Shown here in pieces: positions 1 to 64,000 of a DNA stretch of 64,000 bases; position 1 is the first letter of the stretch; each line of letters starts with the position of its first letter. The notes beneath the pieces are model-generated. The model searched no databases and was not told where the DNA came from. It was given only the letters and a program-made list of their open reading frames with translations. This DNA comes from Verrucomicrobiota bacterium. GTDB taxonomy: Bacteria; Verrucomicrobiota; Verrucomicrobiia; Verrucomicrobiales; DEV007. The stretch is from the NCBI GenBank assembly GCA_020630975.1, contig JAHDID010000028.1, positions 1-64,000 on the forward strand, in the 5' to 3' direction. A program made the position numbers and the translations under genes.

Positions 1-3000
1 TGTCTACGGTGTTGTCGCCATCGCCGGTGCTGATAGAATCATTCCCTCCTCCAGAGGTCACCTGGTTGTTACCATCACCGGTGGTCACGGTGTTGTCGCC
101 CTCTCCAGCATCCACAGTATTATTACCACTGCCAGCATCGACTGAGTCGTTGCCGCTACCGGAGGTGACGTTGTCATCACCTGCTCCAGCACTGACGGTG
201 TTATCGCCATCTCCGACATTGAGATTATCGCTACCGGAGCCGCTTGTTACATTATCAGATCCCGTACCTGTAGACACGGTGTTATTGCCGTCGCCAGTAT
301 TGATCGTGTTATCACCGTTTCCGGTGGTCACCGTGTCATCGCCGCCGCCAGACGTCACGTTATTGTTGCCATCGCCTGTTGATACCGTGTTGTCGCCGTC
401 GCCGGCATCGACTGTGTTGTTGCCACTGCCTGCATCAACCGAGTCACTACCGCTACCTGAAGTGACATTGTCATCACCGGCACCGGCGCTAACCGTGTTG
501 TTTCCATCTCCGACATTCAGATTGTCACTACCCGAGCCGCTTGTTACATTGTCCGAACCGGTACCAGTAGACACGGTGTTGTTACCGTCTCCGGTATCGA
601 TCGTGTTATCACCGTTTCCGGTGGTCACGGTATCATTTCCGCCGCCGGAGGTGACGGTGTTGTTACCACCACCTGTTGATACTGCGTTATCACCCTCACC
701 GGCATCCACGGTGTTGTTACCACTGCCTGCATCGATGGCGTCATTACCGCTGCCGGAGGTGACGCTGTCATCACCTGCTCCGGCGCTTACGGTGTTATTA
801 CCATCGCCTACGTTAAGATCATCACTACCAGAGCCACTCGTCACACTGTCTGCACCTGTGCCGGTGGTGACTGTGTTATTGCCGTCCCCAGTGTTAATGG
901 TGTTGTCGCCATTTCCGGTGGTCACGGTGTCATCGCCGCTGCCAGAGGTGACGCTGTTGTTGCCATCGCCTGTGGAAACTGAGTTGTTACCTTCTCCAGT
1001 GTCGACTGTGTTATTGCCATCCCCAGTGTTGATCGAGTCGTCGCCTCCACCGGAGGTCACCTGATTGTCTCCATCACCCGTCGATACGGTGTTATTACCT
1101 TCGCCGGCATCAACGGTGTTGTTGCCACTGCCTGCATCGACGGAGTCGTTGCCGCTTCCGGAGGTCACATTATCGTCACCTGCTCCTGCACTCACGGTGT
1201 TGTCACCGTCTCCAACATTGAGATCGTCGCTGCCCGCACCACTGGTTACATTGTCTGCGCCAGAACCAGAGGTCACAGAGTTGTTGCCGTCTCCAGTATT
1301 GATGGTGTTATCGCCATTTCCAGTGGTCACGGTATCATCGCCACCTCCAGAGGTGACATCATTGTTACCATCTCCAGTTGAAACATTGTTATCGCCTTCA
1401 CCGGCATCGACAGTGTTGTTGCCGCTGCCTGCATCAATGGCGTCATTGCCGCTACCGGAAGTGACGCTATCATCACCCGCTCCGGCGCTGACGGTGTTGT
1501 TGCCGTCTCCAACATTGAGGTCATCGCTGCCTGAGCCACTGGTCACATTGTCTGAGCCAGAACCTGAGGTCACGGAGTTGTTGCCGTCTCCGGTATTGAT
1601 CGTGTTATCACCGTTTCCGGTGGTCACCGTGTCATCTCCGCCTCCAGAGGTTACGTTGTTATTACCATCACCTGTCGAAACGGTGTTATCACCTTCACCG
1701 GCATCGACAGTGTTGTTGCCGCTACCTGCATCAATGGCGTCGTTGCCGCTGCCGGAGGTCACGTTATCATCGCCTGCTCCGGCGCTGACCGTGTTATTAC
1801 CATCTCCGACATTGAGATCATCGCTGCCTGAACCACTGGTCACATTGTCTGCGCCAGAGCCTGAGGTCACGGAGTTATTGCCGTCTCCGGTATTAATGGT
1901 GTTATCACCGTTTCCTGTGGTCACGGTATCATCGCCGCTACCAGACGTCACTTGGTTGTTGCCGTCGCCTGTTGATACAGAGTTATCACCCTCACCAGTG
2001 TCGACTGTGTTGTCGCCATCCCCGGTGTTGATCGAGTCATTCCCTCCTCCAGATGTCACCTGGTTGTTTCCGTCACCCGTCGATACGGTGTTGTCGCCTT
2101 CGCCGGCATCGACAGTGTTGTTACCACTGCCTGCGTCGACTGAGTCGTTGCCGCTGCCAGAGGTCACGTTGTCATCCCCTGCTCCGGCGCTCACGGTGTT
2201 GTCGCCGTCTCCGACGTTGAGATCATCACTACCGGAACCGCTAGTCACGTTGTCCGAACCAGTACCAGTAGACACGGTGTTGTTACCGTCTCCAGTGTTG
2301 ATCGTGTTATCACCGTTTCCGGTGGTAACCGTGTCATCGCCACCGCCAGACGTGACGCTATTGTTGCCATCGCCTGTTGATACAGAGTTATTACCCTCGC
2401 CAGTGTCGACTGTGTTTTCGCCGTCGCCGGTGTTGATAGAGTCATTCCCTTCACCAGAAGTTACCTGGTTGTTACCATCGCCGGTGGACACGGTGTTGTC
2501 GCCCTCACCAGCATCCACAGTATTATTACCACTACCAGCATCGACTGAGTCGTTGCCGCTACCGGAGGTGACGTTGTCATCACCCGCTCCAGCACTGACC
2601 GTATTGTTACCATCACCAACGTTGAGATCATCGCTGCCTGAACCGCTGGTCACGTTATCAGATCCTGTGCCGGTAGATACAGTATTATTACCATCTCCGG
2701 TATCGATGGTGTTGTCACCATTGCCTGTGGTGACTGTGTCGTCTCCACCGCCGGATGTCACATTGTTATTACCATCTCCTGTGGACACGGAGTTGTCGCC
2801 AGCACCAGTGTCTACGGTGTTATCACCGTCGCCGGTGTTGATAGAATCATTACCACTACCAGAGGTGACTTCATTATTACCGTCACCTGTTGAAACATTG
2901 TTATCGCCATCTCCTGCGTCGACCGTATTGTTACCGCTGCCAGCATCGATAGCATCATTTCCGCTACCTGAGGTCACACTGTCGTCGCCAGCTCCAGCGC

Positions 3001-6000
3001 TCACGGTGTTATTACCGTCGCCGACATTGAGATCGTCGCCGCCAGAGCCGCTGATCACTTCATCCGATCCTGTCCCTGTAGATACGGTGTTGTTGCCGTC
3101 GCCGGTATTGATCGTGTTATCACCATTTCCGGTGGTCACGGTGTCATCGCCACTACCTGAGGTCACATTGTTGTCGCCTTCGCCAGTTGAGACCGCGTTA
3201 TTGCCTTCGCCAGTATCAACTGTGTTGTCACCATCACCTGTATTAATCGAATCATCGCCACCTCCAGAGGTCACTTGGTTGTTACCATCGCCGGTTGAGA
3301 CATTGTTATCACCGTCTCCTGCATCGACAGTATTATTACCACTGCCTGCATCGATGGCATCATCGCCGCTTCCTGAGGTCACGTTGTCATCACCTGCTCC
3401 GGCGCTAACCGTGTTATTGCCATCGCCAACGTTGAGATCATCGCTGCCTGAACCACTGGTTACATTGTCTGATCCTGTACCAGTAGATACGCTATTGTTT
3501 CCATCCCCAGTATTTATGGTGTTATCACCATTGCCTGTGGTCACGGTGTCATCACCGCCTCCGGAGGTTACCTGGTTATTGCCGTCACCCGTTGAAACTG
3601 AGTTATTACCATCACCAGTGTCGACGGTGTTATCTCCGTCTCCGGTGTTGATCGAATCATTACCACCTCCAGAGGTGACTTCATTATTGCCGTCGCCCGT
3701 CGAAACGTTGTTATCACCATCGCCCGCATCCACGGTGTTGTTGCCACTACCCGCGTCGATAGCATCGTTACCACTACCTGAGGTCACATTGTCGTCGCCT
3801 GCTCCGGCGCTGACCGTGTTATTACCATCGCCTACATTCAGATCATCGCTGCCAGATCCGCTAGTCACATCGTCCGACCCAGAACCAGCGTTAACCGCGT
3901 TATCGCCGTCGCCTGTATCAATGGTGTTGTCGCCATTTCCGGTGGTCACCGTGTCGTTACCACTGCCTGATGTTACCTGGTTGTTACCATCGCCAGTAGA
4001 TACGGTGTTGTTACCTTCTCCGGTATTGACTGTATTGTCACCGTCGCCGGTGCTGACAGAATCATCTCCACCACCCGAGGTGACGTTGTTGTTGCCATCG
4101 CCGGTGGACACCGTGTTATTGCCCTCGCCTGTGTCTACGGTGTTATCACCGTCTCCAGTATTGACCGAGTCATTACCGCTTCCGGAGGTGACAGTGTTGT
4201 TTCCGTCGCCCGTGGATACACTGTTATTGCCGTCACCGGTGTCAACAGTGTTGTTTCCGCCACCTGTGCTGACCGAGTCATCCCCGCCACCTGACGTCAC
4301 GCTATTGTCGCCGTCGCCAGTGGAGACATTGTTATCGCCTTCACCTGCGTCGACTGTATTGTTACCACTGCCTGCATCTATGGCATCATTGCCGCCACCC
4401 GACGTCACATTGTCGTCGCCGGCGCCTGCACTGACGGTGTTATTGCCATCGCCGACATTCAAATCATCGCTACCAGAGCCGCTGGTCACTTCGTCGGATC
4501 CAGATCCTGTGTTCACAGCATTATCACCATCTCCGGTGTCGATGGTGTTGTCACCATTGCCAGTGTTGATCGTGTCGTTACCGCTTCCAGAAGTGACATC
4601 ATTATTTCCGTCACCTGTTGAAACGGTGTTATCACCTTCCCCTGTGTCGACTGTGTTGTCACCGTCGCCTGTGCTGACCGAGTCGTTACCACTGCCGGAA
4701 GTGACTTCGTTGTTACCGTCGCCAGTGGACACGCTGTTGTCACCATCGCCAGTATCAACGGTGTTATCACCATCACCGGTGGTGATAGAATCATTCCCGC
4801 CACCAGAAGTGACGTCATTGTTGCCGTCACCAGTTGAAACATTGTTATCACCATCTCCTGCATCAACAGTGTTGTTGCCGCTACCTGCATCGATGGCGTC
4901 ATTGCCGCCACCCGAAGTCACGTTGTCATCGCCAGCGCCTGCACTCACGGTGTTGTTACCATCGCCAACATTGAGGTCGTCGCTACCAGAGCCACTGGTC
5001 ACCTCATCGGAGCCAGATCCTGTGTTTACGGCATTATCACCATCGCCTGTATCAATGGTATTGTCGCCGTTTCCGGTGTTAATGGTATCATTGCCGCTAC
5101 CAGATGTGACATCGTTATTGCCGTCACCTGTTGATACAGTGTTATCACCTTCACCAGTGTCGACTGTGTTGTCGCCGTCACCAGTGCTGACTGAGTCGTT
5201 ACCACTACCGGAAGTGACTTCGTTATTACCGTCGCCTGTGGATACGCTGTTATCGCCATCACCGGTATCGACCGTGTTGTTGCCATCCCCGGTACTGACT
5301 GAGTCATTGCCGCCGCCAGAAGTGACTTCGTTGTCACCATCGCCCGTGGATACGCTATTGTTACCCTCACCAGTGTCGACGGTATTGTCACCATCACCTG
5401 TGCTAACCGAGTCATTACCGCTGCCCGAAGTCACTTCGTTGTTGCCATCTCCTGTGGACACGCTGTTATCGCCTTCTCCAGTATTGACTGTGTTGTTACC
5501 ATCGCCGGCCTCCACGGAGTCATTGCCGCTGCCAGAGGTGACGTTGTTATTTCCTTCTCCAGCGCTCACGGTATTATCACCATCGCCGACATTTAGATTG
5601 TCATCACCAGAACCGCTGGTCACCTCATCGGATCCTGACCCTGTGTTCACAGCATTATCGCCATCGCCGGTATCAATGGTGTTATCGCCATCGCCGGTGC
5701 TAATGGTGTCATTGCCGCTACCAGAGGTGACATCGTTGTTACCGTCACCTGTTGATACAGTGTTATCACCTTCACCAGTGTCGACAGTATTGTCGCCGTC
5801 ACCTGTACTGACTGAGTCGTTGCCACTGCCGGAGGTAACTTCGTTGTTACCATCGCCGGTGGACACACTGTTGTCGCCGTCTCCAGTATCGACTGTATTG
5901 TCGCCATCGCCTGTGCTAACTGAGTCGTTACCGCCGCCTGAGGTCACTTCGTTGTTACCGTCGCCGGTAGACACGCTGTTGTCGCCGTCTCCAGTGTCGA

Positions 6001-9000
6001 CAGTGTTGTCACCGTCACCTGCATTCACGGAGTCATTACCACTTCCCGAGGTGACGTTGTTATTTCCTTCTCCAGCGCTCACGGTATTATCACCATCGCC
6101 GACATCGAGATTGTCATCACCAGAGCCACTGGTCACCTCATCGGAGCCAGACCCTGTGTTCACCGCATTATCACCGTCACCGGTATCGATGGTATTGTCG
6201 CCATCACCGGTGTTAATGGTGTCGTTGCCACTGCCGGAAGTCACTTCGTTGTTGCCATCTCCGGTGGATACACTGTTGTCGCCTTCACCTGTATCAACAG
6301 TATTGTCGCCATCGCCTGCCTCCACAGAGTCATTACCACCTCCCGAAGTGACGGTGTTGTTGCCTTCACCCGCACTGACGGTGTTGTTACCATCGCCAAC
6401 ATTGAGCTGGTCATCGCCTGATCCGCTAGTGACTTGGTCCGATCCAGATCCTGAGTTGACTGCGTTGTCGCCGTCACCGGTATCGATGGTATTATCACCG
6501 TCACCTGTATTAACAGTGTCATTCCCGCTGCCAGACGTCACTTCGTTGTTACCATCGCCGGTGGACACACTGTTGTCGCCGTCTCCAGTATCGACTGTAT
6601 TGTCGCCATCGCCTGTGCTAACTGAGTCGTTACCGCCGCCTGAGGTCACTTCGTTGTTACCGTCGCCGGTAGACACGCTGTTGTCGCCGTCTCCAGTGTC
6701 GACAGTGTTGTCACCGTCACCTGCATTCACGGAGTCATTACCACTTCCCGAGGTGACGTTGTTATTTCCTTCTCCAGCGCTCACGGTATTATCACCATCG
6801 CCGACATTGAGATTGTCATCACCAGAACCGCTGGTCACCTCATCGGAGCCAGACCCTGTGTTCACCGCATTGTCGCCGTCACCGGTATCGATGGTATTGT
6901 CGCCATCGCCGGTGTTAATGGTGTCGTTGCCACTGCCCGAAGTCACTTCGTTGTTGCCATCACCGGTAGAAACGCTGTTATCACCTTCGCCAGTATCAAC
7001 GGTGTTATCACCATCACCAGTGCTGACTGAGTCGTTACCGCTGCCGGAGGTCACTTCGTTGTTGCCATCGCCAGTAGAAACGCTGTTATCGCCCTCGCCA
7101 GTGTCGACGGTGTTATCTCCATCACCAGTGCTAACTGAATCATTACCGCTACCGGAGGTCACTTCGTTGTTGCCATCGCCTGTGGAGACACTGTTGTCGC
7201 CATCTCCGGTGTCGACAGTATTATTCCCGTCGCCCGCCTGCACCGAGTCATTTCCACCGCCAGAGGTGACATTGTTATTCCCTTCGCCGGCACTAACAGT
7301 GTTGTTCCCGCCACCAACGTTAAGGTTATCATCCCCAGAACCACTGGTCACCTCATCAGATCCTGATCCTGAATTTACAGAGTTATTTCCATCGCCAGCA
7401 TCAATCCTATTGTCGCCATCGCCCGTACTGACTGAGTCATTGCCACTACCGGAAGTGATTTCATTGTTGCCATCGCCGGTGGATACACTGTTGTCACCTT
7501 CGCCAGTATCGACTGTGTTATTACCATCGCCTGCCTCTACTGAATCATTTCCGCTGCCAGAAGTTACATTGTTGTTACCCTCACCCGCGCTCACAGTGTT
7601 ATCACCGTCGCCGACATCTAGATTGTCATCACCAGAGCCACTGGTCACTTCATCGGCCCCAGATCCTGTGTTTACCGAATTATCACCATCTCCTGTATCG
7701 ATGGAGTTATTACCATCTCCAGTACTAATGGTGTCATTACCGCCACCAGAGGTGACTTCATTGTTTCCATCTCCAGTGGACACGCTGTTATCACCGTCGC
7801 CAGTGTCGACGGTATTGTCGCCGTCGCCTGCCTCTACGGAGTCATTGCCACCGCCCGAAGTAACCTGGTTATTTCCCTCGCCAGCGCTGACTGTATTATC
7901 ACCATCGCCGACATTCAATTCATCGTCACCTGAACCGCTTGTAACTTCGTCTGAACCAGATCCTGAGTTAACGGCATTATCTCCGTCTCCTGTATCGATG
8001 GTATTGTCGCCGTCCCCTGTGGTGACGGTGTCGTTACCAGAGCCTGATGTCACCTCATTATTACCATCTCCTGTAGAAACGGTGTTATCACCTTCTCCAG
8101 TGTCTACCGTGTTGTCGCCATCGCCGGCACTGACTGAGTCATTTCCGCTACCAGAAGTGACTTCATTATTACCGTCTCCAGTGGACACACTGTTATCGCC
8201 CTCGCCGGTGTCGACAGTGTTATCACCGTCGCCCGCGTTTACTGAGTCATCTCCACTACCAGAAGTGACTTGGTTATTACCTTCTCCAGCGCTGACCGTG
8301 TTGTCGCCATCACCGACATTGAGATTATCGTCACCAGAGCCACTGGTTACTTCATCTGAGCCAGATCCTGCATTCACAGCATTGTCACCATCGCCAGTAT
8401 CAATGGTATTGTCACCATCGCCAGTGTTCACGGTATCATTTCCTTCGCCGGATGTGACGCTGTTGTCTCCATCGCCCAGAGACACGTTATTATTGCCGCC
8501 TCCGGCATCAATACTGTTATCTCCGCTTCCGACCTGAATATTATCATTCCCTCCGCCAGAGGTCACCATATTGTCGCCTTCTCCCGCATCGACGGAGTTA
8601 TCTCCATCGCCTACATTGAAAGCATCATTACCAGCGCCACCGCTGACTTGATCGGCTCCTCCTCCGGTTGTGATGCTATTATCGCCATCGCCCGCATCGA
8701 TCGTATTTTGACCATCTCCCGTGGTTAGAATCACATCGTTACCACCACCGGTTAGGACATTGTTGTTACCACTGCCTGCGTCGATATTATTATTTCCGCC
8801 GGATGACTGGATGACATCATTTCCTGAACCAGAGAAAATGTTGTCATTGCCAGCACCTGTAGTTACCTGGTTATTACCTTCTCCGGCAGTGATGGTGTTG
8901 TCCCCCGACTTGGCATTGATGATGTCATTTCCCGATCCACCACTGTAGATGCCAGCAGCTTCCTGAGAGCTGTCGCCATCCATCATAGAGGACATGCCTG

Positions 9001-9430
9001 AAGCTAAGCCTTCCCCATCCGCATCTTGTCCATCCGCACCTAAATTTTCGCCTGAATTCAGGTAGTCGACATTGACCATGCGCATCAGCGTCAAACCATC
9101 GGCATGGACCTGCTTTCCAAATAACGACTCTCGGTCGTCCCCCTCTTCAGCAGCTTCATTGGCCTCATCAGCCTGCAGGGTGGCTGTGATTGGCTCGGCT
9201 TGCTTGTCTACCTCTGAGAAGAAATTCTCTAGACGGATCTCATTGCCGGTGGGCAGCACAATGATTAGGTCGGATCCATCAGGACGAAAATCTGCTTTAA
9301 CCGGCACACCGGTCTCGTCTACGACTTTGATGTCGTCACCAGGGAGAACGGGGATTGAGTTATTGAAGTCTTCGTCGAGTTCAAAACTGACGGACGTACC
9401 GTCAGGACGGGAGATCAAGAGTTGGTTCAT
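1..9430 (-). CDS. Giant RTX-like repeat protein, C-terminus beyond left edge
   Basis: Read on the minus strand from the ATG at 9430, one open frame of 3143 codons runs to the window edge without a stop. Residues 1 to about 75 form a non-repetitive domain containing DLIIVLPTGNEIRLENFF, a pattern resembling the prefix domain of BapA-type surface adhesins. An acidic linker follows to about residue 160. The rest is roughly 330 glycine/aspartate nonapeptides such as TGDGDNTVS, SGSGDDNLN and AGEGNNQVT, which match the GGxGxDxUx calcium-binding beta-roll consensus. No signal peptide is visible, so type I secretion with a C-terminal signal is the usual route for this class; the C-terminus and any ABC exporter lie outside the window. 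Calcium-dependent folding and an adhesin or surface-layer role are inferences. The Shine-Dalgarno match is weak. Plus-strand frames across this region, including one of about 7.5 kb, are antisense shadows. Confidence 0.9.
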   Translation of the reverse strand, partial: MNQLLISRPDGTSVSFELDEDFNNSIPVLPGDDIKVVDETGVPVKADFRPDGSDLIIVLPTGNEIRLENFFSEVDKQAEPITATLQADEANEAAEEGDDRESLFGKQVHADGLTLMRMVNVDYLNSGENLGADGQDADGEGLASGMSSMMDGDSSQEAAGIYSGGSGNDIINAKSGDNTITAGEGNNQVTTGAGNDNIFSGSGNDVIQSSGGNNNIDAGSGNNNVLTGGGNDVILTTGDGQNTIDAGDGDNSITTGGGADQVSGGAGNDAFNVGDGDNSVDAGEGDNMVTSGGGNDNIQVGSGDNSIDAGGGNNNVSLGDGDNSVTSGEGNDTVNTGDGDNTIDTGDGDNAVNAGSGSDEVTSGSGDDNLNVGDGDNTVSAGEGNNQVTSGSGDDSVNAGDGDNTVDTGEGDNSVSTGDGNNEVTSGSGNDSVSAGDGDNTVDTGEGDNTVSTGDGNNEVTSGSGNDTVTTGDGDNTIDTGDGDNAVNSGSGSDEVTSGSGDDELNVGDGDNTVSAGEGNNQVTSGGGNDSVEAGDGDNTVDTGDGDNSVSTGDGNNEVTSGGGNDTISTGDGNNSIDTGDGDNSVNTGSGADEVTSGSGDDNLDVGDGDNTVSAGEGNNNVTSGSGNDSVEAGDGNNTVDTGEGDNSVSTGDGNNEITSGSGNDSVSTGDGDNRIDAGDGNNSVNSGSGSDEVTSGSGDDNLNVGGGNNTVSAGEGNNNVTSGGGNDSVQAGDGNNTVDTGDGDNSVSTGDGNNEVTSGSGNDSVSTGDGDNTVDTGEGDNSVSTGDGNNEVTSGSGNDSVSTGDGDNTVDTGEGDNSVSTGDGNNEVTSGSGNDTINTGDGDNTIDTGDGDNAVNTGSGSDEVTSGSGDDNLNVGDGDNTVSAGEGNNNVTSGSGNDSVNAGDGDNTVDTGDGDNSVSTGDGNNEVTSGGGNDSVSTGDGDNTVDTGDGDNSVSTGDGNNEVTSGSGNDTVNTGDGDNTIDTGDGDNAVNSGSGSDQVTSGSGDDQLNVGDGNNTVSAGEGNNTVTSGGGNDSVEAGDGDNTVDTGEGDNSVSTGDGNNEVTSGSGNDTINTGDGDNTIDTGDGDNAVNTGSGSDEVTSGSGDDNLDVGDGDNTVSAGEGNNNVTSGSGNDSVNAGDGDNTVDTGDGDNSVSTGDGNNEVTSGGGNDSVSTGDGDNTVDTGDGDNSVSTGDGNNEVTSGSGNDSVSTGDGDNTVDTGEGDNTVSTGDGNNDVTSGSGNDTISTGDGDNTIDTGDGDNAVNTGSGSDEVTSGSGDDNLNVGDGDNTVSAGEGNNNVTSGSGNDSVEAGDGNNTVNTGEGDNSVSTGDGNNEVTSGSGNDSVSTGDGDNTVDTGEGNNSVSTGDGDNEVTSGGGNDSVSTGDGNNTVDTGDGDNSVSTGDGNNEVTSGSGNDSVSTGDGDNTVDTGEGDNTVSTGDGNNDVTSGSGNDTINTGNGDNTIDTGDGDNAVNTGSGSDEVTSGSGSDDLNVGDGNNTVSAGAGDDNVTSGGGNDAIDAGSGNNTVDAGDGDNNVSTGDGNNDVTSGGGNDSITTGDGDNTVDTGDGDNSVSTGDGNNEVTSGSGNDSVSTGDGDNTVDTGEGDNTVSTGDGNNDVTSGSGNDTINTGNGDNTIDTGDGDNAVNTGSGSDEVTSGSGSDDLNVGDGNNTVSAGAGDDNVTSGGGNDAIDAGSGNNTVDAGEGDNNVSTGDGDNSVTSGGGDDSVSTGGGNNTVDTGDGNNSVSTGDGNNTVTSGSGNDSVNTGDGDNTVDTGEGNNTVSTGDGNNNVTSGGGDDSVSTGDGDNTVNTGEGNNTVSTGDGNNQVTSGSGNDTVTTGNGDNTIDTGDGDNAVNAGSGSDDVTSGSGSDDLNVGDGNNTVSAGAGDDNVTSGSGNDAIDAGSGNNTVDAGDGDNNVSTGDGNNEVTSGGGNDSINTGDGDNTVDTGDGNNSVSTGDGNNQVTSGGGDDTVTTGNGDNTINTGDGNNSVSTGTGSDNVTSGSGSDDLNVGDGNNTVSAGAGDDNVTSGSGDDAIDAGSGNNTVDAGDGDNNVSTGDGNNQVTSGGGDDSINTGDGDNTVDTGEGNNAVSTGEGDNNVTSGSGDDTVTTGNGDNTINTGDGNNTVSTGTGSDEVISGSGGDDLNVGDGNNTVSAGAGDDSVTSGSGNDAIDAGSGNNTVDAGDGDNNVSTGDGNNEVTSGSGNDSINTGDGDNTVDTGAGDNSVSTGDGNNNVTSGGGDDTVTTGNGDNTIDTGDGNNTVSTGTGSDNVTSGSGSDDLNVGDGNNTVSAGAGDDNVTSGSGNDSVDAGSGNNTVDAGEGDNTVSTGDGNNQVTSGEGNDSINTGDGENTVDTGEGNNSVSTGDGNNSVTSGGGDDTVTTGNGDNTINTGDGNNTVSTGTGSDNVTSGSGSDDLNVGDGDNTVSAGAGDDNVTSGSGNDSVDAGSGNNTVDAGEGDNTVSTGDGNNQVTSGGGNDSINTGDGDNTVDTGEGDNSVSTGDGNNQVTSGSGDDTVTTGNGDNTINTGDGNNSVTSGSGADNVTSGSGSDDLNVGDGNNTVSAGAGDDNVTSGSGNDAIDAGSGNNTVDAGEGDNTVSTGDGNNNVTSGGGDDTVTTGNGDNTINTGDGNNSVTSGSGSDNVTSGSGSDDLNVGDGNNTVSAGAGDDSVTSGSGNDAIDAGSGNNTVDAGEGDNNVSTGDGNNDVTSGGGDDTVTTGNGDNTINTGDGNNSVTSGSGADNVTSGAGSDDLNVGDGDNTVSAGAGDDNVTSGSGNDSVDAGSGNNTVDAGEGNNTVSTGDGDNQVTSGGGDDSINTGDGNNTVDTGEGNNSVSTGDGNNSVTSGSGDDTVTTGNGDNTINTGDGNNTVTTGTGADSVTSGSGSDDLNVGDGNNTVSAGAGDDSVTSGSGNDAIDAGSGNNTVDAGEGDNAVSTGGGNNTVTSGGGNDTVTTGNGDNTIDTGDGNNTVSTGTGSDNVTSGSGSDNLNVGDGNNTVSAGAGDDNVTSGSGSDSVDAGSGNNTVDAGDGDNTVSTGDGNNNVTSGGGDDTVTTGNGDNTINTGDGNNTVSTGTGSDNVTSGSGSDNLNVGDGDNTVSAGAGDDNVTSGSGNDSVDAGSGNNTVDAGEGDNTVTTGDGNNQVTSGGGNDSISTGDGDNTVD
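2..8950 (-). repeat. Nested tandem repeat array: 27, 108 and 297+108n bp
   Basis: The coding repeats have a 27-bp basic unit (9 residues). A marker unit, seen on the plus strand as a GACATT-like word, recurs at 215, 512, 809, 1214, 1511, 1808, 2213, 2618, 3023, 3428, 3833, 4454, 4967, 5588, 6101, 6398, 6803, 7316, 7613, 7910 and 8315. All intervals are 297, 405, 513 or 621 bp, which is 297 plus 0, 1, 2 or 3 times 108. So an 11-unit cassette is expanded by whole 4-unit blocks. Copies differ at many synonymous positions while the peptide pattern is kept. Confidence 0.9.
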
Positions 9431-9763
9431 AAAATCCGGGGGATAAATTTTATGAAAAATATAAACCAGCAGAGCTATAAGGAAATTTTATTATGGATTT
9501 TATGAAAAATTCTTTTATTATGGCTGAAAACATTTTCATGACTCGCGATCATTCTTGCGAAATCATGTGCTTTAGAGCGGTGCACTTCTCTTTTTCCCTA
9601 ATTATTTAGATGGGCCGAATTTCCAGTTTCTCGTCTTAAGACAAATTCAGCTTCTAACAGGCAGATTCATCAGCGCAAGAATCGCTCATCCTCCTTTTGA
9701 CCATGAGCCAAAGGGGGTGTTAGGTTCGCGCCCAATTTGTAGGAAAAATCTCACTCACTCGAT
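9431..9763. promoter_or_regulatory. Divergent intergenic region with 14-bp direct repeat
   Basis: This 333-bp AT-rich gap separates the divergent RTX gene and ileS, so both promoters should lie here. A 14-bp word, ATTTTATGAAAAAT, occurs exactly at 9447-9460 and again at 9497-9510, 50 bp apart on the same strand and close to the RTX start. It could be a regulator site for the RTX gene. I see no convincing sigma-70 boxes, no RNA gene and no small reading frame worth calling. Confidence 0.4.
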
Positions 9764-12565
9764 ATGAGCAAAAAGAAAGAAGACGGCGCCGCCGATAGCC
9801 AATACAAGGATACGCTGAACTTGCCCGACACCGAGTTCCCCATGCGGGGAAATCTGGTGCAGCGCGAGCCGATCCGGCTAGAAGAGTGGGAAAAGATCGA
9901 TATCTACCGCCAGGTCGTCGACAAGCGCAAAGCCGACGGCTGTCCCACCTACATGCTGCACGATGGCCCCCCTTTCGCTAATGGCGATGTCCACATGGGC
10001 ACAGCGCTGAATAAGGTGCTCAAGGACCTGGTGCTGAAGAGTAAATCGATGGCGGGCTACCACTGCCCCTACGTGCCGGGCTGGGACTGCCATGGTCTCC
10101 CGATCGAGTTCAAGGTGGTGAAAGAATCCAAGGGACTATCACCTGCCGAGATCCGTACCAAGGCGGAGGCGTTTGCCCGTGGCTGGATAGATACGCAGCG
10201 CAGTTCTTTCCGACGTCTCGGTGTGTTCGCAGACTGGGAGAATCCCTATCTGACACTTGCCCCTGAGTATGAGGCCGACATCATCCGCGTCTTTGCCCAG
10301 CTCATCGACAAGGATCTAGTGTACCAGAGCAAAAAGCCGGTTCAGTGGAGCTACGGTGCACAGACTGCACTAGCCGAGGCCGAAGTGGAGTACGAGGACA
10401 AGAAGGACCTTGCGATATATGTGAAGTTCCCTATCACAACCGGTGATCTGGCTGGCAAGTCAAACATGGTCATCTGGACAACCACTCCATGGACCCTACC
10501 GGCAAACCTTGGCATCGCCCTACACCCGCGTCTTAAGTATGTGCAAGGAACCTTCGTACATGAAGAGAAGGATCTTAAAGACAACTTCGTCATCGTCGAG
10601 GATCTGCTCAGTGCATTCGAGGCGAAGACCGGCTTCAAGCCCGCTGGCGAACTAAATGAGATCCAGGGCGAAGACCTCGAGGGCGTCTTGACTCAGCATC
10701 CATTCCTCGATCGCACTTCGCGCATCATCATGGCCGACTTTGTCACCACTGAGACCGGTACCGGTGCGGTGCACATCGCCCCAGGTCATGGCTCCGATGA
10801 CTACATCGCAGGAATGAACAACGATCTCGGACTGCTCTCCCCTGTCGACGACGAGGGCCGCTACACCGACGAAGTAGGCGTAGACGACCTAGTAGGTGAG
10901 CACGTATTCGACTGCAATGTTCCGATCATCAAGATCTTAGCAGGCGAAGGCAATCTGATCGGCAAGGAAAAGTACAATCACAGCTATCCTCATTGCTGGC
11001 GGTCAAAAACTCCAATCATATTCCGCTCAGTACCACAATTTTTCATCAAAATCGATGAGCTACGCAAAACAGCCCTCGACGAAATCGATAAAGTAAGCTG
11101 GCTGCCACACTGGGGACAGAACCGGATCAAAGGAACCGTCGAGTCTCGTCCCGACTGGTGTATCTCTCGCCAGCGTACCTGGGGCGTGCCACTGCCAGTA
11201 TTCTTCGCACCCAATTCTGATGTGCCCACTATCGATGCCGAGATAGCACGCAAGGTAGCCGACCTGATAGAGGATGGCGGGACCAATTTGTGGTTCGAAA
11301 AGGACGACGCCTGGTGGGCTGAGCAGGTTGGTTTAGAGGCAGGATCACGCCGCTGCCAGGACACGCTCGATGTGTGGATCGACTCCGGATCTAGCCACGT
11401 AGCTGTCATGGATAGGCACCCCGAGCTACATGCTCCAGCAGATCTGTACCTAGAGGCGACCGATCAGCACCGAGGCTGGTTCCAGAGCTCACTCATGCTA
11501 TCGACAGCAGTGCGCGATGCCGCTCCGTACAAGCAAGTCATGACCCACGGCTTCGTCGTACGTCGCGCGACCAAAGAGGAAAATGCCGACCGAAAAAAGC
11601 AAGGCCTAGAGCCAGCGAAGAACCTGAAAGTCTCAAAGTCAGACCCCGGCGGAGGCAAGCCAATGACGGCTGCCTATTTCTACGACAAATTCGGTGCCGA
11701 CATCATCCGTCTGTGGGCAGGTTCCGTGGATTGGCAGAATGAAGTCCCATTCAGTGAAGATATTTTCAAGCAAGCAGCTGAGCCATATCGCCGCTTCCGC
11801 AATATTCTGCGCATCCTGCTCGCAAATCTGAATGACTTTGATGCTGAGAAAGACACCGTCAGCGCCGAGCATTTCACCACCATCGATCGCTGGGTACTCG
11901 AGCGTCTACACCAGGTAGTCGTCGAGTGTCGCGAGGCTTATGAGGCCTTTGAATTCCGCAAAGTCTTCAATGTGCTCAACCAATTCTGCGCTAGCGATCT
12001 GAGTGCGCTGTATGTCGACATCACCAAAGACCGCATGTACTGCGACGCTGCCGACAGCCCACGCCGCCGTGCCACACAGACCGTGATGCACGAGGTATTT
12101 GGCTCGATGGTGCGCCTGCTGGCACCGATCCTCGCCTACACAGCTGAGGAGGCTTGGGAATTCGCTGGCAATGAGACCTCTGTGCACCTCGAGCTTTTCC
12201 CCGAGGCCGATGCCGACTACGCAGGCACGGAGGCTACCGAAAAGATCGACGCTCTATCCGAGCTGCGCGACCTCGCGCAGGTGCAGGTGGATGCAGCGAT
12301 CAAAGCTGACGAATTCAACAAGCGCGAGCTCGCAGCCGTGGTATTCGACCTGCCGAAAGGTCATGCCGGCATCGACCTGATCGAGAACAATCTAGAGGAA
12401 ACTCTGGAATTCCTGATGCTGTCGAAAGCCGAGATCGGCAAGACCGATGCCGATGCTGCAGCAGCCACCGTCACTCAGACAGATCTGCCTGAGTGCCCTC
12501 GCTGCCGCCGCTCGATCGCCCTCGTCGATGAGTGCTGCGACCGCTGCTCTGCAGTGGTTTCGTAA
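9764..12565 (+). CDS. ileS: Isoleucyl-tRNA synthetase
   Basis: This 933-residue class I aminoacyl-tRNA synthetase charges tRNA-Ile with isoleucine in the cytoplasm. The ATP-binding signature appears as HDGPPFANGDVHMGTALNK, with HMGT at 77-80 in the HIGH position, and the second signature as KVSKS at 622-626. The middle section, including TTTPWTLPAN and the GTGAVHIAPGHG motif, is the CP1 editing domain that hydrolyses Val-tRNA. The C-terminus carries a zinc knuckle with cysteines at 911, 914, 925 and 928 (CxxC-x10-CxxC), as in bacterial IleRS. Length and domain order are normal for the family. The gene stands alone and is convergent with the RND operon, with a strong hairpin between them. No T-box leader is visible upstream. 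Confidence 0.98.
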   Translation: MSKKKEDGAADSQYKDTLNLPDTEFPMRGNLVQREPIRLEEWEKIDIYRQVVDKRKADGCPTYMLHDGPPFANGDVHMGTALNKVLKDLVLKSKSMAGYHCPYVPGWDCHGLPIEFKVVKESKGLSPAEIRTKAEAFARGWIDTQRSSFRRLGVFADWENPYLTLAPEYEADIIRVFAQLIDKDLVYQSKKPVQWSYGAQTALAEAEVEYEDKKDLAIYVKFPITTGDLAGKSNMVIWTTTPWTLPANLGIALHPRLKYVQGTFVHEEKDLKDNFVIVEDLLSAFEAKTGFKPAGELNEIQGEDLEGVLTQHPFLDRTSRIIMADFVTTETGTGAVHIAPGHGSDDYIAGMNNDLGLLSPVDDEGRYTDEVGVDDLVGEHVFDCNVPIIKILAGEGNLIGKEKYNHSYPHCWRSKTPIIFRSVPQFFIKIDELRKTALDEIDKVSWLPHWGQNRIKGTVESRPDWCISRQRTWGVPLPVFFAPNSDVPTIDAEIARKVADLIEDGGTNLWFEKDDAWWAEQVGLEAGSRRCQDTLDVWIDSGSSHVAVMDRHPELHAPADLYLEATDQHRGWFQSSLMLSTAVRDAAPYKQVMTHGFVVRRATKEENADRKKQGLEPAKNLKVSKSDPGGGKPMTAAYFYDKFGADIIRLWAGSVDWQNEVPFSEDIFKQAAEPYRRFRNILRILLANLNDFDAEKDTVSAEHFTTIDRWVLERLHQVVVECREAYEAFEFRKVFNVLNQFCASDLSALYVDITKDRMYCDAADSPRRRATQTVMHEVFGSMVRLLAPILAYTAEEAWEFAGNETSVHLELFPEADADYAGTEATEKIDALSELRDLAQVQVDAAIKADEFNKRELAAVVFDLPKGHAGIDLIENNLEETLEFLMLSKAEIGKTDADAAAATVTQTDLPECPRCRRSIALVDECCDRCSAVVS

Positions 12566-12574
12566 AAAAAGACG

Positions 12575-12613
12575 AAATTCAATAGGGTACAATTTTGAGT
12601 GAATAGGGTACAA
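12575..12613 (+). repeat. Paired AATAGGGTACA element, copy 1
   Basis: Two direct copies of AATAGGGTACA start at 12581 and 12602, exactly 21 bp apart, preceded by AAATTC and TG. The same arrangement recurs at 22744, 34531 and 50133. This copy lies just after the ileS stop codon, and its second half is the left arm of the downstream terminator hairpin. Confidence 0.85.
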
Positions 12614-12642
12614 AACCGATGAGTCGGTTTTGCTACCCTATT
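12602..12642. terminator. Bidirectional terminator hairpin between ileS and RND gene
   Basis: AATAGGGTAC plus AAAACCGA pairs with TCGGTTTTG plus TACCCTATT around a TGAG loop, giving 18 base pairs with one bulged C at 12633. A T-rich tail follows on the plus strand (12641-12650). It lies between convergent ileS and the RND permease and should stop both. The stop codon of the RND gene (12633-12635) is inside the right arm. Confidence 0.8.
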
Positions 12643-15600
12643 TCTCTTTTCTGGCGGAGCCACTTCTCGCTAGCTCGGCGACCACATAGGTGAAACACCG
12701 CAGGAGTCACCGTCATATCGAGGAGGGTGGAGCTGATGAGACCGCCGATGATGACGACTGCCATCGGGTAGAGGATCTCTTTGCCAGGGGCATCGGCTGC
12801 TAGAGCGATAGGGATGAGGGCTAGCCCCGCTGTGAGAGCAGTCATCATCACGGGGACGAGCCGCTCCAGAGAGCCGCGGATGATCATGTCTTTACCAAAT
12901 GCCTCTCCCTCCTCCGACATCAGATGTAGGTAGTGAGAAATCATCATGATGGTATTGCGCGAAGCGACCCCTGCGAGAGTGATCATGCCGACCAGACTGG
13001 CGACACTCACCGTGCCTACCATGATGCGCGTGAGCAGTATACCCCCTATCAAAGCCAGAGGTATATTCAGCATGACCTGGAGGACTAGGGCGACATTCTG
13101 CAGATGCGCATATAGCAGGATAAAGATCACTACCAATATGATGCAGGACAAAATACCTATCAGCCGAGCTGCCTGCCGCTGACTCTCAAACTGCCCCTCG
13201 AAGCGGACAAAGTAACCCTCCGGCAGCTGGATGCGCTCATCGATACGCGCCTGGATCTCCTCGACCACAGCACTGAGATCGCGCCCACTGACATTGCCAG
13301 ACACCACGATACGGCGCATCACATTCTCCCGACTGATCTCGTTGGGCCCTTTGCTCATCTCGACATCGGCTAGCAGCGAGAGCGGCACTTTCCTGCCCGA
13401 GCTGGTATCGATGAGCGTCTCGCGGATCGCCTCTATCGAGTGTCGCTCGTCTGCCTCGTAGCGCAGAAAGACATCGAAAGTGCGCTGCCCGTCTATGATC
13501 TGTGCCACCCGATGGCCGCCTAGCGCCACCTCCAGCACATCGGTGAGCTGGCCGACATTGGCTCCGTAGAGCTTGGTCTTTTCCCTATCGATGCGGATGT
13601 GTAGCTGCGGTACCAGCACTAGGCGCTGCACCTGTAGATCGACCAGCCCCTCCACATCGGCTATCGCCGCCTCGATCGACTGTGCCGAGCTGCGCAGCTG
13701 AGGCAGCTCTAGGCCAAATACCTTGATCGCTATCTGCGCCCGCACGCCGGACATGATGTGATCTAGCCGGTGAGAGATCGGCTGCCCGACTCCCATACCG
13801 ATACCTGGGATCTGGCTGACATGCGATCGCACATCGGCCATGATCTCCTCTCGCGTACGATCGGAGGGCGAAAGCTCGATATCGATCTCCGAGCTCTCGA
13901 CGCCCGAGGCATGCTCATCCATCTCCGCTCGCCCTGTGCGGCGGCCAGTCGAGCGCACCTCTGGCACGGCATCGAGCAGCGCTTTCTCCACGATCGATCC
14001 TATGCGGTCACTCTCCTCCAGCGAAGTGCCCGATGGCGTAGCGATGAAGACGATCGCTGTGCCCTCATTGAACTTTGGCAACAGCTCGCGCCCCATCTGG
14101 AAAAACTGCTGCACCGCCAAGACTCCTAGCAGGACCGCCATCACTATCGGCACCAAAGGCGCAGCCAAAGCAGGCCGCAGCAGTAGCCGCAGATCCAGCC
14201 ACTTCAGCCCACGCACGATGAAACTATCTCGCTCGCTACCTAGCCGCTTCATACCCGGCAGCAGGTAGGAGCACAGCACTGGGATGAGCGTGAGCGATAC
14301 CACAAAGGATGCCACCATCGCCACGATAGTCGCCTCGCCGATCGGTGCGAATAGCCTACCCTCGACACCGCTCAGCCCGAATAGCGGGATGAATACCAGC
14401 ACGATCAGTAGCGTGGCAAAGAATATCGAATTTCGCACCTCTCCCGAGGCATCCGCTATCACTCGCAGGATCGGCCGGGGCTGACCCGACTGGCGGTTCT
14501 CCCGCAGGCGGCGATAGACATTCTCGACATCGACTATGGCATCATCCACGACCATACCGACAGCCACCACCAGGCCACCGAGCGTCATAGTATTGATCGA
14601 CATCCCTTTGAGATGAAAGTAGATAGCCGCCACCGCAAAGGACACTGGGATCGCCGCCAGAGTGATGATAGTGGTGCGTAGATTCAGCAGAAAAAGCACC
14701 AGCACCACGACCACCATGAGCGCTCCATCTCGGACTGCCTCGCTGACATTGTGTATCGCCGTCTGGATAAAGGTCGCTTGTTTAAAGATGACCTCGATCT
14801 CCAGATCGCCCGGTGTCGACTGGCGCAGGCTATCGAGACGCGCCTCGATACGCCGAGTGAGCTGCACGGTATCAACACCTGGCTGCTTTTGCACGGTCAG
14901 GATCACTGCCTTGTCACCATTCACTCCGGCATCGCCACGCTGCACCCGTGGGCCGAATGTGACCTCTGCCACCTGGTGGAGCAGCACCGGCCGCCCAGCT
15001 CTCTCCGCTACGATGGTGTCGGCCAGGTCTTCCAGTTTGGCACTGCGGCCGATATTGCGCACGAGTAGCTCTTGATTGCGAAAGTTGAGGAATCCACCTG
15101 GAGTATTCGCCTGCGACTCGCCGATAGCACGCTCCACCTCCTGGATCGATACATCGTGAGCCGCCATCTGCTCGGGCGATAGGTAGACCTGGTACTGCCG
15201 CTGCTCGCCACCCATAGCGATGACCTGCGACACCCCTGGCACCGCCAGCAGCTGCGGGCGCAGCGTCCAGTCCGCGTAGGTGCGCATGTCCATAGCAGGC
15301 ACCTCATCCCCCGGGCTGGTGATACCGATCAGCAGTATCTCGCCCATCAGGGAGCTCACGGGGCCTAGCTGTGGATTGATATCGGCAGGCAGACGCTGCT
15401 CGGAGAGCCGGATACGCTCCTCCACCACTCGCCGGGCATGATAGATATCCGTGCCCCAGTCGAACTCCACATAGATGATCGATAGGCCGATACCACAGCT
15501 CGAGCGCACACGGATGACACCGGGCGCACCATTCAGCGATGTCTCTAGCGGTATCGATACTAAAGCCTCCACCTCCTCGGGCGCTAGCCCCTCGGTCTCG

Positions 15601-15752
15601 GTGAGGATCGTCACGGTCGGCCGATTCAGATCGGGAAAGACATCGATCGGCAGCTGCACCGCTACCCATGCCCCATAGACCAGGACGAGTATCGAGAATG
15701 CCAGCACCAGCAGGCGATTCTTTAGCGACGTCTCTATCAGAAAGGACAACAT
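12633..15752 (-). CDS. HME-type RND efflux permease (CusA/CzcA family)
   Basis: This 1039-residue inner-membrane protein is the proton-driven pump of a tripartite RND exporter, probably for heavy-metal cations. The start, LLVLAFSILVLVYGAWVAVQLPIDVFPDLNRPTV in content, is the usual first helix followed by the porter domain. The fourth transmembrane helix carries GMVVDDAIVDVENV, with the paired aspartates at about 403-404. Such acidic residues mark the metal-ion (HME) branch and carry protons. Two large periplasmic loops flank 12 predicted helices. The gene starts 5 bp after the adaptor gene stop codon, so the two are co-transcribed. The outer-membrane factor is not encoded beside them. The stop codon is part of the shared terminator hairpin, which suggests the end of the gene was remodelled by that repeat. 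The exact metal cannot be read from the sequence. Confidence 0.93.
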   Translation of the reverse strand: MLSFLIETSLKNRLLVLAFSILVLVYGAWVAVQLPIDVFPDLNRPTVTILTETEGLAPEEVEALVSIPLETSLNGAPGVIRVRSSCGIGLSIIYVEFDWGTDIYHARRVVEERIRLSEQRLPADINPQLGPVSSLMGEILLIGITSPGDEVPAMDMRTYADWTLRPQLLAVPGVSQVIAMGGEQRQYQVYLSPEQMAAHDVSIQEVERAIGESQANTPGGFLNFRNQELLVRNIGRSAKLEDLADTIVAERAGRPVLLHQVAEVTFGPRVQRGDAGVNGDKAVILTVQKQPGVDTVQLTRRIEARLDSLRQSTPGDLEIEVIFKQATFIQTAIHNVSEAVRDGALMVVVVLVLFLLNLRTTIITLAAIPVSFAVAAIYFHLKGMSINTMTLGGLVVAVGMVVDDAIVDVENVYRRLRENRQSGQPRPILRVIADASGEVRNSIFFATLLIVLVFIPLFGLSGVEGRLFAPIGEATIVAMVASFVVSLTLIPVLCSYLLPGMKRLGSERDSFIVRGLKWLDLRLLLRPALAAPLVPIVMAVLLGVLAVQQFFQMGRELLPKFNEGTAIVFIATPSGTSLEESDRIGSIVEKALLDAVPEVRSTGRRTGRAEMDEHASGVESSEIDIELSPSDRTREEIMADVRSHVSQIPGIGMGVGQPISHRLDHIMSGVRAQIAIKVFGLELPQLRSSAQSIEAAIADVEGLVDLQVQRLVLVPQLHIRIDREKTKLYGANVGQLTDVLEVALGGHRVAQIIDGQRTFDVFLRYEADERHSIEAIRETLIDTSSGRKVPLSLLADVEMSKGPNEISRENVMRRIVVSGNVSGRDLSAVVEEIQARIDERIQLPEGYFVRFEGQFESQRQAARLIGILSCIILVVIFILLYAHLQNVALVLQVMLNIPLALIGGILLTRIMVGTVSVASLVGMITLAGVASRNTIMMISHYLHLMSEEGEAFGKDMIIRGSLERLVPVMMTALTAGLALIPIALAADAPGKEILYPMAVVIIGGLISSTLLDMTVTPAVFHLCGRRASEKWLRQKREIG

Positions 15753-15757
15753 ATCCC

Positions 15758-16882
15758 CTAGCCCTGTGTCTTTTGGTTTAGCTTGGCGGCGTAGAGCCCA
15801 TTGGCCACCAGAGATACCAGCAGCCCCGCTATCAGCACCCAGACGAGCGGATAGCTGAATGGTGAGTGAGAGTGGTGGTGATGCTGATGCGCCTCATGCT
15901 CATGTCCGTGTGAGTGATCATGCGCATGCCCATCGTGGCTTTCCTCAGCTGGAGCCGCCTTTCTCTCGACGAACTGCAGCTGATAGTTGCCCGAGGTCAC
16001 GACCAGCTCGCCGGGCAGCACGCCTTCGATCACCTCAGTGACCCGATCGTCGCGCGAGCCGATCACCACAGACCGCTGCTCGTACTCCAGCCCGTCCTCA
16101 TCGGTCTGGACAAAGGCAAACAAATTCGCCGGATCTCCCGTGATCGCACGGTGCGGCACCGCGATCACTGCATCGAGACTCTCGGTCACGATGTGGGCAC
16201 TGCCGCGCATGTGCGGGCGGAGTGTGAGATTGGGATTATTCACCGTGGCAAAGGCCTTTAGCGTGCGCGTCTCGGGATCGAGCTTACCACTCATCAAATC
16301 AATAGTGCCAGCAAAGACCTCGTCTGGATAAGACTCGATGTAGATGCGCACCGGCTGGCCATACTCGACCTGGCGCACCTGCCCCTCGAATAACGTGAGC
16401 TGCACGTAGACCTGAGACAGATCGATGATCTCGGCGAGATGGCCATTGGGCTCGACACTCTCGCCCACCTCAGCATCCCAGTGTGTGATAGTGCCATCGA
16501 TAGGCGAGCTGTAGCTGACGGTCGGCGGCGGATTTCCCGGCTGAAAGCTCTCGATCGTCACCAGCGCCTGTCCCGAGCGAACTTTCTGCCCACTGATAGC
16601 ATCGATCCGCTTCACCCGCCCAGGGATACGGCTGGAGAGCACCGCCGTGCGAGTCGGCATCGGCACCACCTCGGCTACCACTTCCAGAGTCTTTTCCAGC
16701 TCAGCGATATCGGCCTCGACTACTTCGATACCGAGGTTGCGTCTGCCCTGCTCAGTCACCGTGATGATACCGCCGACATCACCCGAGCCATCGGTCGGCA
16801 CCTCGGCATGGACATGCCCCTCGTGAGCGGCCGCAAACGACACGCTAGACAGAACAAACAGGAGACTACTCCGAAACCACAT
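15758..16882 (-). CDS. RND periplasmic adaptor with His-rich tail and C-terminal helix
   Basis: This 374-residue protein is the membrane-fusion partner of the downstream RND pump. An N-terminal signal peptide ends near AAAHEG, followed directly by a small histidine patch. The lipoyl/barrel-sandwich region contains LSSRIPGRVKRIDAISGQKV and SYSSPIDGTITHWDAEVGE, and a beta-barrel domain follows, as in CusB-type adaptors. Two features are unusual. Residues about 315-339 are extremely rich in His with interspersed Asp, Gly and Glu, which is a likely metal-binding segment. Residues about 344-364 form a hydrophobic helix, so the adaptor may be anchored at its C-terminus. Position first in the operon fits adaptor-then-permease order. 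Divergent ilvA starts about 50 bp away. Metal export is inferred from family and histidine content. Confidence 0.9.
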   Translation of the reverse strand: MWFRSSLLFVLSSVSFAAAHEGHVHAEVPTDGSGDVGGIITVTEQGRRNLGIEVVEADIAELEKTLEVVAEVVPMPTRTAVLSSRIPGRVKRIDAISGQKVRSGQALVTIESFQPGNPPPTVSYSSPIDGTITHWDAEVGESVEPNGHLAEIIDLSQVYVQLTLFEGQVRQVEYGQPVRIYIESYPDEVFAGTIDLMSGKLDPETRTLKAFATVNNPNLTLRPHMRGSAHIVTESLDAVIAVPHRAITGDPANLFAFVQTDEDGLEYEQRSVVIGSRDDRVTEVIEGVLPGELVVTSGNYQLQFVERKAAPAEESHDGHAHDHSHGHEHEAHQHHHHSHSPFSYPLVWVLIAGLLVSLVANGLYAAKLNQKTQG

Positions 16883-16931
16883 ACGGCTAAACCTAAAGCC
16901 ATTTGCGCGATTTTCTGCTACATTCTCCGCT

Positions 16932-18467
16932 GTGAAAGAAGATCCACTCTCCCAGCTCCACCACGAGATCCTGATGGCCCGCGGCAGCGTCTACGAGGTA
17001 GGCAGCCCGACACCGCTGGAGTCGATGCCTGCCGACGATGGCTCGGCCACTCTCTACCTGAAGAGAGAAGACCTCTCCCCCATGCACGCCTACAAGTGGC
17101 GCGGCGCCTACCACCGCATGTCGAAGCTCGATCCCACCCAGACCAAAGGCGTGGTAGCCGCCTCGGCGGGCAACCATGCCCAAGGAGTCGCCATCGCTGC
17201 AGCCAAGATGGGCGGCCAATTTCCCGCCCGGATCTTTATGCCGCTAAACACACCGGAGATGAAGCAGCGCGCTGTACAAAAACTCGGTGGCGATAGCGTG
17301 ACTATCGAGCTAGTCGGCGACCGCTACGACGATGCTGTCGCCGAGGCCAAAGCCTACGCCCAGGCCCACGACTACGAGCTGATCCACGCCTTTGACGATG
17401 TCGCCGTGATGGGCGGCCAGGGCACCATAGCCGACGAGGTGATCATGAGCGGCCAGGGGCCATTCGACGCGGTCTTTCTACAGATCGGCGGCGGCGGCAT
17501 GGCTGGCGGAGTCGCCGCCTGGCTGAAGTACTACTGGCCAGAGATCATGGTCTATGGTGTGGAGGGCGTAGAGCAGGCCTCTATGCAAGCCGCAGTCGAG
17601 ACCGGCAGCCCGACCACACTGGATAGGGTCGACCTCTTTTGCGATGGCACAGCTGTCGCCACCGCTGGCGAGCACACCTACCCCGTGTGCCGCGAGGTGA
17701 TCGATCACTACCTGACTGTGACCAATGAGGAAGTCTGCGCCGCTATGCAATACCTCTGGGAGCACCAGCGCGTCATCCCAGAGCCCGCAGGCGCCATGGG
17801 ACTAGCAGGCTGGCTGGCCCATCGCGAGGATTTGCCAGAGTATGAAAAAATCCTATTCGTCGTCTGTGGGGCGAATATGGATTTCGCCCAACTACAGCGT
17901 GTGGTACGCGCCGCCCGGATCGGTTCTGCCCAGCGTCGCTACCTGCGCTTTGAGATAGAGGAACGCCCAGGCACCTTATTCCAACTACTCAGCGAGCTAC
18001 GGACCAAAGCAAATATCGTAGAATTTCAGTACGGCAAGACTCATGCCCAGCGCGCCTGGCCAGTGATCGGCTTCGACTCCCGGGCCGAATCCTTTTCCGA
18101 ACTAGCCACCGTATGGCAAGAGCGAGGCCTGCAGTTTCAGGATGTCACCGGCGAGCCCGACATCGAGTTTCGAGCCATATCCTATGATTCCGCCCTCATG
18201 AATGACCCTCTATTTCTTCAGGTCGAGTTTTCCGAGCGCGCAGGCGCCCTAGCAGGTTTTCTTGAGAGCGCGAAAGACCTGTCCGAGTTCGTCTACTTTA
18301 ACTATCAATTCTCTGGAGAGCGAGTCGGCCGAGCCCTGATCGGTTTTGATTTCGTCGATGCTGAGGCGAAGCAGAAGTTTCTGCAATTTATCGAATCCGA
18401 CGACCTAACCATCCGCTCGATCAAGCAGCTAAATCTGGAGCAGCAGAGGCGCGTACTGGGCGGGTGA
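16932..18467 (+). CDS. ilvA: Threonine ammonia-lyase (threonine deaminase), biosynthetic
   Basis: This 511-residue PLP enzyme converts threonine to 2-oxobutanoate, the first committed step of isoleucine synthesis. The PLP lysine is K55 in [12 protein letters not shown], the [10 protein letters not shown] motif binds substrate and cofactor, and the phosphate loop reads [12 protein letters not shown]. The C-terminal third contains two ACT-like regulatory domains, beginning near [16 protein letters not shown] (about 337) and [16 protein letters not shown] (about 428). This is the long, isoleucine-inhibitable form, not the short catabolic form. The start is GTG, with the next ATG far inside the domain. 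It is divergent from the RND adaptor gene with about 49 bp between them. No leader peptide or attenuator is evident. Confidence 0.95.
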
Positions 18468-18544
18468 AGCTAAAAACCTTTATTCAGAATCTATTGAGTC
18501 ATACTGATATCCCCTTTTCAACTCGCCTAGACCATCTACAGGCA

Positions 18545-19090
18545 TTAAACAGGCTTGGTCATTTCTCGAGGTATCTTACGCGGAAATAAATCATGACGAT
18601 CCATTTCATTGATTTGATAAGCCGGATCAAATGAAATTGAAGCTGATCCATATTGACCGGATAAATATCGCTTTTCAATATCCAGAAGAATCTTGTATAC
18701 CAATCGCTCCTCTCCTATCCCAAATCTAAATGGAAAACGTGACTTGGAGTAGTAATATTCGGGACATCCATACCAATAAAGAAACAGAAGGGTAGCAGCG
18801 TCAACACTGGGGTTTCTTATTAAGTGTAGAACGGGTTTAAGATCACCATCCCAGTCATACTCCTCCGCAAAATGGTGCAATTCAAAAGGATTTCTGCATG
18901 TTGCAAGAAACTTTCTAGCTTGTTTTTCCGTCTCTGTATCCCCACGGGATGTCAGTAGAAGTATTTCCAACTTCCGCTCTTCACTTACGCACATAGATCC
19001 GATTTTTAAGTCTAACGCCTGATTGCCGCCATGCGCTGGGGGCCTCATATAAAAATAGGTAAAACGTCCAAGCGTCCGAGTCAACTTCAA
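18545..19090 (-). CDS. DUF4274-like small protein
   Basis: This 181-residue protein has no signal peptide or membrane helix. The central part, with FELHHFAEEYDWDGD, a following IRNPSVDAATLLFLYW and WYGCPEYYY, resembles DUF4274, a family of unknown biochemical function often found scattered as lone genes near polymorphic-toxin immunity genes. The first 30 residues (including RPPAHGGNQALDLKIGS) look unlike the rest, and a start at the methionine near residue 33 is possible. The gene lies in a stretch of small minus-strand genes beside a RAYT transposase, and its AT-richer codon use differs from ilvA next to it, which suggests accessory origin. Assignment is by pattern memory only. Confidence 0.6.
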   Translation of the reverse strand: MKLTRTLGRFTYFYMRPPAHGGNQALDLKIGSMCVSEERKLEILLLTSRGDTETEKQARKFLATCRNPFELHHFAEEYDWDGDLKPVLHLIRNPSVDAATLLFLYWYGCPEYYYSKSRFPFRFGIGEERLVYKILLDIEKRYLSGQYGSASISFDPAYQINEMDRHDLFPRKIPREMTKPV

Positions 19091-19203
19091 CTCACAAGGA
19101 TAAGCCTATTGGCTGTGACGCCATGTTCGCCGACAGGCTGTTCAGTTAAAAAGGGTGAAAGTCTGAAATGTCAGGTTTCTTAGGTATTCAGATGAATTTC
19201 AAG

Positions 19204-19221
19204 TCGCCTGTCCCTATTTAC
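19204..19221. repeat. RAYT-associated CGCCTGTCCC box, left side
   Basis: TCGCCTGTCCCTATTTAC lies about 760 bp upstream of the RAYT gene. Close relatives of this box occur in an array just downstream of the RAYT gene (21305-21404), so the transposase is flanked on both sides. On the minus strand the core reads AAATAGGGACAGGC, one base different in its centre from the AATAGGGTACA element found elsewhere in the window. The box overlaps the 3' end of the neighbouring minus-strand gene. Confidence 0.55.
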
Positions 19222-19744
19222 ATTTGATTTTCAGTTTCAGGTTTGTCTTCGTCTCGAGCTTAAACAACTCGGCAAAGACATCTTCGACTCGGTCGAATCC
19301 CCAGTGACCATCTCCATTAACCTTGAGAAGACCTTCAACAACCTTCTCCGATTCGTCTGGATCCAGAAAGATGGTGCGAAGTTTCCCAGAAACTGGCGAT
19401 TTTCCCATTCGGTAGTTGCCTGGATCCTCCTCAAAGTAGTGAACATATTCAACCCGATCGCCTACTTTGAGTACTCCGCAATAAGCATGAGTAACCACCG
19501 CACGCTGAATCAAGCGCCCTTTCCAAAATTTCTTTGAGGGTGGAATCCACTCCGCTTCATAGACACAGATATCCGCGATAACAGAGCTGTGCTCGATGTT
19601 GTTCTTCAGCGTCTCCCACATTCCGTTCTTCTTTGCCTCATCAACCGTGAACAGGTTCCCAGCCGAGAGCGTCTGTGAACACGCAAAGAAAACAATCAGG
19701 ATCAGGCGCATATTTCTTGAAGCAAATGAGACTAGGTATCTCAC
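19214..19744 (-). CDS. Hypothetical exported protein
   Basis: This protein has 176 residues. The N-terminus has basic residues, then a hydrophobic stretch ending CSQTLSAGN, a plausible Sec signal peptide. A second methionine at residue 12 (19711) gives a more compact signal and may be the real start. The mature part contains ICVYEAEWIPPSKKFW, a region reading GDRVEYVHYFEEDPGNY and an aspartate-rich RTIFLDPDESEK segment. I do not recognise the family. The 3' end coincides with the left RAYT-associated box, so the last residues may derive from that repeat. Function is unknown; export to the periplasm is inferred from the signal peptide only. Confidence 0.6.
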   Translation of the reverse strand: MRYLVSFASRNMRLILIVFFACSQTLSAGNLFTVDEAKKNGMWETLKNNIEHSSVIADICVYEAEWIPPSKKFWKGRLIQRAVVTHAYCGVLKVGDRVEYVHYFEEDPGNYRMGKSPVSGKLRTIFLDPDESEKVVEGLLKVNGDGHWGFDRVEDVFAELFKLETKTNLKLKIKCK

Positions 19745-19978
19745 ATGCGGCCTTGTCTCGATTACATGAATAGAGTGGCCCTAATTCTGGCGGTGTCAAC
19801 ACGGGCAGGATACGCGAGGTTGTCTGGGAATACAAATGCAAACGGAGACAGGCGAAAAGTAAAAGAAAACTTCGCTACTTCGGAAAGTAAAACTCTCTAA
19901 ACCTCCCAAACTACATGACAGAATTTTAATGCAGTGTTCATTTTTTTGAATTAAGCCTTTTCCTGAACACGCGACATC

Positions 19979-21034
19979 ATGAGAAACCCTAGACTGATCT
20001 TAGATCCAGAGGCTTGCGCCTACCATTGCATCACTCGCTGTGCGGGGCAGGCCTGGCTGTTTGATACTCCAGCTAGGCGGAGTGGTATCCAGCAGATTAT
20101 CTTCGCTGCTGCAGAGCTCAGAGGTGTGGAGCTAATCAACTATGCGATCCTCTCCAATCATCTGCATATTCTAGCCCGAATCCCTAGCCAGAAATCCCTG
20201 ACACCGCTTTCCAAAGACAGCATCATACGCTGTACTAAGGTCTTGTATCGCACAGATTGGGTGAGTGACCCCGAATCTGAGTTCGCCTCAGCCGAGAAGC
20301 TCGATAGGAGACGCTCTGACAATCATCACAGCCAAAAGATCCTCGATCGATTCGAGCAGAAAAGAGCCGATCTCTCCGGTTTCATGAAAGAGGTGAAGGA
20401 GCGTATCACTCGCTACATTAACAAAGAGCACAAGCGTAAAGGAGCCCTCTGGGATGGCCGCTTCAAAAGTGTGGTAGTGGAAAACACTCCACGAGCATTG
20501 CTAGCGGTATCGACCTACATCGATCTCAATGCTGTCCGAGCAGGCATCGTCGATCGTCCAGAGGACTACCGTTGGTGCGGTTATGCGGCTGCCCTCGGCG
20601 GGGATAGGAAAGCCCGCTCTGGATTAGCTAGCATCTATGGCCACCGAGGTGGCAGCAAAGACATCTCATGGTCGAGTATAGCAGCTGACTATCGCCAGTT
20701 TCTATACGAAAACGGACAACAGCAACAGGCGGAACCGAGCCGAGGCATAAAAGCTCGCAGAGGTATCACAGAGGCGTCTGTCCATAAGGAAATCTCTCGG
20801 CGCGGCCGTCTCCCGATCCATGAGGTGATGCACTATCGCGTGCGCTACTTCACCGATGGAGTCATTATCGGCTCTAGAGAGTTCGTCGATCAAGTGTTTG
20901 ATGATCATCGAGGTGGGTTGACCGCACCGAACTCGCAACGGGAAACAGGCGCTCGACCGATGCGCTGGGCCAACTGGTCAGGGCTGTGCAGCCTACGAGA
21001 CCTCCGATTAGAGATCATCAGTCAATTGCATTGA
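19979..21034 (+). CDS. REP-associated tyrosine transposase (RAYT, Y1 HUH family)
   Basis: This 351-residue protein belongs to the single-strand HUH nucleases related to IS200/IS605 TnpA. The HUH metal site is H61-L62-H63 in YAILSNHLHILARIP, and the likely catalytic tyrosine is Y146 in ERITRYINKEH, followed by the typical GALWDGRFKSVVVE segment and the STYIDLNAVRAGIV, PEDYRWCGYA motif. RAYTs bind and cleave REP hairpins and are usually single-copy, domesticated genes. Here no IS ends or accessory tnpB are present, but many REP-like hairpins occur in this window, and related CGCCTGTCCC boxes lie on both sides of the gene. The extended C-terminal part (from about 230) contains a further conserved-looking helix region with REFVDQVF. 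Full length and apparently intact. Confidence 0.92.
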   Translation: MRNPRLILDPEACAYHCITRCAGQAWLFDTPARRSGIQQIIFAAAELRGVELINYAILSNHLHILARIPSQKSLTPLSKDSIIRCTKVLYRTDWVSDPESEFASAEKLDRRRSDNHHSQKILDRFEQKRADLSGFMKEVKERITRYINKEHKRKGALWDGRFKSVVVENTPRALLAVSTYIDLNAVRAGIVDRPEDYRWCGYAAALGGDRKARSGLASIYGHRGGSKDISWSSIAADYRQFLYENGQQQQAEPSRGIKARRGITEASVHKEISRRGRLPIHEVMHYRVRYFTDGVIIGSREFVDQVFDDHRGGLTAPNSQRETGARPMRWANWSGLCSLRDLRLEIISQLH

Positions 21035-21304
21035 ATACTCACTGCTGCTGGCTAGTGATCCGCGAAACATTAGACAGCAGGCGCTACAAGAAGCCTATGC
21101 CTCCTCAGGTGACACCGTCTGGCACCAGTGAATAATCGCGTCGTCGCCTCCAGTATAAAACCCTATTTGCCTGCAGGAAAGGGTAGGTAAGCCAAATCTG
21201 GTGCTAAAGTTGAAGGAGAACTGTTCTCACTCGGCCAGTTTCCAACGACTTCAGCGGAGGATCTTCAATTTCTAAACAACAACAAGCCGCTCACCTCTAC
21301 ATTT
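21035..21304. other. Intergenic region after RAYT, nothing recognised
   Basis: About 270 bp between the RAYT stop and the motif array. I see no credible gene, RNA or strong terminator. A short interrupted coding-like segment after the RAYT stop (with LQVTPSGTSE-like content) is too weak to call. Confidence 0.3.
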
Positions 21305-21404
21305 CGCCTGTCCCCTTTTACCCATCCCCATTTACCCACAATTCGCCTGCCCCCATTTACCCAACAGTCCCCATTTACCCAACAGTCCCCATTTACCCAA
21401 CACA
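21305..21404. repeat. Array of CCCC(A/T)TTTACCC boxes, right side of RAYT
   Basis: Five boxes of the form CCCCATTTACCC (first one CCCCTTTTACCC) occur at 21312, 21326, 21351, 21369 and 21387. The last three are an exact 18-bp tandem repeat with unit CCCCATTTACCCAACAGT. Two are preceded by CGCCTG, matching the left-side box at 19204. The minus strand is rich in runs of three or four G with 5-6-nt spacers and could form a G-quadruplex. Confidence 0.85.
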
Positions 21405-21443
21405 AGCCGTATCGGCGAGTTCTGGTGATGCGTATTGTTGGGC

Positions 21444-21836
21444 TTAGATGATTTCGATAATCCCTGGTGAGCTGGAGAAGATCTTTTTGAGCTGCTCCCG
21501 CAAGGTCGCGACCTCCTCGTGGTCGCATGCGAGAGCAACGTCAAAATAAGTAACTCCGGCTTTCGGTTCCTTCATTTCAATAGTCAGTCGTTTGTTCGCT
21601 AGTTTGCAATGCTTTAACTGATCGCATCCTCCGTTCGACTGCTCGTCAAACTCAAACCAAACATCCTCTTTACTATCCGAGGCTGAGCGCTGGAACAAGA
21701 CATAATTACCAGATTCTTCGTTTCCGATTCCAGCGATGAGCGTGTCATCGTGAATCTCACATCCTATGGCATCTCCAACCAACTGCGTGCGTTCGCTCAT
21801 CTTGTTTTTTTCAGCCCATTGATATAGCATAGCCAA
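21444..21836 (-). CDS. Putative immunity protein (Imm10-like)
   Basis: This 130-residue cytoplasmic protein has no signal or membrane helix. The central pattern, NYVLFQRSASDSKEDVWFEF followed by an EQSNGGC turn and LTIEMKEP, resembles the Imm10 family of predicted toxin-immunity proteins, in which a beta-rich fold begins with a LxLQR-type strand and continues through an acidic strand and a glycine turn. The start is uncertain: methionine 13 (MSERTQLVGDAIGCEI) could replace the first ATG. The adjacent upstream gene on the same strand is SMI1/KNR4-like, another immunity-type family, 78 bp away. No toxin gene is present in the window, so these could be orphan immunities. Family assignment rests on pattern only. 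Confidence 0.5.
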   Translation of the reverse strand: MAMLYQWAEKNKMSERTQLVGDAIGCEIHDDTLIAGIGNEESGNYVLFQRSASDSKEDVWFEFDEQSNGGCDQLKHCKLANKRLTIEMKEPKAGVTYFDVALACDHEEVATLREQLKKIFSSSPGIIEII

Positions 21837-21914
21837 TCCACTCTGTCGAGTGTCAGCTTTACCGACTCCGACAGGGGACGTCTTGGCTAATGCGCCGTGT
21901 TAGCTCTTGCGTTT

Positions 21915-22409
21915 CTAGGCCAATTCGAGTTGCTGAAACCATTCAGTTTCCCCATCGAGCCATGCGGCATACCATTCGCTAAATGTGCGACTTGGAAATA
22001 GTGGTTGAATACCCTCACCAGAAATCATCCAAATCTTTCCTCGTTGTGGTCCCGATACAATAATATACCAGTCCACACCGCAGCCATCGGTACCTAAACA
22101 GATGTTGCCGGAATTAAGGTCTTCCATGCCACCTTCGTTAGACTCGTCACCTAGTTCCCAAATCCAATGCGTCGTAAATGGAAAAGGTTTCGAAAGATTC
22201 GGAAAATCTTCGTCTATGTCGAATGGGTCTAAATTGTAATCTGGCGGGCCATCTCCTCCACAACCAATCTTCGTAATAAAATCACGGTAATCTTGGGGCA
22301 GTTTAATTTCATGCTTAACCTCAAACGCTCGAATTTGGCTTTCACTAAGAGGATCATGCAGTGTATACCCTTTCTCGGTAATCTTTGATTTCACTTGCTC
22401 AGTGTTCAT
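21915..22409 (-). CDS. SMI1/KNR4 family protein
   Basis: I start this at the ATG at 22409 (MNTEQVKSKITEKGYTL), giving 164 residues. Reading can extend upstream to 22502, but that part is derived from an intron remnant and is not protein-like. The pattern LSESQIRAFEVKHEIKLPQDY, then DFITKIGCGGDGPPDY, GTDGCGVDWYIIVSGPQRGKIW and FSEWYAAWL matches the SMI1/KNR4 superfamily, whose bacterial members mostly act as immunity proteins to contact-dependent or polymorphic toxins. It is probably cytoplasmic. The gene is preceded directly by group II intron domains V-VI on the same strand, so its 5' region was rebuilt by an intron. Together with the Imm10-like and DUF4274-like genes it forms an immunity-type cluster. 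Confidence 0.85.
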   Translation of the reverse strand: MNTEQVKSKITEKGYTLHDPLSESQIRAFEVKHEIKLPQDYRDFITKIGCGGDGPPDYNLDPFDIDEDFPNLSKPFPFTTHWIWELGDESNEGGMEDLNSGNICLGTDGCGVDWYIIVSGPQRGKIWMISGEGIQPLFPSRTFSEWYAAWLDGETEWFQQLELA

Positions 22410-22421
22410 TATTAAGGAAGG

Positions 22422-22484
22422 AACGCCAGCTACCTGGCGCCCCCCTCGCAGATCCCTGCGTGCGGTTTCTCCACACAAGGCTCC
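22422..22484 (-). mobile_element. Group II intron 3' remnant (domains V and VI)
   Basis: On the minus strand, 22483 to 22451 reads GAGCCTTGTGTGG, a GAAA-type loop, then CCGCACGCAGGGATC. This is the 33-34-nt hairpin with terminal loop typical of domain V, including the AGC near its 5' side. A GGGGGG spacer and a second hairpin, CGCCAG/CTGGCG around GTAG (22424-22440), fits domain VI. No reverse transcriptase or 5' intron part is visible in the window, so this is a fragment. It ends immediately before the SMI1/KNR4 gene. Confidence 0.65.
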
Positions 22485-22743
22485 TCGATGATCCGCGCAC
22501 ATAACCGTCGGTTCCTAGTTACTTTTAGTTTATCCTCTAGTCTCATAGCTTACTTTGGGATTTCTGCCAAGTTGAACTCTCGTTGACTCTCTGGAGACCA
22601 TGGCTTCTCCACTATGCTCGGGCCGGGTATATTCCACTCGGCGAGCCATAGCCGACTTGACCTTTGTAGATGGTCCTGAGTAGTCGGCGCCGCAGGCTGC
22701 GCGGGTATTGGAACTATTACGGAGTGATAGGTAACCCCACGGC
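22485..22743 (-). other. Probable intron-related or degenerate sequence
   Basis: A 73-codon minus-strand frame (22530-22751) exists here but resembles no protein I know; it may be residual group II intron sequence upstream of domain V. No gene is called. Confidence 0.3.
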
Positions 22744-22783
22744 AAATTCAATAGGGTACAGTTTTGAGTGAATAGGGTACAAT
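22744..22783 (+). repeat. Paired AATAGGGTACA element, copy 2
   Basis: AATAGGGTACA begins at 22750 and 22771, exactly 21 bp apart. Over 39 bp this copy differs from copy 1 (12575) by one base, at 22761. It lies in the noncoding stretch next to the intron remnant. Confidence 0.85.
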
Positions 22784-22951
22784 TGCCCGGATCTGTCGTT
22801 TGGGGAGGGGGAGGAGAAGTCCCACTATTCGGTCGGGATGCCTGATTTCCCGAGCAGGCGCTGATTCAGAATGATGATCGAGTGTATACACCGATCGTGG
22901 TGAGTGATTTTTTTTTGCTCTTTGCTGACTCGAAGGTTGGCAAGGGTAGCT

Positions 22952-22970
22952 GGGCGACGAGACGTCGCCC
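22952..22970. repeat. REP-like hairpin GGGCGACG/CGTCGCCC
   Basis: Arms GGGCGACG and CGTCGCCC around AGA, followed by CTCCTTGAG. The same stem with compensatory variants occurs at 35156-35174 (GGGCGACA/TGTCGCCC) and 51616-51634. Confidence 0.7.
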
Positions 22971-22985
22971 CTCCTTGAGCGGGGT

Positions 22986-23173
22986 GCTTTGGCTGGGTGA
23001 TGATTCGACTGAAGTCGAATCTACGGCTTGGATTGTGTTATTGATTCACAGATTTGGGGGGGATTGGGCACAGATTGCACAGATTTTTTCTGATGGGCTT
23101 TGTGGCTTTTTGTGCGGGCGCGATGGGTGCGGCAAATCTGTGTAATCTGTGAATAACGGCGGAGACTTTAGGG
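22986..23173. repeat. Palindromic block, first copy of a duplication
   Basis: This 188-bp block is repeated at 23241-23448 with few differences. It contains a perfect GATTCGACT/AGTCGAATC palindrome (23002-23021). It also has an inverted pair, CACAGATTGCACAGATTT at 23069-23086 and its complement with one mismatch at 23134-23151, enclosing 47 bp. Plus-strand reading frames across both copies encode nearly the same peptide, but this simply reflects the duplication. The layout looks like a small non-autonomous element. Confidence 0.8.
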
Positions 23174-23240
23174 GATAGTTAAGGGGATGTGGTCCGCAGG
23201 TTGTCTGGCGGTTCCAAACCGCCGCTCCCAGTGCGGGATG

Positions 23241-23448
23241 CTTTGGCTGCGTGATGACTCGACTGAAGTCGAATCTACGGCTGGGATTGTGTTATTGATT
23301 CACAGATTTGGGGGGGATTGGGCACAGATGGCACAGATTTTTTCTGATGGGCTTTGTGGCTTTTGGTGCGGGCGCGATGGGTGCGGCAAATCTGTGTAAT
23401 CTGTGCTCCATCTGAGTGAATCTGTGAATAACGGCGGAGACTTTAGGA
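23241..23448. repeat. Palindromic block, second copy of the duplication
   Basis: Second copy, offset 255 bp from the first. The arms are at 23323-23340 and 23388-23405. It carries an extra stretch of about 20 bp near its right end that repeats the AATCTGTG word. Between the two copies lies an imperfect GGCGGTT-type REP hairpin at about 23207-23224. The block ends 16 bp before the stop of the ligase gene on the opposite strand. Confidence 0.8.
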
Positions 23449-23464
23449 GCTGGCCCCGTGACTC

Positions 23465-26191
23465 TCAGCTACCGACTTGGGCTAGCTGGCGGGCGGTCTG
23501 GAGGGTGTCGATATCGGCTGCGGTTTTGTCGCGGCGGATGCAGTGGATGCGGGGAAAGCGCATGGATAGACCGGAGTCGTGGCGCTTGCTGGGCTGGACG
23601 GAGTCGAAGGCGATCTCTAGGACGATATTGGGCTCTACGGTGTGGACTCGACCGCGGGTGGAGAGGGTGTGCGCCTGAAAGTGCTCGGTGAGCTCTTCGA
23701 TCTCTTCGTCGGTGAGACCAGAGTAAGCTTTGCCGATGACGAGTAGCTCGCCACTGTCTTCATCGCGCACAGCAAAGGTGTAGTCGCTGAGTACATGGGC
23801 ACGCTTGCCGTGGCCTTGCTGAGCTTTGACGACTACCACATCTAGGGTGGCCGCCGCTTTTTTGAGCTTGAGCCAGCTTTTGCCCCGACGCCCAGGTAGG
23901 TAGTGAGAGGTGGGATCTTTGGCGATGAGGCCTTCATTATCCCGCGCCTTGGCATCGAGAAATACCTGATCGATGGCCTCTGCCCCCTCGGCATAGATGA
24001 CCTGGGCTAGCTGAAAGCTCGGTGGCAGAGAGAGCTGCTCGAGCAGCTCGCGGCGGCGAGATAGCGGTGTCTCGGTGAGGACCTTGCCATCCTGCCAGAG
24101 TAGATCAAAGACCACATAGGTGACCGGCACAGCCTCGCCAAAGAAGAGGTCCCCCTCGTTGCGCTTGCGACCGAGGCGCTTCTGCAGATCGAAAAAAGTG
24201 AGCCGACGGCCCTCGGCATAAGCGATGATCTCACCATCCAGCACGACATCCTCAGGTAGCTGCAGAGCCGCATCGACCAACTCGGGAAATTCATGGGTGA
24301 GCGGACGCAGGTCGCGGGAAAACCACTCGGCACAGTCCTCAAACTTGTGCAACTGAGCGCGGATACCATCGTATTTGTCCTCTAGCCAGACGGGTGCATC
24401 ACCGGCACTACCACCTAGACGGGACGCGATCTCCTGAGCATCTGCCGATGGACTGGCGAGCATGGAGGATAATGGGTTAAACGGTGTGAGCTCCCACTGA
24501 TCGAGCCGGCCTTCCTTGGCCAGCTGGGCAGTGAGCCCGAGATGACCGACATACATCTGCGCTTTTCGCACCTCGGCATGCGGGCACTCAAAGGCATCTG
24601 CGATGGCCTCCTCGAGCAGCCCCTCGCCCAGCCCGATGCGCAGGTCGCCTAGCAGCATGGAGATGAGCAGTGCCGACTCGGCATGATGCTGCTGCTGAAA
24701 CCACTCGACTAGCACACCTTCTTTGGCCGCAGGTCCCTGAAGCTCTGACAGGCTCTCAAAAAGCGCCGTGACCTCTGCTATCGAGGCGGGCTGGTTGCCC
24801 CCCTTGCCCTCTAGCAGCAGGTAGGCGGTGCGTGCCGCATCTGCCTGCGAGGCGGATATCTCGCGATACTCGGCCTCAGACACTTGGGCCGCACGCATCA
24901 GGGCCCGCTTCATGACAGCCCAGCCGACTCCGGTGACTCGGCGCTGGCCATCGGGATCGATCGGCGGAAAGCAGCGACCCGATAGATAGAGGCAGACCAC
25001 CTCCAGATCATCGCTGCGCAGATCGCGCAGGTAGAGAGCGAGGATTTCGCGTTTTTTCAGCTTACCACCGGTCTCGCCGATCTCGCGGCAGAGGCGGGTC
25101 AGCTCGGCCAGTTGACCTTTGGCGACAAAGTCGGCTGGCTCCCCCTCGCCTCCCACAGGGCGACTGCGAGCGGGATTCAGCCCGAGATCGAGTTCCAATT
25201 GATTCTGCCCGATGAGTGACCAGGCCTCCCTTCCCCTCGCCCGCAGATCGGTAGCAAAGGCCGAAGCCGACCCGTGCAGGGTGTAGACCACCTCGGGATC
25301 GACTGCATCGACGAAATCGAGCAGATCATCGTAGCCTGCGTGATCAGACAGCGGAAATGCCTCATCCACCTGGTAGCGAAATTTCGCCCCAGGATTGATC
25401 GCCCAGCCTGTGGCCACACAGCTACGAGCATTTTTGATGGTGCGGACTGCGCGCGAGCGGCCTGCTGTGGGCGGCACCACGACTACCCTGCCCTCTGGGC
25501 TCCTCACCTCGGGATCGAAAGTCTCGCACTCTGGTAGATCAAAGCCCAGCTTGCCTACCGCGCGATTCATACTACGCACTGCGGGGTGGACCTGAAAAAT
25601 AGCCTCGGGGAATCGCTGATGGATGGCCGCTATCAGCTCCTGAGCTTTGCCCAGGGAGTAGCCCTGCACGATGGGTATGGCATCGCCCTCCAGGGCCCCC
25701 TGCACAAATCTCGCCACCCGATCGAGACTCTCCTCGCTCGGCGGCAGCAGGTACTTCGGTAGGCCAAAGGTGGTCTCCATGATCAGTTGCCTGGCCTGGC
25801 GGATCTCGATCGTCTCCGCCATCAGCGAGGGGCGAGTTTTGAAATCGCCTGTGTAAATCAGCGAATCGCCACTCTCCAGACACTCGACCAATATCTGGGC
25901 GGAGCCAGCGATGTGCCCGGCTGGGAATAGGGTGTAGCGATAGCCGCTATCCTCGTAGCTCTCGCCATAGTCGAGCACCACGTAGTCGGCATCGCGCTTG
26001 CCAAAGCGAGCCACGATCAGCTCGTAGGTGCCTCGCGAGCACAGGATGCGCTGGTGAGGCGCAAAATGGTCGGCGTGAGCATGCGACACGAAAGCCCACG
26101 GCACAGGCCGATGCGGGTCCAGCCACAGCCCCGTATGGTGGAGGTAGACTGCGCCTCGATAGTCAAAAGAAATGGAACTTTCCGCTTTCAC
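23465..26191 (-). CDS. Fused ligase-associated exonuclease and ATP-dependent DNA ligase
   Basis: This 908-residue protein joins two enzymes that are normally separate neighbours in a bacterial repair operon. Residues 1 to about 340 are a metallo-beta-lactamase/beta-CASP-type nuclease: FVSHAHADHF supplies H37, H39, D41 and H42, with GHIAGSAQILVE and the LSDHAGYDDLLDFVD motif later. This resembles the ligase-associated DNA exonuclease family. Residues about 355-900 are an ATP-dependent DNA ligase: an N-terminal helical domain, then motif I with the adenylated lysine K606 in LEDKYDGIRAQ, motif IIIa-like TYVVFDLLW, motif IV NEGLIAKDP and motif V KSWLKLKK, then an OB domain ending with RFPRIHCIRRDK. 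Expected partners (an Lhr-type helicase and a phosphoesterase) are not next to it. It likely trims and seals damaged DNA ends; the fusion implies coupled action. Confidence 0.92.
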   Translation of the reverse strand: MKAESSISFDYRGAVYLHHTGLWLDPHRPVPWAFVSHAHADHFAPHQRILCSRGTYELIVARFGKRDADYVVLDYGESYEDSGYRYTLFPAGHIAGSAQILVECLESGDSLIYTGDFKTRPSLMAETIEIRQARQLIMETTFGLPKYLLPPSEESLDRVARFVQGALEGDAIPIVQGYSLGKAQELIAAIHQRFPEAIFQVHPAVRSMNRAVGKLGFDLPECETFDPEVRSPEGRVVVVPPTAGRSRAVRTIKNARSCVATGWAINPGAKFRYQVDEAFPLSDHAGYDDLLDFVDAVDPEVVYTLHGSASAFATDLRARGREAWSLIGQNQLELDLGLNPARSRPVGGEGEPADFVAKGQLAELTRLCREIGETGGKLKKREILALYLRDLRSDDLEVVCLYLSGRCFPPIDPDGQRRVTGVGWAVMKRALMRAAQVSEAEYREISASQADAARTAYLLLEGKGGNQPASIAEVTALFESLSELQGPAAKEGVLVEWFQQQHHAESALLISMLLGDLRIGLGEGLLEEAIADAFECPHAEVRKAQMYVGHLGLTAQLAKEGRLDQWELTPFNPLSSMLASPSADAQEIASRLGGSAGDAPVWLEDKYDGIRAQLHKFEDCAEWFSRDLRPLTHEFPELVDAALQLPEDVVLDGEIIAYAEGRRLTFFDLQKRLGRKRNEGDLFFGEAVPVTYVVFDLLWQDGKVLTETPLSRRRELLEQLSLPPSFQLAQVIYAEGAEAIDQVFLDAKARDNEGLIAKDPTSHYLPGRRGKSWLKLKKAAATLDVVVVKAQQGHGKRAHVLSDYTFAVRDEDSGELLVIGKAYSGLTDEEIEELTEHFQAHTLSTRGRVHTVEPNIVLEIAFDSVQPSKRHDSGLSMRFPRIHCIRRDKTAADIDTLQTARQLAQVGS

Positions 26192-26294
26192 CTGTATGCC
26201 AACATGATTAGACTATCATACGACTAAAAACCCGATTTTGTGCGTGACAAGCACCCTGAATCGGTGAAGTCGTAAAAGACTGTAGACCTCAACG

Positions 26295-26789
26295 ATGCAG
26301 GAAGCACGCACAGCTCATTTTTTTCCGGCTTTACTCCTATCTGTAGGAGTATTGCTGACGCTTTGCTCATGCTCCAGTACGGTCCCGACAGGCGCAGAGA
26401 TCCTAAAGGTCAATCCCTACCATCTGCACAGCCGCACCTACAAGCCGACGACTGAGCAGATGATCTCATTCGAGTATCAGCGCAAGACCTGGGGTGCCGT
26501 AGATGCGACCGATCTACGCGACCGCTATGGCAACTACTTCACCGTCTACTGGAAGGTGTCTGACCGGAATCGCCCCGCCACCGTGCGCCTGCAGTATCGC
26601 CAGGCACAGACCGGTCCCAAGATCTTCGTGGAGGAGATCGAAGTGGCTGCGCCCAAGCGCACCAACACCACAGAATTTAAAATCGTAGGTGATGACTACA
26701 CAGCTCGTGGAGCCGTCACCATGTGGAAAGCCTCGATTATCCAGGGAGGGATAGTCGTGGACGAGACCAATTCCTTCCTTTGGCAGTAA
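26295..26789 (+). CDS. Hypothetical lipoprotein
   Basis: This protein has 164 residues. The N-terminus is a lipoprotein signal: a short polar region, a hydrophobic stretch LLLSVGVLLTL and a lipobox around LCSC or TLCS, so cysteine 26-28 is probably lipidated. The mature part contains TVYWKVSDRNRPATVRLQYR, a KIFVEEIEV strand and a FKIVGDDYTARGAVTMWKAS segment, suggesting a single beta-sandwich domain. I do not recognise the family. It is followed by a 10-bp inverted repeat likely to be its terminator, and the next gene is a STAS protein on the same strand. Outer-membrane or periplasmic location is inferred. Confidence 0.75.
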   Translation: MQEARTAHFFPALLLSVGVLLTLCSCSSTVPTGAEILKVNPYHLHSRTYKPTTEQMISFEYQRKTWGAVDATDLRDRYGNYFTVYWKVSDRNRPATVRLQYRQAQTGPKIFVEEIEVAAPKRTNTTEFKIVGDDYTARGAVTMWKASIIQGGIVVDETNSFLWQ

Positions 26790-26794
26790 GTTAC

Positions 26795-26833
26795 GAACTC
26801 CTTATACGACAGTACTTATCAGTTAAGGAGTTC
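26795..26833 (+). terminator. Inverted repeat after the lipoprotein gene
   Basis: GAACTCCTTA at 26795-26804 pairs perfectly with TAAGGAGTTC at 26824-26833, enclosing 19 nt, directly after the stop codon. There is no T-run, so it may be a weak terminator or a REP-like hairpin. Confidence 0.5.
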
Positions 26834-26913
26834 AGCTCAGAGAGCTAAACTCCGGCTCGCTAACGGTGCCACTCATAGCCTTTTCCCTTCACCACTCATT
26901 TTTTCCTGCTGTG

Positions 26914-27438
26914 ATGTCTGATACCTCCATATTTGTGGGCAGTCTCCACGACGTCGCCTGGGTCCGCATCGATGGTGTCGCCACCAAAGATACCTGCAGC
27001 GGCATCCGGGGTTATTTCTCTCGGTCTCTTTCTGAGGGGCTGCGTAGCTTTGTCATCGACCTAGAGGACTGCAAGCTGATCGACTCCACCTTTATCGGTA
27101 TCCTCACCGGACTAGCCGGTAAAGTGGTAGACGACGAAGGCGAGGTGAAAGTGATCCACCCGAATGAACGGAATGAAAAATCGATCTGCAAGCTAGGGCT
27201 AGATCAGATCATCCACATCGATCGCGATGGCACCGAGTCTGAAGACCTCGAGATCGAGATCGAAGGCTGCCTAGAGTGCCTGAGTGCAGAAGGCGATCTG
27301 AACAAGCTGGAAAAGACAGACATGATCCTAAAAGCCCACGAGGACCTGTGTGCCGCCAATGAATGCAATCGAGAAGAATTTGGCGATGTGATCGGATTTC
27401 TGAAGGAAGATCTGGCGGAGCAGAAAAAAAACCGCTAA
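26914..27438 (+). CDS. STAS-domain anti-sigma-factor antagonist
   Basis: I start at ATG 26914 (MSDTSIFVGSLHDVAWVRID), 174 residues; upstream in-frame codons do not fit a STAS fold. The motif SFVIDLEDCKLIDSTFIGIL matches anti-sigma-factor antagonists (SpoIIAA/RsbV), where the serine or threonine after aspartate (DST) is the phosphorylation site, here in the right place. The domain ends near residue 105; a following acidic helical tail (EDLEIEIEGCLECLSAEGD) is an addition. The next gene, 27 bp downstream, encodes a SpoIIE-type phosphatase that would dephosphorylate such a protein, so the pair forms a partner-switching module. The kinase/anti-sigma factor is not visible here. Confidence 0.85.
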   Translation: MSDTSIFVGSLHDVAWVRIDGVATKDTCSGIRGYFSRSLSEGLRSFVIDLEDCKLIDSTFIGILTGLAGKVVDDEGEVKVIHPNERNEKSICKLGLDQIIHIDRDGTESEDLEIEIEGCLECLSAEGDLNKLEKTDMILKAHEDLCAANECNREEFGDVIGFLKEDLAEQKKNR

Positions 27439-27465
27439 ATCTCAAACTCTGACTTTCTCCACTCG

Positions 27466-28905
27466 ATGGAACATCTCGTCTACGCTTCCATCATCCTAGT
27501 CTGCATCGCAGTCTCTTTCTACCTGTGGACCAATGAGCATCGCACCCTGCGCAAGGTGACGCGGGAGAAAGAGGAGATCGAGATCGAAGAGCATCGGATG
27601 TTCGACTTTCTCCACGGACTCGGCGAAGAGCTGCTGGAGGACACTTCGCCCGCACGGATGCACCGCTACATCGTGAGCGGGGTGACTCAAGTGGTCGATG
27701 CTCACGCGGGTATCCTGTATCTATTCGATGCGGAGCAAAATCAGCTCGTGCCCATGGCGCAGAGCAAAGAGACCGCACCCATCCTGCCGCTACCCGACGA
27801 TCTCGTGGGCAAAGAGGACGATAGCAATACTCTCGGGCGCTACCGCGCCTTTATCCGCCTGACACCCCAGCCCGTCGGCGAGGGCCTAGTCGGCGGCACC
27901 CTCAATAGCGAGGACAATGTGATCGCGGTGATCGATCTGGCGGACTTCATCGATAGCTCGCAGCCATCGGTCTACCACAAAGGTGTGAGCGCGCTATCTG
28001 CGCCCCTCATCTATGCCAATAAAACCATCGGCGCACTAGTCGTCACCCGTGGTGGAGACACGCCGTTCAATGATAATGACCGCGATGTCTTTGCCAGCGT
28101 CACTGAGCAGAGCTCCTATGCGCTGGGCAGCGCTATCATCCACGCGGAGGCCCACGAAAAGCGACGCCTCGAGCGCGAGCTAGCCCAGGCCAGCGAGATC
28201 CAGCGCATCCTACTGCCCAAGAAAAACCCCGATCTGGATAATTTCAGCCTAGCCGCCACCTACCGCCCCGCCCGCCACGTGAGCGGCGACTACTACGACT
28301 ACGTGCGCATCGATGAGGACCACTTCGGCGTGGCCATAGCCGATGTCTGCGGCAAGGGCATAGCCGCCTCGCTGATCATGGCGATGTGCCGCTCCTCGCT
28401 GCGCTCGGTGAGCCAGGGAAATGCCTCGCCACGCGCCGTGCTGCACGGGGTGAATCAATCGATCTTCCCCGACATCCGAGAGGACATGTTTGTCAGCTTT
28501 CTGTACCTGGTGCTCGAGCGGCACTCCGACCAGATCACCATCTCCAATGCCGGCCACGAGCCACCACTGATCCGCCGCGCTGGCTCCACTGATATCGAGG
28601 AGCCCGAGGTGCCAGGCATGGCCGTAGGCGTGGACAAAGGGCCCGTGTTTAACCGAATCGTGAAAGAGCACCAGCTCAGCCTGAGCCAGGGCGATGTGAT
28701 GCTGCTCTACACCGATGGTCTGATAGAGGCCCTCAGCACCGAGGGCGAGGAGTATGGCTTCGAGCGATTTCAGCAAGCCTTCAGCGATGCTCCAGCCTCA
28801 TCCGCCCAGGCGATCCTCGATTTCATCCTCGCGGATATCGACGATTTCGCCAGCGGTGCTCAAGCAACCGACGACATCACCTTGATTGCTATCGAAAAGC
28901 GGTAA
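27466..28905 (+). CDS. Membrane-anchored GAF plus SpoIIE-type PP2C phosphatase (RsbU-like)
   Basis: This protein has 479 residues. An N-terminal hydrophobic helix, LVYASIILVCIAVSFYLW, anchors it in the inner membrane. A coiled segment follows, then a GAF-like sensor domain (about 60-225, with HAGILYLFDAEQNQL and SALSAPLIYANKTIGALVV). The C-terminal catalytic domain has PP2C/SpoIIE metal motifs: SGDYYDYV, FGVAIADVCGKGIAASLIMA, LYTDGLIEA and ATDDITLIAI. It should dephosphorylate the STAS antagonist encoded just upstream in response to a signal sensed by GAF. Both genes are adjacent to grpE and dnaJ, suggesting stress-linked control, an inference. Coding is GC-rich as in the neighbouring core genes. 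Confidence 0.92.
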   Translation: MEHLVYASIILVCIAVSFYLWTNEHRTLRKVTREKEEIEIEEHRMFDFLHGLGEELLEDTSPARMHRYIVSGVTQVVDAHAGILYLFDAEQNQLVPMAQSKETAPILPLPDDLVGKEDDSNTLGRYRAFIRLTPQPVGEGLVGGTLNSEDNVIAVIDLADFIDSSQPSVYHKGVSALSAPLIYANKTIGALVVTRGGDTPFNDNDRDVFASVTEQSSYALGSAIIHAEAHEKRRLERELAQASEIQRILLPKKNPDLDNFSLAATYRPARHVSGDYYDYVRIDEDHFGVAIADVCGKGIAASLIMAMCRSSLRSVSQGNASPRAVLHGVNQSIFPDIREDMFVSFLYLVLERHSDQITISNAGHEPPLIRRAGSTDIEEPEVPGMAVGVDKGPVFNRIVKEHQLSLSQGDVMLLYTDGLIEALSTEGEEYGFERFQQAFSDAPASSAQAILDFILADIDDFASGAQATDDITLIAIEKR

Positions 28906-29016
28906 ATAGTGCCGCCCTCGCTGCAAAAATCGCACGAGATTGTAGTCGCACTAGGTCTGGAGCTCACGTATCCACCACCGCTACGACTGCATTTTATTTT
29001 TCTCAGAGAAAAACTA

Positions 29017-29682
29017 ATGAACCTACCTGAAGATCAGAATACCGACGACGCCAATGCCGCTACTGACGACGGCATCGACCTCAGCGATATCGCCACCGAC
29101 GAGTCTGCCGAAGCTGAAGCTGAAGCACCCGAGATCATCGAGCAGCTCGCTGCCGAGGATGAGGAGGCCACCGACCCTGTGGAGGAAGCACTTTCTACGG
29201 AAGACGAGATCAACAAGTGGAAAGAGATCGCCGCACGCAGCCAGGCCGATCTGGACAACTATCGCAAACGCATGGCTCGTGACCGCATGGAGGCGATCCA
29301 GTATGGAAATGGCAACCTGCTCAGCACGCTGCTACCGGTCATCGACAACTTTGAGATGGGTCTGCAGGCCGCTGAAAACGAAGACCCCAACTCCATGATC
29401 TACCAAGGCATGGCGATGGTGAAAAAGCAGCTCGATGACTTTCTCGACGAAAACCACGTGGAGACCATAGAGATCACAGAAGGCGCTGACTTTGACCCCA
29501 ATCTACACGAGGCGATCAAGCAAGAGCCCAGCGACACCGTCGAGGAAGGCAAGATCATCTATGCCATGCGCCGTGGCTACAAGCTGAAAGACCGCCTGCT
29601 ACGCCCGGCAAATGTCGTCGTCTCTCAGGGCGAAGCCGCTCCCGAGGAGGAAGAAGCTGCAGACGCAGAGGCAGACGCCTAA
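29017..29682 (+). CDS. grpE: GrpE nucleotide exchange factor
   Basis: I start at ATG 29017 (MNLPEDQNTDDAN), 221 residues; an in-frame upstream extension to 28909 is not protein-like. GrpE releases ADP from DnaK in the cytoplasmic chaperone cycle. An acidic disordered N-terminus is followed by a long dimerising helix (KWKEIAARSQADLDNYRKRM) and the four-helix plus beta-wing part with LLPVIDNFEMGLQAAEN and GKIIYAMRRGYKLKDRLLRP, the family signature. The C-terminus is Glu/Ala-rich. dnaJ follows 33 bp downstream, but dnaK is not in the window. The preceding gene ends 111 bp upstream, so a promoter may lie between. Confidence 0.95.
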   Translation: MNLPEDQNTDDANAATDDGIDLSDIATDESAEAEAEAPEIIEQLAAEDEEATDPVEEALSTEDEINKWKEIAARSQADLDNYRKRMARDRMEAIQYGNGNLLSTLLPVIDNFEMGLQAAENEDPNSMIYQGMAMVKKQLDDFLDENHVETIEITEGADFDPNLHEAIKQEPSDTVEEGKIIYAMRRGYKLKDRLLRPANVVVSQGEAAPEEEEAADAEADA

Positions 29683-29715
29683 ACAATTTATTTCAACCAC
29701 ACGCGCCGATACACC

Positions 29716-30882
29716 ATGGCCGAAAAACGCGACTACTACGAAGTGCTCGGAGTCAGCAAAGGAGCTGATGCTAGTGAGCTAAAGAAAGCCTATCGCAAGA
29801 TGGCGATGAAGCACCACCCGGACAAAAATCCGGACGATCCCGGTGCGGAAGATCGCTTCAAAGAAATAGGCGAAGCCTACGAAGTACTCAGCGACGATCA
29901 GAAGCGTGCTGCCTACGATCGCTACGGTCACGCCGCATTTAGCCAGGGCACCGGCCCATCGGCTGGCGGTGCAGGTGGCTTCGGCGGCGGAGTCGACCCA
30001 TTCGATATCTTTCGCGAGGTATTCGGAGGCGGCGGTGGTGGCGGCGGCGGCTTTAGCGACTTCTTCGGCGGTGGCGGCGGTGGTCGCAGGCGCGATGGAC
30101 GCCAGCGGGGCTCAGACCTGCGCTACGATCTACCAATCGATCTTGAAGAGGCTGCTACCGGTATAGAAAAAGAGCTGCGCATCGAGCGCCTAGTCTCGTG
30201 CGACTCGTGCAAGGCGACTGGTGGCGATGGCGGTCGCGCCGACCTGCGCTCGTGTAGTACCTGTGGAGGCGTCGGTCAAGTCATCAGCAGCCGTGGATTT
30301 TTCCAGGTCCAGCAGCCCTGCCCGACCTGCCGTGGTGCAGGCGAGAGCCTGTCAAATCCCTGTAAAGAGTGTAACGGCGAAGGCCGCAAAGATGGCACCA
30401 GCCGGATCAAGATAAAGATACCAGCAGGCATCGACGAAGGGCAGCGCTTACAGATCAGCGGCAGTGGCGATACCGGCGTACGCGGGGGCCCATCAGGTGA
30501 TCTGCAGGTCGAGATCCATCTCAAGCAACACGATATCTTTGAGCGCGACGAGAGCGATCTCTACTGTGAAGTCCCGATCGCTTTTAATACCGCTACACTC
30601 GGTGGCGAGATGGTCGTGCCGACACTCGATGGCAAGGCATCAGTAAAAGTACCTATAGGTACACAGACCAATACCTCATTCCGCCTGCGCGACAAAGGCA
30701 TGCCCGATCTGCGCACTGGTAGAAAGGGTGATTTGTTTGTGAACGTACAGGTAGAGGTACCTGTGAAACTATCCAAGGATCAGGAGAAATTGCTCCGAAC
30801 CTTTTCCGACTCCCTTACCGAAAAGAACACTCCGATGAAGGAGGGGTTCTTTGAGAAGGCGAAACGATTTTTTAAGTCGTAA
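29716..30882 (+). CDS. dnaJ: DnaJ chaperone
   Basis: This 388-residue type I Hsp40 stimulates DnaK ATPase and delivers unfolded clients. The J domain (about 5-70) holds HPD at 34-36. It is followed by a glycine-rich linker with unusually long Gly runs and the zinc-finger domain with four cysteine motifs: [25 protein letters not shown] and CKECNGEG. The C-terminal substrate-binding domains include [20 protein letters not shown] and the C-terminal dimerisation region. It follows grpE closely in what is likely one transcription unit and ends before a strong bidirectional terminator. Everything expected of a full-length class I DnaJ is present. Confidence 0.97.
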
Positions 30883-31038
30883 GTCGGGTAAGTAACTAAC
30901 TAAACTCGCTGAAACGACAGCAAATAGGTATCGGCCGATCTTTTATCCTAAAGATCGTGGGAGATGATTGATCGTGGTGAATCAGCTGGGACAACCAGAA
31001 ATAACCATCGCCATCAGTCGCCTCTTTGCCATACAAAA

Positions 31039-31075
31039 AAAGAGACCTGCACCGCATCTAGCGGGAGGTCTCTTT
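31039..31075. terminator. Bidirectional terminator between dnaJ and DUF3597 gene
   Basis: AAAGAGACCT (31039-31048) pairs with AGGTCTCTTT (31066-31075) around a 17-nt loop with extra GC pairing. It is preceded by a run of A and followed by T-rich sequence, so it can work in both directions between the convergent genes. The preceding stretch (30883-31038) shows nothing else I can name. Confidence 0.85.
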
Positions 31076-31114
31076 CTCAAAATTGGCCCTTTGGCCAGAA
31101 GTGATCGGCTAAAA

Positions 31115-31573
31115 CTAGGCAATCATCGAGTTTGATACGCTGCCGCCATTAGCTACGACTTGGCGCATCACTTCTTTGTGTAGCCACATATTCATCTCAG
31201 CAGATCCAGTCGCTTTCTCAGCAGGAAAACCCATCTCGATAGCGAGCTCTTTGCGTGCGGAAAGACTGGAATCCATATCGACGATCTTCATCAGATCGAC
31301 GATCGAGTTGCGCCAATCGATACCATCCGGACGAGCATTAGCTCTCTTGTCTAGCAGCGCCTCCACATCTACAGGATCTTCCTGCAGTGTGACGAATGGA
31401 GTCGATGTGTCCTGTGCCGAAGCCAGCATCTCAGAAGCTAGCGCCTCTGTATCCTTCACTTCAAAAGCTGCAGGAGCTTCAGTTGCCTCCTCGGCTGCTG
31501 GTGCTGCAGCTGTGTTTTCTTCCTCTTCGTCTCTATCGAAGATCTTACCCATTAGTTTTGAGAACATACCCAT
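31115..31573 (-). CDS. DUF3597 family protein
   Basis: I use the ATG at 31573 (MGMFSKLMGKIFDRDEEEE), 152 residues. Residues about 65-150 match DUF3597: VDVEALLDKRA, IDWRNSIVDLMKIVDMDSS, RKELAIEMGF and MNMWLHKEVMRQVVANGG. A low-complexity Ala/Glu/Thr linker precedes this. The role of DUF3597 is unknown; members are small soluble proteins, sometimes with LysM domains. It is a single gene, convergent with dnaJ and divergent from dnaE2, with its own intergenic promoter region at 31574-31788. Confidence 0.9.
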   Translation of the reverse strand: MGMFSKLMGKIFDRDEEEENTAAAPAAEEATEAPAAFEVKDTEALASEMLASAQDTSTPFVTLQEDPVDVEALLDKRANARPDGIDWRNSIVDLMKIVDMDSSLSARKELAIEMGFPAEKATGSAEMNMWLHKEVMRQVVANGGSVSNSMIA

Positions 31574-31680
31574 GGCACGAACGTTACGGATTGTCTGATA
31601 GTCTGCAAGCGGCAAAAATTAACCAACGGGACATAGGCTCTAGGCGATATCGATGATGCCTACTCACCTAGATGCACATC

Positions 31681-31698
31681 GGAACTCTGGGGAGTTCC
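31681..31698. repeat. REP-like hairpin GGAACTC/GAGTTCC upstream of dnaE2
   Basis: Perfect 7-bp arms around TGGG, followed by GCTAC, the same kind of boundary as other REP-like hairpins in this window. It lies in the divergent region between the DUF3597 gene and dnaE2. Confidence 0.65.
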
Positions 31699-31788
31699 GC
31701 TACATGACTCTGCAAATGCGTAAAACTGTTCAAAAAAGCATTTCACATTGGATCTATGGGAAGTATGTTACCATGAACAGTTCCGCTA

Positions 31789-34700
31789 ATGCCCAGCACC
31801 ACCGCCTTTACCGAACTCCACGCTCGCTCTGCCTTCAGCTTCCTACGCGGCTCGTCGCAGCCTGAGGATCTGGTCGCCCGTGCTGCGCAGCTGGGCATGG
31901 GACGGGTCGCGGTGTTGGACCGGGATGGGGTGTATGGATCGGCGCGGGTGCACCATGCGGGCAAGGAGCTGGGGGTGAGCGGTATCGTCGGTGCGGAGGT
32001 GACGATGGCCGATGGCTCGGCGCTGCCGGTGCTGGTGAAAAGCCGCCAGGGCTACCAGAATCTGTGCCAGCAGATCACCCGCATGCAGCTGCGTGCAGAG
32101 AAAGGCGAGGGCCGAGTCGGCTGGAGTGAATGGGACGATGGTCGTGCCGAGGGACTGATGTGTCTGACTGGCGACGAGGAGGGTCCCGTGCGCCGAGCGC
32201 TGGAGCGTGGCGATCGGCAGCTGGCGCAGGAGTACACCCAGCGGCTGGTACAGCTATTTGGCAGGGAGAATGTCGCCGTGGAGGTGCAGCGCCACCTGAC
32301 CCGAGGCGAGCGCCATATCAATAACTGCCTGCGCGATCTGGCCGAGACCGAGGGGCTGCGCGTGGTGGCTAGCAATGGCGTGTGCTACGCCGAGCGCACT
32401 AGCCGCCTACTGCAGGATGCCTTTACCTGCCTACGCCATTACACCCATCTCGACCAGGCAGGCCGCCTGCTGGGGCGAAACTGCGAGCGCCACCTGAAGA
32501 GCGGTCAGCAGATGGCCGAGCTATTCGCCGACTGGCCAGAGGCGGTTGAGAATACCGCGCGCATCGCCGATGAGCTGGAGTTTGGCCTGGAGAATCTCGG
32601 TTATGAGTTCCCCAAATTTCCCACTGGAGAGGGCGAGACCATGGCCGATGTGCTGCGCCGCGAGACCTACATCGGTGCCGAGCGCCGCTATGGCACGGTC
32701 ACGCCCAAGATCAAAAAACAGCTCGAGCACGAGCTACGCATCATCGGGCAGCTGGGGTTTTGCGGCTACTTCCTCATCGTAAAGGATATCGTCGACTACG
32801 CGCGTAGCGATGGGGTGCTGGTACAGGGGCGAGGCAGCGCGGCGAATAGCGCGGTGTGCTACTGCCTAGGCATCACGGCGGTGGATGCGATCAAGCAGGA
32901 GTTGCTGTTTGAGCGATTCCTCAGCGAGGGACGCGAGAGCTGGCCAGATATCGATCTCGATCTACCCAGCGGCGAGCGGCGCGAGCGAGTGATCCAGCAC
33001 GTCTACCAAAAGTATGCCCCACGCGGCGCAGCGATGACGGCCAACGTCATCACCTACCGGGGGCGCAGCGCCATGCGCGAGATGGGCAAGGTGCTGAACC
33101 TGCCAGAGGATGTCATGGGTCGCTTCTCCGATCTCTACGGGCACGGCGATTTTCCCCACACCCTGGAGCTGGACGAGCAGATCCAGAAAGCCGGTCTCGC
33201 TGGCGATCACCCACGCCTGCCTGCGCTGGTCACCCTACTGCAGCAGGTCTACGGGCTGCCTAGGCATCTCGGCCAACACTCCGGCGGCATGATCATATCC
33301 GATCGCCCGCTCGATACCGTGGTGCCGCTGGAGAATGCCAGCATGCCCGGCCGTGTGGTAGTGCAGTGGGACAAAGACGACTGCGAGGACCTGGGTATCG
33401 TAAAGGTCGACTTACTCGGCCTAGGCATGATGGCTGCCATCCAGGATACCGTGGAGCTGTGCCGGGTTCGTGGCGATGGCCGAGAGTTCGACCTACACAC
33501 CATCCCACAGGACGATCCCGCTGTGTACGAGATGGCCTCAGCGGCGGATACTATCGGCGTGTTTCAGGTAGAAAGCCGCGCCCAGCAGGCCACCCTGCCG
33601 CGCATGCAGCCACGCTGCTTTTACGATCTGTGTGTGGAGGTAGCCCTGATCCGGCCTGGCCCCATCGTCGGCAATATGGTGCACCCCTACCTAAACCGCC
33701 GCCAGGGAAAGGAGCCGATCGACTACATACACCCCAGCTTCGAGGGCGTGCTAAAACGTACCCTCGGCGTGCCTATCTTTCAGGAACAGGTGCTGCAGAT
33801 GGCCATGATGATCGCCGATTTCACCGGCTCGCAGGCCGAGGAACTGCGCCGCGCGATCAGCTTCAATCGATCCGACGTGCGCATGCGCAAAGTCATGAAC
33901 AAGCTGCGCGCTGCGATGACGGCCAAGGGCGTGGAGGAAGAAGTACAGCAAAAGATCATCACCTCCATCCAGTCCTTCGCCCTCTACGGTTTCCCCGAGA
34001 GCCACGCCATCAGCTTTGCCCTGCTCGCCTACGTCAGCATCTGGCTAAAGGTGCATCGCCCAGCGGAATTCTACACCGCGTTGATCAATAACCAGCCGAT
34101 GGGCTTTTACTCCGTCGCTACTCTCATCAAAGATGCTGAGCGCCACGACATAAAGATCAAACCCGTCTGCGTCGAGCAGAGCGACTACGACACCACCGTA
34201 GAGAGCGACACCGAGATCCGCCTAGGCCTACGCCAGGTCAAAGGTCTAGATCGCGATGCTGCCGCCCGCATCGTCTACCAGCGCGCCCTAGCCGACTGGA
34301 CCAGTCTCGACGACTTTCTCCAGCGCACCCATATCCAGAAAGACCAGCGCCGCGTGTTGGCTAAGATCGGCGCGCTCAATTGCCTAGCCGAGCATCGGCG
34401 AGATGCGCTGTGGCGGGCAGAGAGTTTTCTCGATGCTGGGGACTTGTTTGCCTGGGCGGCGGCTTCGTCGCCTAGGGGAGGAGTGGAGGAGGTGCGAGGG
34501 GAGGAGGCGGGAATCTCTGCCTCTGAAGACAAATTCAATAGGGTACAGTCTGGACTGAATAGGGTACAATCGACTGTTCGCGATCGTAGAGGCGGCTTTC
34601 CAGCCGCCTCATCACTGCCCAATGCTGACACGGCGGCTGGAAAGCCACCGCTACGCCCGATGAACCCCATGGAGCGCCTGCACGCCGACTACGAGGGGCT

Positions 34701-35073
34701 CGACCTGACTACTGGCAAGCACCCGATGGGCTACATCCGCTCTGGCCTGCCGCATATCTGGACGGCTAAAGCCCTGCAACTCGGCAAACACGGCGACCGT
34801 GTGCAGATAGCCGGACTCGTGATCTGTCGGCAACGCCCCGGCACGGCCAAGGGCAATCTATTCGTAAGCTTGGAGGATGAGACTGGCATCGCCAATGCCT
34901 TCGTGCCCTCTACGGTTTACGAGAAAAACCGCCTAGTCATCACTCAAGAAGCGTTTCTACAGATCTCCGGCTACCTACAAAAAGTCGATGCCGTGACCTC
35001 TGTATTTACCGAGCATGTCGAGGTGCTGGAATTTGGCGCAGCGCTACAGACGCAGTCGCATGATTTTCACTAG
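31789..35073 (+). CDS. dnaE2: Error-prone DNA polymerase III alpha subunit with in-frame repeat insert
   Basis: This 1094-residue C-family polymerase is of the DnaE2/ImuC type, which performs translesion synthesis in the mutasome with ImuB. The N-terminal PHP-like domain begins ELHARSAFSFLRGSSQPEDL, the degenerate form typical of DnaE2. The catalytic core holds PDIDLDLPS (D387, D389) and VKVDLLGLGMM, then a helix-hairpin-helix region and an OB domain near LVICRQRPGTAKGNLFVSLE. Between WRAESFLDAGDL and NPMERLHADYEGLDLTTGKHP, normal DnaE2 proteins have a short linker. Here about 60 extra residues are encoded by a paired AATAGGGTACA element and two opposed REP hairpins, all in frame. imuA and imuB are not adjacent. 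SOS control is typical of the family, but I could not place a confident LexA box. Confidence 0.95.
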   Translation: MPSTTAFTELHARSAFSFLRGSSQPEDLVARAAQLGMGRVAVLDRDGVYGSARVHHAGKELGVSGIVGAEVTMADGSALPVLVKSRQGYQNLCQQITRMQLRAEKGEGRVGWSEWDDGRAEGLMCLTGDEEGPVRRALERGDRQLAQEYTQRLVQLFGRENVAVEVQRHLTRGERHINNCLRDLAETEGLRVVASNGVCYAERTSRLLQDAFTCLRHYTHLDQAGRLLGRNCERHLKSGQQMAELFADWPEAVENTARIADELEFGLENLGYEFPKFPTGEGETMADVLRRETYIGAERRYGTVTPKIKKQLEHELRIIGQLGFCGYFLIVKDIVDYARSDGVLVQGRGSAANSAVCYCLGITAVDAIKQELLFERFLSEGRESWPDIDLDLPSGERRERVIQHVYQKYAPRGAAMTANVITYRGRSAMREMGKVLNLPEDVMGRFSDLYGHGDFPHTLELDEQIQKAGLAGDHPRLPALVTLLQQVYGLPRHLGQHSGGMIISDRPLDTVVPLENASMPGRVVVQWDKDDCEDLGIVKVDLLGLGMMAAIQDTVELCRVRGDGREFDLHTIPQDDPAVYEMASAADTIGVFQVESRAQQATLPRMQPRCFYDLCVEVALIRPGPIVGNMVHPYLNRRQGKEPIDYIHPSFEGVLKRTLGVPIFQEQVLQMAMMIADFTGSQAEELRRAISFNRSDVRMRKVMNKLRAAMTAKGVEEEVQQKIITSIQSFALYGFPESHAISFALLAYVSIWLKVHRPAEFYTALINNQPMGFYSVATLIKDAERHDIKIKPVCVEQSDYDTTVESDTEIRLGLRQVKGLDRDAAARIVYQRALADWTSLDDFLQRTHIQKDQRRVLAKIGALNCLAEHRRDALWRAESFLDAGDLFAWAAASSPRGGVEEVRGEEAGISASEDKFNRVQSGLNRVQSTVRDRRGGFPAASSLPNADTAAGKPPLRPMNPMERLHADYEGLDLTTGKHPMGYIRSGLPHIWTAKALQLGKHGDRVQIAGLVICRQRPGTAKGNLFVSLEDETGIANAFVPSTVYEKNRLVITQEAFLQISGYLQKVDAVTSVFTEHVEVLEFGAALQTQSHDFH
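34531..34570 (+). repeat. Paired AATAGGGTACA element, copy 3, inside dnaE2
   Basis: AATAGGGTACA begins at 34537 and 34558, again exactly 21 bp apart, here seven codons. The two copies encode the peptide NRVQS twice (N917 and N924). Flanks AAATTC and CTG match the other copies; the 10 bases between the two motifs differ. Confidence 0.9.
34589..34657. repeat. Pair of opposed REP-like hairpins inside dnaE2
   Basis: GAGGCGGCT (34589-34597) pairs perfectly with AGCCGCCTC (34602-34610) around TTCC. A second, imperfect GGCGGCT hairpin in the opposite orientation lies at 34632-34651 and ends in GCTACG. Together they resemble a two-REP unit and encode residues of the dnaE2 linker (GGFPAASSL and AAGKPPLRP). 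Confidence 0.85.
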
Positions 35074-35198
35074 CCTGTTGGCTCGCCAGCTCCAAGGAAG
35101 GGTGCACGTGTCGTCGCCCGGCAGGCTGAGCACAAAGGCTTCGGCCGAGGTAGCCGGGCGACAAGATGTCGCCCCTCCTTGGTAGGCATTGCCCTACT
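35074..35198. repeat. REP-like pair downstream of dnaE2
   Basis: GGGCGACA/TGTCGCCC (35156-35174) forms a hairpin followed by CTCCTT. A copy in the opposite orientation, with GTCGTCGCCCGGCAGGCTGAG, less its first base, lies at about 35110-35131. The pair fills most of the gap between convergent genes and may act as terminator. Confidence 0.65.
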
Positions 35199-35570
35199 CT
35201 AGGTGGGGACTGCGACAAGCGCTCTTGCTTCGGCCCTCGCTCTCAGGCAATCGGGGATGATCTCTAGGCAATAGTATAACACGCGGACAAGTCCTCCCGT
35301 GAATCCCATCGTATCGAGCACCAGCCAAATCATCCATGCATTCTTCCAGTCACCATCGTATCGATCTGTGAGATGTAGAAATGGGTACACCCCAAAGTAT
35401 CCAACAAACGGAATCATCGCCGCCAACCAGCAGGGCAACCCAAGAATAAAAATCAAAGCGATAGGCATATCAGGCCAATGCGCAGCCGCTGCCCCCACGC
35501 CAATAAAGCCGAGTAAACCAATAATGAAATATCGCAGGTGTAGAGAAAAGTTGGGTAAAGGTACGCTCAT
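35199..35570 (-). CDS. Small hypothetical membrane protein
   Basis: This 123-residue protein has about three hydrophobic helices: YFIIGLLGFIGVGAAAA, a second around IALIFILGLPCWLAAMIPFV, and a third around AWMIWLVLDTMGFTGGLV. Between helices two and three is a polar loop with HLTDRYDGDWKNAW. The C-terminal tail is Arg/Ala-rich and probably cytoplasmic. I do not recognise the family and no neighbour gives a functional hint. The gene is convergent with dnaE2 and divergent from the copper/PA14 gene. Confidence 0.65.
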   Translation of the reverse strand: MSVPLPNFSLHLRYFIIGLLGFIGVGAAAAHWPDMPIALIFILGLPCWLAAMIPFVGYFGVYPFLHLTDRYDGDWKNAWMIWLVLDTMGFTGGLVRVLYYCLEIIPDCLRARAEARALVAVPT

Positions 35571-35823
35571 ATAAATTGAGACAAAATACTAATCCTGAAG
35601 CGACCATACCACTGCAAACGACGCACCGGTTTGCAGTGCCGGATAGACCAAAGCTCTGGCACACTCGTGAGCGTAAATGCTACCAATCAATCCCAAATGT
35701 ATGCCTCGATGAGGCTTAGCTCCGCTTATCCCCCACCCCTGCACACCCAAAGCCTTAGCAAACGGCAACCCCATAATCGCGCAGCTGGAGCATCCTAACA
35801 TTTCGCCCGAGTCTCTTGCCTCT
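35571..35823. other. Intergenic region, no gene recognised
   Basis: About 250 bp between divergent genes. A minus-strand frame runs through it into the opposite strand of the next gene, but its sequence has no protein-like features. Promoters for both flanking genes should lie here; none is clear. Confidence 0.3.
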
Positions 35824-37593
35824 ATGAAGCTGCTCTCCTTAGCCCTGTGCTCTACTGCTGCCATCATCTGCCTCTGTAGCCCCTCCGGCCTACAGGCAGA
35901 GCCAGATCGCCACACTTGGACCATGCCTGCTGGCGATAAAATCACTGGCGATGTGGAGATGGCCGATGCCCGTGGCGTCATCATCAAACGCGAAGATGGC
36001 AACAACGCGTGGATACCAGTCGGCGACATGATCGAGAGCGATGCCGCGCTACTGCAGTCGTGGCTCGCCACCGACAACAAACCTGCTGCCTTCGCCGAGG
36101 TCAAAGAAACCCTGATTCGCACCAAGGTCGGCGCCCTGGCCTTTGATCGTGCACAGATCCAAGCAGCCCCCGGCGAGCTGGTGATGCTAAAACTGCAAAA
36201 CGATGAAGATCTGCAGCACAATCTGATCCTCTGCTCCGAGCCGACCAAAGAATACGGCCAAGAACTAGCGATGCGCGCCATGGCTCTAGCCGGTGAGGGC
36301 ATGGCCAAAGAATGGATCCCCGATGGCGATGGTATCCTAGCTGCGACTCGTATGGTAGACCCACACCAGGGGTCGAAAATCTATTTCCGCGCGCCCATGG
36401 AAGTCGGCAAATACGCCTACGTCTGCACCTTTCCCGGACACGCGATGGTGATGAACGGTCTCATGATCGTCGGCGAGCCAGAGGACGATAACGAAACACC
36501 TCTGTATAGTGATGTGACCTACTCGGTCTACCAGGGCAAATGGCAAAAGCTACCCGACTGGAGCACCCTGACACCGGTAAAAGAGGGCAAACAAGTCGGG
36601 AAACTCGATGCCACTGCATTTGAGCTGAAAAACAACTACGGCATCGTCTGGAAAGGCACCTTCAATGCACCAGCAGACGGAGAGTATGATTTCTTCCTCA
36701 ATAGCGATGACGGCTCTCGCCTATCCGTAAATGGTAATGAGATCGCTATATTCGATGGTATCCACGGAAAAGCCGGCACACCCAAAACCGGCAAAGCTAC
36801 GCTAAAAGCCGGAGCCAATGAACTGGTGATCGAGTACTTCCAGGGCGGTGGCCACATCGTGCTATCGGTAGCCGCATCGGGCCCCGAGCTCGAGCTGACC
36901 AGCCTGACGCCTGACAATGCCAAAGGCGACGAAAAATTTGGCATCCCTCTCTATCCGGAAAATGGCGAAGCGATGATCTATCGAAACTTCATCACCGGTA
37001 TCGATGACGCACGCGGTATCGCCGTCGGCTTCAGCGAGGGTGTGCACTACGGATACGATGCTAGCAATGGCCGTCTGGCCATAGCCTGGCGCGGTGGCTA
37101 CATCGATGCCAAGCGCCACTGGACTGGGCGCGGCCAGGGCTACCAGCCACCATCTGCCAAAACCACAGCTATCGCCCCCGGTGTGCAGAGTCTGGCAGTG
37201 CTAGATGATGTCGCTGCCGAATGGCCTAGCGACGACTTCGTCAAAAATAGCAAGAGCCGAAAATACTCAGGGCCCGAGCGGACTGCTAGCGGATACACTT
37301 TTGGCGGCTACGAGCTGAATGCCAAACGCCAGCCCACCTTTCTCTGGAGCTGGAGAGACATCGAGGTGACAGACTTCATCTCGCCATCCGCTAGCGGCGA
37401 GCTAAAGCGCGAGATCACCCTAAAAGGCAAGGCTCCGAGCAGCGGCAGTCTACTATACTACCTAGGCCAGCAAGGATCTGGACTACAGGTCCAGCTAGAG
37501 GGTGCCGAGCTAGTCACGACTGGCAAAGATAATCGCGCAAAGATCGATCTCAGCTCCGGTCAGGCCACTCTAGTTGTTCACTACACTTTCTAA
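35824..37593 (+). CDS. Exported SHD1, azurin-like and PA14 domain protein
   Basis: This 589-residue protein has a signal peptide ending near SGLQAEP. Residues about 30-82 resemble the SHD1 domain common in PVC secreted proteins. Residues about 95-216 are a cupredoxin: H132 in LQHNLIL and C201, H206 and M210 in VCTFPGHAMVM give the azurin-type C-x4-H-x3-M spacing with a full type 1 copper ligand set, so electron transfer is likely. A PA14-like domain follows (about 225-355, TFNAPADGEYDFFLNSDDGS), usually carbohydrate-binding. The last ~200 residues, beginning YRNFITGIDDARGIAVGF, resemble the module found with cytochromes in this phylum but I cannot name it firmly. The next gene, 57 bp downstream on the same strand, encodes a beta-propeller that often accompanies such proteins. 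Confidence 0.85.
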   Translation: MKLLSLALCSTAAIICLCSPSGLQAEPDRHTWTMPAGDKITGDVEMADARGVIIKREDGNNAWIPVGDMIESDAALLQSWLATDNKPAAFAEVKETLIRTKVGALAFDRAQIQAAPGELVMLKLQNDEDLQHNLILCSEPTKEYGQELAMRAMALAGEGMAKEWIPDGDGILAATRMVDPHQGSKIYFRAPMEVGKYAYVCTFPGHAMVMNGLMIVGEPEDDNETPLYSDVTYSVYQGKWQKLPDWSTLTPVKEGKQVGKLDATAFELKNNYGIVWKGTFNAPADGEYDFFLNSDDGSRLSVNGNEIAIFDGIHGKAGTPKTGKATLKAGANELVIEYFQGGGHIVLSVAASGPELELTSLTPDNAKGDEKFGIPLYPENGEAMIYRNFITGIDDARGIAVGFSEGVHYGYDASNGRLAIAWRGGYIDAKRHWTGRGQGYQPPSAKTTAIAPGVQSLAVLDDVAAEWPSDDFVKNSKSRKYSGPERTASGYTFGGYELNAKRQPTFLWSWRDIEVTDFISPSASGELKREITLKGKAPSSGSLLYYLGQQGSGLQVQLEGAELVTTGKDNRAKIDLSSGQATLVVHYTF

Positions 37594-37650
37594 GTCCATA
37601 ACCACTACCTTCTTAAATTTCACCGACTCACTTCCTACACTTTTTTGGCT

Positions 37651-39117
37651 ATGACTAGACTACTACTTTCTCTATCTGCCGCATATGCCATCGGCTCGAT
37701 CGGCTACTCCGATGAACCGACCCAGGCTGACTACTACACCACCACCAATCTCCCCTCCCCTGAGAGCGTCGTCCCAGAGGTAAGCGGACTGGAGATGGAT
37801 GACAAAGGCCGCCTCTACGTGGCGACACGCCGTGGCAATATCTGGCGGCTCGACACTCCTAGCGCAGAGTCTGGCGACATGGACTGGCATCTGTGGGCAC
37901 AGGGCCTACACGAGCCACTCGGTCTATCTTGGCAAAAGGGTAGTCTCTACTGTACCCAGCGCCCCGAGGTGACTCAGATGACGGATAAAGATGGCGATGG
38001 CCGTGCTGACATCTTCAAAACTATCAATGCCGACTGGGGTATCAATGGCGACTACCATGAGTATGCCTTTGGCTCGACTCATGATAAAGAAGGCAATATC
38101 TGGATCACCCTATGCCTGACCGGATCTGGCGGCTACAGCAGCGACTTCCGTGGCTGGTGTGTACGGGTAACGCCCGGTGGCGAGATGATCCCGACGACCT
38201 CTGGTATCCGCTCGCCAGGGGGGATCGGATTCGACCTAGAGGGCCGTGCCTACTACTGCGACAACCAAGGGCTATGGAATGGCTCCAGCTCGCTAAAGCA
38301 TCTGGCACCCGGTTCCTTTCAGGGAAATCCGACCGGCTTCAAAGCCTACGACGAGCTGGACGAAAACCTACTCGGTGGCAAACCTGTGGTTCCCAATTCC
38401 GACAGCCGCATGGAGACCGAGCGCGAGCGAATCGAGCAGCTCTGTCCACCTGCCGTCATCCTACCACACGGCAAGGTCGGCCAATCGCCCACCGGTATCA
38501 TCCCATTCCCAGCGGACGGCTCCTTCGGCCCATTCGAGGGTCAGCTGATGGTAGCGGAGCAGACCTACTCGCAAGTGCAGCGCGTCTTTCTCGAAGAAGT
38601 GAATGGCTACATGCAGGGGGCGACATTCCACTTTCTCGACGGCTTCCGCTCGGGCAATATCGCCCTAAAACTCCATGACGGAGCGCTCTACACCGGTGGA
38701 TCCAATCGCGGCTGGGGTGCCAAGGGTGGCAAGGTATTCGCCATGGAGCGAGTCAACTGGAATGGCAAAGTCCCATTCGAGGTAAAAGAAATGCGCGCCA
38801 AGCCAGACGGCTTTGAGCTGACCTTTACCCAGCCTGTCGATCCTGCTACCGCAGGAGACATATCATCCTACAGTCTAGAGACCTGGACCTATGTGTACAA
38901 AAGCGGCTACGGCAGTCCGGAGGTAGACCAGACCACACCTGCGATCACAAATATCGCTGTAGCTGCCGATGGCTTGAGCGCACGACTGACGGTAGACAAA
39001 CTCATAAAAGGCCATGTCCATGCCCTAGAAATGGAAGGCGTGACGTCTGCCAAGGATGGACTACCTCTACTCAATCAGGTCGGCTACTACACACTGAATG
39101 AGATACCAAGCGAGTAA
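37651..39117 (+). CDS. Exported PQQ-dehydrogenase-like beta-propeller protein
   Basis: I start at ATG 37651 (MTRLLLSLSAAYAIGSIGYS), 488 residues; a TTG two codons upstream is less likely. The signal peptide ends near IGYSDEP. The body reads like a six-bladed propeller of the soluble glucose dehydrogenase/NHL type common in Verrucomicrobia and Planctomycetes: SGLEMDDKGRLYVATRRGNI, TDKDGDGRADIF, GSTHDKEGNIWITLCLTGSG and SGIRSPGGIGFDLEGRAYY. The C-terminus contains an Ig-like segment (FELTFTQPVDPATAGDISSY). It probably partners the copper/PA14 protein encoded just upstream in oxidation of a sugar or polysaccharide in the periplasm; substrate and cofactor are not evident from sequence. It is convergent with the Sel1 gene. 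Confidence 0.85.
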   Translation: MTRLLLSLSAAYAIGSIGYSDEPTQADYYTTTNLPSPESVVPEVSGLEMDDKGRLYVATRRGNIWRLDTPSAESGDMDWHLWAQGLHEPLGLSWQKGSLYCTQRPEVTQMTDKDGDGRADIFKTINADWGINGDYHEYAFGSTHDKEGNIWITLCLTGSGGYSSDFRGWCVRVTPGGEMIPTTSGIRSPGGIGFDLEGRAYYCDNQGLWNGSSSLKHLAPGSFQGNPTGFKAYDELDENLLGGKPVVPNSDSRMETERERIEQLCPPAVILPHGKVGQSPTGIIPFPADGSFGPFEGQLMVAEQTYSQVQRVFLEEVNGYMQGATFHFLDGFRSGNIALKLHDGALYTGGSNRGWGAKGGKVFAMERVNWNGKVPFEVKEMRAKPDGFELTFTQPVDPATAGDISSYSLETWTYVYKSGYGSPEVDQTTPAITNIAVAADGLSARLTVDKLIKGHVHALEMEGVTSAKDGLPLLNQVGYYTLNEIPSE

Positions 39118-39147
39118 GCACTCGGCGATCGCCTCTGCCACTGCAGC

Positions 39148-41046
39148 TTAACCTGTAGTGGCGACGATACTAGAGATCTGATTTTCCTCACACCAGCGGA
39201 CTGCCTCGGGATGCCCTTTCTTCGCTGATGCGACGTACCACACCATTGCCTTTTGGGTATCGAGCTCACGCCCGATACCTTTCTCATAGCACCTCGCCAG
39301 TACTAGCATACAATTGGCGTCGCCTTGGCGGCTGCCTTCCTCAAAAATATCCGCAGCCTTATTGACATTTCGATCTACCCCCTGCCCTAGAAAATACCTC
39401 ACACCCAGATTGTATTTGGCAGGTAGGTATTCGAGCTCGACAGCTTGATTAAACAACTCAAAGGCACGCTCATCATCGCGCTCCACTCCCCAGCCCCTTA
39501 TGTAGCAGACCCCCAGTAAATCCATCGCCTGAGCATTGCCATCAGCGCTACTCTCGGACAGAAACTGAACACCCCGCAGGTAATCCACATCGCCACCGCG
39601 CCCAAAGATAAGACACTCGCCGGCATAGTATTTCGCATTCGAGTCGCCCAGCTCAGCCGCATCGAGAAACATCTTTCGAGCCTTTGCCAAATCCTCTGCT
39701 GGCGCGTCACCATCGTCGAAGATCTTCTTCGCCATATCAGTGATGGTATCTGGACGATTTTTTGCGACTGCAAATTTCTTTCTCGCTTCACCTGCCAACT
39801 CCAGATCGCCCTGTTTCTCGTGATATCGGCTCAGCAAAAGGGCTGCCTCAGGAGTGTCGTCATCCATTTCCTCGATAAAGTCGCTGTCCACAGATGGAGC
39901 TACCAGGTCTTCATTTCTCGAGGGATCGGCACCGGCCACCATTAGATCATCAGTCTTGGCAGTAGCACTATCGCTACTAGCCCCCTCAAATGCCTGAGTC
40001 TTCTTAGGCCGAAAATTCGATAACCACTTGGTCACATCACCTACAGGATCGTCCATCGTAAAGTACAGTGCGCCAACGCCAACCAATACCATCAACCCAG
40101 CCGCCAAAGGTAGAACCTGCCCCGCCTTTCGCTCACCTTTAGATCGTCTCTTTTTCCGAGATCGAGTTCCACTGTCAGGGGCCATCTCACGAATCAAACC
40201 TCTGATGATCTCCCCATCGTCATCGCCTTTCTTAGTGATGACATTTACACTGGGACTCTCGGGCACGCGGCTCTCTACCTGGTTCACAGCGAATGCATCA
40301 CGCATCGGCATGGGTGCCGTCACTCTATCCCATCGCTTGCTAATGGCCGACTGTGGCTGCTGCTCCAGATAGCCCCGCAGACACTTTGCCAAATCAGCCA
40401 GGCTAGACCCACATCCGTAGACATCCGGCAGACCAGCAGCTTGTGCCGCACCCGCTTTCTCACAACCTGCCAGATAACAAAGTAGATCGCAGAACAAACG
40501 ATGGTTCTGAGAGTCTGCGCCCTCCTCGGCAAAAACAAAACCCAAATCCCCTATCACTAACCGTAAGCCGTCACCACTCGCACTCTCTCCCACAACCCAG
40601 ACCGACTCTGGCCCGAAAGTGACCGCCGATAGAAAATCAGAACCGATAGCCAATAACCCATCCGCTAAACTCAAGGTCAACTCCGCTGCTCGCACTGGTG
40701 AGAAGCGGCCATTGCGCATCACATAGCGAGTCACTGGCTCTCCAGAAATTTCTTCCGATACGTACCTCGCAAACTCCCTATCCCGTCCTGTCTTCACCAA
40801 CTTTGGCAGCACATCACTCTTGGACTCCGATGCGGCCAGCTGCTCCCAAGCAGCCACATATCTCTTAGCTTCCTCCTCATCGTCGCAAGTCCTTATCGCT
40901 AAATGATAAAGAGCCCCCAGCTTGCGCCCTTCGACCAAGCAACAAGCCAGATCACGGCCAGCGGGCAATTCACAAGGCTGGTCGCCGTAGAGCGTAAAGG
41001 GTTCAGCAGTTAAGGCTTCAGCGAGAGGATGATGACTGGAATTCAT
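39148..41046 (-). CDS. Pseudokinase-like membrane protein with Sel1 repeats
   Basis: This protein has 632 residues. The N-terminal 250 residues look like a degenerate protein-kinase fold: GEPVTRYVMRNGRFSPVRAA and LTLSLADGLLAI resemble helices of the C-lobe, but the catalytic HRD is missing and GDLGF stands where DFG should be, so it is probably inactive. A basic stretch (RSRKKRRSKGERKAG) precedes one transmembrane helix (LPLAAGLMVLVGVGALYF, about 304-322). An acidic linker follows, then five or so Sel1-type repeats (about 450-620) such as AMDLLGVCYIRGWGVERDD and PAKYNLGVRYFLGQGVDRN. Sel1 repeats mediate protein-protein contact, so a periplasmic scaffold or signalling role is likely. The upstream region is AT-rich. 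Confidence 0.85.
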   Translation of the reverse strand: MNSSHHPLAEALTAEPFTLYGDQPCELPAGRDLACCLVEGRKLGALYHLAIRTCDDEEEAKRYVAAWEQLAASESKSDVLPKLVKTGRDREFARYVSEEISGEPVTRYVMRNGRFSPVRAAELTLSLADGLLAIGSDFLSAVTFGPESVWVVGESASGDGLRLVIGDLGFVFAEEGADSQNHRLFCDLLCYLAGCEKAGAAQAAGLPDVYGCGSSLADLAKCLRGYLEQQPQSAISKRWDRVTAPMPMRDAFAVNQVESRVPESPSVNVITKKGDDDGEIIRGLIREMAPDSGTRSRKKRRSKGERKAGQVLPLAAGLMVLVGVGALYFTMDDPVGDVTKWLSNFRPKKTQAFEGASSDSATAKTDDLMVAGADPSRNEDLVAPSVDSDFIEEMDDDTPEAALLLSRYHEKQGDLELAGEARKKFAVAKNRPDTITDMAKKIFDDGDAPAEDLAKARKMFLDAAELGDSNAKYYAGECLIFGRGGDVDYLRGVQFLSESSADGNAQAMDLLGVCYIRGWGVERDDERAFELFNQAVELEYLPAKYNLGVRYFLGQGVDRNVNKAADIFEEGSRQGDANCMLVLARCYEKGIGRELDTQKAMVWYVASAKKGHPEAVRWCEENQISSIVATTG

Positions 41047-41310
41047 ACGTTCTGATTATGAAAATAATATAAATTTTATTAATTTCAAATCTAATTTCTG
41101 ATAATTATATCAAAGCAGGTATGCCAGATAAGGAGGGACGCACGTGCTCATCGCCCGCAAGCTGAAAGCTACCCATGCGCGACGCCTAAGGTTGCCCGGC
41201 AGCCAAAAGCAGCCGCTCCTTAGCGGAGTCTCTGCAACTCCGCGCCCTACGAGCTCAGGGAGGGGCGTGCCTTTAGCCGCCCGGCAACCCGAGCACCCTA
41301 CCTAAGCCTC
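41047..41310. repeat. Intergenic region with several REP-like hairpins
   Basis: The first 70 bp are AT-rich and probably hold the promoter of the Sel1 gene. Then come REP-like palindromes: GTTGCCCGGCAGCC at about 41190-41203, CGGAGT/ACTCCG at 41224-41242 followed by CGCCCTACG, and GGGGCG/CGCCC at about 41260-41282 followed by GGCAACCC. No gene is seen. Confidence 0.6.
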
Positions 41311-41373
41311 GGGAGCGCCGACGTCCTCGTCGGCACCTCATCAAGGCGAGCCGACGAGGACGTCGGCGCTCCC
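41311..41373. terminator. Perfect 24-bp inverted repeat, two opposed REPs
   Basis: Positions 41311-41334 and 41350-41373 are exact reverse complements separated by 15 nt. Each arm itself contains a GCCGACG/CGTCGGC hairpin, so the unit is a pair of REPs in opposite orientation. It lies 10 bp after the stop of the EF-hand gene (minus strand) and can serve as its terminator. Confidence 0.85.
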
Positions 41374-41383
41374 AGGTTTTATA

Positions 41384-42799
41384 TTAATCCCCAATCCCAT
41401 CACCATCCGCATCAGTCACTCCACTCAGCGGATTCTCGATCACGGCCTGCCAAGCGATTTTGCGAAACACTTGGTCTAGCTCTGGGCTGGGGTAGTCCTG
41501 CCTATTCCCCCGAAAATTCACCGCCCCCTCGATCAGCTCAGGAGATTTTTTGTATAGCGTGGCGTAAAACACATAACCCTCAAGCCGGTCGAAACCAGTG
41601 CCCAAGTGACCGCGATGATCTCGCCAGATGGAGCGATCCTCGCCAGTCACCATTTTGTGCAGACTCTTGACGCCCGGTAATTCCCCTTTCACCTGTAGGA
41701 CGGCTGCCTTGGTCACAGCGAGAGAGGTGGGCAAGATGTAGATCTTGTCCGGGTACTTCTCCCGCATCATGCTAATGAACGCTTCGAAAGGTTTATGTTT
41801 CTCCGCTTCCGCATTCAATAGAAATTCCTCGGTATAAGCCGACTCATCCTCTGGTGGGCTACCGCCATCATAGGGCCACAGGCGGATCCAGGCGTCGGAT
41901 AGGTAGAACTTCATATCCGGATTGTACTTCAGGCAGAAGTCCACCCAGCAGGTGTAGTACTCAGGCTGATCCTGATCATACGGTCCCCAAAACATCGCAT
42001 CCCAGCCGGCATTGGCGATCGCTGGTAGCAGGACCGGCTTGGGCCTTTTGTCGAAACCGAAGATACCATTCTCCTGCTCCCACTTGTAGCGCGTACTGCC
42101 AGTCATACCGCCGCTGGTATGAGTGTGAAGCGGCTGAGTAAATCCCGCCGCCTCGCAGATAGCTGGCAGAGTCGTGTAGCCCGGCTTCATGAAGCTGTGT
42201 CCAGTGCCCACGAGTCTCAGCACGCCATCTTCGGATTTCGGGACATTGGGGAAGTTGTCGCCATACTTAGCCACCATCTCTTCGGGAGTCAGGTAGCACA
42301 CGGCATGATCGGGGAATTTATCTTCCTTCCAGCCTGGATCAGGGACGAAGGTGCCTTTCTTTCCCGCCACTTGGCCGCCGCTGTTTTTCAATGCCTCTCG
42401 GTAGGCCGCAGCCTCCTCTGAGCTCAGGGTGCCATCGCCATCCGCATCGGATTCCGGAAAGCGTTTGAGCAGCTTGGCGAGCTGCGCAGGAGTCGCGCTA
42501 GAGGAGGAGGATGGCGTGCTGGGTGCGCTGCCAGTCAGCTTCTTGATCAGACCCAGCTGCTCGGCCTTCGACAGGCTGCCATCGCCATCGCTATCAGCAT
42601 CGGGGTACTTTCTCAGCACACCCTTTTGCACCATAGTCCACTCAACCCCAGTCAGTTTGCCGTCGCCATTGCGATCGGACTTCGGTAGCCTTTTGAGCAC
42701 TTCCTTTGTGAAAGCAGGCAGTGCTTCCTCCGCCGAGGCTATCATGGGCAGTGCTCCGAGGAGCACGCCCGAGAGAGAGAGTATGGCTATCTTCTTCAT
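41384..42799 (-). CDS. Exported EF-hand protein with SGNH-like domain
   Basis: This 471-residue protein has a signal peptide (MKKIAILSLSGVLLGALPMI, cleavage after ASA). Three canonical EF-hand loops follow: DRNGDGKLTGVE (42-53), DSDGDGSLSKAE (69-80) and DADGDGTLSSEE (118-129), separated by a Ser/Pro linker. A fourth dockerin-like DADGDGIGD closes the protein. The main domain begins LRLVGTGHSFMKPGY, which recalls block I of SGNH hydrolases with the serine in GHS, and includes a C-terminal DHRGHLG stretch, but I cannot match all SGNH blocks, so catalysis is unproven. Calcium binding is a safe inference. It is a single gene after an intergenic gap from the FKBP gene and shares general layout with the SGNH protein at 52 kb. 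Confidence 0.8.
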   Translation of the reverse strand: MKKIAILSLSGVLLGALPMIASAEEALPAFTKEVLKRLPKSDRNGDGKLTGVEWTMVQKGVLRKYPDADSDGDGSLSKAEQLGLIKKLTGSAPSTPSSSSSATPAQLAKLLKRFPESDADGDGTLSSEEAAAYREALKNSGGQVAGKKGTFVPDPGWKEDKFPDHAVCYLTPEEMVAKYGDNFPNVPKSEDGVLRLVGTGHSFMKPGYTTLPAICEAAGFTQPLHTHTSGGMTGSTRYKWEQENGIFGFDKRPKPVLLPAIANAGWDAMFWGPYDQDQPEYYTCWVDFCLKYNPDMKFYLSDAWIRLWPYDGGSPPEDESAYTEEFLLNAEAEKHKPFEAFISMMREKYPDKIYILPTSLAVTKAAVLQVKGELPGVKSLHKMVTGEDRSIWRDHRGHLGTGFDRLEGYVFYATLYKKSPELIEGAVNFRGNRQDYPSPELDQVFRKIAWQAVIENPLSGVTDADGDGIGD

Positions 42800-42885
42800 G
42801 CTAACTGAAGATATAGCCCCACTGACAGCGATTGGTTGTAGGAAAACAGATATTTTTTAGGAGGTCGCCCTCCACAAGGAGCTGT

Positions 42886-44097
42886 TTACTCTATCTCCAG
42901 CAGCTCGATATCGAATACCAGCATCCCACCGGGTCTGCCACCACCAGGATTTTCGCCATAGGCTAGGTCGGCAGGTATCCAGAAGCGGCGTTTTTCACCG
43001 ACTACCATGAGCTGCACGCCTTCGGTCCAGCCTTTGATCACTCCTCTAAGTGGAAAGCCAGTGGGCTCGCCTCGCACTACGGAACTATCAAATAGCTCAC
43101 CATCTGTGGTCCAGCCTGAGTAGTGGACTTCCACATAGCTACTGGCGGTTGGTTTCTCGGAGCCGGTGCCTTTCTTGATCACTTTCGATGCCAAACCTGA
43201 TTCAGTTTTCTCCGCATCCTCTGGTGCCTCGGCCACATCCTCGGGTGCCTCTGGTGGAGGGATGGGAGCACGAAAGTCGATCAGCTCGATATCAAACACG
43301 AGCGGACCCTGCGGTGCACGAGGATTTCCCGCTCCGGCTAACTCTTCTGGCAGCCATGCACGGCGCTTTTCGCCTTTCACCATCAGCTGTATCGCCTCGG
43401 ACCAGCCTTCTAGCATGACTTTGTCCAAAGGCAGGGTGATCGGCTCGCCTCGGTCGGCGGTATTCATGATCAGATCGCCATCGGCATCCCAGCCCGCGAT
43501 GTGAGCTGTTACGGTGTAGTCCTCGCCCGGTTTGTCTTCCCCCTCGCCTTCGGTCAGCACTTTGGTAGCGAGACCGGAGTCGGTTTTTTCAGCGTCTTCA
43601 GGTGGCGCATCGAGATGCTCCGGTGCCTCAGGAGGTGCTGGCTTGTGATCGATGCTGACTAGGTCGATATCGAAAACCAACATGCCCCCAGGTCGGCCGC
43701 CGCCGGGATTCTCTCCGTAGGCCAGGTCGGCAGGTATCCAGAAGCGGCGCTTCTCGCCCACCACCATCAGCTGCACACCCTCAGTCCAGCCTTTGATCAC
43801 TCCATTCAGCGGAAAGCTAGTGGTCTGCCCGCGATTGTGAGAGCTATCGAATAGCTCACCATCCGTCGTCCAGCCAGAGTAGTGCACCTCGACTTCGTCG
43901 TGCGCCTCAGGGTGCTCTTCGCCAGTGCCTTTCTTGATGACTTTCGAGGCGAGTCCAGTCTCGCTCACTAGAGCATCTGCAGGGGCTTCAGCCACATCGT
44001 CTGGTGCCGTAGTTGGATCTTGGTCGTCTGCTTTTGACATCGTATTGAGTAATAAAAAGAATGCTGTGAGAATAGAAATCGAAGTGGATGGTTTCAT
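42886..44097 (-). CDS. Exported triple FKBP-type peptidyl-prolyl isomerase
   Basis: This 403-residue protein has a signal peptide (ISILTAFFLLLNTMSKA) and three tandem FKBP domains (about 47-152, 168-277 and 293-403), joined by Pro/Glu/Ala-rich linkers. Domains 1 and 3 are nearly identical (VHYSGWTTDGELFDSS, GVIKGWTEGVQLMVVGEKRR and WIPADLAYGENPGGGRPGG) and keep the usual active-site pattern. Domain 2 is diverged: it has AHIAGWDADGDLIMNTADRG and lacks several aromatic residues, so it is probably inactive as an isomerase and may bind substrate. The protein should assist folding of exported proteins in the periplasm. The high identity of domains 1 and 3 points to recent internal duplication or conversion. 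It is divergent from the sigma-factor operon. Confidence 0.93.
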   Translation of the reverse strand: MKPSTSISILTAFFLLLNTMSKADDQDPTTAPDDVAEAPADALVSETGLASKVIKKGTGEEHPEAHDEVEVHYSGWTTDGELFDSSHNRGQTTSFPLNGVIKGWTEGVQLMVVGEKRRFWIPADLAYGENPGGGRPGGMLVFDIDLVSIDHKPAPPEAPEHLDAPPEDAEKTDSGLATKVLTEGEGEDKPGEDYTVTAHIAGWDADGDLIMNTADRGEPITLPLDKVMLEGWSEAIQLMVKGEKRRAWLPEELAGAGNPRAPQGPLVFDIELIDFRAPIPPPEAPEDVAEAPEDAEKTESGLASKVIKKGTGSEKPTASSYVEVHYSGWTTDGELFDSSVVRGEPTGFPLRGVIKGWTEGVQLMVVGEKRRFWIPADLAYGENPGGGRPGGMLVFDIELLEIE

Positions 44098-44279
44098 CGT
44101 GGGTGGGTTGGGTAGCCGAAGACGCTTAGTGGTGATTGGTTAGGGTGTCAAACGCTGGCTCTGATGAAGGGACTAGGCGCGCCCGGTCCCTGTGCTATAG
44201 GGCAAAATCAAAAAGTGAAGATTTTTGTTAAGAGTTGCCCCGATACTATCTAAAATAGGCGAACCCAACGCTTTCGCCT

Positions 44280-44810
44280 TTGGACAACGATCAGGACAGA
44301 TTGACGGAAATCACACTACTATGGACGCAGGCGCAGCCGTCCGTGATGGCCTTTCTCCGCTCGGTCACACCTCAGCTGGCCGATGCCGAGGACCTGCTCC
44401 AGGACACGGCTCGACAGATCGCAGCTCGATTCGACGAGTATGACAAAGCGCGCCCCTTTGGCCCGTGGGCGATGGGTATCGCCAAGTACAAGGTCATGGA
44501 GTGGCGGCGCCGCCAGGCGAAGGGCGCTCTGCTGCTGGAGGAAGAAGCCATCGCCGCTATCCACTTTTCCTACTCCGAGCGCAGCGCAGACTGGCAGCAA
44601 GTCGGGCGTGCCATCGATCAGTGCCTAAAGACTGCCTCGCCTGCCGCAGAGGAGCTACTCCGCCTACGCTATCTCGAGGAGCTCAAGCCCGCTGCCATCG
44701 CCGAAAAACTAGGCACCACGGCCAACTCGGTATCCGTGCGCCTGAGCCGGGCTCGCGATGCCCTGCGCGACTGCCTGAGAAAACGACTAAAGGAGGTGCC
44801 ATCGTCATGA
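44280..44810 (+). CDS. ECF RNA polymerase sigma factor, PVC type
   Basis: This protein has 176 residues. Region 2 (about 15-85) includes AEDLLQDTARQIAARFDEYD and FGPWAMGIAKYKVMEWRRRQ, the core-binding and -10 recognition helices. Region 4 (about 118-170) includes AAEELLRLRYLEELKPAAIA and the recognition helix TTANSVSVRLSRARDAL. The start is TTG at 44280. It overlaps the next gene by 4 bp (ATGA at 44807-44810), with a good AGGAGGT ribosome site at 44791-44797 for that gene. The downstream FecR/LamG, DUF1549/DUF1553 and DUF1501 genes form the standard PVC cluster headed by such a sigma factor. It probably controls its own operon through the FecR-like partner. Confidence 0.92.
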   Translation: MDNDQDRLTEITLLWTQAQPSVMAFLRSVTPQLADAEDLLQDTARQIAARFDEYDKARPFGPWAMGIAKYKVMEWRRRQAKGALLLEEEAIAAIHFSYSERSADWQQVGRAIDQCLKTASPAAEELLRLRYLEELKPAAIAEKLGTTANSVSVRLSRARDALRDCLRKRLKEVPSS

Positions 44811-46333
44811 CCACCGATACCCAATGGGACAATCTGATCGATGCCTACCTAGATGGAACGATCAGCCAGCCAGAGCTACAGGAGCTCAGCCAATGGCTAA
44901 AGCAATCGCAGCAAAATGCCGACCGATTCGCCGAGCGCTCCTATCTACACAGCCATCTTTTCGACTGGGCCAAATCTCAGCCTAGCGAGGCACTGGTGCA
45001 GGAGGTGCTCTCAGACTCCACCACGCCGAGAGCACACAGCAGACGCAGCGCAGCTATCCTGTGGCCGCTCGCCCTCGCCACCGCTATCGCCATCTTGATA
45101 GGTGGGATCGCCTGGCTCGATCGACCTGTGGCTGGCGATCCCGTAGCACAGCTCAGCGATGCACCCGGTGCCAAAGTCCTCTACCACGGCAAAGCTCTCG
45201 ACCTGAGCGAAGAGACTCTGCTATCGGGCGAGTATCAGATCGATTCTGGGCTGCTCGAGGTGCGCTACGCCTCCGGGGTCGAGATTCTGTTTGAGTCTCC
45301 GGCCACATTCCGTCTCGACTCACCGACCCTGATCACCCTACTCCATGGCCGAGTATCCGCAGTGGTGCCACCTGAGGGGATCGGCTTCACCATCGATACC
45401 CCATCGGCCGAAGTCATCGACTACGGCACGGAGTTTGCCGTAGATGTCGCCGACGATCTATCTAGCGAGGTGCATGTCTTTTCAGGCGAGGTGGAGGTAA
45501 AGCCGCTGGTGGAAAACGCCGATCCAGTGCGGCTACACACAGCAGCAGCGACTAGGGTCGAGTATGAGTCCGAGGTGCCCCTCGGTATCCCTCTCGACGA
45601 GCAGCGTTTCTTTCGCTCGCTCAGCGAGCCTGGCCAGCGGCACTCTCAGGTGGTGCTGGCTCTCGATCCCTCGCTCTATTTTCGCATGGCAGTGCCTCGC
45701 GATGGTGTGTCGATACTCGACCGAGTATCGGGTAGCGATGGAGTCGTCATCACCCGAGGCTCGCGCCGCCCGCCCTTTGCCCCGGGCAAGATCGGCACCT
45801 CCGGCCGCTTCGATGGCCCCAGAGACGGTGCATTTGTATTCGTGCCTGACTACCCAAAGGCCACCTCTAGCGAGCTGAGCGGCTCTCTCTGGGTGCAGGC
45901 CACGAGCCTGGCTAGAAAAGGCACCATCATCTCGAATGCATCGCACCATAAGCCTGGCCAATTCGAGCTCAGTCTGGTCCGCGACAGTGGCAGACTAGCC
46001 CTAGTCATCACGGATGATGCTGGGCAAAAGATCGAGGCTAGGACCGAGCAGCCATTCCCGATAGGTAGCTGGCACCACGTCGCCTTCAGTATTGCCCATT
46101 CTGAGATAAAACTCTATATCGATGGCACTGCCGTCGCCCATGCCACACACCAGGGCCTAAAGACCACTCAGCTACCGCCAGCCCTAGGCATCGGTGCTCG
46201 CCCCAATGAGCGCAAACAATCTGCCAACAACTTCTGGCATGGCCGCATCGATGAGGTCGCTCTATTCAACCACACGCTATCTGCAGACGATATCGCCAGT
46301 CTATATATCAACTCTGAACCTAAACAAAAATGA
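44807..46333 (+). CDS. FecR-like anti-sigma protein with LamG domain
   Basis: This protein is 508 residues from ATG 44807. A short cytoplasmic part (YLDGTISQPELQELSQWLKQ) has the zinc-free anti-sigma-like helices typical here. One transmembrane helix (ILWPLALATAIAILIGGIAWL, about 83-105) places the rest in the periplasm. The FecR domain includes LDLSEETLLSGEYQIDSGLL, FTIDTPSAEVIDYGTEFAVD and VHVFSGEVEV. The C-terminal domain is a LamG/concanavalin-like sandwich with GSWHHVAFSIAHSEIKLYID and GRIDEVALFNHTLSADDIA. It is translationally coupled to the sigma gene and to the following gene (both ATGA overlaps). It likely senses an extracellular or periplasmic polysaccharide and holds the sigma factor. 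Confidence 0.92.
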   Translation: MTTDTQWDNLIDAYLDGTISQPELQELSQWLKQSQQNADRFAERSYLHSHLFDWAKSQPSEALVQEVLSDSTTPRAHSRRSAAILWPLALATAIAILIGGIAWLDRPVAGDPVAQLSDAPGAKVLYHGKALDLSEETLLSGEYQIDSGLLEVRYASGVEILFESPATFRLDSPTLITLLHGRVSAVVPPEGIGFTIDTPSAEVIDYGTEFAVDVADDLSSEVHVFSGEVEVKPLVENADPVRLHTAAATRVEYESEVPLGIPLDEQRFFRSLSEPGQRHSQVVLALDPSLYFRMAVPRDGVSILDRVSGSDGVVITRGSRRPPFAPGKIGTSGRFDGPRDGAFVFVPDYPKATSSELSGSLWVQATSLARKGTIISNASHHKPGQFELSLVRDSGRLALVITDDAGQKIEARTEQPFPIGSWHHVAFSIAHSEIKLYIDGTAVAHATHQGLKTTQLPPALGIGARPNERKQSANNFWHGRIDEVALFNHTLSADDIASLYINSEPKQK

Positions 46334-48348
46334 ACCGCACCACACGAGTACCTCTACTACTAGGCATAGCACTGGTAGCACTACTGGTCAGCCCATGTGC
46401 CATCACGCTATCTCTAGGTGAAGAAAAACCGACCAAAGAAGAAAAAAAGGCCGCCCGCCTGGCCAAACGCGAGACCAATCTGCGCCGCACCGTGATGGGT
46501 AGCAAAGGCCCCGAAGACCTGCCCCCACTACCAGAGATAGGCAATCGCCCCCTCCCCCCGACCAACCGACAACTACAACTGACCGATGCCCAGATAAAAT
46601 CTGCGGCGAATGGTATCGACTCGATCATCCGAGCCAAACTCTCAGCATCCGATATCGATCCCAATCCCCCGGCTAGCGATGAGATCTTTGTGCGCCGCCT
46701 GTACCTCGACATCACCGGCCGCATCCCGACCCCGCAAGAGACCGAGTCTTTCCTAAAAAATACCAATCCAAACAAACGCGCCCGACTGATCGATCACCTA
46801 CTGCTATCCGACGGCTACCGCTCGCACCAGTTCAACTGGATCGCCGATATGGTGCGCTACAAGTCTAACGTCAAGCGAGCGCAGTTTGCCTCCTTTCAGC
46901 GCTGGATCAAAGATAGCCTCCGCACCAACAAAGGCTGGGATAAAATGGCCTACGAGATGATCTCCGCCGAGGGGAGCCTGGCTTCGAATGGAGCATCTGG
47001 CTACCTACTACGCGATGCAGGCATGCCTCTAGATGGCCTATCCAATACCCTTAGTCTATTCCTCGGGGCCAATGTCAGCTGTGCCCAGTGCCACGATCAC
47101 CCGCTGGCCGAGTGGACTCAGCTAGAGTTTTACGAGATGGCGGCCTTCTTCGGAGCCACCGATGTCAGCTACCGCGACCCGCGCAAGATCGGCAACAAGA
47201 TCAAAGATAAAAATCTAACCAAACAGGATGGCATAGCCGTAGCCGCGCCGAATATGTATCGGGTAAAGAATACCGGCGAAAACGATCTCGTCATACCCGA
47301 GGACTACGCCTATAGCGACGCCGACCCAGGCGATGCTGTAGAGCCCTACCTCTTTGCCTGGCATACGGATGATTTCAAACTCGCTGCCTACGATGTCGAC
47401 CTCGACAATCCAGATGACTACCGCAAAAGCTTCGCTAAGTGGATGACCCACCCCGACAATCCGCGCTTTGCCATCTCCATCGCCAATCGACTGTGGCAAA
47501 AGATGTTTGGCATCGCCGTGCTGGAGCCGATCGAAAACACTGACGACCTCGACAAGGCATCGAATCCCGAACTACTGAGAAAGATCGGCAAGATCATGGT
47601 CCAACTCCAGTTCGATATGCGCGAGTTCCAGCGAATCGTATTCAATACCCACGCCTACCAAGCCGAGGCCAACAGCACACCCGCGATGGGCGATATCGTC
47701 AGCTACCCATTCAGCGGTCCTGTCCTACGCCGTATGACCGCGGAGCAGGCTTGGGACTCCATCATGTTCCTAGGCTTCGGCCCTAGCATCGACGAATACC
47801 TAGTCGATCGCTCGCATCGCGCCACCCGCATGGCCTTTGATTTCGACGAATTTAGCGAAGCCGCCGTTAAGCAACGAGTCGCCGAAGCCAAGGCCAAAGG
47901 CTATATCAACAATCCCAACAAATTCCTACCAGAAGACTTGCTCAATCCCGACCGCAATCCAGTGCCATTCAGAAAGACCTACTACCTACGTGCATCGGAG
48001 CTGCCACAGCCCGGTCGAGACGAGCATTTTTTGCGCATGTTCGGCCAGTCGACCCGCGACATCGCAGACGATGGCAGTCTGGAAGGAAACATCCCACAGA
48101 CCCTGATGCTGATGAACGGCGAGTTTCAGCAGATCCTGACCGATCCAGACTCACCGCTGATGACCGAGGTCAAACGCCACAATGGCTACAATGATATGAT
48201 CCAATCACTATATATCAATTTCTACAGCCGCGAACCCAGCCAGCGAGAGCTGCGCCTGATCAGGAATAATCTAAAGAAAGATAGCACGACTATCGAAGAA
48301 CTCGCCTGGACGCTGTTTAACACGCCAGAGTTTCTATTCATTCAGTAA
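46330..48348 (+). CDS. DUF1549/DUF1553 domain exported protein
   Basis: This protein has 672 residues and an N-terminal signal (VPLLLGIALVALLVSPCAI). A Lys/Arg-rich region is followed by DUF1549 (about 95-285) with FVRRLYLDITGRIPTPQE, DGYRSHQFNWIADMVRY and the VSCAQCHDHPLAEWTQLEFY motif, a CxxCH that could bind haem or mark a cytochrome relative. DUF1553 (about 360-660) includes WMTHPDNPRFAISIANRLW and LLRKIGKIMVQLQFDMREFQ. These proteins always accompany DUF1501 proteins in PVC bacteria and are thought to act on sulfated or complex polysaccharides, but no reaction is proven. The start overlaps the FecR gene by 4 bp. The usual DUF1501 partner lies further downstream because a small mobile element sits between them. 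Confidence 0.92.
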   Translation: MNRTTRVPLLLGIALVALLVSPCAITLSLGEEKPTKEEKKAARLAKRETNLRRTVMGSKGPEDLPPLPEIGNRPLPPTNRQLQLTDAQIKSAANGIDSIIRAKLSASDIDPNPPASDEIFVRRLYLDITGRIPTPQETESFLKNTNPNKRARLIDHLLLSDGYRSHQFNWIADMVRYKSNVKRAQFASFQRWIKDSLRTNKGWDKMAYEMISAEGSLASNGASGYLLRDAGMPLDGLSNTLSLFLGANVSCAQCHDHPLAEWTQLEFYEMAAFFGATDVSYRDPRKIGNKIKDKNLTKQDGIAVAAPNMYRVKNTGENDLVIPEDYAYSDADPGDAVEPYLFAWHTDDFKLAAYDVDLDNPDDYRKSFAKWMTHPDNPRFAISIANRLWQKMFGIAVLEPIENTDDLDKASNPELLRKIGKIMVQLQFDMREFQRIVFNTHAYQAEANSTPAMGDIVSYPFSGPVLRRMTAEQAWDSIMFLGFGPSIDEYLVDRSHRATRMAFDFDEFSEAAVKQRVAEAKAKGYINNPNKFLPEDLLNPDRNPVPFRKTYYLRASELPQPGRDEHFLRMFGQSTRDIADDGSLEGNIPQTLMLMNGEFQQILTDPDSPLMTEVKRHNGYNDMIQSLYINFYSREPSQRELRLIRNNLKKDSTTIEELAWTLFNTPEFLFIQ

Positions 48349-48364
48349 CCCGTACGCAACACGC

Positions 48365-48825
48365 AATCCTTATAATCCATGTTCAATCCGTTAAAATCCA
48401 TGTAAAAAATCATGCAAAAGGGCGATCTCACTTACCAAATCATCGGCTGCGCTATGAAAGTGCATACCGAACTAGGTCCTGGCTTGAGGGAAAAGCCCTA
48501 CGAGAACGCCCTAGCAATAGAATTCCGAAACCAGCGTCTAAACTTCACTCAACAACCCGCTTACCCCATCTTTTACCAAGAACAAATAGTTGGCGATTGC
48601 CAGCCTGACTTCATGGTTGAGGATAAAATAATTGTCGAATGTAAGTCGATCTCCTCTTTGGGTGAATACGATATCGCTCAAACGCTGAATTACCTGCGGG
48701 TTACCCGCCGAAAAGTGGGGCTCGTGCTGAATTTTCGAAACCCAAGTTTAGAGCGTAAGCGTGTTCAGTTATGAGTGGGTATTCTAACATGGATTTAAAC
48801 GGATGGAACATGGATTGCATGGATT
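48365..48825. mobile_element. Inverted-repeat element carrying a GxxExxY gene
   Basis: Positions 48374-48403 and 48787-48816 are inverted repeats, 28 of 30 bases matching. With five more matching bases (AATCC) after a 4-nt gap of poorer match, the arms reach 48365 and 48825. Each arm is built of repeated AATCCATG-like words. The enclosed DNA holds only the GxxExxY gene. The element lies between two genes that are normally adjacent, which indicates insertion. No target-site duplication is obvious. Confidence 0.75.
48412..48774 (+). CDS. GxxExxY protein (PD-(D/E)XK nuclease-like)
   Basis: This 120-residue protein has the family signature G-x-x-E-x-x-Y, seen as GLREKPY within HTELGPGLREKPYENAL. 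The following QPDFMVEDKIIVECKS has the spacing D...E-x-K of PD-(D/E)XK nucleases, with the aspartate, glutamate and lysine all present, and the fold ends in a helix (YDIAQTLNYLRVT) and VGLVLNFRNPSLERKRV. The biochemical role of GxxExxY proteins is unsettled; endonuclease activity is inferred. It is AT-richer than its neighbours and enclosed by inverted repeats, so it is probably the sole gene of a small element. The frame is complete. Confidence 0.9.
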   Translation: MQKGDLTYQIIGCAMKVHTELGPGLREKPYENALAIEFRNQRLNFTQQPAYPIFYQEQIVGDCQPDFMVEDKIIVECKSISSLGEYDIAQTLNYLRVTRRKVGLVLNFRNPSLERKRVQL

Positions 48826-48871
48826 TCGCTAACTAATAACAATTTTCTATTAATACTTTTATCACCACATC

Positions 48872-50122
48872 ATGACAACAAGACGCCAACTCATCGAACG
48901 CGCTGCCCAGACCGCGTTTGGGCTATCCGTGCTACCCAACCTAACCTCGCTAGCTAGAGACTCCCCTAGCAGCTCGATACCCGGCTTTGGCAGCGCCAAG
49001 CGGATCATCTTTATCAGTGTGAAGGGGGGCATGAGTCAGATCGATACCTTCGACCCCAAGACTCTCTCGAATGTAAAAGGACCGGCAGATGCCATTTCGA
49101 CGACTGGAGACTTCCAAGTAACGAAGTACCTGGAAAAGACCGCTAAGATAGCGAACCAAATGTCGATTATTCGCACCATGACCGCCAAAATCGGGGTGCA
49201 TGGACCAGCTCAGTACTTCATGCGCACCGGCTTTGCCGAGCGCAATACCATCAAGCACCCCACGCTCGGGGCCTGGGCTCAGCACTACTTAGGCACCAGT
49301 CACGATACGCTCCCCAGCTCAGCTTGCATCAACCAAGGGCCGCGCTATGGCAATGGCTTTTTCCCACCATCCTACAGCCCACTACCGATACTGAAGCCCA
49401 GCTCCGGTCTGCCTAATACCAAATCCGATGGCGGCGCTGCGGGACTCAAGAAAAAACTCGATCTCGCCCAGCAGCTCAGTAGCGATTTCATCGCCAAATA
49501 TCAAGACAGCCAGGTCACCGCCTACCGCGAGTTTTACGACCACACCATCCGCCTACTGCGCAGCGAGGATCTGAACGCATTCGACATCTCCAAGGAAAAC
49601 AAAACCACTCAACAGGCCTACGGCGACAGTGCCTTTGGCCAGGGCTGCCTACTCGCTCGCCGATTGGTAGAGGCCGGCATCCGCTTTGTCGAGGTGACCA
49701 GCGATGGCTGGGACATGCACAAAGACCTAGCCAATACCATGACCGATATCGCCCCATCCTTCGATCAGGCCTACTCGACACTCATCACCGACCTCAAGCA
49801 GCGCGGCTTGATCGATGACACTCTAGTTGTTTTAGCGACAGAATTCGGCCGAAAGCCAAAGTTCGAAGGCAGTGGCCGCGGCCACTACCCCACTTGCTTC
49901 ACCGTTGGACTAGCAGGAGCCGGTATCAAGCGCGGCTACTGCCACGGCCAAAGCGATGATCACGGAGCCACACCAGACAAGCCCGTCACCATCGGCGATT
50001 TCCACGCCACCATCGGTCACGCAGCAGGCCTACCTCTGAGTGAAGAATACATCACCGATACCGGCCGCCCCTTTGTAGTCGGTGGAGAAAAGGCAGAGGT
50101 CATTGGCGATATGTTTGCCTAG
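48872..50122 (+). CDS. DUF1501 family exported protein
   Basis: This 416-residue protein has a Tat-like N-terminus, TTRRQLIERAAQTAFGL. DUF1501 belongs to the alkaline-phosphatase/sulfatase-like fold: KRIIFISVKGGMSQIDTFDP carries the first metal-site region, VHGPAQYFMRTG and FGQGCLLARRLVEAGIRFVE follow, then TLVVLATEFGRKPKFEG with GRGHYPTCFTVGLAGAGI. It ends with DFHATIGHAAGLP and GRPFVVGGEK. It belongs with the DUF1549/DUF1553 gene but is separated from it by the GxxExxY element. A second, incomplete DUF1501 gene lies at the right edge of the window. Periplasmic location is inferred; substrate unknown. Confidence 0.93.
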   Translation: MTTRRQLIERAAQTAFGLSVLPNLTSLARDSPSSSIPGFGSAKRIIFISVKGGMSQIDTFDPKTLSNVKGPADAISTTGDFQVTKYLEKTAKIANQMSIIRTMTAKIGVHGPAQYFMRTGFAERNTIKHPTLGAWAQHYLGTSHDTLPSSACINQGPRYGNGFFPPSYSPLPILKPSSGLPNTKSDGGAAGLKKKLDLAQQLSSDFIAKYQDSQVTAYREFYDHTIRLLRSEDLNAFDISKENKTTQQAYGDSAFGQGCLLARRLVEAGIRFVEVTSDGWDMHKDLANTMTDIAPSFDQAYSTLITDLKQRGLIDDTLVVLATEFGRKPKFEGSGRGHYPTCFTVGLAGAGIKRGYCHGQSDDHGATPDKPVTIGDFHATIGHAAGLPLSEEYITDTGRPFVVGGEKAEVIGDMFA

Positions 50123-50132
50123 AAAAGTAACG

Positions 50133-50170
50133 ATTCAATAGGGTACACAAAACACTCAATAGGGTACAAT
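50133..50170 (+). repeat. Paired AATAGGGTACA element, copy 4
   Basis: AATAGGGTACA begins at 50137 and 50158, exactly 21 bp apart, preceded by ATTC and CTC. It lies just after the DUF1501 stop. A REP-like hairpin follows 16 bp later. Confidence 0.85.
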
Positions 50171-50185
50171 AGGCCCTAAGACCTC

Positions 50186-50218
50186 AAGGAGGGGCTGCCT
50201 TCAGCTGCCCGGCAACCC
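50186..50218. repeat. REP-like hairpin GGGGCTGCCTTCAGCTGCCC
   Basis: A GCTG/CAGC core with flanking GGG/CCC and a bulge, preceded by AAGGA and followed by GGCAACCC. A copy with the same core is at 51715-51735. It occupies the leader of the phosphoesterase gene. Confidence 0.65.
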
Positions 50219-50231
50219 AAGCACACAACCA

Positions 50232-51560
50232 ATGAAATACCTACTTTACCTACTCCTCGCCACCATCCACCTCTGTCACGCCCAAGGCCCCAGCTTCGAG
50301 GTAAGCGTGCCCACAGAAAAGAAACCGTGGTCCAATCTCAACTTCCAAAACAATCCCGACAACTTTCAGTTCGCCATCGTCAGCGATCGGACCGGCGGCA
50401 TGCGCCCAGGGGTATTCCCCAAAGCACTCGATCGGCTCAACCTATTGCATCCTGAGTTCGTCATCACCGTAGGCGACTTGATCGTCGGCAACCGCAAATC
50501 AGACGACGCCGAAAAACTACACTCCATGTGGGACGAGATGGAAGGTTTTATCAGCCATCTCGATATGCCCTTCTTTTACCTAGCAGGTAATCACGACAAC
50601 GGCTCTCCACTGCTATCACAAGTCTGGAAAGAACGATTCGGAGTCGAGCAATACCACTTCGTCTACAAGAATGTTCTCTTCCTATGTCTGAACGCTCAAG
50701 ATAATAGGGATTTCAAAGCAAAGATCAACCCAGAGCAACAAGACTGGGCGATCCAAACCCTAAAGGATCACCCCGATGTCCGCTGGACACTCGTCTTTGT
50801 CCACCAGCCAGTGTGGCAATATGAAAAGGGCGTACCTATCAATGAAGACAACCGCACGCTCGATGCCTGGGAGACCGGCTGGAAACCAATCGAGGCCGCG
50901 CTACAGGATCGTAAACACACAGCCTTCGCCGGTCATATCCACCAATACATCAAATTCAATCAAGACGCTGACTCGGCCAATGGCCAATACTACACACTAG
51001 GCACCACCGGTGGCGGCAGTCGCCTCAGGGGGCCGGAGTTTGGCGAGTTCGACCATGGCATGTGGGTCACCATGACCGACGATGGACCGAAGATAGCCGT
51101 ACTCGAGATCGACGGTATCCACCCCGACAATACCAATACTGAGGACGCAGAGACCTTTCGTGGATTAGTCTCACTCAAAGGAGAGTTCAAAAGTCGTGAC
51201 ATACCGCTAGAAGTCGATACCACTCTCAACTTCGAAAACGTCTTTGATGATACCTTGATCGGACACTGCGAATGGGAGATACCCATCCAATCTCCTTGGC
51301 GAATTACCCCCGCCTTCGAAGATGTCGAAATCGCCCCCGGCGAAAAACTAGAGCGCCAATTCACCCTGACATTCAAAGGCGCAAAGCCAAGCCGAATCAA
51401 CCCACTACCCATCTTTCACATCAACCTCACCGACTCGAAAGGTAATCGCTTCGCAGCCCGGCAAAGAATACCCGTAGACTTCACCGAATTTTATCAAAAG
51501 CACAACATAGCCCCTCCACCAGATCCTAAGAAAAAGCCCAAGGCAAAGGCCAAGAAATAG
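50232..51560 (+). CDS. Exported calcineurin-like metallophosphoesterase
   Basis: This 442-residue protein has a signal peptide (YLLYLLLATIHLCHA). The metal-binding motifs occur in order: FAIVSDRTGG (DxH replaced by DRT), FVITVGDLIVGNR (GD), FFYLAGNHDN (GNHD), TLVFVHQPVW (a VHxP loop) and FAGHIHQYIK (GHxH). The first motif lacks the usual histidine, so metal site 1 may be altered. The C-terminal third (from about 285) is a separate beta-rich domain beginning FRGLVSLKGEFKSRDIPLEV, followed by a Pro/Lys-rich tail. The gene stands alone, after the DUF1501 gene and a repeat. Substrate unknown; periplasmic phosphodiester or phosphomonoester hydrolysis is inferred. Confidence 0.88.
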   Translation: MKYLLYLLLATIHLCHAQGPSFEVSVPTEKKPWSNLNFQNNPDNFQFAIVSDRTGGMRPGVFPKALDRLNLLHPEFVITVGDLIVGNRKSDDAEKLHSMWDEMEGFISHLDMPFFYLAGNHDNGSPLLSQVWKERFGVEQYHFVYKNVLFLCLNAQDNRDFKAKINPEQQDWAIQTLKDHPDVRWTLVFVHQPVWQYEKGVPINEDNRTLDAWETGWKPIEAALQDRKHTAFAGHIHQYIKFNQDADSANGQYYTLGTTGGGSRLRGPEFGEFDHGMWVTMTDDGPKIAVLEIDGIHPDNTNTEDAETFRGLVSLKGEFKSRDIPLEVDTTLNFENVFDDTLIGHCEWEIPIQSPWRITPAFEDVEIAPGEKLERQFTLTFKGAKPSRINPLPIFHINLTDSKGNRFAARQRIPVDFTEFYQKHNIAPPPDPKKKPKAKAKK

Positions 51561-51980
51561 ATATAACGAAGAGGTGGAGACAAAAGAAGGCTCCCCACCA
51601 ACCAAGACCAAGGAGGGGCGACGTCTCGTCGCCCGGCAGGCTGAGCCAATTGCCCGAGCACGATGGCTGGAGGCCTTGGACGGGAGTCTGCGCAACCTCG
51701 CCTATGAGATCAAGGAGGGGCTGCCTTCAGCTGCCCGGCAACAAGAGCCAATACCTAAGAGCGATGGCTGGAGTCTTATGCAGCCCGGCGACGGGACGTG
51801 CGCCGCTCCTTGAGCGGGAGTCTGCGCAACCTCGCCTCCTTGAGGCCAGAAGCCCCAGATAGCATCATAATGCAAGACGTCACTCCCTCCATAGCTGATA
51901 GCCTCAAAAACCCGACAGGAGGGAAGCCGATCAACTACAAGTTGATCCTACGTTGGGTCAGCTTGCAGCTGAGCCAACGC
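51561..51980. repeat. Intergenic REP cluster with 23-bp direct repeats
   Basis: This 420-bp gap has GGGCGACG/CGTCGCCC (51616-51634), GGGGCTGCCTTCAGCTGCCC (about 51717-51736) and a GCCCGGCGACGGG-type unit near 51784. A 23-bp word beginning CGGGAGTCTGCGCAACC is repeated exactly at 51681-51703 and 51815-51837, 134 bp apart. No gene is seen. The left part follows the phosphoesterase gene; the right end is the 3' flank of the convergent SGNH gene. Confidence 0.7.
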
Positions 51981-52943
51981 TCACTTGTTCAATGGCAGCG
52001 TTTCTACAAAATCCTGATCCTCTTGGGACAGCTGATCAATCTGGTAGATATGGTTCCGCCCGCGAGCTGTAAAATAGATACTAGTCTCTGATCGCCCGAC
52101 AATATTGACGTCGATTCTAACGCCAGTCGCGTTGGTGATCGTACGGCTCACAGGAAACACTGACTTCTTGGAAACCAGCTGCGCTGGCACATCTATCGCC
52201 TTGAGGATCGACTCGACTTCAGCACTATCCAGACCACCTCGAAAATCGACACTAGCCGGAGACTGCTGAAAAATCGTCGCATAGAAAACACACGCAGCTA
52301 GGTAGGCACCTTTCTCCGAAGGGTGACTACCATCACCTTTATACAGCGCTCTCCCCAGATCTGGATCAGCCTTCCTCACTTTAGCCCATGCATCGCCGAC
52401 AGGAGAGAGTGTCGCATCACACCGCTTCGCCACACGACTATAATTCTCGCTCAGCGCTTTCTGCATCGACTTGTAGTCAGGGAACATATTAGGATTCATC
52501 TTATCCCCATCCCTCCTACCCCACGTCTGATAAAACACTGTCTGAGCACCACTCGCATCGATCACAGCGTCCAGCCCCTCTGCTGCAGATTCGAACTTCT
52601 TGGGAAAGATAGCTGGAGTCTGGCTTTGATCTTGGAGAACCACGAAGTCCCAATCCCCCTCCTTGATCCGCCGAATCGTCGATTCATTCTGCAGATGATA
52701 TTCCAGCGTCTTACCTCCAGGTGTGATGAACTCCAACTCAGTAGAACCTCCCTGTGGTGAAGCCAAGATCAGCTTTTGTATGACTCCTCGAATCTGTCCC
52801 GTGTAACTGTTACCGATAAAAAGAATCCGAGTTCTATCTTGAGCATTGGCCGAAAACAGAACAGAACCTACCCCCAAGAAACAAAACAGGACCAGGAACT
52901 TCATTAATAACTTGAGCCAATTTGGGTGAAATAATCGATTCAT
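51981..52943 (-). CDS. Exported SGNH/GDSL-type hydrolase
   Basis: This protein has 320 residues. A signal peptide covers MKFLVLFCFLGVGSVLFSA; the methionine at residue 14 (52904) would give a tidier start than the first ATG. Block I is ILFIGNSYTGQIRG, with the catalytic serine in GNSYT. DFVVLQDQSQTP is the glycine/asparagine-type oxyanion region, and GDGSHPSEKGAYLAA holds the D-x-x-H pair typical of block V. These residues fit an active SGNH esterase, as in related carbohydrate esterases and lipases. It is convergent with the phosphoesterase gene and divergent from the GH92 gene. A carbohydrate-esterase role would suit the polysaccharide-degrading neighbours but is an inference. Confidence 0.88.
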   Translation of the reverse strand: MNRLFHPNWLKLLMKFLVLFCFLGVGSVLFSANAQDRTRILFIGNSYTGQIRGVIQKLILASPQGGSTELEFITPGGKTLEYHLQNESTIRRIKEGDWDFVVLQDQSQTPAIFPKKFESAAEGLDAVIDASGAQTVFYQTWGRRDGDKMNPNMFPDYKSMQKALSENYSRVAKRCDATLSPVGDAWAKVRKADPDLGRALYKGDGSHPSEKGAYLAACVFYATIFQQSPASVDFRGGLDSAEVESILKAIDVPAQLVSKKSVFPVSRTITNATGVRIDVNIVGRSETSIYFTARGRNHIYQIDQLSQEDQDFVETLPLNK

Positions 52944-53218
52944 ACCACAATACCTTGTGAGAAGATTCTCACTGCAGCAACCACCTCGTCAAGTGGCGTA
53001 GCACTTAGCTTTCCAGCTCCACAAGACGGTGGGGCAGAGCTCTCAGAGACCGATTCTACAAAGCTACAAGAGCCTACCTCAAAGCTTTTGTTTCGTATCG
53101 CTTACACCCCAAAAAACCACGGCCACAGGAGACTCAGAGGCTCTAATAAAAATTTTCATTATCATATCTGCCATAGCTGTGGGATGTATGATGGCATACT
53201 TTGACCTACAATTACCGA

Positions 53219-55399
53219 ATGCCTGATTCAACGACGACGACTTCGGGAAACTCCCGCTGGGTAGATCCATTCCTAGGGAATTTCACTAGAGAACTACCTG
53301 AACCTCAGGGAATAGCTAAAAAATGGTGGTGTGCCAAACCACCAGTGGGCAATACTCATCCAGGTGCGACTATGCCTTTCGGCATGGTGTCTGCATGCGC
53401 GTACTCAGGAGCATATGTCTCTGGCTACGGACAATACGATGTGTCGCTCACTGGCGAACCACCGCAATTGTATTTCGACCGACACGAAGCTTTGGGCATC
53501 GCTCACTTTCAACAGTCTGGCACTGGCCGGATACGCAGCTACTACAACTATCTGCTCACCACGCCACTGGTAGGCGACGGACTAGAAGGAGTGGGCAAAC
53601 GCTACGGGCTGATCAATGAATCTGCAAAAGCCGGATACTACTCAGGTGAGTTTGAGGAGTCCGCAGTAAAATTTGAAGTGGCCTGTACGGAGAGAGCCGC
53701 TGTACATCGCTACCACTTCCCCAGCAACAAAACCGGCAAAGTAGCGATAGATCTATCCAATGGAGGTCTACGTATCGAAGGCATGGAGGTCTATCCAAAT
53801 AAGGCCAACATGGAATTTCTAAGCCCAAGTGAATGCTGGGGCTCAGTGAGATTTGAAGGGGTGACCGTCTATTTCCGTATCCAAGTGGTGACACCCATCG
53901 CCGATAGCGGTTATTGGAAAAATGACGGTCAAAAGGTCGCCAACCGTATCGAATATTCTCTCAAGAAAAAAGTACGGAAATCGGAGGAGAGGTTTGGCTT
54001 ATGGTTCGAGGCACAGGATCCGGGCCAACCGCTCGAGCTGCATATCGGCTTCTCGACACGCAATCTAGACCGCCCCGCAAAAGCTCTAGCAGATGTCGCA
54101 GAACTCGGATTCGACGGCGTAATCGAGCAGGCAACTGAGCGCTGGGACTCGGTACTCGATAAGATCGAAATCGAAGGTGCCTCCCCTGAGCAGCAGCAGC
54201 AGTTCTACACCGCCCTGTACCACGCCACTCTAAAACCCGCTAACTTTTACGATGAGAACCCCTTTACCAAAAAGGCAGGGCCATTCTTTTTCGATCTATC
54301 CACCTTGTGGGATCTGTATAAAACTCAACTGCCATTGGCCATGACACTCTGGCCGGAGTGGGGCAAAGATTTCGTCGAATTCCTTGTAGAGGTAGCGCAA
54401 CGCGAAGGAGCCTTCCCAGTGAGTTACCTGATGAATAATTTACCAGAGTGCTTCGCCAAACAAGCTACAGGCCTATGCCATATGATCCTGACCGATGCCA
54501 AAAACCGCGGCATCGAAGGCGACTGGGAATCAGTCCTAAACCTACTTCACAAGACTAGCCTAGGATCGCTAGGTAGAGGTGGAAAATTTGAAGAATACGC
54601 CAACCACTCCATCGTCCAGCCTCTATCTCACACGTTAGATATCGCTTTTGCAAACTACTGTATCGCACAACTCGCAAAGATCGAAGGGAACGAACTCATC
54701 TACCGAGAAGCAATCGCCCTAGCAGACCACTGGCGAAACGCCTTCGCCCCCAATACAGGCCTTCTGAAAGAAGAATCCGACTACTATGAGGGAGAGAACT
54801 GGAATTATTCATTTCGCTTTATCCACGATATGGTTGGCAGGATCAAGCTAGCAGGTGGCGAAGATCAATTCGTGGCGCTGTTAGATAAGTTTTTTGGGTT
54901 TACTGCCCCTACTGAGGACGAAATCGTTCACCCCTTCGAGGGCCTAAACAATGAACCCGATATGGAAGCTCCTTATACCTATCTCTTTGCGGGCAGGCAC
55001 GACCGCACCGCAGAAGTGATCCATCATGTCATGACCTACCAGTTCACCACTGGTAGAGGTGGTCTACCGGGAAATGAGGACTCGGGCGGCCTATCGAGTT
55101 GGTACGTTTGGAGCGCTATGGGTGTCTTCCCAGTCACAGGGCTACCCTTCATGTTAATCGGCACACCACTCTATCCAAAGTCAGTGATCAAGATGCGCGG
55201 CGGAGATTTTACTATTATCGCGCACAACCATGGAGCCGATCGCATTTACGTAAAAAGCGCTCTACTCAACGGATCACCATTAGATCGTTGCTACCTGAAA
55301 ATCAGTGAGTTCAGTGCAGAAGCTATTCTTGAATTGAAGATGAGTGATACACCTAGTGAATGGGCCAAAGACACCCGCCCACCCTCGTTTATTTCTTAA
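53219..55399 (+). CDS. GH92 alpha-mannosidase family protein
   Basis: I start at ATG 53219 (MPDSTTTTSGNSRWVDPFLG), 726 residues. Family signatures are NTHPGATMPFGMVSACA, the IAHFQQSGTGRIRSYYN loop, FFDLSTLWDLYKTQLPL and GLPGNEDSGGLSSWYVW, which correspond to the calcium-assisted inverting exo-alpha-mannosidase site. The central helical barrel and the N-terminal beta-sandwich have normal length. There is no signal peptide, unlike most GH92 enzymes, which are secreted or periplasmic, so this one may be cytoplasmic. A glycosyltransferase follows 73 bp downstream on the same strand. Linkage specificity (alpha-1,2 or other) cannot be read from sequence. Confidence 0.93.
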   Translation: MPDSTTTTSGNSRWVDPFLGNFTRELPEPQGIAKKWWCAKPPVGNTHPGATMPFGMVSACAYSGAYVSGYGQYDVSLTGEPPQLYFDRHEALGIAHFQQSGTGRIRSYYNYLLTTPLVGDGLEGVGKRYGLINESAKAGYYSGEFEESAVKFEVACTERAAVHRYHFPSNKTGKVAIDLSNGGLRIEGMEVYPNKANMEFLSPSECWGSVRFEGVTVYFRIQVVTPIADSGYWKNDGQKVANRIEYSLKKKVRKSEERFGLWFEAQDPGQPLELHIGFSTRNLDRPAKALADVAELGFDGVIEQATERWDSVLDKIEIEGASPEQQQQFYTALYHATLKPANFYDENPFTKKAGPFFFDLSTLWDLYKTQLPLAMTLWPEWGKDFVEFLVEVAQREGAFPVSYLMNNLPECFAKQATGLCHMILTDAKNRGIEGDWESVLNLLHKTSLGSLGRGGKFEEYANHSIVQPLSHTLDIAFANYCIAQLAKIEGNELIYREAIALADHWRNAFAPNTGLLKEESDYYEGENWNYSFRFIHDMVGRIKLAGGEDQFVALLDKFFGFTAPTEDEIVHPFEGLNNEPDMEAPYTYLFAGRHDRTAEVIHHVMTYQFTTGRGGLPGNEDSGGLSSWYVWSAMGVFPVTGLPFMLIGTPLYPKSVIKMRGGDFTIIAHNHGADRIYVKSALLNGSPLDRCYLKISEFSAEAILELKMSDTPSEWAKDTRPPSFIS

Positions 55400-55472
55400 C
55401 CCCGAAATCCTCCTCAGCACCAGTCACAGGCCGCCACATCCACTTGGCACGCTTTATGCTTCCGACCTGTGT

Positions 55473-56795
55473 ATGGTTTCCGAACTAGCACCCTTGTCGT
55501 CGATAGTCTCGAAGAGAAAAGAAGTAAAAAATTTGGTTATCATCGTAAGGGCAGACCCCATTATCTGCGGTCATTCCACTGAAGCGAGAAATCTAGCGGA
55601 GGCAGCGCTAAAGCTTGGCATAGAGACAGTACACATTGTCAGCTATCCTTTAGAAACTCTCCAATCCAGCGGCTTACCACTAAAACCACTCGAAACCGTA
55701 TCGCCATACTCCGAGGGGATCGTAGTCGACCGACCAGAGCCTATAGGCGACTACAAAGTGCTCGACGGCAGGCTGAGCTACTCTATCAGTGGTAGAATCG
55801 TAGATCTACTGCATAAACTTCCAGGACACACGGTCGTGATGGATCTTTACCTTGTGCCACACGGTCAAATGGTCATCAATGCGGTAGAGAGTTTCAAGCA
55901 AATCCGTAACGAAGCCGATGTAACAACTATCGGTGAAGCCGTAGGTTCAGACATCACCAATGTGGTAAATAATGCACTAACAAACGGGCAACTAGGAGCC
56001 GCACAGATGGTCTTGTCGAATTACCTCGCACACGATGTGCCTGTAGCAGTGAGTCAGTATACCATCGACCAGATCGTGGAGGCCGGTGAAAAAGTGGATA
56101 ATGAATTAGGCACAAACTTTGCCCAGCTGTTATCCGAAAGAGTGCAAATAAGCTTTCCCGCTATCGATACCGCAGCCTACACCAGCATCGAGACTCAGCC
56201 AGAGCTAATAGAGTCGACTTTGAGAGGCCGCAATTTAGATCAGGATGGATTCGTAATGTTTCTTTCTCGCATCGCTCCCGCAAAAGGGGTGGACGACCTC
56301 ATCGCAGCCTACAGATCCAGTAAAATCTATGGCCGCAAGAAGCTCGTGATCTGTGGCAATGGCCCCATGAAAGAAGAAATCATCGAGATGTCGAAAAGCG
56401 ATCCACACATCTGCGTTCTCGATGATGTAAGCGACGAAGAAAAAGGCATACTAATGCACGCCTGCTTGTGCTACTGCCTACCCAGCAAGCCAAAAATCGA
56501 ATTTGTCGAAACATTTGGAATCGCTATTGCCGAAAAGATGCTCGCAGGCGGCTTAGGACCAGTGATCACCACTAGAACCGGCGGAATACCCGAAGCCACT
56601 GGAGGCAATTGCCTAGAGCATGACGCCGGTAATATCGATCAGTTGAGACAGTGCTTGGACAAGGCCCATTTCATATCAGATGATCAGCGCCGTGCCCTCA
56701 GTGACTCTGCTCGCGATTTTGCCTTACAATTTGATCGAGAAAACACTCTCAAAAAACTACTAGCCAAGGCCGACGTGATGACTCCATGCATCTAG
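55473..56795 (+). CDS. Family 4-type glycosyltransferase
   Basis: This has 440 residues from ATG 55473 (MVSELAPLSSIVSKRKEV). An in-frame region further upstream overlaps the GH92 end and is not protein-like. The GT-B fold is indicated by an N-terminal Rossmann part with ADPIICGHSTEARNLAEAAL, and a C-terminal part with FVMFLSRIAPAKGVDDLIAA, LVICGNGPMKEEI and FVETFGIAIAEKMLAGGLG, the E-x7-E motif region of GT4 enzymes. Retaining transfer of a sugar from a nucleotide-sugar donor is expected. The pairing with a possibly cytoplasmic GH92 mannosidase suggests a mannose-containing metabolite or glycoside, an inference. The stop lies only 6 bp from the convergent hydrolase gene. Confidence 0.88.
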   Translation: MVSELAPLSSIVSKRKEVKNLVIIVRADPIICGHSTEARNLAEAALKLGIETVHIVSYPLETLQSSGLPLKPLETVSPYSEGIVVDRPEPIGDYKVLDGRLSYSISGRIVDLLHKLPGHTVVMDLYLVPHGQMVINAVESFKQIRNEADVTTIGEAVGSDITNVVNNALTNGQLGAAQMVLSNYLAHDVPVAVSQYTIDQIVEAGEKVDNELGTNFAQLLSERVQISFPAIDTAAYTSIETQPELIESTLRGRNLDQDGFVMFLSRIAPAKGVDDLIAAYRSSKIYGRKKLVICGNGPMKEEIIEMSKSDPHICVLDDVSDEEKGILMHACLCYCLPSKPKIEFVETFGIAIAEKMLAGGLGPVITTRTGGIPEATGGNCLEHDAGNIDQLRQCLDKAHFISDDQRRALSDSARDFALQFDRENTLKKLLAKADVMTPCI

Positions 56796-56801
56796 TATCT
56801 A

Positions 56802-58571
56802 TTACTGACTCACTCCCTTATGGTTCATAAATTCCCAGATCCGGTCGAGCCATGTGTAGCTACCGGTCCCCGGTGCGGCTTTTCTCTGAAAGCAGTGATT
56901 CCGCTGAGCTAGCGTATGGAGATCCGACTGAATACCCATACGGCGCATTTGCTCCCAGCATTTCACGGAATTCATCGGTGAATAGCCATCGGTATCGCCG
57001 TGGATAAATAGCGTAGGACAGGTATCTAGGTCGAAAGCGAATTCGGGAACTATTGTATCGGTATCATCATTACCGCCATTGGTATTCTTGCCATTCCCCC
57101 CATCGCTCAAGACGTAGGCAGGGTAGATAGCTATAGCCCACTGTACATTGCACGGTAGATTATCCAGATTCTCTACCGGCCAGTAGGAGCGCTGCCTCGA
57201 GCTGGTGGCACCCATCAGGGTGAGATGGCCGCCAGCAGACGATCCCATGATGCCGATGCGCTGAGGGTCGAGTCCTTTCGCCTCGGCCTGATGGCGCACC
57301 AGACGGATTGCTCGCTGCAGATCCTGCCAGGCAGTGGTGTGTTTGGCTAGTCCACCCTTTGGGCGTGGGGTGCGGTATTTGATCGTCACGACAGTCATCC
57401 CCTTAGCATTCAGATAGCGCCGCGCAGGAGCCACCTCGAAGCCATCGGGCTTATTACCACCGTAGCCACCGCCTGAGTAGATGATTTGGATGGCTTTTGT
57501 CTTGGTCTCTTTCGGTATATGCCACTCGAGGTAGGGCTCGCACTGGTGGTCCTGAGCATTTGGCATTCTCTTCTTGGGCCAGAGAGGGGCTTTCTCATGA
57601 GCGCCCCGGTCATCATCATGCGGGAAGCGTGTCATCAGATCGACTTCCTCTCCCAGACGGCCATCATAGTTCATCTGGCGGAAAAACTCGGTCACTCGGG
57701 CTAGCCAATGGTCATAGGCCGCACCCGCTTCACCTTTTTTGGCATCTCCCATAAAACCATGGCCTCGGTCGGCGAACAAATGCAGCTCTGCAGGTATATT
57801 CATACGCCGTAGCTGACGATAAATCTGAGTGGAACCTAGGGGCGAGTAATTGTCGGTGCCCCCGTGGAAAAGCGCCATCGGGCAGGTCTTTTCATCAAAT
57901 TTGAATACATCGGTCAACGTCGCATCCGGTGCATCGCCACTTCGGGTATTCGGACCACTTAGCCCATCAGTCAGCGCGTAGGCGGTATAGATCGGCACCG
58001 CCCAATTGATATGGCAAGGAGTCTGATCGACCTCGTCCACCGCAGGATAGGCAGCTGTCTGCGAGCTAGTAGCTAGGAGCACCGTCAGGTGCCCTCCAGC
58101 CGAGAAGCCCAAGGCACCAATCTTTTCCGGATCGTATCCCCGCTGAGCAGCCTCTCTCCGCACCATACGCACCGCCCGCTGCCCATCCTGCCAAGCCGTC
58201 TGGTAGATCGGTAGGCCTTTGGGGCGTGGCGTGCGGTAGGTCAAGTTCACACAGACATAGCCCTGCTCGGTAAATTCTTTGGCCACCTGATCGATCCAAT
58301 ACTGATCGCAGCAATTCTGATAAGCGCCGCCAGATATCAGCAGCATACAGGCCCCATTCTTTTCCGCAGGTGCTGCATACCAGTCCAGATGCGGCATCCT
58401 ATGGTCGTCAGCCTTATAACCAGCAGCTCTGGTCTCAGCCACCGTGGCCGCGATCTGGTCAGCTTGGAAGTCTGGAACCTTCCCCTCTGGCCACAAGGCT
58501 ACGCGGTCACTAGCCAGCGCTAGTGTCGTCAGAGAGAAAAAAGCCGCAATCGTAAGAAGAGTCTTTATCAT
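56802..58571 (-). CDS. Exported tandem alpha/beta-hydrolase (double esterase)
   Basis: I start at ATG 58571 (MIKTLLTIAAFFSLTTLALA), 589 residues; the extension further upstream is REP-derived. After the signal peptide come two homologous alpha/beta-hydrolase domains. The first (about 40-300) has the nucleophile elbow GFSAGG with LYFGG-type oxyanion region LLISGGAYQNC, and the second (about 330-585) has GSSAGG with IIYSGGGYGG. Each also has its own acid and histidine (HGGTDNYSP and RGHGF; HGDTDGYSP and RNHCF). Both look catalytic. Relatives are acetyl-xylan esterase/dienelactone hydrolase-like enzymes. It is the last gene of the IclR-DUF1592-DUF1552 run, with a 142-bp gap before it containing a REP pair. 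A carbohydrate-esterase role is likely. Confidence 0.88.
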   Translation of the reverse strand: MIKTLLTIAAFFSLTTLALASDRVALWPEGKVPDFQADQIAATVAETRAAGYKADDHRMPHLDWYAAPAEKNGACMLLISGGAYQNCCDQYWIDQVAKEFTEQGYVCVNLTYRTPRPKGLPIYQTAWQDGQRAVRMVRREAAQRGYDPEKIGALGFSAGGHLTVLLATSSQTAAYPAVDEVDQTPCHINWAVPIYTAYALTDGLSGPNTRSGDAPDATLTDVFKFDEKTCPMALFHGGTDNYSPLGSTQIYRQLRRMNIPAELHLFADRGHGFMGDAKKGEAGAAYDHWLARVTEFFRQMNYDGRLGEEVDLMTRFPHDDDRGAHEKAPLWPKKRMPNAQDHQCEPYLEWHIPKETKTKAIQIIYSGGGYGGNKPDGFEVAPARRYLNAKGMTVVTIKYRTPRPKGGLAKHTTAWQDLQRAIRLVRHQAEAKGLDPQRIGIMGSSAGGHLTLMGATSSRQRSYWPVENLDNLPCNVQWAIAIYPAYVLSDGGNGKNTNGGNDDTDTIVPEFAFDLDTCPTLFIHGDTDGYSPMNSVKCWEQMRRMGIQSDLHTLAQRNHCFQRKAAPGTGSYTWLDRIWEFMNHKGVSQ

Positions 58572-58623
58572 TTTGATGTTCACATAGAGCGAGAAAAGAG
58601 CCAGATCAAGAGACGAATAAAAG

Positions 58624-58699
58624 TAGGATGGGTTGCCTAACCCGTCCGCGAAGCCCATCAGCCGGAGCCTATGAAAAACGGGTTAGGCAACCCATACTA
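58624..58699. repeat. Opposed REP pair before the double-hydrolase gene
   Basis: ATGGGTTGCCTAACCCGT at 58628-58645 is exactly complementary to 58678-58695, and with one mismatch the arms extend to 23 bp (GTAG/CTAC ends). Inside lies a CCGCGAAGCCCATCAGCC segment that also follows the copy at 59934. The unit could slow transcription or form a terminator between the DUF1552 and hydrolase genes. Confidence 0.85.
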
Positions 58700-58713
58700 C
58701 ATACATAACCACC

Positions 58714-59997
58714 TCAAATCGCTAGCAAGCCATCATCACCCTCACTATTCCCAAAGCCACCCACATCCACATCATGAGCATGCAGCAGATCACGGTACAG
58801 ATTGCACAAATGAGTGGGCTTCTCCGATACGACATGCCCCTGGTGCCGATACCCACCGCCGGCTACAATGGTCGGCAGGTTATTGCAGGTGTGTCTAGAG
58901 GCATCGCCAAAGCAACTGCCGATAACTACTGATGTATTATCGAGGAGAGTCCTCCCCTCCCCATCGTCGATCTGATCCATCTCGACCGTAAAGCGATTCA
59001 ACTGCTTGATGATATCCTCCTCGACCCGAACCAACTTGCCAAGAACATCGGGTTTCCCATTGTGGTGTGACAAGGTATGCCACCCGCCAGAAGCACCTGG
59101 CACAGTAATCGCCCCATAGATCCAGTCTAGGGAGATAGTGATGACCCGTGTAGAATCAGTCTGAAACGCCAATTTAGCCAACTCGAACAGATTCCTCACC
59201 TTAGTGGAAAAGGCGTACTCTTGATCGTCGCTCAGCGTATTGACCACTTCTGACTTCTTCGCCTTTAGCCAAAACTCCTCATGCTGCAGCTGGGCCTCTA
59301 GCTCGGCAATCACGGTACGATAGGAGTCACTCCGCGCTGCGCTGCCGCCTTGCACCTTCATCTGCTCTAGGTCTCGGTACAAACTCTCAACAATAAGCTG
59401 GTCATTCTGTATCTGCTTCTTTTTGGCACTTAGATCTTCCTCGCCAAAAAGCTTGTCGAAAATAGCTACCTCGTCGTGCATTGGCGGTATAGCGACACCT
59501 CGCTCATTCCACGAACACCCCCAGCCTCGATCGTAGATGCTAAAGGATAGATAGGGAAACCGAGTGTCGCCACCGATCTCCCTGGCCAGCACCTGGTCGA
59601 CCGATATGGTGTTGGTAAAGGTAGCTGACTCGGGGTAGGGCGCCCCCGTGAGAAAGGATTTCTCGGAGTCGTGATTACTCGTATCCATGCCAGGGTGGTA
59701 TAGATTTTGATACACCGTCATCTTGTCGTGCATCTCCAGCCCCTGCAGGTAGTGAGAGCTGGCCAGGTCGCCTCTGACCTTCGGGAAGAAATTGGGCTCG
59801 TAGAAGCCGAGCGAATTGCAAATGAAGATGACCCGCTTCGGCGAGGTAGCCGTTTTAGGCTTTTCTACGGCACGTAAATCCAGCGAGTGCATTGCTAGCG
59901 GCAGAGCGGCACCATACTTTAGCAAGTCCCTACGTAGGATGGGTTGCCCAACCCGTCCGCGAAGCCCATCAGCCATTATTTCTTTCCTAGTGTCCAT
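58714..59997 (-). CDS. DUF1552 exported protein with REP-encoded N-terminus
   Basis: This has 427 residues from ATG 59997. The start overlaps the end of the DUF1592 gene by 11 bp, so translation is coupled. The N-terminus reads MDTRKEIMADGLRGRVGQPI, then LRRDLLKYGAALPLAMH, a Tat-like twin-arginine signal. DUF1552 motifs follow: KRVIFICNSLGFYEPNFFP, SHYLQGLEMHDKMTVYQNLY and HDSEKSFLTGAPYPES, and near the end the SVVIGSCFGDASRHTCNNLP and GGGYRHQGHVV segments. Like DUF1501 it belongs to a group of PVC exported proteins that accompany DUF1592 cytochromes. The MADGLRGRVGQPIL part is translated from a REP copy (59934-59974) placed between the start and the Tat motif. Confidence 0.9.
   Translation of the reverse strand: MDTRKEIMADGLRGRVGQPILRRDLLKYGAALPLAMHSLDLRAVEKPKTATSPKRVIFICNSLGFYEPNFFPKVRGDLASSHYLQGLEMHDKMTVYQNLYHPGMDTSNHDSEKSFLTGAPYPESATFTNTISVDQVLAREIGGDTRFPYLSFSIYDRGWGCSWNERGVAIPPMHDEVAIFDKLFGEEDLSAKKKQIQNDQLIVESLYRDLEQMKVQGGSAARSDSYRTVIAELEAQLQHEEFWLKAKKSEVVNTLSDDQEYAFSTKVRNLFELAKLAFQTDSTRVITISLDWIYGAITVPGASGGWHTLSHHNGKPDVLGKLVRVEEDIIKQLNRFTVEMDQIDDGEGRTLLDNTSVVIGSCFGDASRHTCNNLPTIVAGGGYRHQGHVVSEKPTHLCNLYRDLLHAHDVDVGGFGNSEGDDGLLAI
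59934..59974. repeat. REP copy inside the DUF1552 reading frame
   Basis: This 41-bp segment matches 58624-58664 at 40 of 41 positions. It is in frame near the start of the DUF1552 gene and encodes most of MADGLRGRVGQPIL. A related copy, in the other orientation relative to coding, is translated in the neighbouring DUF1592 gene (62344-62389). Confidence 0.9.
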
Positions 59998-62413
59998 TTC
60001 TCGTTCCTTTCTCCGCAGCGATCGAATAAACCAAAACATCCGAAATCAAATCGCGCATACCATACCCGCCCTGATCCGCCGGTATCTTCGCAAGCAGATC
60101 CTGGCGCTGCGCTAGGTCTGGCTGATAGCCATTGATGTATTCAAAAAGTTTCTTGGCGATGTTGAACGCGATTCTCCTGTCCTGCTCCAGCAGTATAGAC
60201 TTCAGCCCGAAGATATCCTCGAAAGGCTGACCAGCGATTTCGTTAGAGGCATCGACTGGACCGCCCAACTCAAAGAACCCCTGGTGGCGATAAGTAAAAG
60301 TATTGCGATGAGCTGTCTTGACTCGATATCGATCTCGCCACTGTCCTGTTGGGTCAAAGTTCTCCAGAGCAAACCCATAGGGATCGATGCTTTTGTGGCA
60401 GGCGTAGCAGGCTTTGGCCTCTCTGTGCTGCTCGATTTGTTCCTTTAGTGACAAGGCGTGCTCGCCATGCTCAGGCTCGATCGCCTCGACAGGCTCCGAG
60501 GGTGGGGATAGAGGCGTGCCGACTATGTTTTTCGAGATCCAGACACCGCGAAGGATGGGCGAAGTCTCGTAGCCATCGGTGGTGACTTTCATGATGCTGC
60601 CCATGGTGAGCAGACCTCCACGCGGACTGTCGGGCGAGAAGGACACTTTGCGCAGCTGATGGCCATATACCCCATCGATACCGTAGTGCTGCGCCAGCCG
60701 CTGATTGAGAAAGGAATAGTCCGAGTCGATCAAATGACTGATGGGTTGGTTTTCCTGAATCAGGTGGTTCAGGTAGGCCAATGTCTCCCGGGGTAGGTAG
60801 TGGTCGAGTAGGTCATTGTATTTCGGGTATAGCTTTAGCGATGGAGCGACCGTTCGCCACGAGCGGAGATTCAGCCACTGATCGCAGAACGAGCGAACCA
60901 TGCGCTGGCTTTTGGGATCGGCTAGCATGCGCTCGATCGCTTGGCGCTGAGAGGCCTCGGTATCGAGTCCACCCTCTCGCGCCACAGCGAGCAGATCGGT
61001 ATCGGGCACCGATAGCCAGAGCGACCGGGCTAGCAGACTGGCTGCAGCATACGAGGGTGATGAGTGGTCGTTCGCGACCGTGAGAAAGCGCGGCGAACAG
61101 ATAATAGCCTTGATCCCCTGGCGAGCTGCCTGTACGAGGTCCCCGTGTTCGGCGTACGCGGTGGCCGCTACCTGATGGTATGGTGCTAGCTGCTCGTCCA
61201 ATAGCGATGCGGTAAATGCTCGCTCGGAGAGGCGGTGAATGACTTGCTGGAGAACATCATCGGGGTTGCCTCCGCTATCTACCGTGACTCTCGTCGTAGA
61301 GGTCGGATCAGTGGGCCGATCGGGTGCCGAGATAGGTAGACCATGAAAGGTAGAGGTATAGGCAGCCGGTGGCCACTGGGACTGCAGTGGTCCGCGAGCG
61401 GTTAGCTTTTCGATATAGATACCCTGCCGAGTATCCTTCTGCCGAAAGTTATGCTTCGAGTAGCAGTGCACAGATACATTCTCTCCAGGCTCTAGCCAGA
61501 CCTTTATCGTATGTGAGCGAACGTCCGGACTGCCGATAGAGATGACTTGCATCAATGTTTGGGGCTGCGGCCGATCATCGGCGATGTAGTGTTTTCCTCG
61601 ATACACAGATAGCGCGATATCCTCAGGAAAATCGCCCACCTTCGCGGCATCGAACGTCAACTCATACCAGCCCGATACGGGCGGCTCGAAGTGGTCGTAA
61701 AAGAAGGAGTAACTGTTACCATTATTAGCCCGAGTCCAGGAGAATAGGATACCATCGCGATAGGGACGGTGATAGATCTTGTAGGTCTTGTGACTCTCTT
61801 TGACCTGGCTGGTCTGCCAGTTCCCAGGATTCGGAAAACCATCTACTGGGAATGCCTGATCCAGCAATTCCTCGGCCACGGAGAAATACCCACTCAGCAT
61901 CTCGCGGCTCATCTCGATCTCTCGGTCGGTGTCGAAATAACGCGAGCCCCGGTCTTCGGATAGTTTCGCCGTTAGATCGATCTCGGTGCCTAGTAGATCA
62001 TTGATCGAGCGAACGAATTCGTGGCGACTGAGTCGACGAAAAGGCTTGGGAGCAGACTTTTTTTGCTTATCTGCCAGCCACTGCTGCACGAGTGCCTTTT
62101 CTTTAGCCGATGGTTGTTTTTTATTCGCTGGTGGCATTTTATCGTTCACCAGATTTTCATACATCAGTGTGTGTTTCGAGAGGTCGATCTCATCTAGGAA
62201 AGCGTACAGGTCAAAGTCACCCTCATTCGTATCCTCATCGTGGCAGTCCGCGCAGTAGTTTTCTAATATGAGCGTGGGGTCTACCTCCTCAGCGTTGAGT
62301 GTCGAGCAGCAGAGCGCCAGGCATAGGGCGAGTATACCGGAAAGGGCGGCTAATAGGCTCTGCGGACGGGTTAGGCAACCCTGCCTAACTATGTGGTTGG
62401 CGATTAAACTCAT
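59987..62413 (-). CDS. DUF1592-type Planctomycete cytochrome protein
   Basis: This 808-residue protein has a signal peptide with hydrophobic core LLAALSGILALCLAL. The PSD1-type cytochrome domain near the N-terminus has ILENYCADCHDEDTNEGDFD, with the CADCH haem motif. A DUF1587-like segment (PFRRLSRHEFVRSINDLLG) follows, then a carbohydrate-binding-like region, DUF1595/DUF1592 (LARSLWLSVPDTDLL, MVRSFCDQWLNLRSWRT), DUF1588 (GGLLTMGSIMKVTTDGYETSP and ACYACHKSIDPYGFALENFD, a second CxxCH) and DUF1585 at the end. These periplasmic proteins are typical of PVC bacteria and always pair with DUF1552. Residues VRQGCLTRPQSLLAAL, just before and inside the signal core, are encoded by a REP copy. It overlaps the IclR gene by 4 bp. 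Confidence 0.93.
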   Translation of the reverse strand: MSLIANHIVRQGCLTRPQSLLAALSGILALCLALCCSTLNAEEVDPTLILENYCADCHDEDTNEGDFDLYAFLDEIDLSKHTLMYENLVNDKMPPANKKQPSAKEKALVQQWLADKQKKSAPKPFRRLSRHEFVRSINDLLGTEIDLTAKLSEDRGSRYFDTDREIEMSREMLSGYFSVAEELLDQAFPVDGFPNPGNWQTSQVKESHKTYKIYHRPYRDGILFSWTRANNGNSYSFFYDHFEPPVSGWYELTFDAAKVGDFPEDIALSVYRGKHYIADDRPQPQTLMQVISIGSPDVRSHTIKVWLEPGENVSVHCYSKHNFRQKDTRQGIYIEKLTARGPLQSQWPPAAYTSTFHGLPISAPDRPTDPTSTTRVTVDSGGNPDDVLQQVIHRLSERAFTASLLDEQLAPYHQVAATAYAEHGDLVQAARQGIKAIICSPRFLTVANDHSSPSYAAASLLARSLWLSVPDTDLLAVAREGGLDTEASQRQAIERMLADPKSQRMVRSFCDQWLNLRSWRTVAPSLKLYPKYNDLLDHYLPRETLAYLNHLIQENQPISHLIDSDYSFLNQRLAQHYGIDGVYGHQLRKVSFSPDSPRGGLLTMGSIMKVTTDGYETSPILRGVWISKNIVGTPLSPPSEPVEAIEPEHGEHALSLKEQIEQHREAKACYACHKSIDPYGFALENFDPTGQWRDRYRVKTAHRNTFTYRHQGFFELGGPVDASNEIAGQPFEDIFGLKSILLEQDRRIAFNIAKKLFEYINGYQPDLAQRQDLLAKIPADQGGYGMRDLISDVLVYSIAAEKGTRNGH
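62344..62389. repeat. REP copy inside the DUF1592 reading frame
   Basis: On the minus strand this segment reads GTTAGGCAGGGTTGCCTAAC then CCGTCCGC, the same core as the copies at 58624 and 59934. GTTAGGCA/TGCCTAAC forms a perfect 8-bp hairpin (62370-62389). It is translated in frame as part of the signal-peptide region. Confidence 0.85.
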
Positions 62414-63180
62414 GACAGTCTCAGGATGGTTTCGGTGATCTGCTCTCCCGCAGCCTTGGCTAGCTCACCGGTTTTGCGAAACTGGGATTTCGGTAGGCGT
62501 TTGGCGGGACCTGTCACCCAGAGAGTACCTACCGCCTGTCCCTCGATGCCAAATATCGGTGCGGCGATGCAGTGGATACCTTCGTCGGCCTCGGCATAGT
62601 CGGTAGAGTAGCCTTGCTTGACGATTCGCTGGCACTCGTTTTCCAGCTCGGTCCGATCTGTTATAGTTTGGGCCGTGCATCTATCCAGTGCCATCGTAGC
62701 GATCGCCTCTGCTCGCTCAGCATCGGGTAGATGGGCGAGCAGTAGTTTGCCTGGCGCATTATTATACAGGGCAAAGCGCAACCCTAAATTGACGACGATT
62801 CGCAGGGCTTCCACCCCCTCGACCTGATCGATGATGACGCCCTCTCTCCCACTCAGCACTCCGAGCTGCACAGTCTGCCCCGTCTGCTCGCGCAGACTCT
62901 CCATAGCACCCCGCGATACCTCAGGTAGGCTCACGGCACCTGCAGAGCTAGGCGCCAGCTTCAGCCAGCGGCTAGTCAGACGAAACGCCAAAGTATCGGC
63001 ATCGCGCGCTAGATAGCCGCGCGCCAGCAAGGTCTGCGTGATACGAAAAATGGCATTTTTCGGAGCATCTAGCGCTTTGCTCAGCTCAGATAGCGTCATC
63101 CCTGCGGGCTGGGTACTGAGCAGCTCCAACAGATCAAGACTGCGATCAAGCGCAGGAACGGAGCTAGTAGAATCGGCCAT
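62410..63180 (-). CDS. IclR family transcriptional regulator
   Basis: This protein has 256 residues. The N-terminal winged-helix domain (about 8-72) includes ALDRSLDLLELLSTQPAGMT and LSKALDAPKNAIFRITQTLL. The C-terminal effector domain (about 85-250) includes VQLGVLSGREGVIIDQVEG, FALYNNAPGKLLLAHLP, TDYAEADEGIHCIAAPIFG and VGTLWVTGPAKRLP, typical IclR/KdgR ligand pocket elements. The gene overlaps the following DUF1592 gene by 4 bp (ATGA), so it is the first gene of that operon and probably its regulator. A perfect 20-bp palindrome lies 23 bp upstream of the start. The usual effectors are aromatic or sugar-acid metabolites; none can be named. Confidence 0.93.
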   Translation of the reverse strand: MADSTSSVPALDRSLDLLELLSTQPAGMTLSELSKALDAPKNAIFRITQTLLARGYLARDADTLAFRLTSRWLKLAPSSAGAVSLPEVSRGAMESLREQTGQTVQLGVLSGREGVIIDQVEGVEALRIVVNLGLRFALYNNAPGKLLLAHLPDAERAEAIATMALDRCTAQTITDRTELENECQRIVKQGYSTDYAEADEGIHCIAAPIFGIEGQAVGTLWVTGPAKRLPKSQFRKTGELAKAAGEQITETILRLS

Positions 63181-63202
63181 AATTTGGTTCTATTTTTAGA
63201 AA

Positions 63203-63222
63203 GCGTTTTACAGGTAAAACGC
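63203..63222. promoter_or_regulatory. Perfect 20-bp palindrome, candidate operator
   Basis: GCGTTTTAC at 63203-63211 is the exact complement of GTAAAACGC at 63214-63222, with AG between. The position 23 bp upstream of the IclR start and the length fit an operator for that regulator, controlling the IclR-DUF1592-DUF1552-hydrolase run. A LacI-type protein would bind a site of similar shape. Confidence 0.6.
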
Positions 63223-63478
63223 CATCGCCGAGATTGCAATGACTGAAAGCCGCCCAAAGCCCTCCTAAAATATCAGGATGGGGAGACTGCTCTTTTTTGA
63301 GAACTACAGCAAGGAATGAGTAAATGCTGGGCGGCAAGAGACCCGCACGGACATTCATCGGCACCGACCATCCCTTCGCCACCGACCAGGTGAATCCGCA
63401 GAAGTGCACTTTCTGCCGCGATAGACAATATCGATTCGGATGTCGTGCCAGTCGCCACCTTTAGGAAGCACCCCCTGA
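63223..63478. other. Intergenic region, no gene recognised
   Basis: About 256 bp between the partial DUF1501 gene and the IclR operator. Minus-strand frames exist, one with WHDIRIDIVYRGRK, which could be a trace of a degraded coding region, but nothing complete can be supported. Confidence 0.3.
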
Positions 63479-64000
63479 CTAAATAAACAACTCCGGTCGC
63501 GCTTCGCCTCGGTTGGCCAAAGTAAATGGTCGGCCGCTAGCAGAATTTTCTTCCAGTCCAGGATCGATACCCATTCGCCAGGCGATGGTGGCATTGAAAT
63601 CGGTGACGTCGACAATGCCTTCGTCTGCATAGACTCCGTCTTTACTAGTCGAGCCGTAGATCTGACCAGCTTTCACGCCTGCACCAGCCATGAGGCAGGT
63701 GAAGCCATCTGGGTGGTGGTCTCTGCCTACATTAGGGTTCACCTCTGGCTTCCTGCCAAACTCGGTCGAAACCACGACTAGGGTAGAATCGAGCAGCCCT
63801 TTCTGAGTCAGATGAGTCAGTAGGGAGGATAGACCGCTATCGAGCTTGTTGGCATTGGACGGCATGCGGCCATAGATATCGTCGTGGTAGTCCCAGCCTC
63901 CTAGGTTGACTTTGACGAAGCGCACTCCGCGCTCGACGAGGCGGCCTGCTAGCAGACAGCTGCGACTGAAATCGCTTTTATTGTACAGTTTAACGATGTT
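63479..64000 (-). CDS. DUF1501 family protein, N-terminus beyond right edge
   Basis: The frame is open from the right edge (NIVKLYNKSDFSRSCLLAGR) to the stop at 63479, giving the last 173 residues. DUF1501 motifs are clear: FSRSCLLAGRLVERGVRFVK, VNLGGWDYHDDIYGRMP, TLVVVSTEFGRKPEVNPN, GRDHHPDGFTCLMAGAGVK and DFNATIAWRMGID. The protein should have the same fold as the DUF1501 protein at 48.9-50.1 kb. In PVC genomes its upstream neighbour is usually a DUF1549/DUF1553 gene, which should lie just beyond the window. An internal GTG at 63925 is not the start, because coding continues upstream of it. Confidence 0.93.
   Translation of the reverse strand, partial: NIVKLYNKSDFSRSCLLAGRLVERGVRFVKVNLGGWDYHDDIYGRMPSNANKLDSGLSSLLTHLTQKGLLDSTLVVVSTEFGRKPEVNPNVGRDHHPDGFTCLMAGAGVKAGQIYGSTSKDGVYADEGIVDVTDFNATIAWRMGIDPGLEENSASGRPFTLANRGEARPELFI

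Follow-up and report, generated by a model that had tools for sequence, protein, structure and literature searches.

The element reported here resembles several described systems in part. Sites of the matS and KOPS type are dispersed protein sites at regular distances, and the ends of Tn7- and Mu-type elements carry tandem transposase sites of about 22 bp, with spacing brought about by target immunity. The arrays that we describe share the dispersal at regular distances with the former and the tandem sites of about 22 bp with the latter, whose kind of spacing they may also have. Unlike matS or KOPS, they show no orientation skew, are multi-unit and are absent in some relatives of the same genus, and unlike the Tn7/Mu-type ends they have no element body, second inverted end or identified transposase. 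REP/BIME and other dispersed intergenic repeats also occur as hundreds of short intergenic copies restricted to a clade, whereas the present arrays have neither a conserved hairpin nor a link to RAYT genes, and combine an invariant word with a variable spacer and an exclusion zone. The uptake sequences of Neisseriaceae (DUS) and Pasteurellaceae (USS) are alike in having a short core that is exact, dialects that differ between species, an even spacing and no orientation bias, but are single words found about every 1 kb, in contrast to multi-unit arrays with a fixed 21- or 22-bp period every 10–20 kb.

The window, that is the whole stretch of 64,000 nucleotides that was analysed, had been given a first-pass annotation that claimed four pairs of a common word, AATAGGGTACA. 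All four pairs were recovered with their words 21 bp apart, and the claimed flanks were also present, with TTC before every first word and TG or TC before every second (Table 1). The eight exact words compare with a chance expectation of 0.32 matches even when one mismatch is allowed, and an Rfam search of the window gave no match. Three of the pairs had been placed just after genes or in noncoding DNA, which agrees with our findings: array 1 lies 15 nt past a tRNA-synthetase-like ORF's stop codon and ahead of the point where a convergent AcrB-like ORF ends, array 4 lies 14 nt past the stop of a DUF1501 ORF with the next ORF 63 bp further on, and array 2 is noncoding as judged with a purpose-written gene caller. 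The remaining array lies within a DnaE-like ORF, where it is translated in frame as NRVQSGLNRVQS between the HHH_6 and OB domains. Since the alignment of this ORF with solved homologues ends at residues 872–897, array 3 falls in a region of the protein that has no counterpart of solved structure.

Table 1. Position and composition of the four arrays in the window
Array	Units	Position	Strand	First word	Second word	Spacer
1	2	12575..12616	+	12581-12591	12602-12612	ATTTTGAGTG
2	2	22744..22785	+	22750-22760	22771-22781	GTTTTGAGTG
3	2	34531..34572	+	34537-34547	34558-34568	GTCTGGACTG
4	2	50131..50172	+	50137-50147	50158-50168	CAAAACACTC

Other repeats were seen in the same window. After array 1 comes a hairpin in which the word recurs as an inverted copy (TACCCTATT, at 12634); across 12602–12643 the second word pairs with this copy in a long stem between the two convergent genes, possibly a terminator. 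A palindromic repeat (34585–34655) directly follows array 3, bringing two repeat types together in one coding linker. REP-like palindromes (CAAGGAGGGGCGACG...) occur at 22949, 35153, 50183, 51607 and 51711, and a Y1_Tnp gene at 19979–21034. Positions 1–8537 hold a very long ORF (2490 aa) and one upstream of it, built of 27-, 81- and 108-bp repeats; the 2490-aa ORF had no Pfam match.

Throughout the 7.14-Mb genome that carries the window, AATAGGGTACA-N10-AATAGGGTACA occurs 338 times, compared with 0 for the reversed control, so the pair is by no means absent elsewhere. The annotation had put all copies on the plus strand, which is true of the four window pairs but is a small-sample effect, since 184 of the 338 are forward and 154 reverse. 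We read 1.19 Mb of this genome directly (six contigs plus the window) and found 119 exact words, with 0 in shuffled sequence, while words with one mismatch were close to background (18 vs 15). A chance origin of the word and its pairs is rejected. The exact words form 61 arrays. Of these, 43 have two exact units, six have three and one has four, while the other 11 have a single exact unit, mostly beside a mutated partner; none of the 61 is of mixed strand. Neighbouring exact units are spaced by 21 bp in 57 of 58 cases and by 22 bp in the other, so that the spacing noticed in the window is maintained in further copies. Within the fetched sequence of this genome direct pairs at 21 bp numbered 68 vs 2 inverted pairs, the latter at one place.

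Since many loci were collected by exact matching, the conservation of the word is better judged from the one-mismatch counts above and from the weight matrix than from those lists. A weight-matrix pair scan of the 1.19 Mb gave 76 hits (shuffles 0), and in a scan of this type the exact word was kept in 115 of 137 units, with 24 of 38 mismatches within its final three bases. Eight of the ten spacer positions, on the other hand, differ in 22–66% of array pairs. The unit profile spans about 17–19 bp, here RAYTS-AATAGGGTACA-RTY, with weak arms on the left (RAYTS) and right (RTY), and the element would accordingly be defined as an array of at least two direct copies of such a site. With a period of 21 bp in this genome and 22 bp in its relatives, adjacent sites lie on the same side of the helix. 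The invariant word, the free spacers, the two-turn period and the constant register of the longer arrays all speak for a protein bound to adjacent sites on one face of the helix. The annotation's proposal that a protein reads sites of fixed geometry is supported by the constant word, the variable spacer and the 21/22-bp period that longer arrays retain.

With genes called as above, 53 of the 61 arrays are intergenic and eight overlap called genes. Tandem gene pairs flank 34 of the intergenic arrays (28.0 expected by bp), convergent pairs 13 (15.2) and divergent pairs six (9.7). These classes are near expectation, and a promoter preference is absent. Placement was similar in another sample, of 87 arrays, that overlaps the first (39 tandem, 19 convergent, eight divergent, eight inside, 11 partly overlapping, two open). 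Tandem sites two turns apart are common among activators, and the arrays could be read as operators through which one transcriptional regulator controls a very large regulon, as their format and the position of some G031 arrays close upstream of start codons would allow. We regard this as quite improbable, since so few of the intergenic arrays are divergent relative to convergent, those between tandem genes follow the gene direction in 15 cases and oppose it in 19, and the 113 flanking proteins hit 170 Pfam families of which the commonest, sulfatase, occurs in only five. The lack of any relation to transcription points to an action at the DNA level. Replication-oriented sites were also considered and rejected, as the array strand matches the local GC skew in only 27 of the 61.

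The arrays are evenly spaced. The 54 inter-array gaps in the 1.19 Mb average 18.9 kb, and apart from one of 0.9 kb all are at least 6.0 kb. Gaps under 5 kb thus occur once in 54, compared with 19.0 expected for random intergenic sites and a minimum of eight in 10,000 simulations. In G043, a genome of another genus, the 51 gaps among the listed pairs have a minimum of 3.7 kb, and on contigs with at least three arrays gaps under 7 kb number 4 of 39 vs 10.2 expected (p 0.003); these gaps are taken from exact pairs among the matches listed, so that long gaps are inflated. On one G024 contig the coefficient of variation (CV) of the gaps was 0.36 vs 0.81 (p 0.017). The spacing pattern shows an exclusion zone between arrays, which target immunity might have produced. 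Even spacing calls for a rule acting over several kb, and this could come from target immunity, from selection on chromosome layout or from a drive saturating locally. A separate observation concerns contig C33, where an array-free block of low G+C (~37–68 kb, L137–L139; 42–47% vs ~54%) lies inside a 75-kb array gap, its genes tightly packed and, in the 20 kb examined, on the minus strand.

Selection on layout would be at work if the arrays were chromosome-organising sites, bound by a nucleoid or segregation protein and kept at about one per 10–20 kb as anchors or domain marks. The even spacing, the invariance of the word, the neutrality of orientation, the same-face geometry and the functionally mixed flanking genes are all in keeping with such a role. 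We nevertheless consider it rather unlikely, although the most probable of the alternatives, since the arrays are patchy among relatives, are decayed in G014 and G011 and occupy mostly different positions in this genome and G024, as set out below.

The genomes compared (relatives are coded G002–G043, this genome G000) are mostly drafts. None of the 94 other genomes searched contained the exact pair of this genome. When the core was relaxed to AATAGGG, with the 21-bp period kept, 7 of 287 other genomes of the order gave matches, of which only G018 was judged convincing. There the array sits in a stretch of about 250 bp common to both genomes that looks like a mobile-element remnant. The stretches concerned (L240/L241, about 250–300 bp in G000:C32 and G018:C118) are 85% identical and have the array at one end. 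Pairs of AAYAGGGT with a free gap occurred at least once in 36 of 74 genomes of the family, this one included, while the reversed control gave at most three in any genome. Counts ranged from 598 in G024, 190 in G009, 186 in G043, 169 in G029 and 160 in G041 down to values of one or two, for which chance may account, and G026, G021 and G016 had none. The G024 dialect is AACAGGGTACA with a 22-bp period, and two further genera use AACAGGGT, also at 22 bp. In G024 we counted 21 arrays in 306 kb, some stretches of which were picked because the contig held a match, and nine arrays in 174 kb on ten contigs that were not picked in this way. Pairs in the fetched G024 sequence were direct at 21–22 bp in 32 cases vs two inverted and two everted. 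A word-blind search recovers the dialects of both this genome and G024, and found nothing, with any word, in 191 kb of G026, which belongs to the same genus, or in 200 kb of G034.

The spacers have their own character in some relatives. In G009 the spacer between words approximates to RGGTC-NNN-GACCTA, a short dyad (45 spacers among the matches listed). In G043 (L307–L336) it is often GATC-NNN-GATC with GGA/TCC or GCC/GGC at the centre in either orientation, and this asymmetric centre looks as if it were able to flip. Among the matches listed in a scan of genome contigs, which do not amount to a census, one in Nostoc was judged to be an unrelated local repeat with the same word. A viral source was rejected, the three dialect patterns having 0 matches in viral contigs.

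Species dialects, together with the exact core and even spacing, are also what a signal of self-recognition in uptake or transfer would produce, if recombination biased by recognition, as for DUS or USS, fixed the word, evened the spacing and made the dialects. PMC1939737 discusses how evenly uptake sequences are spaced, and a ComEC-like protein is encoded in 58 of the 74 family genomes, including this one, G024 and G043. We think this reading unlikely. ComEC-like genes are found in array-free genomes too and so do not discriminate. We know of no precedent for a two-unit format, and this format, together with linked spacers in this genome that suggest copying, speaks against the reading. The array density, one per ~19 kb, is also about ten-fold under the USS spacing of ~1 kb given in PMC7811141.

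The first-pass annotation had pointed to RAYT genes, and a REP-type element moved by a RAYT transposase would fit short intergenic repeats in a window that holds a Y1_Tnp gene and REP-like palindromes. The tie was not borne out: array counts do not track those of Y1_Tnp across 39 genomes (Spearman 0.16, p 0.34), two genomes that lack a Y1_Tnp match, G009 (190 pairs) and G002, do have pairs, and neither 213 units of this genome nor 54 of G024 show consistent stem covariation, so that a RAYT link was rejected and a REP-type element appears highly improbable. A hairpin or RNA element was likewise tried and rejected; the variable flanks looked complementary by eye, but a permutation test gave no consistent covariation, and G009 was similarly inconsistent.

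Comparison of related genomes indicates turnover. This genome and G024 are both high-copy species of one genus. We looked in about 1.5 Mb of this genome for counterparts of the sequences flanking 21 G024 arrays, and found homologous genes for 16. At these genes the array of this genome is usually kilobases away, meaning that positions are mostly not shared, and one case (L044) may be common to both. G014 and G031, ~92% identical at one compared locus, have two arrays in common. Four of the 18 fetched G031 array loci were compared with G014 and G011, and all four counterparts were recognisable but altered, through mutation of words, the deletion of one word or the inversion of a word. A clean empty site was found at 0 of these four loci, and with altered counterparts in place of empty sites an insertion event was not seen.

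Copying is nevertheless suggested by the spacers of this genome. Among 82 two-unit arrays, 134 pairs have identical spacers vs 20.8 under column shuffling (maximum 51), and unit-1 flanks differ from unit-2 flanks; the identity of linked spacers together with this difference suggests copying. Elsewhere no spacer recurred among the 16 pairs tested in G024 or the 16 tested in G031, and G043 had 28 different spacers among 30. A simple burst of copying is at odds with words that hardly vary beside spacers that do. The annotation's alternative of a mobile motif with constrained geometry therefore fares unevenly, since position turnover, linked spacers and the in-frame copy in the dnaE-like ORF favour it, while a transposase was not found (rve/TnsB genes being outside the search) and target duplications were not above chance in the frames tested.

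Patchiness, decay and turnover of positions favour a dispersing element over a constitutive chromosome scaffold, and lead us to rank a dispersing element first, chromosome organisation second and uptake-like self-recognition third. Our best reading, which we hold tentatively, is that the arrays are cooperative sites for one DNA-binding protein, dispersed within lineages and held apart by a spacing rule. One predicted sequence-specific protein would bind adjacent units cooperatively. Within each lineage, copying or insertion would have spread the arrays, and a rule dependent on recognition would keep them apart, either because a transposase-type reader confers target immunity or because a drive saturates locally. 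Against this best reading stand the variable spacers beside near-invariant words, the altered counterparts of the G031 arrays and the lack of an identified reader or transposase gene, of target duplications above chance in the frames tested and of an observed insertion event. A full-text literature search, whose coverage excluded most subscription journals and all bioRxiv preprints, found no description of the element. It may, with similar reserve, represent an undescribed genome-wide recognition system, in which a dedicated protein reads tandem sites two turns apart, word and period are rewritten genome-wide in each species and a spacing rule holds arrays about 10–20 kb from one another.

For a word that is exact at hundreds of noncoding places, with fixed geometry, even spacing and dialects, the simplest explanation is that something reads it. 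Identifying the reader would bring to light a new mode of chromosome organisation, a new code for self-recognition or a very small mobile element that has target immunity. The series of dialects within one family offers natural material on how a protein and several hundred of its sites change together.

Follow-up and report, generated by a model that had tools for sequence, protein, structure and literature searches.

The dnaE2 gene discussed here raises a simple question: how does an error-prone polymerase come to carry a tandem DNA repeat, translated, in the midst of its reading frame, and what is that repeat doing there? The gene lies in the window that we analyzed, a stretch of 64,000 nucleotides (G000:C3:1-64000) from a Verrucomicrobiota assembly, G000, of 7.14 Mb in 158 contigs.

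The linker of DnaE2

DnaE2, an error-prone DNA polymerase III alpha of 1094 aa (NF004225 match), is encoded on the + strand at 31789-35073, and the frame is open throughout, linker insert included. Its Pfam domains are PHP, DNA_pol3_alpha, finger, HHH_6 (788-872) and, weakly matched, an OB fold (1005-1080). Between HHH_6 and the OB fold sits a long linker that, measured from LAKIGALN to ICRQ, comprises 159 aa. In a close relative, G005, whose DnaE2 is 78% identical, it has 104 aa, and in further relatives that align comparably, 101-130 aa. The extra DNA that is missing from the G005 orthologue amounts to ~55 codons net and spans 34456-34653 (+) by alignment, with approximate ends. An earlier note on this DNA had claimed additional residues without stop or frameshift, and rightly so: the linker is longer than in G005 and in all other relatives compared.

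Inside the linker a G/A-rich stretch comes first, then the tandem array, then a strong inverted repeat (34585-34655). The G/A-rich stretch, GGGGAGGAGTGGAGGAGG... (34473-34508, +), is 92% identical over 36 bp to noncoding DNA at G000:C33:169236. The array, ATTC-AATAGGGTACA-GTCTGGACTG-AATAGGGTACA-AT (34533-34570, +), has two units with a 21-bp period and is translated FNRVQSGLNRVQS. Its cores (34537-34547 and 34558-34568) are in frame, with the peptide NRVQSGLNRVQS. That this pair, 21 bp apart, lies in frame, and that the period, a multiple of three, preserves the reading frame, had both been correctly noted.

The arms of the inverted repeat, 24 nt each, lie at 34585-34608 (+; GTAGAGGCGGCTTTCCAGCCGCC) and, as an inverted copy, at 34632-34655 (-). 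They are 92% complementary, with an RNA fold of -52 kcal/mol (z -7.8). Their core, GGCGGCTTTCCAGCC, occurs 21 times in the whole G000 genome at <=1 mismatch, against 0 in the reversed control, twice in a sister species, G025, and four times in G005; opposed pairs of it are also found on G000 contigs C79 and C81. Copies that are dispersed, and often arranged in opposed pairs, mark a REP-like family, and the dnaE2 hairpins belong to one, of low copy number. The two opposed REP hairpins reported to follow the paired element are indeed present, and 'REP-like' is a fair label for a small family. The further idea that the two repeat types were nested together stands in part: they are adjacent in dnaE2, but nesting is not a general property. 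Strong hairpins flank 0/70 arrays on the left and 2/70 on the right, no commoner than in other intergenic DNA (1.2-1.6%), and on these 70 arrays we reject a general association. The DnaE2 linker of G025 contains neither hairpins nor G/A-rich stretch. Because G025 has an array at the same spot all the same, the array predates both.

Copies, constraint and spacing

The insert in dnaE2 is but one of hundreds of places that carry such an array. The window has eight exact AATAGGGTACA cores, where 0.32 single cores are expected by chance, and they form four pairs, all with 21-bp spacing. Besides the pair in dnaE2, one lies between convergent genes (12581-12612, +), one at 22750-22781 (+), with a right flank (~55-60 bp) common to the array at G000:C33:120088, and one 14 bp past a stop codon (50137-50168, +). 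Genome-wide there are 422 pairs at <=2 mismatches (235 forward, 187 reverse; reversed-pattern control, 0), and a looser pattern, AGGGTAC-N13-16-AGGGTAC, yields 373 (reversed-pattern controls, 0). Layout statistics were taken from 1.59 Mb of G000 (22% of the genome) and 278 kb of G025. The 1.59 Mb hold 70 arrays, 56 of them with two units, 13 with three and one with four. Nearly all AATAGGGTACA cores stand in tandem, and the period in the first 1.22 Mb is 21 bp, with a sole exception of 22.

Units follow the consensus YTS-AATAGGGTACA-RT. The spacer between them, rich in T, is variable, its positions differing in up to 60% of copies. Relaxed detection over the 22 core positions returned 74, 9, 4, 6 and 0 pairs with 0, 1, 2, 3 and 4 mismatches (controls, 0), and no tail of degenerate copies rose above control. 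Array edges fade gradually, without sharp ends. Because the core is invariant, the spacer variable, the decayed tail absent and the edges soft, we read the arrays as recognized sites and not as a neutrally decaying repeat. The two flanks of arrays show no strong signal of inverted or duplicated base pairs such as would point to target duplication. Arrays are mostly intergenic and follow no strand rule relative to genes. Regions between convergent genes hold more than their share of them (17 of 48 intergenic arrays versus 87 of 574 intergenic regions); these classes are approximate, since genes were called with a home-made Markov ORF finder.

The main point, which the earlier note missed, is the even genome-wide spacing of the arrays, together with the species dialects described below. 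In the first 1.22 Mb of G000, the 47 gaps between arrays on the same contig average 20.2 kb (CV 0.58); the shortest measures 6,063 bp, and none is <5 kb. If arrays were placed at random in intergenic DNA, ~14 gaps <5 kb and a CV of 1.05 would be expected, and 0 of 5,000 simulations matched. Over the full 1.59 Mb, the 55 gaps have a mean of 20.9 kb, the same minimum of 6,063 bp and a CV of 0.56 (P<=1/5000). Array density in G000 is ~1 per 13-21 kb. In G025, too, the 22 arrays found within 278 kb are spaced more evenly than chance would have it (P ~0.003).

That repeats of this kind enter coding DNA, as had been claimed from dnaE2, is borne out by two more intragenic arrays. In menD (TIGR00173), three units at residues ~311-330, between two conserved blocks, are translated from the opposite strand as YPIQEKLYPIESKLYPIES (KLYPIES repeats); in an ORF of 1,971 aa without family match, an array pair is read as SVGYSFDSIGYN. 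What is kept in intragenic arrays is the DNA signal, not the peptide, and the dnaE2 and menD copies mean that constraint on this signal is strong enough to pass through coding sequence in tolerant linkers.

Some arrays adjoin longer repeats. At G000:C40:62422, C9:51083 and C15:179710, a 413-bp noncoding repeat (~82% identical, with internal palindromes) starts exactly at the array, on its right side, and the other flank differs among the arrays. The arrays at G000:C33:120088, C31:168432 and window position 22750 resemble a mosaic jointed at the array, the first sharing a 188-bp left flank with the second and ~55 bp on the right with the third. These long noncoding repeats stop at arrays as if arrays bounded other rearrangements. 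A 309-bp block found in two species (G000:C32:10104 and G018:C118:1848; 85% identity, with adjoining genes that otherwise differ) has an old-style array, its cores ending GTACG, at one end. The window holds further repeats: 27-bp-periodic (9-residue) ones at 1-12500, with >130 overlapping register matches at >=60% identity, that probably belong to a giant repetitive protein gene; a ~1.5-kb repeat at ~19837-21322, 90% identical to C15:92422-93909 and probably an insertion sequence; and another dispersed inverted-repeat family, GGGCGACGAGACGTCGCCCCTCCTTG, at 22949-22977, 35153-35183 (just after dnaE2) and 51607-51637. Near an IS21-like locus of G000 (C36 5022-8735; L165), repeats AATGGTGTCAGGTGAATT recur several times.

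A second dialect in a sister species

G025 and the public MAG JARGOZ01 ('Verrucomicrobiales bacterium isolate bin_ji_oxhcr1.018') are the same genome (match coordinates agree). In the DnaE2 tree G025 is the sister of G000 (support 0.996), with G005 outside. Once other spacings are allowed, G025 has 734 pairs, with the core AACAGGGTACA and a period of 22 bp; some of its arrays include inverted units. In its DnaE2 (79% identical), the same linker holds four units of 22 bp, oriented as in G000; three periods come to 66 bp, which is likewise divisible by three. The comparison of DnaE2 orthologues that the earlier note had called for comes out both ways, then: G005 and other relatives are without the array, but the sister has one, in its own dialect, in the same linker. 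For this reason we take the dnaE2 array to be ancestral to G000 and G025; and because G005 and the others are without the family, we regard it as belonging to an older set of recognition sites that is specific to this lineage and co-evolves, rather than as an insertion of recent date that arose by chance.

Other sites are shared, too, in the same orientation: an intergenic one with both flanks orthologous (C39:158209 in G000, C204:45879 in G025), one at the selA start codon (G000 C1:50364, G025 L372), one upstream of a small ORF and a TatD-like gene (G000 C33:133814, G025 L356) and, more loosely, one at G000 C5:27918 and G025 C198:15629. Of some 22 testable positions ~4-5 are shared, and ~15-18 other neighborhoods are not. 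From density alone, chance should yield ~1 coincidence within 500 bp, and far fewer at the precision seen in dnaE2 or selA. Common descent of part of the array set is likely, though not proven, since the sample is small and sites that tolerate change may coincide.

Beyond these two species the family fades. The fixed 21-bp pattern leaves only traces elsewhere in the genus, and among 33 congeners searched with a variable-spacing pattern, no genome except G025 rises above traces. Among 388 Verrucomicrobiota genomes sampled, G000 included, there was besides G000 only one isolated, dissimilar match. Tandem copies of AGGGTAC in Acidobacteria, Chloroflexi and elsewhere proved to be low-complexity or different repeats, JARGOZ01 alone being of the same kind, and plasmids, phages and viral contigs gave no array matches. 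A de novo search of 300 kb of G005 found no recurrent tandem word, and thus no other dialect. G005 does have, without the family, a single composite place (C84 ~11251-11297) with three similar cores, palindromic and GTACAGGGTACAGT-like.

Proposed recognition, its alternatives and known systems

We think it very likely, with a probability of roughly 0.85, that the dnaE2 array is one of a chromosome-wide set of sites read by a sequence-specific DNA-binding protein. Both the existence of such a protein, reading at least two units on a single DNA face, and its purpose are inferred. Each site is a tandem of at least two 17-bp units, two helical turns apart, which would place protomers on the same DNA face. 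Our best guess at function, put forward tentatively, is self-recognition of the uptake-signal kind. A receptor would favor DNA that carries the array signal, biased recombination would spread and homogenize the signal until dialects formed, and a second array within one transferred tract would gain nothing, whence the even spacing. In dnaE2 the array occupies a tolerant inter-domain linker, where it is simply translated. ComEC is present in G000 and G025, but it does not discriminate, because genomes without arrays have it too. Even spacing of hundreds of sites, combined with a dialect switch between sister species, calls for either direct selection on distance or a drive, be it from bias in uptake or in recombination.

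The arrays might also be regarded, with some reserve, as a ruler: several hundred tandem binding sites that a dedicated DNA-binding protein would keep at a minimum spacing of ~6 kb (mean ~20 kb), its specificity and helical register having shifted, together with all of the sites, between the sisters. If true, this would be a new type of chromosome-organizing or self-recognition system in Verrucomicrobiota. G000 and G025, which differ in a core base and in helical period, make a natural pair in which to look for the binding protein and to test how a protein and hundreds of its sites change together.

It is possible, though we rather doubt it, that the arrays are architectural or segregation sites: a nucleoid protein would bind the tandem units and divide the chromosome into intervals of ~20 kb, with matS-like logic applied genome-wide and the spacing itself under direct selection. 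Such a protein would account for most of the same data as uptake does, namely the even spacing with close neighbors avoided, the near-invariant core, the lack of strand preference, the enrichment between convergent genes and not at promoters, and the positions common to both species. It sits poorly with so sporadic a distribution, G005 and other congeners being without arrays, and with the many positions that G000 and G025 do not share; without some means of spreading, moreover, it is difficult to see how hundreds of sites could have changed both core and period at once. The arrays could also be a neutral mobile repeat (SDR/MITE-like), recently expanded, for which dnaE2 was a random insertion tolerated by the linker; there are, after all, hundreds of copies in one lineage, three of them inside ORFs. 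Uniform decay and random spacing, the expectations for such a family, were both tested and neither was found: core contrasts with spacer, decayed copies are lacking, the spacing is even, and the dnaE2 position recurs in G025 in a changed dialect. We consider a neutral repeat very improbable.

Less improbable, but unlikely all the same, is that the arrays are ends or remnants of Mu-, Tn7- or IS21-like transposons, the solo arrays being tiny non-autonomous copies kept apart by target immunity. Target immunity, a property of Tn7, would impose a minimum spacing. For Mu, cis-immunity is described in PMC7350765. Tandem sites of ~21-22 bp with TGT...-type termini do resemble the ends of AAA+-assisted transposons, and three arrays have the 413-bp right flank in common and two the 188-bp left flank that ends at the array. 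The units are direct, however, and not inverted at two ends; their edges fade; some positions are common to species of ~79% identity; and none occur in plasmids or phages. Neither G000 nor G025 has a match to a Mu-transpos_C DDE transposase, and since a pair of inverted, sharply bounded ends flanked by target duplications is not seen either, an origin in Mu/Tn7-like ends is unlikely. IS21 ends were rejected as a source, too: the sole complete IS21 IstB locus (C36) has other ends, and no motif within 1.5 kb. Direct repeats 21 bp apart are, lastly, typical of AraC/XylS operators, and some arrays abut start codons (selA), as they might in a transcription-factor regulon; an RNA element acting as a 3'-end signal may be thought of as well. 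Operators of the AraC type belong upstream of promoters, but the excess is between convergent genes, not in divergent regions, there is no orientation rule relative to genes, even spacing is not expected, and no strong Rfam match supports an RNA element. We find a regulon or RNA element scarcely credible.

The arrays suggest a chromosome-wide recognition system absent from the literature searched, where, at the level of titles and abstracts, the motif string turns up by chance and such repeats are not described. Iterons and the end-binding arrays of Mu/Tn7-type elements are also direct repeats of 20-22 bp, or two helical turns, read repeatedly by one protein; the present arrays differ in being dispersed at hundreds of loci, with no replicon, transposase or inverted partner end. 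Chromosome-organizing sites of the matS type are likewise short, conserved, mostly intergenic and strung along the chromosome, but matS occupies one domain whereas the arrays cover the whole genome, in tandem units, and are limited to two sister species. REP/BIME palindromes are matched by the hairpins beside the dnaE2 array (21 cores in the genome), and those are not generally associated with arrays, which are themselves direct repeats without hairpin or palindromic unit. Cyanobacterial short dispersed repeats (SDR, STRR) are very small, dispersed and sometimes inside genes, as the arrays are; we know of no counterpart among them to the even spacing, fixed register and invariant core.

The DUS of Neisseriaceae and the USS of Pasteurellaceae, for which even distribution and single-base dialects are known (PMC7811141, PMC3630211), occur in another phylum, and an uptake role here is a putative one. 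USS, a single-motif unit, has a density of ~1 per kb (PMC7811141); the arrays are 15-20 times sparser, at 1 per 13-21 kb, and need at least two units in a strict 21/22-bp register, which is not a DUS/USS trait. In both there is a short invariant core with softer flanks, over-represented in hundreds of copies on both strands, at permissive intergenic sites, relatively evenly distributed, with species dialects about one base apart (AATAGGGTACA/21 bp versus AACAGGGTACA/22 bp). An uptake signal does not fit the density or the tandem register of the arrays; it does fit their even distribution and their dialects.
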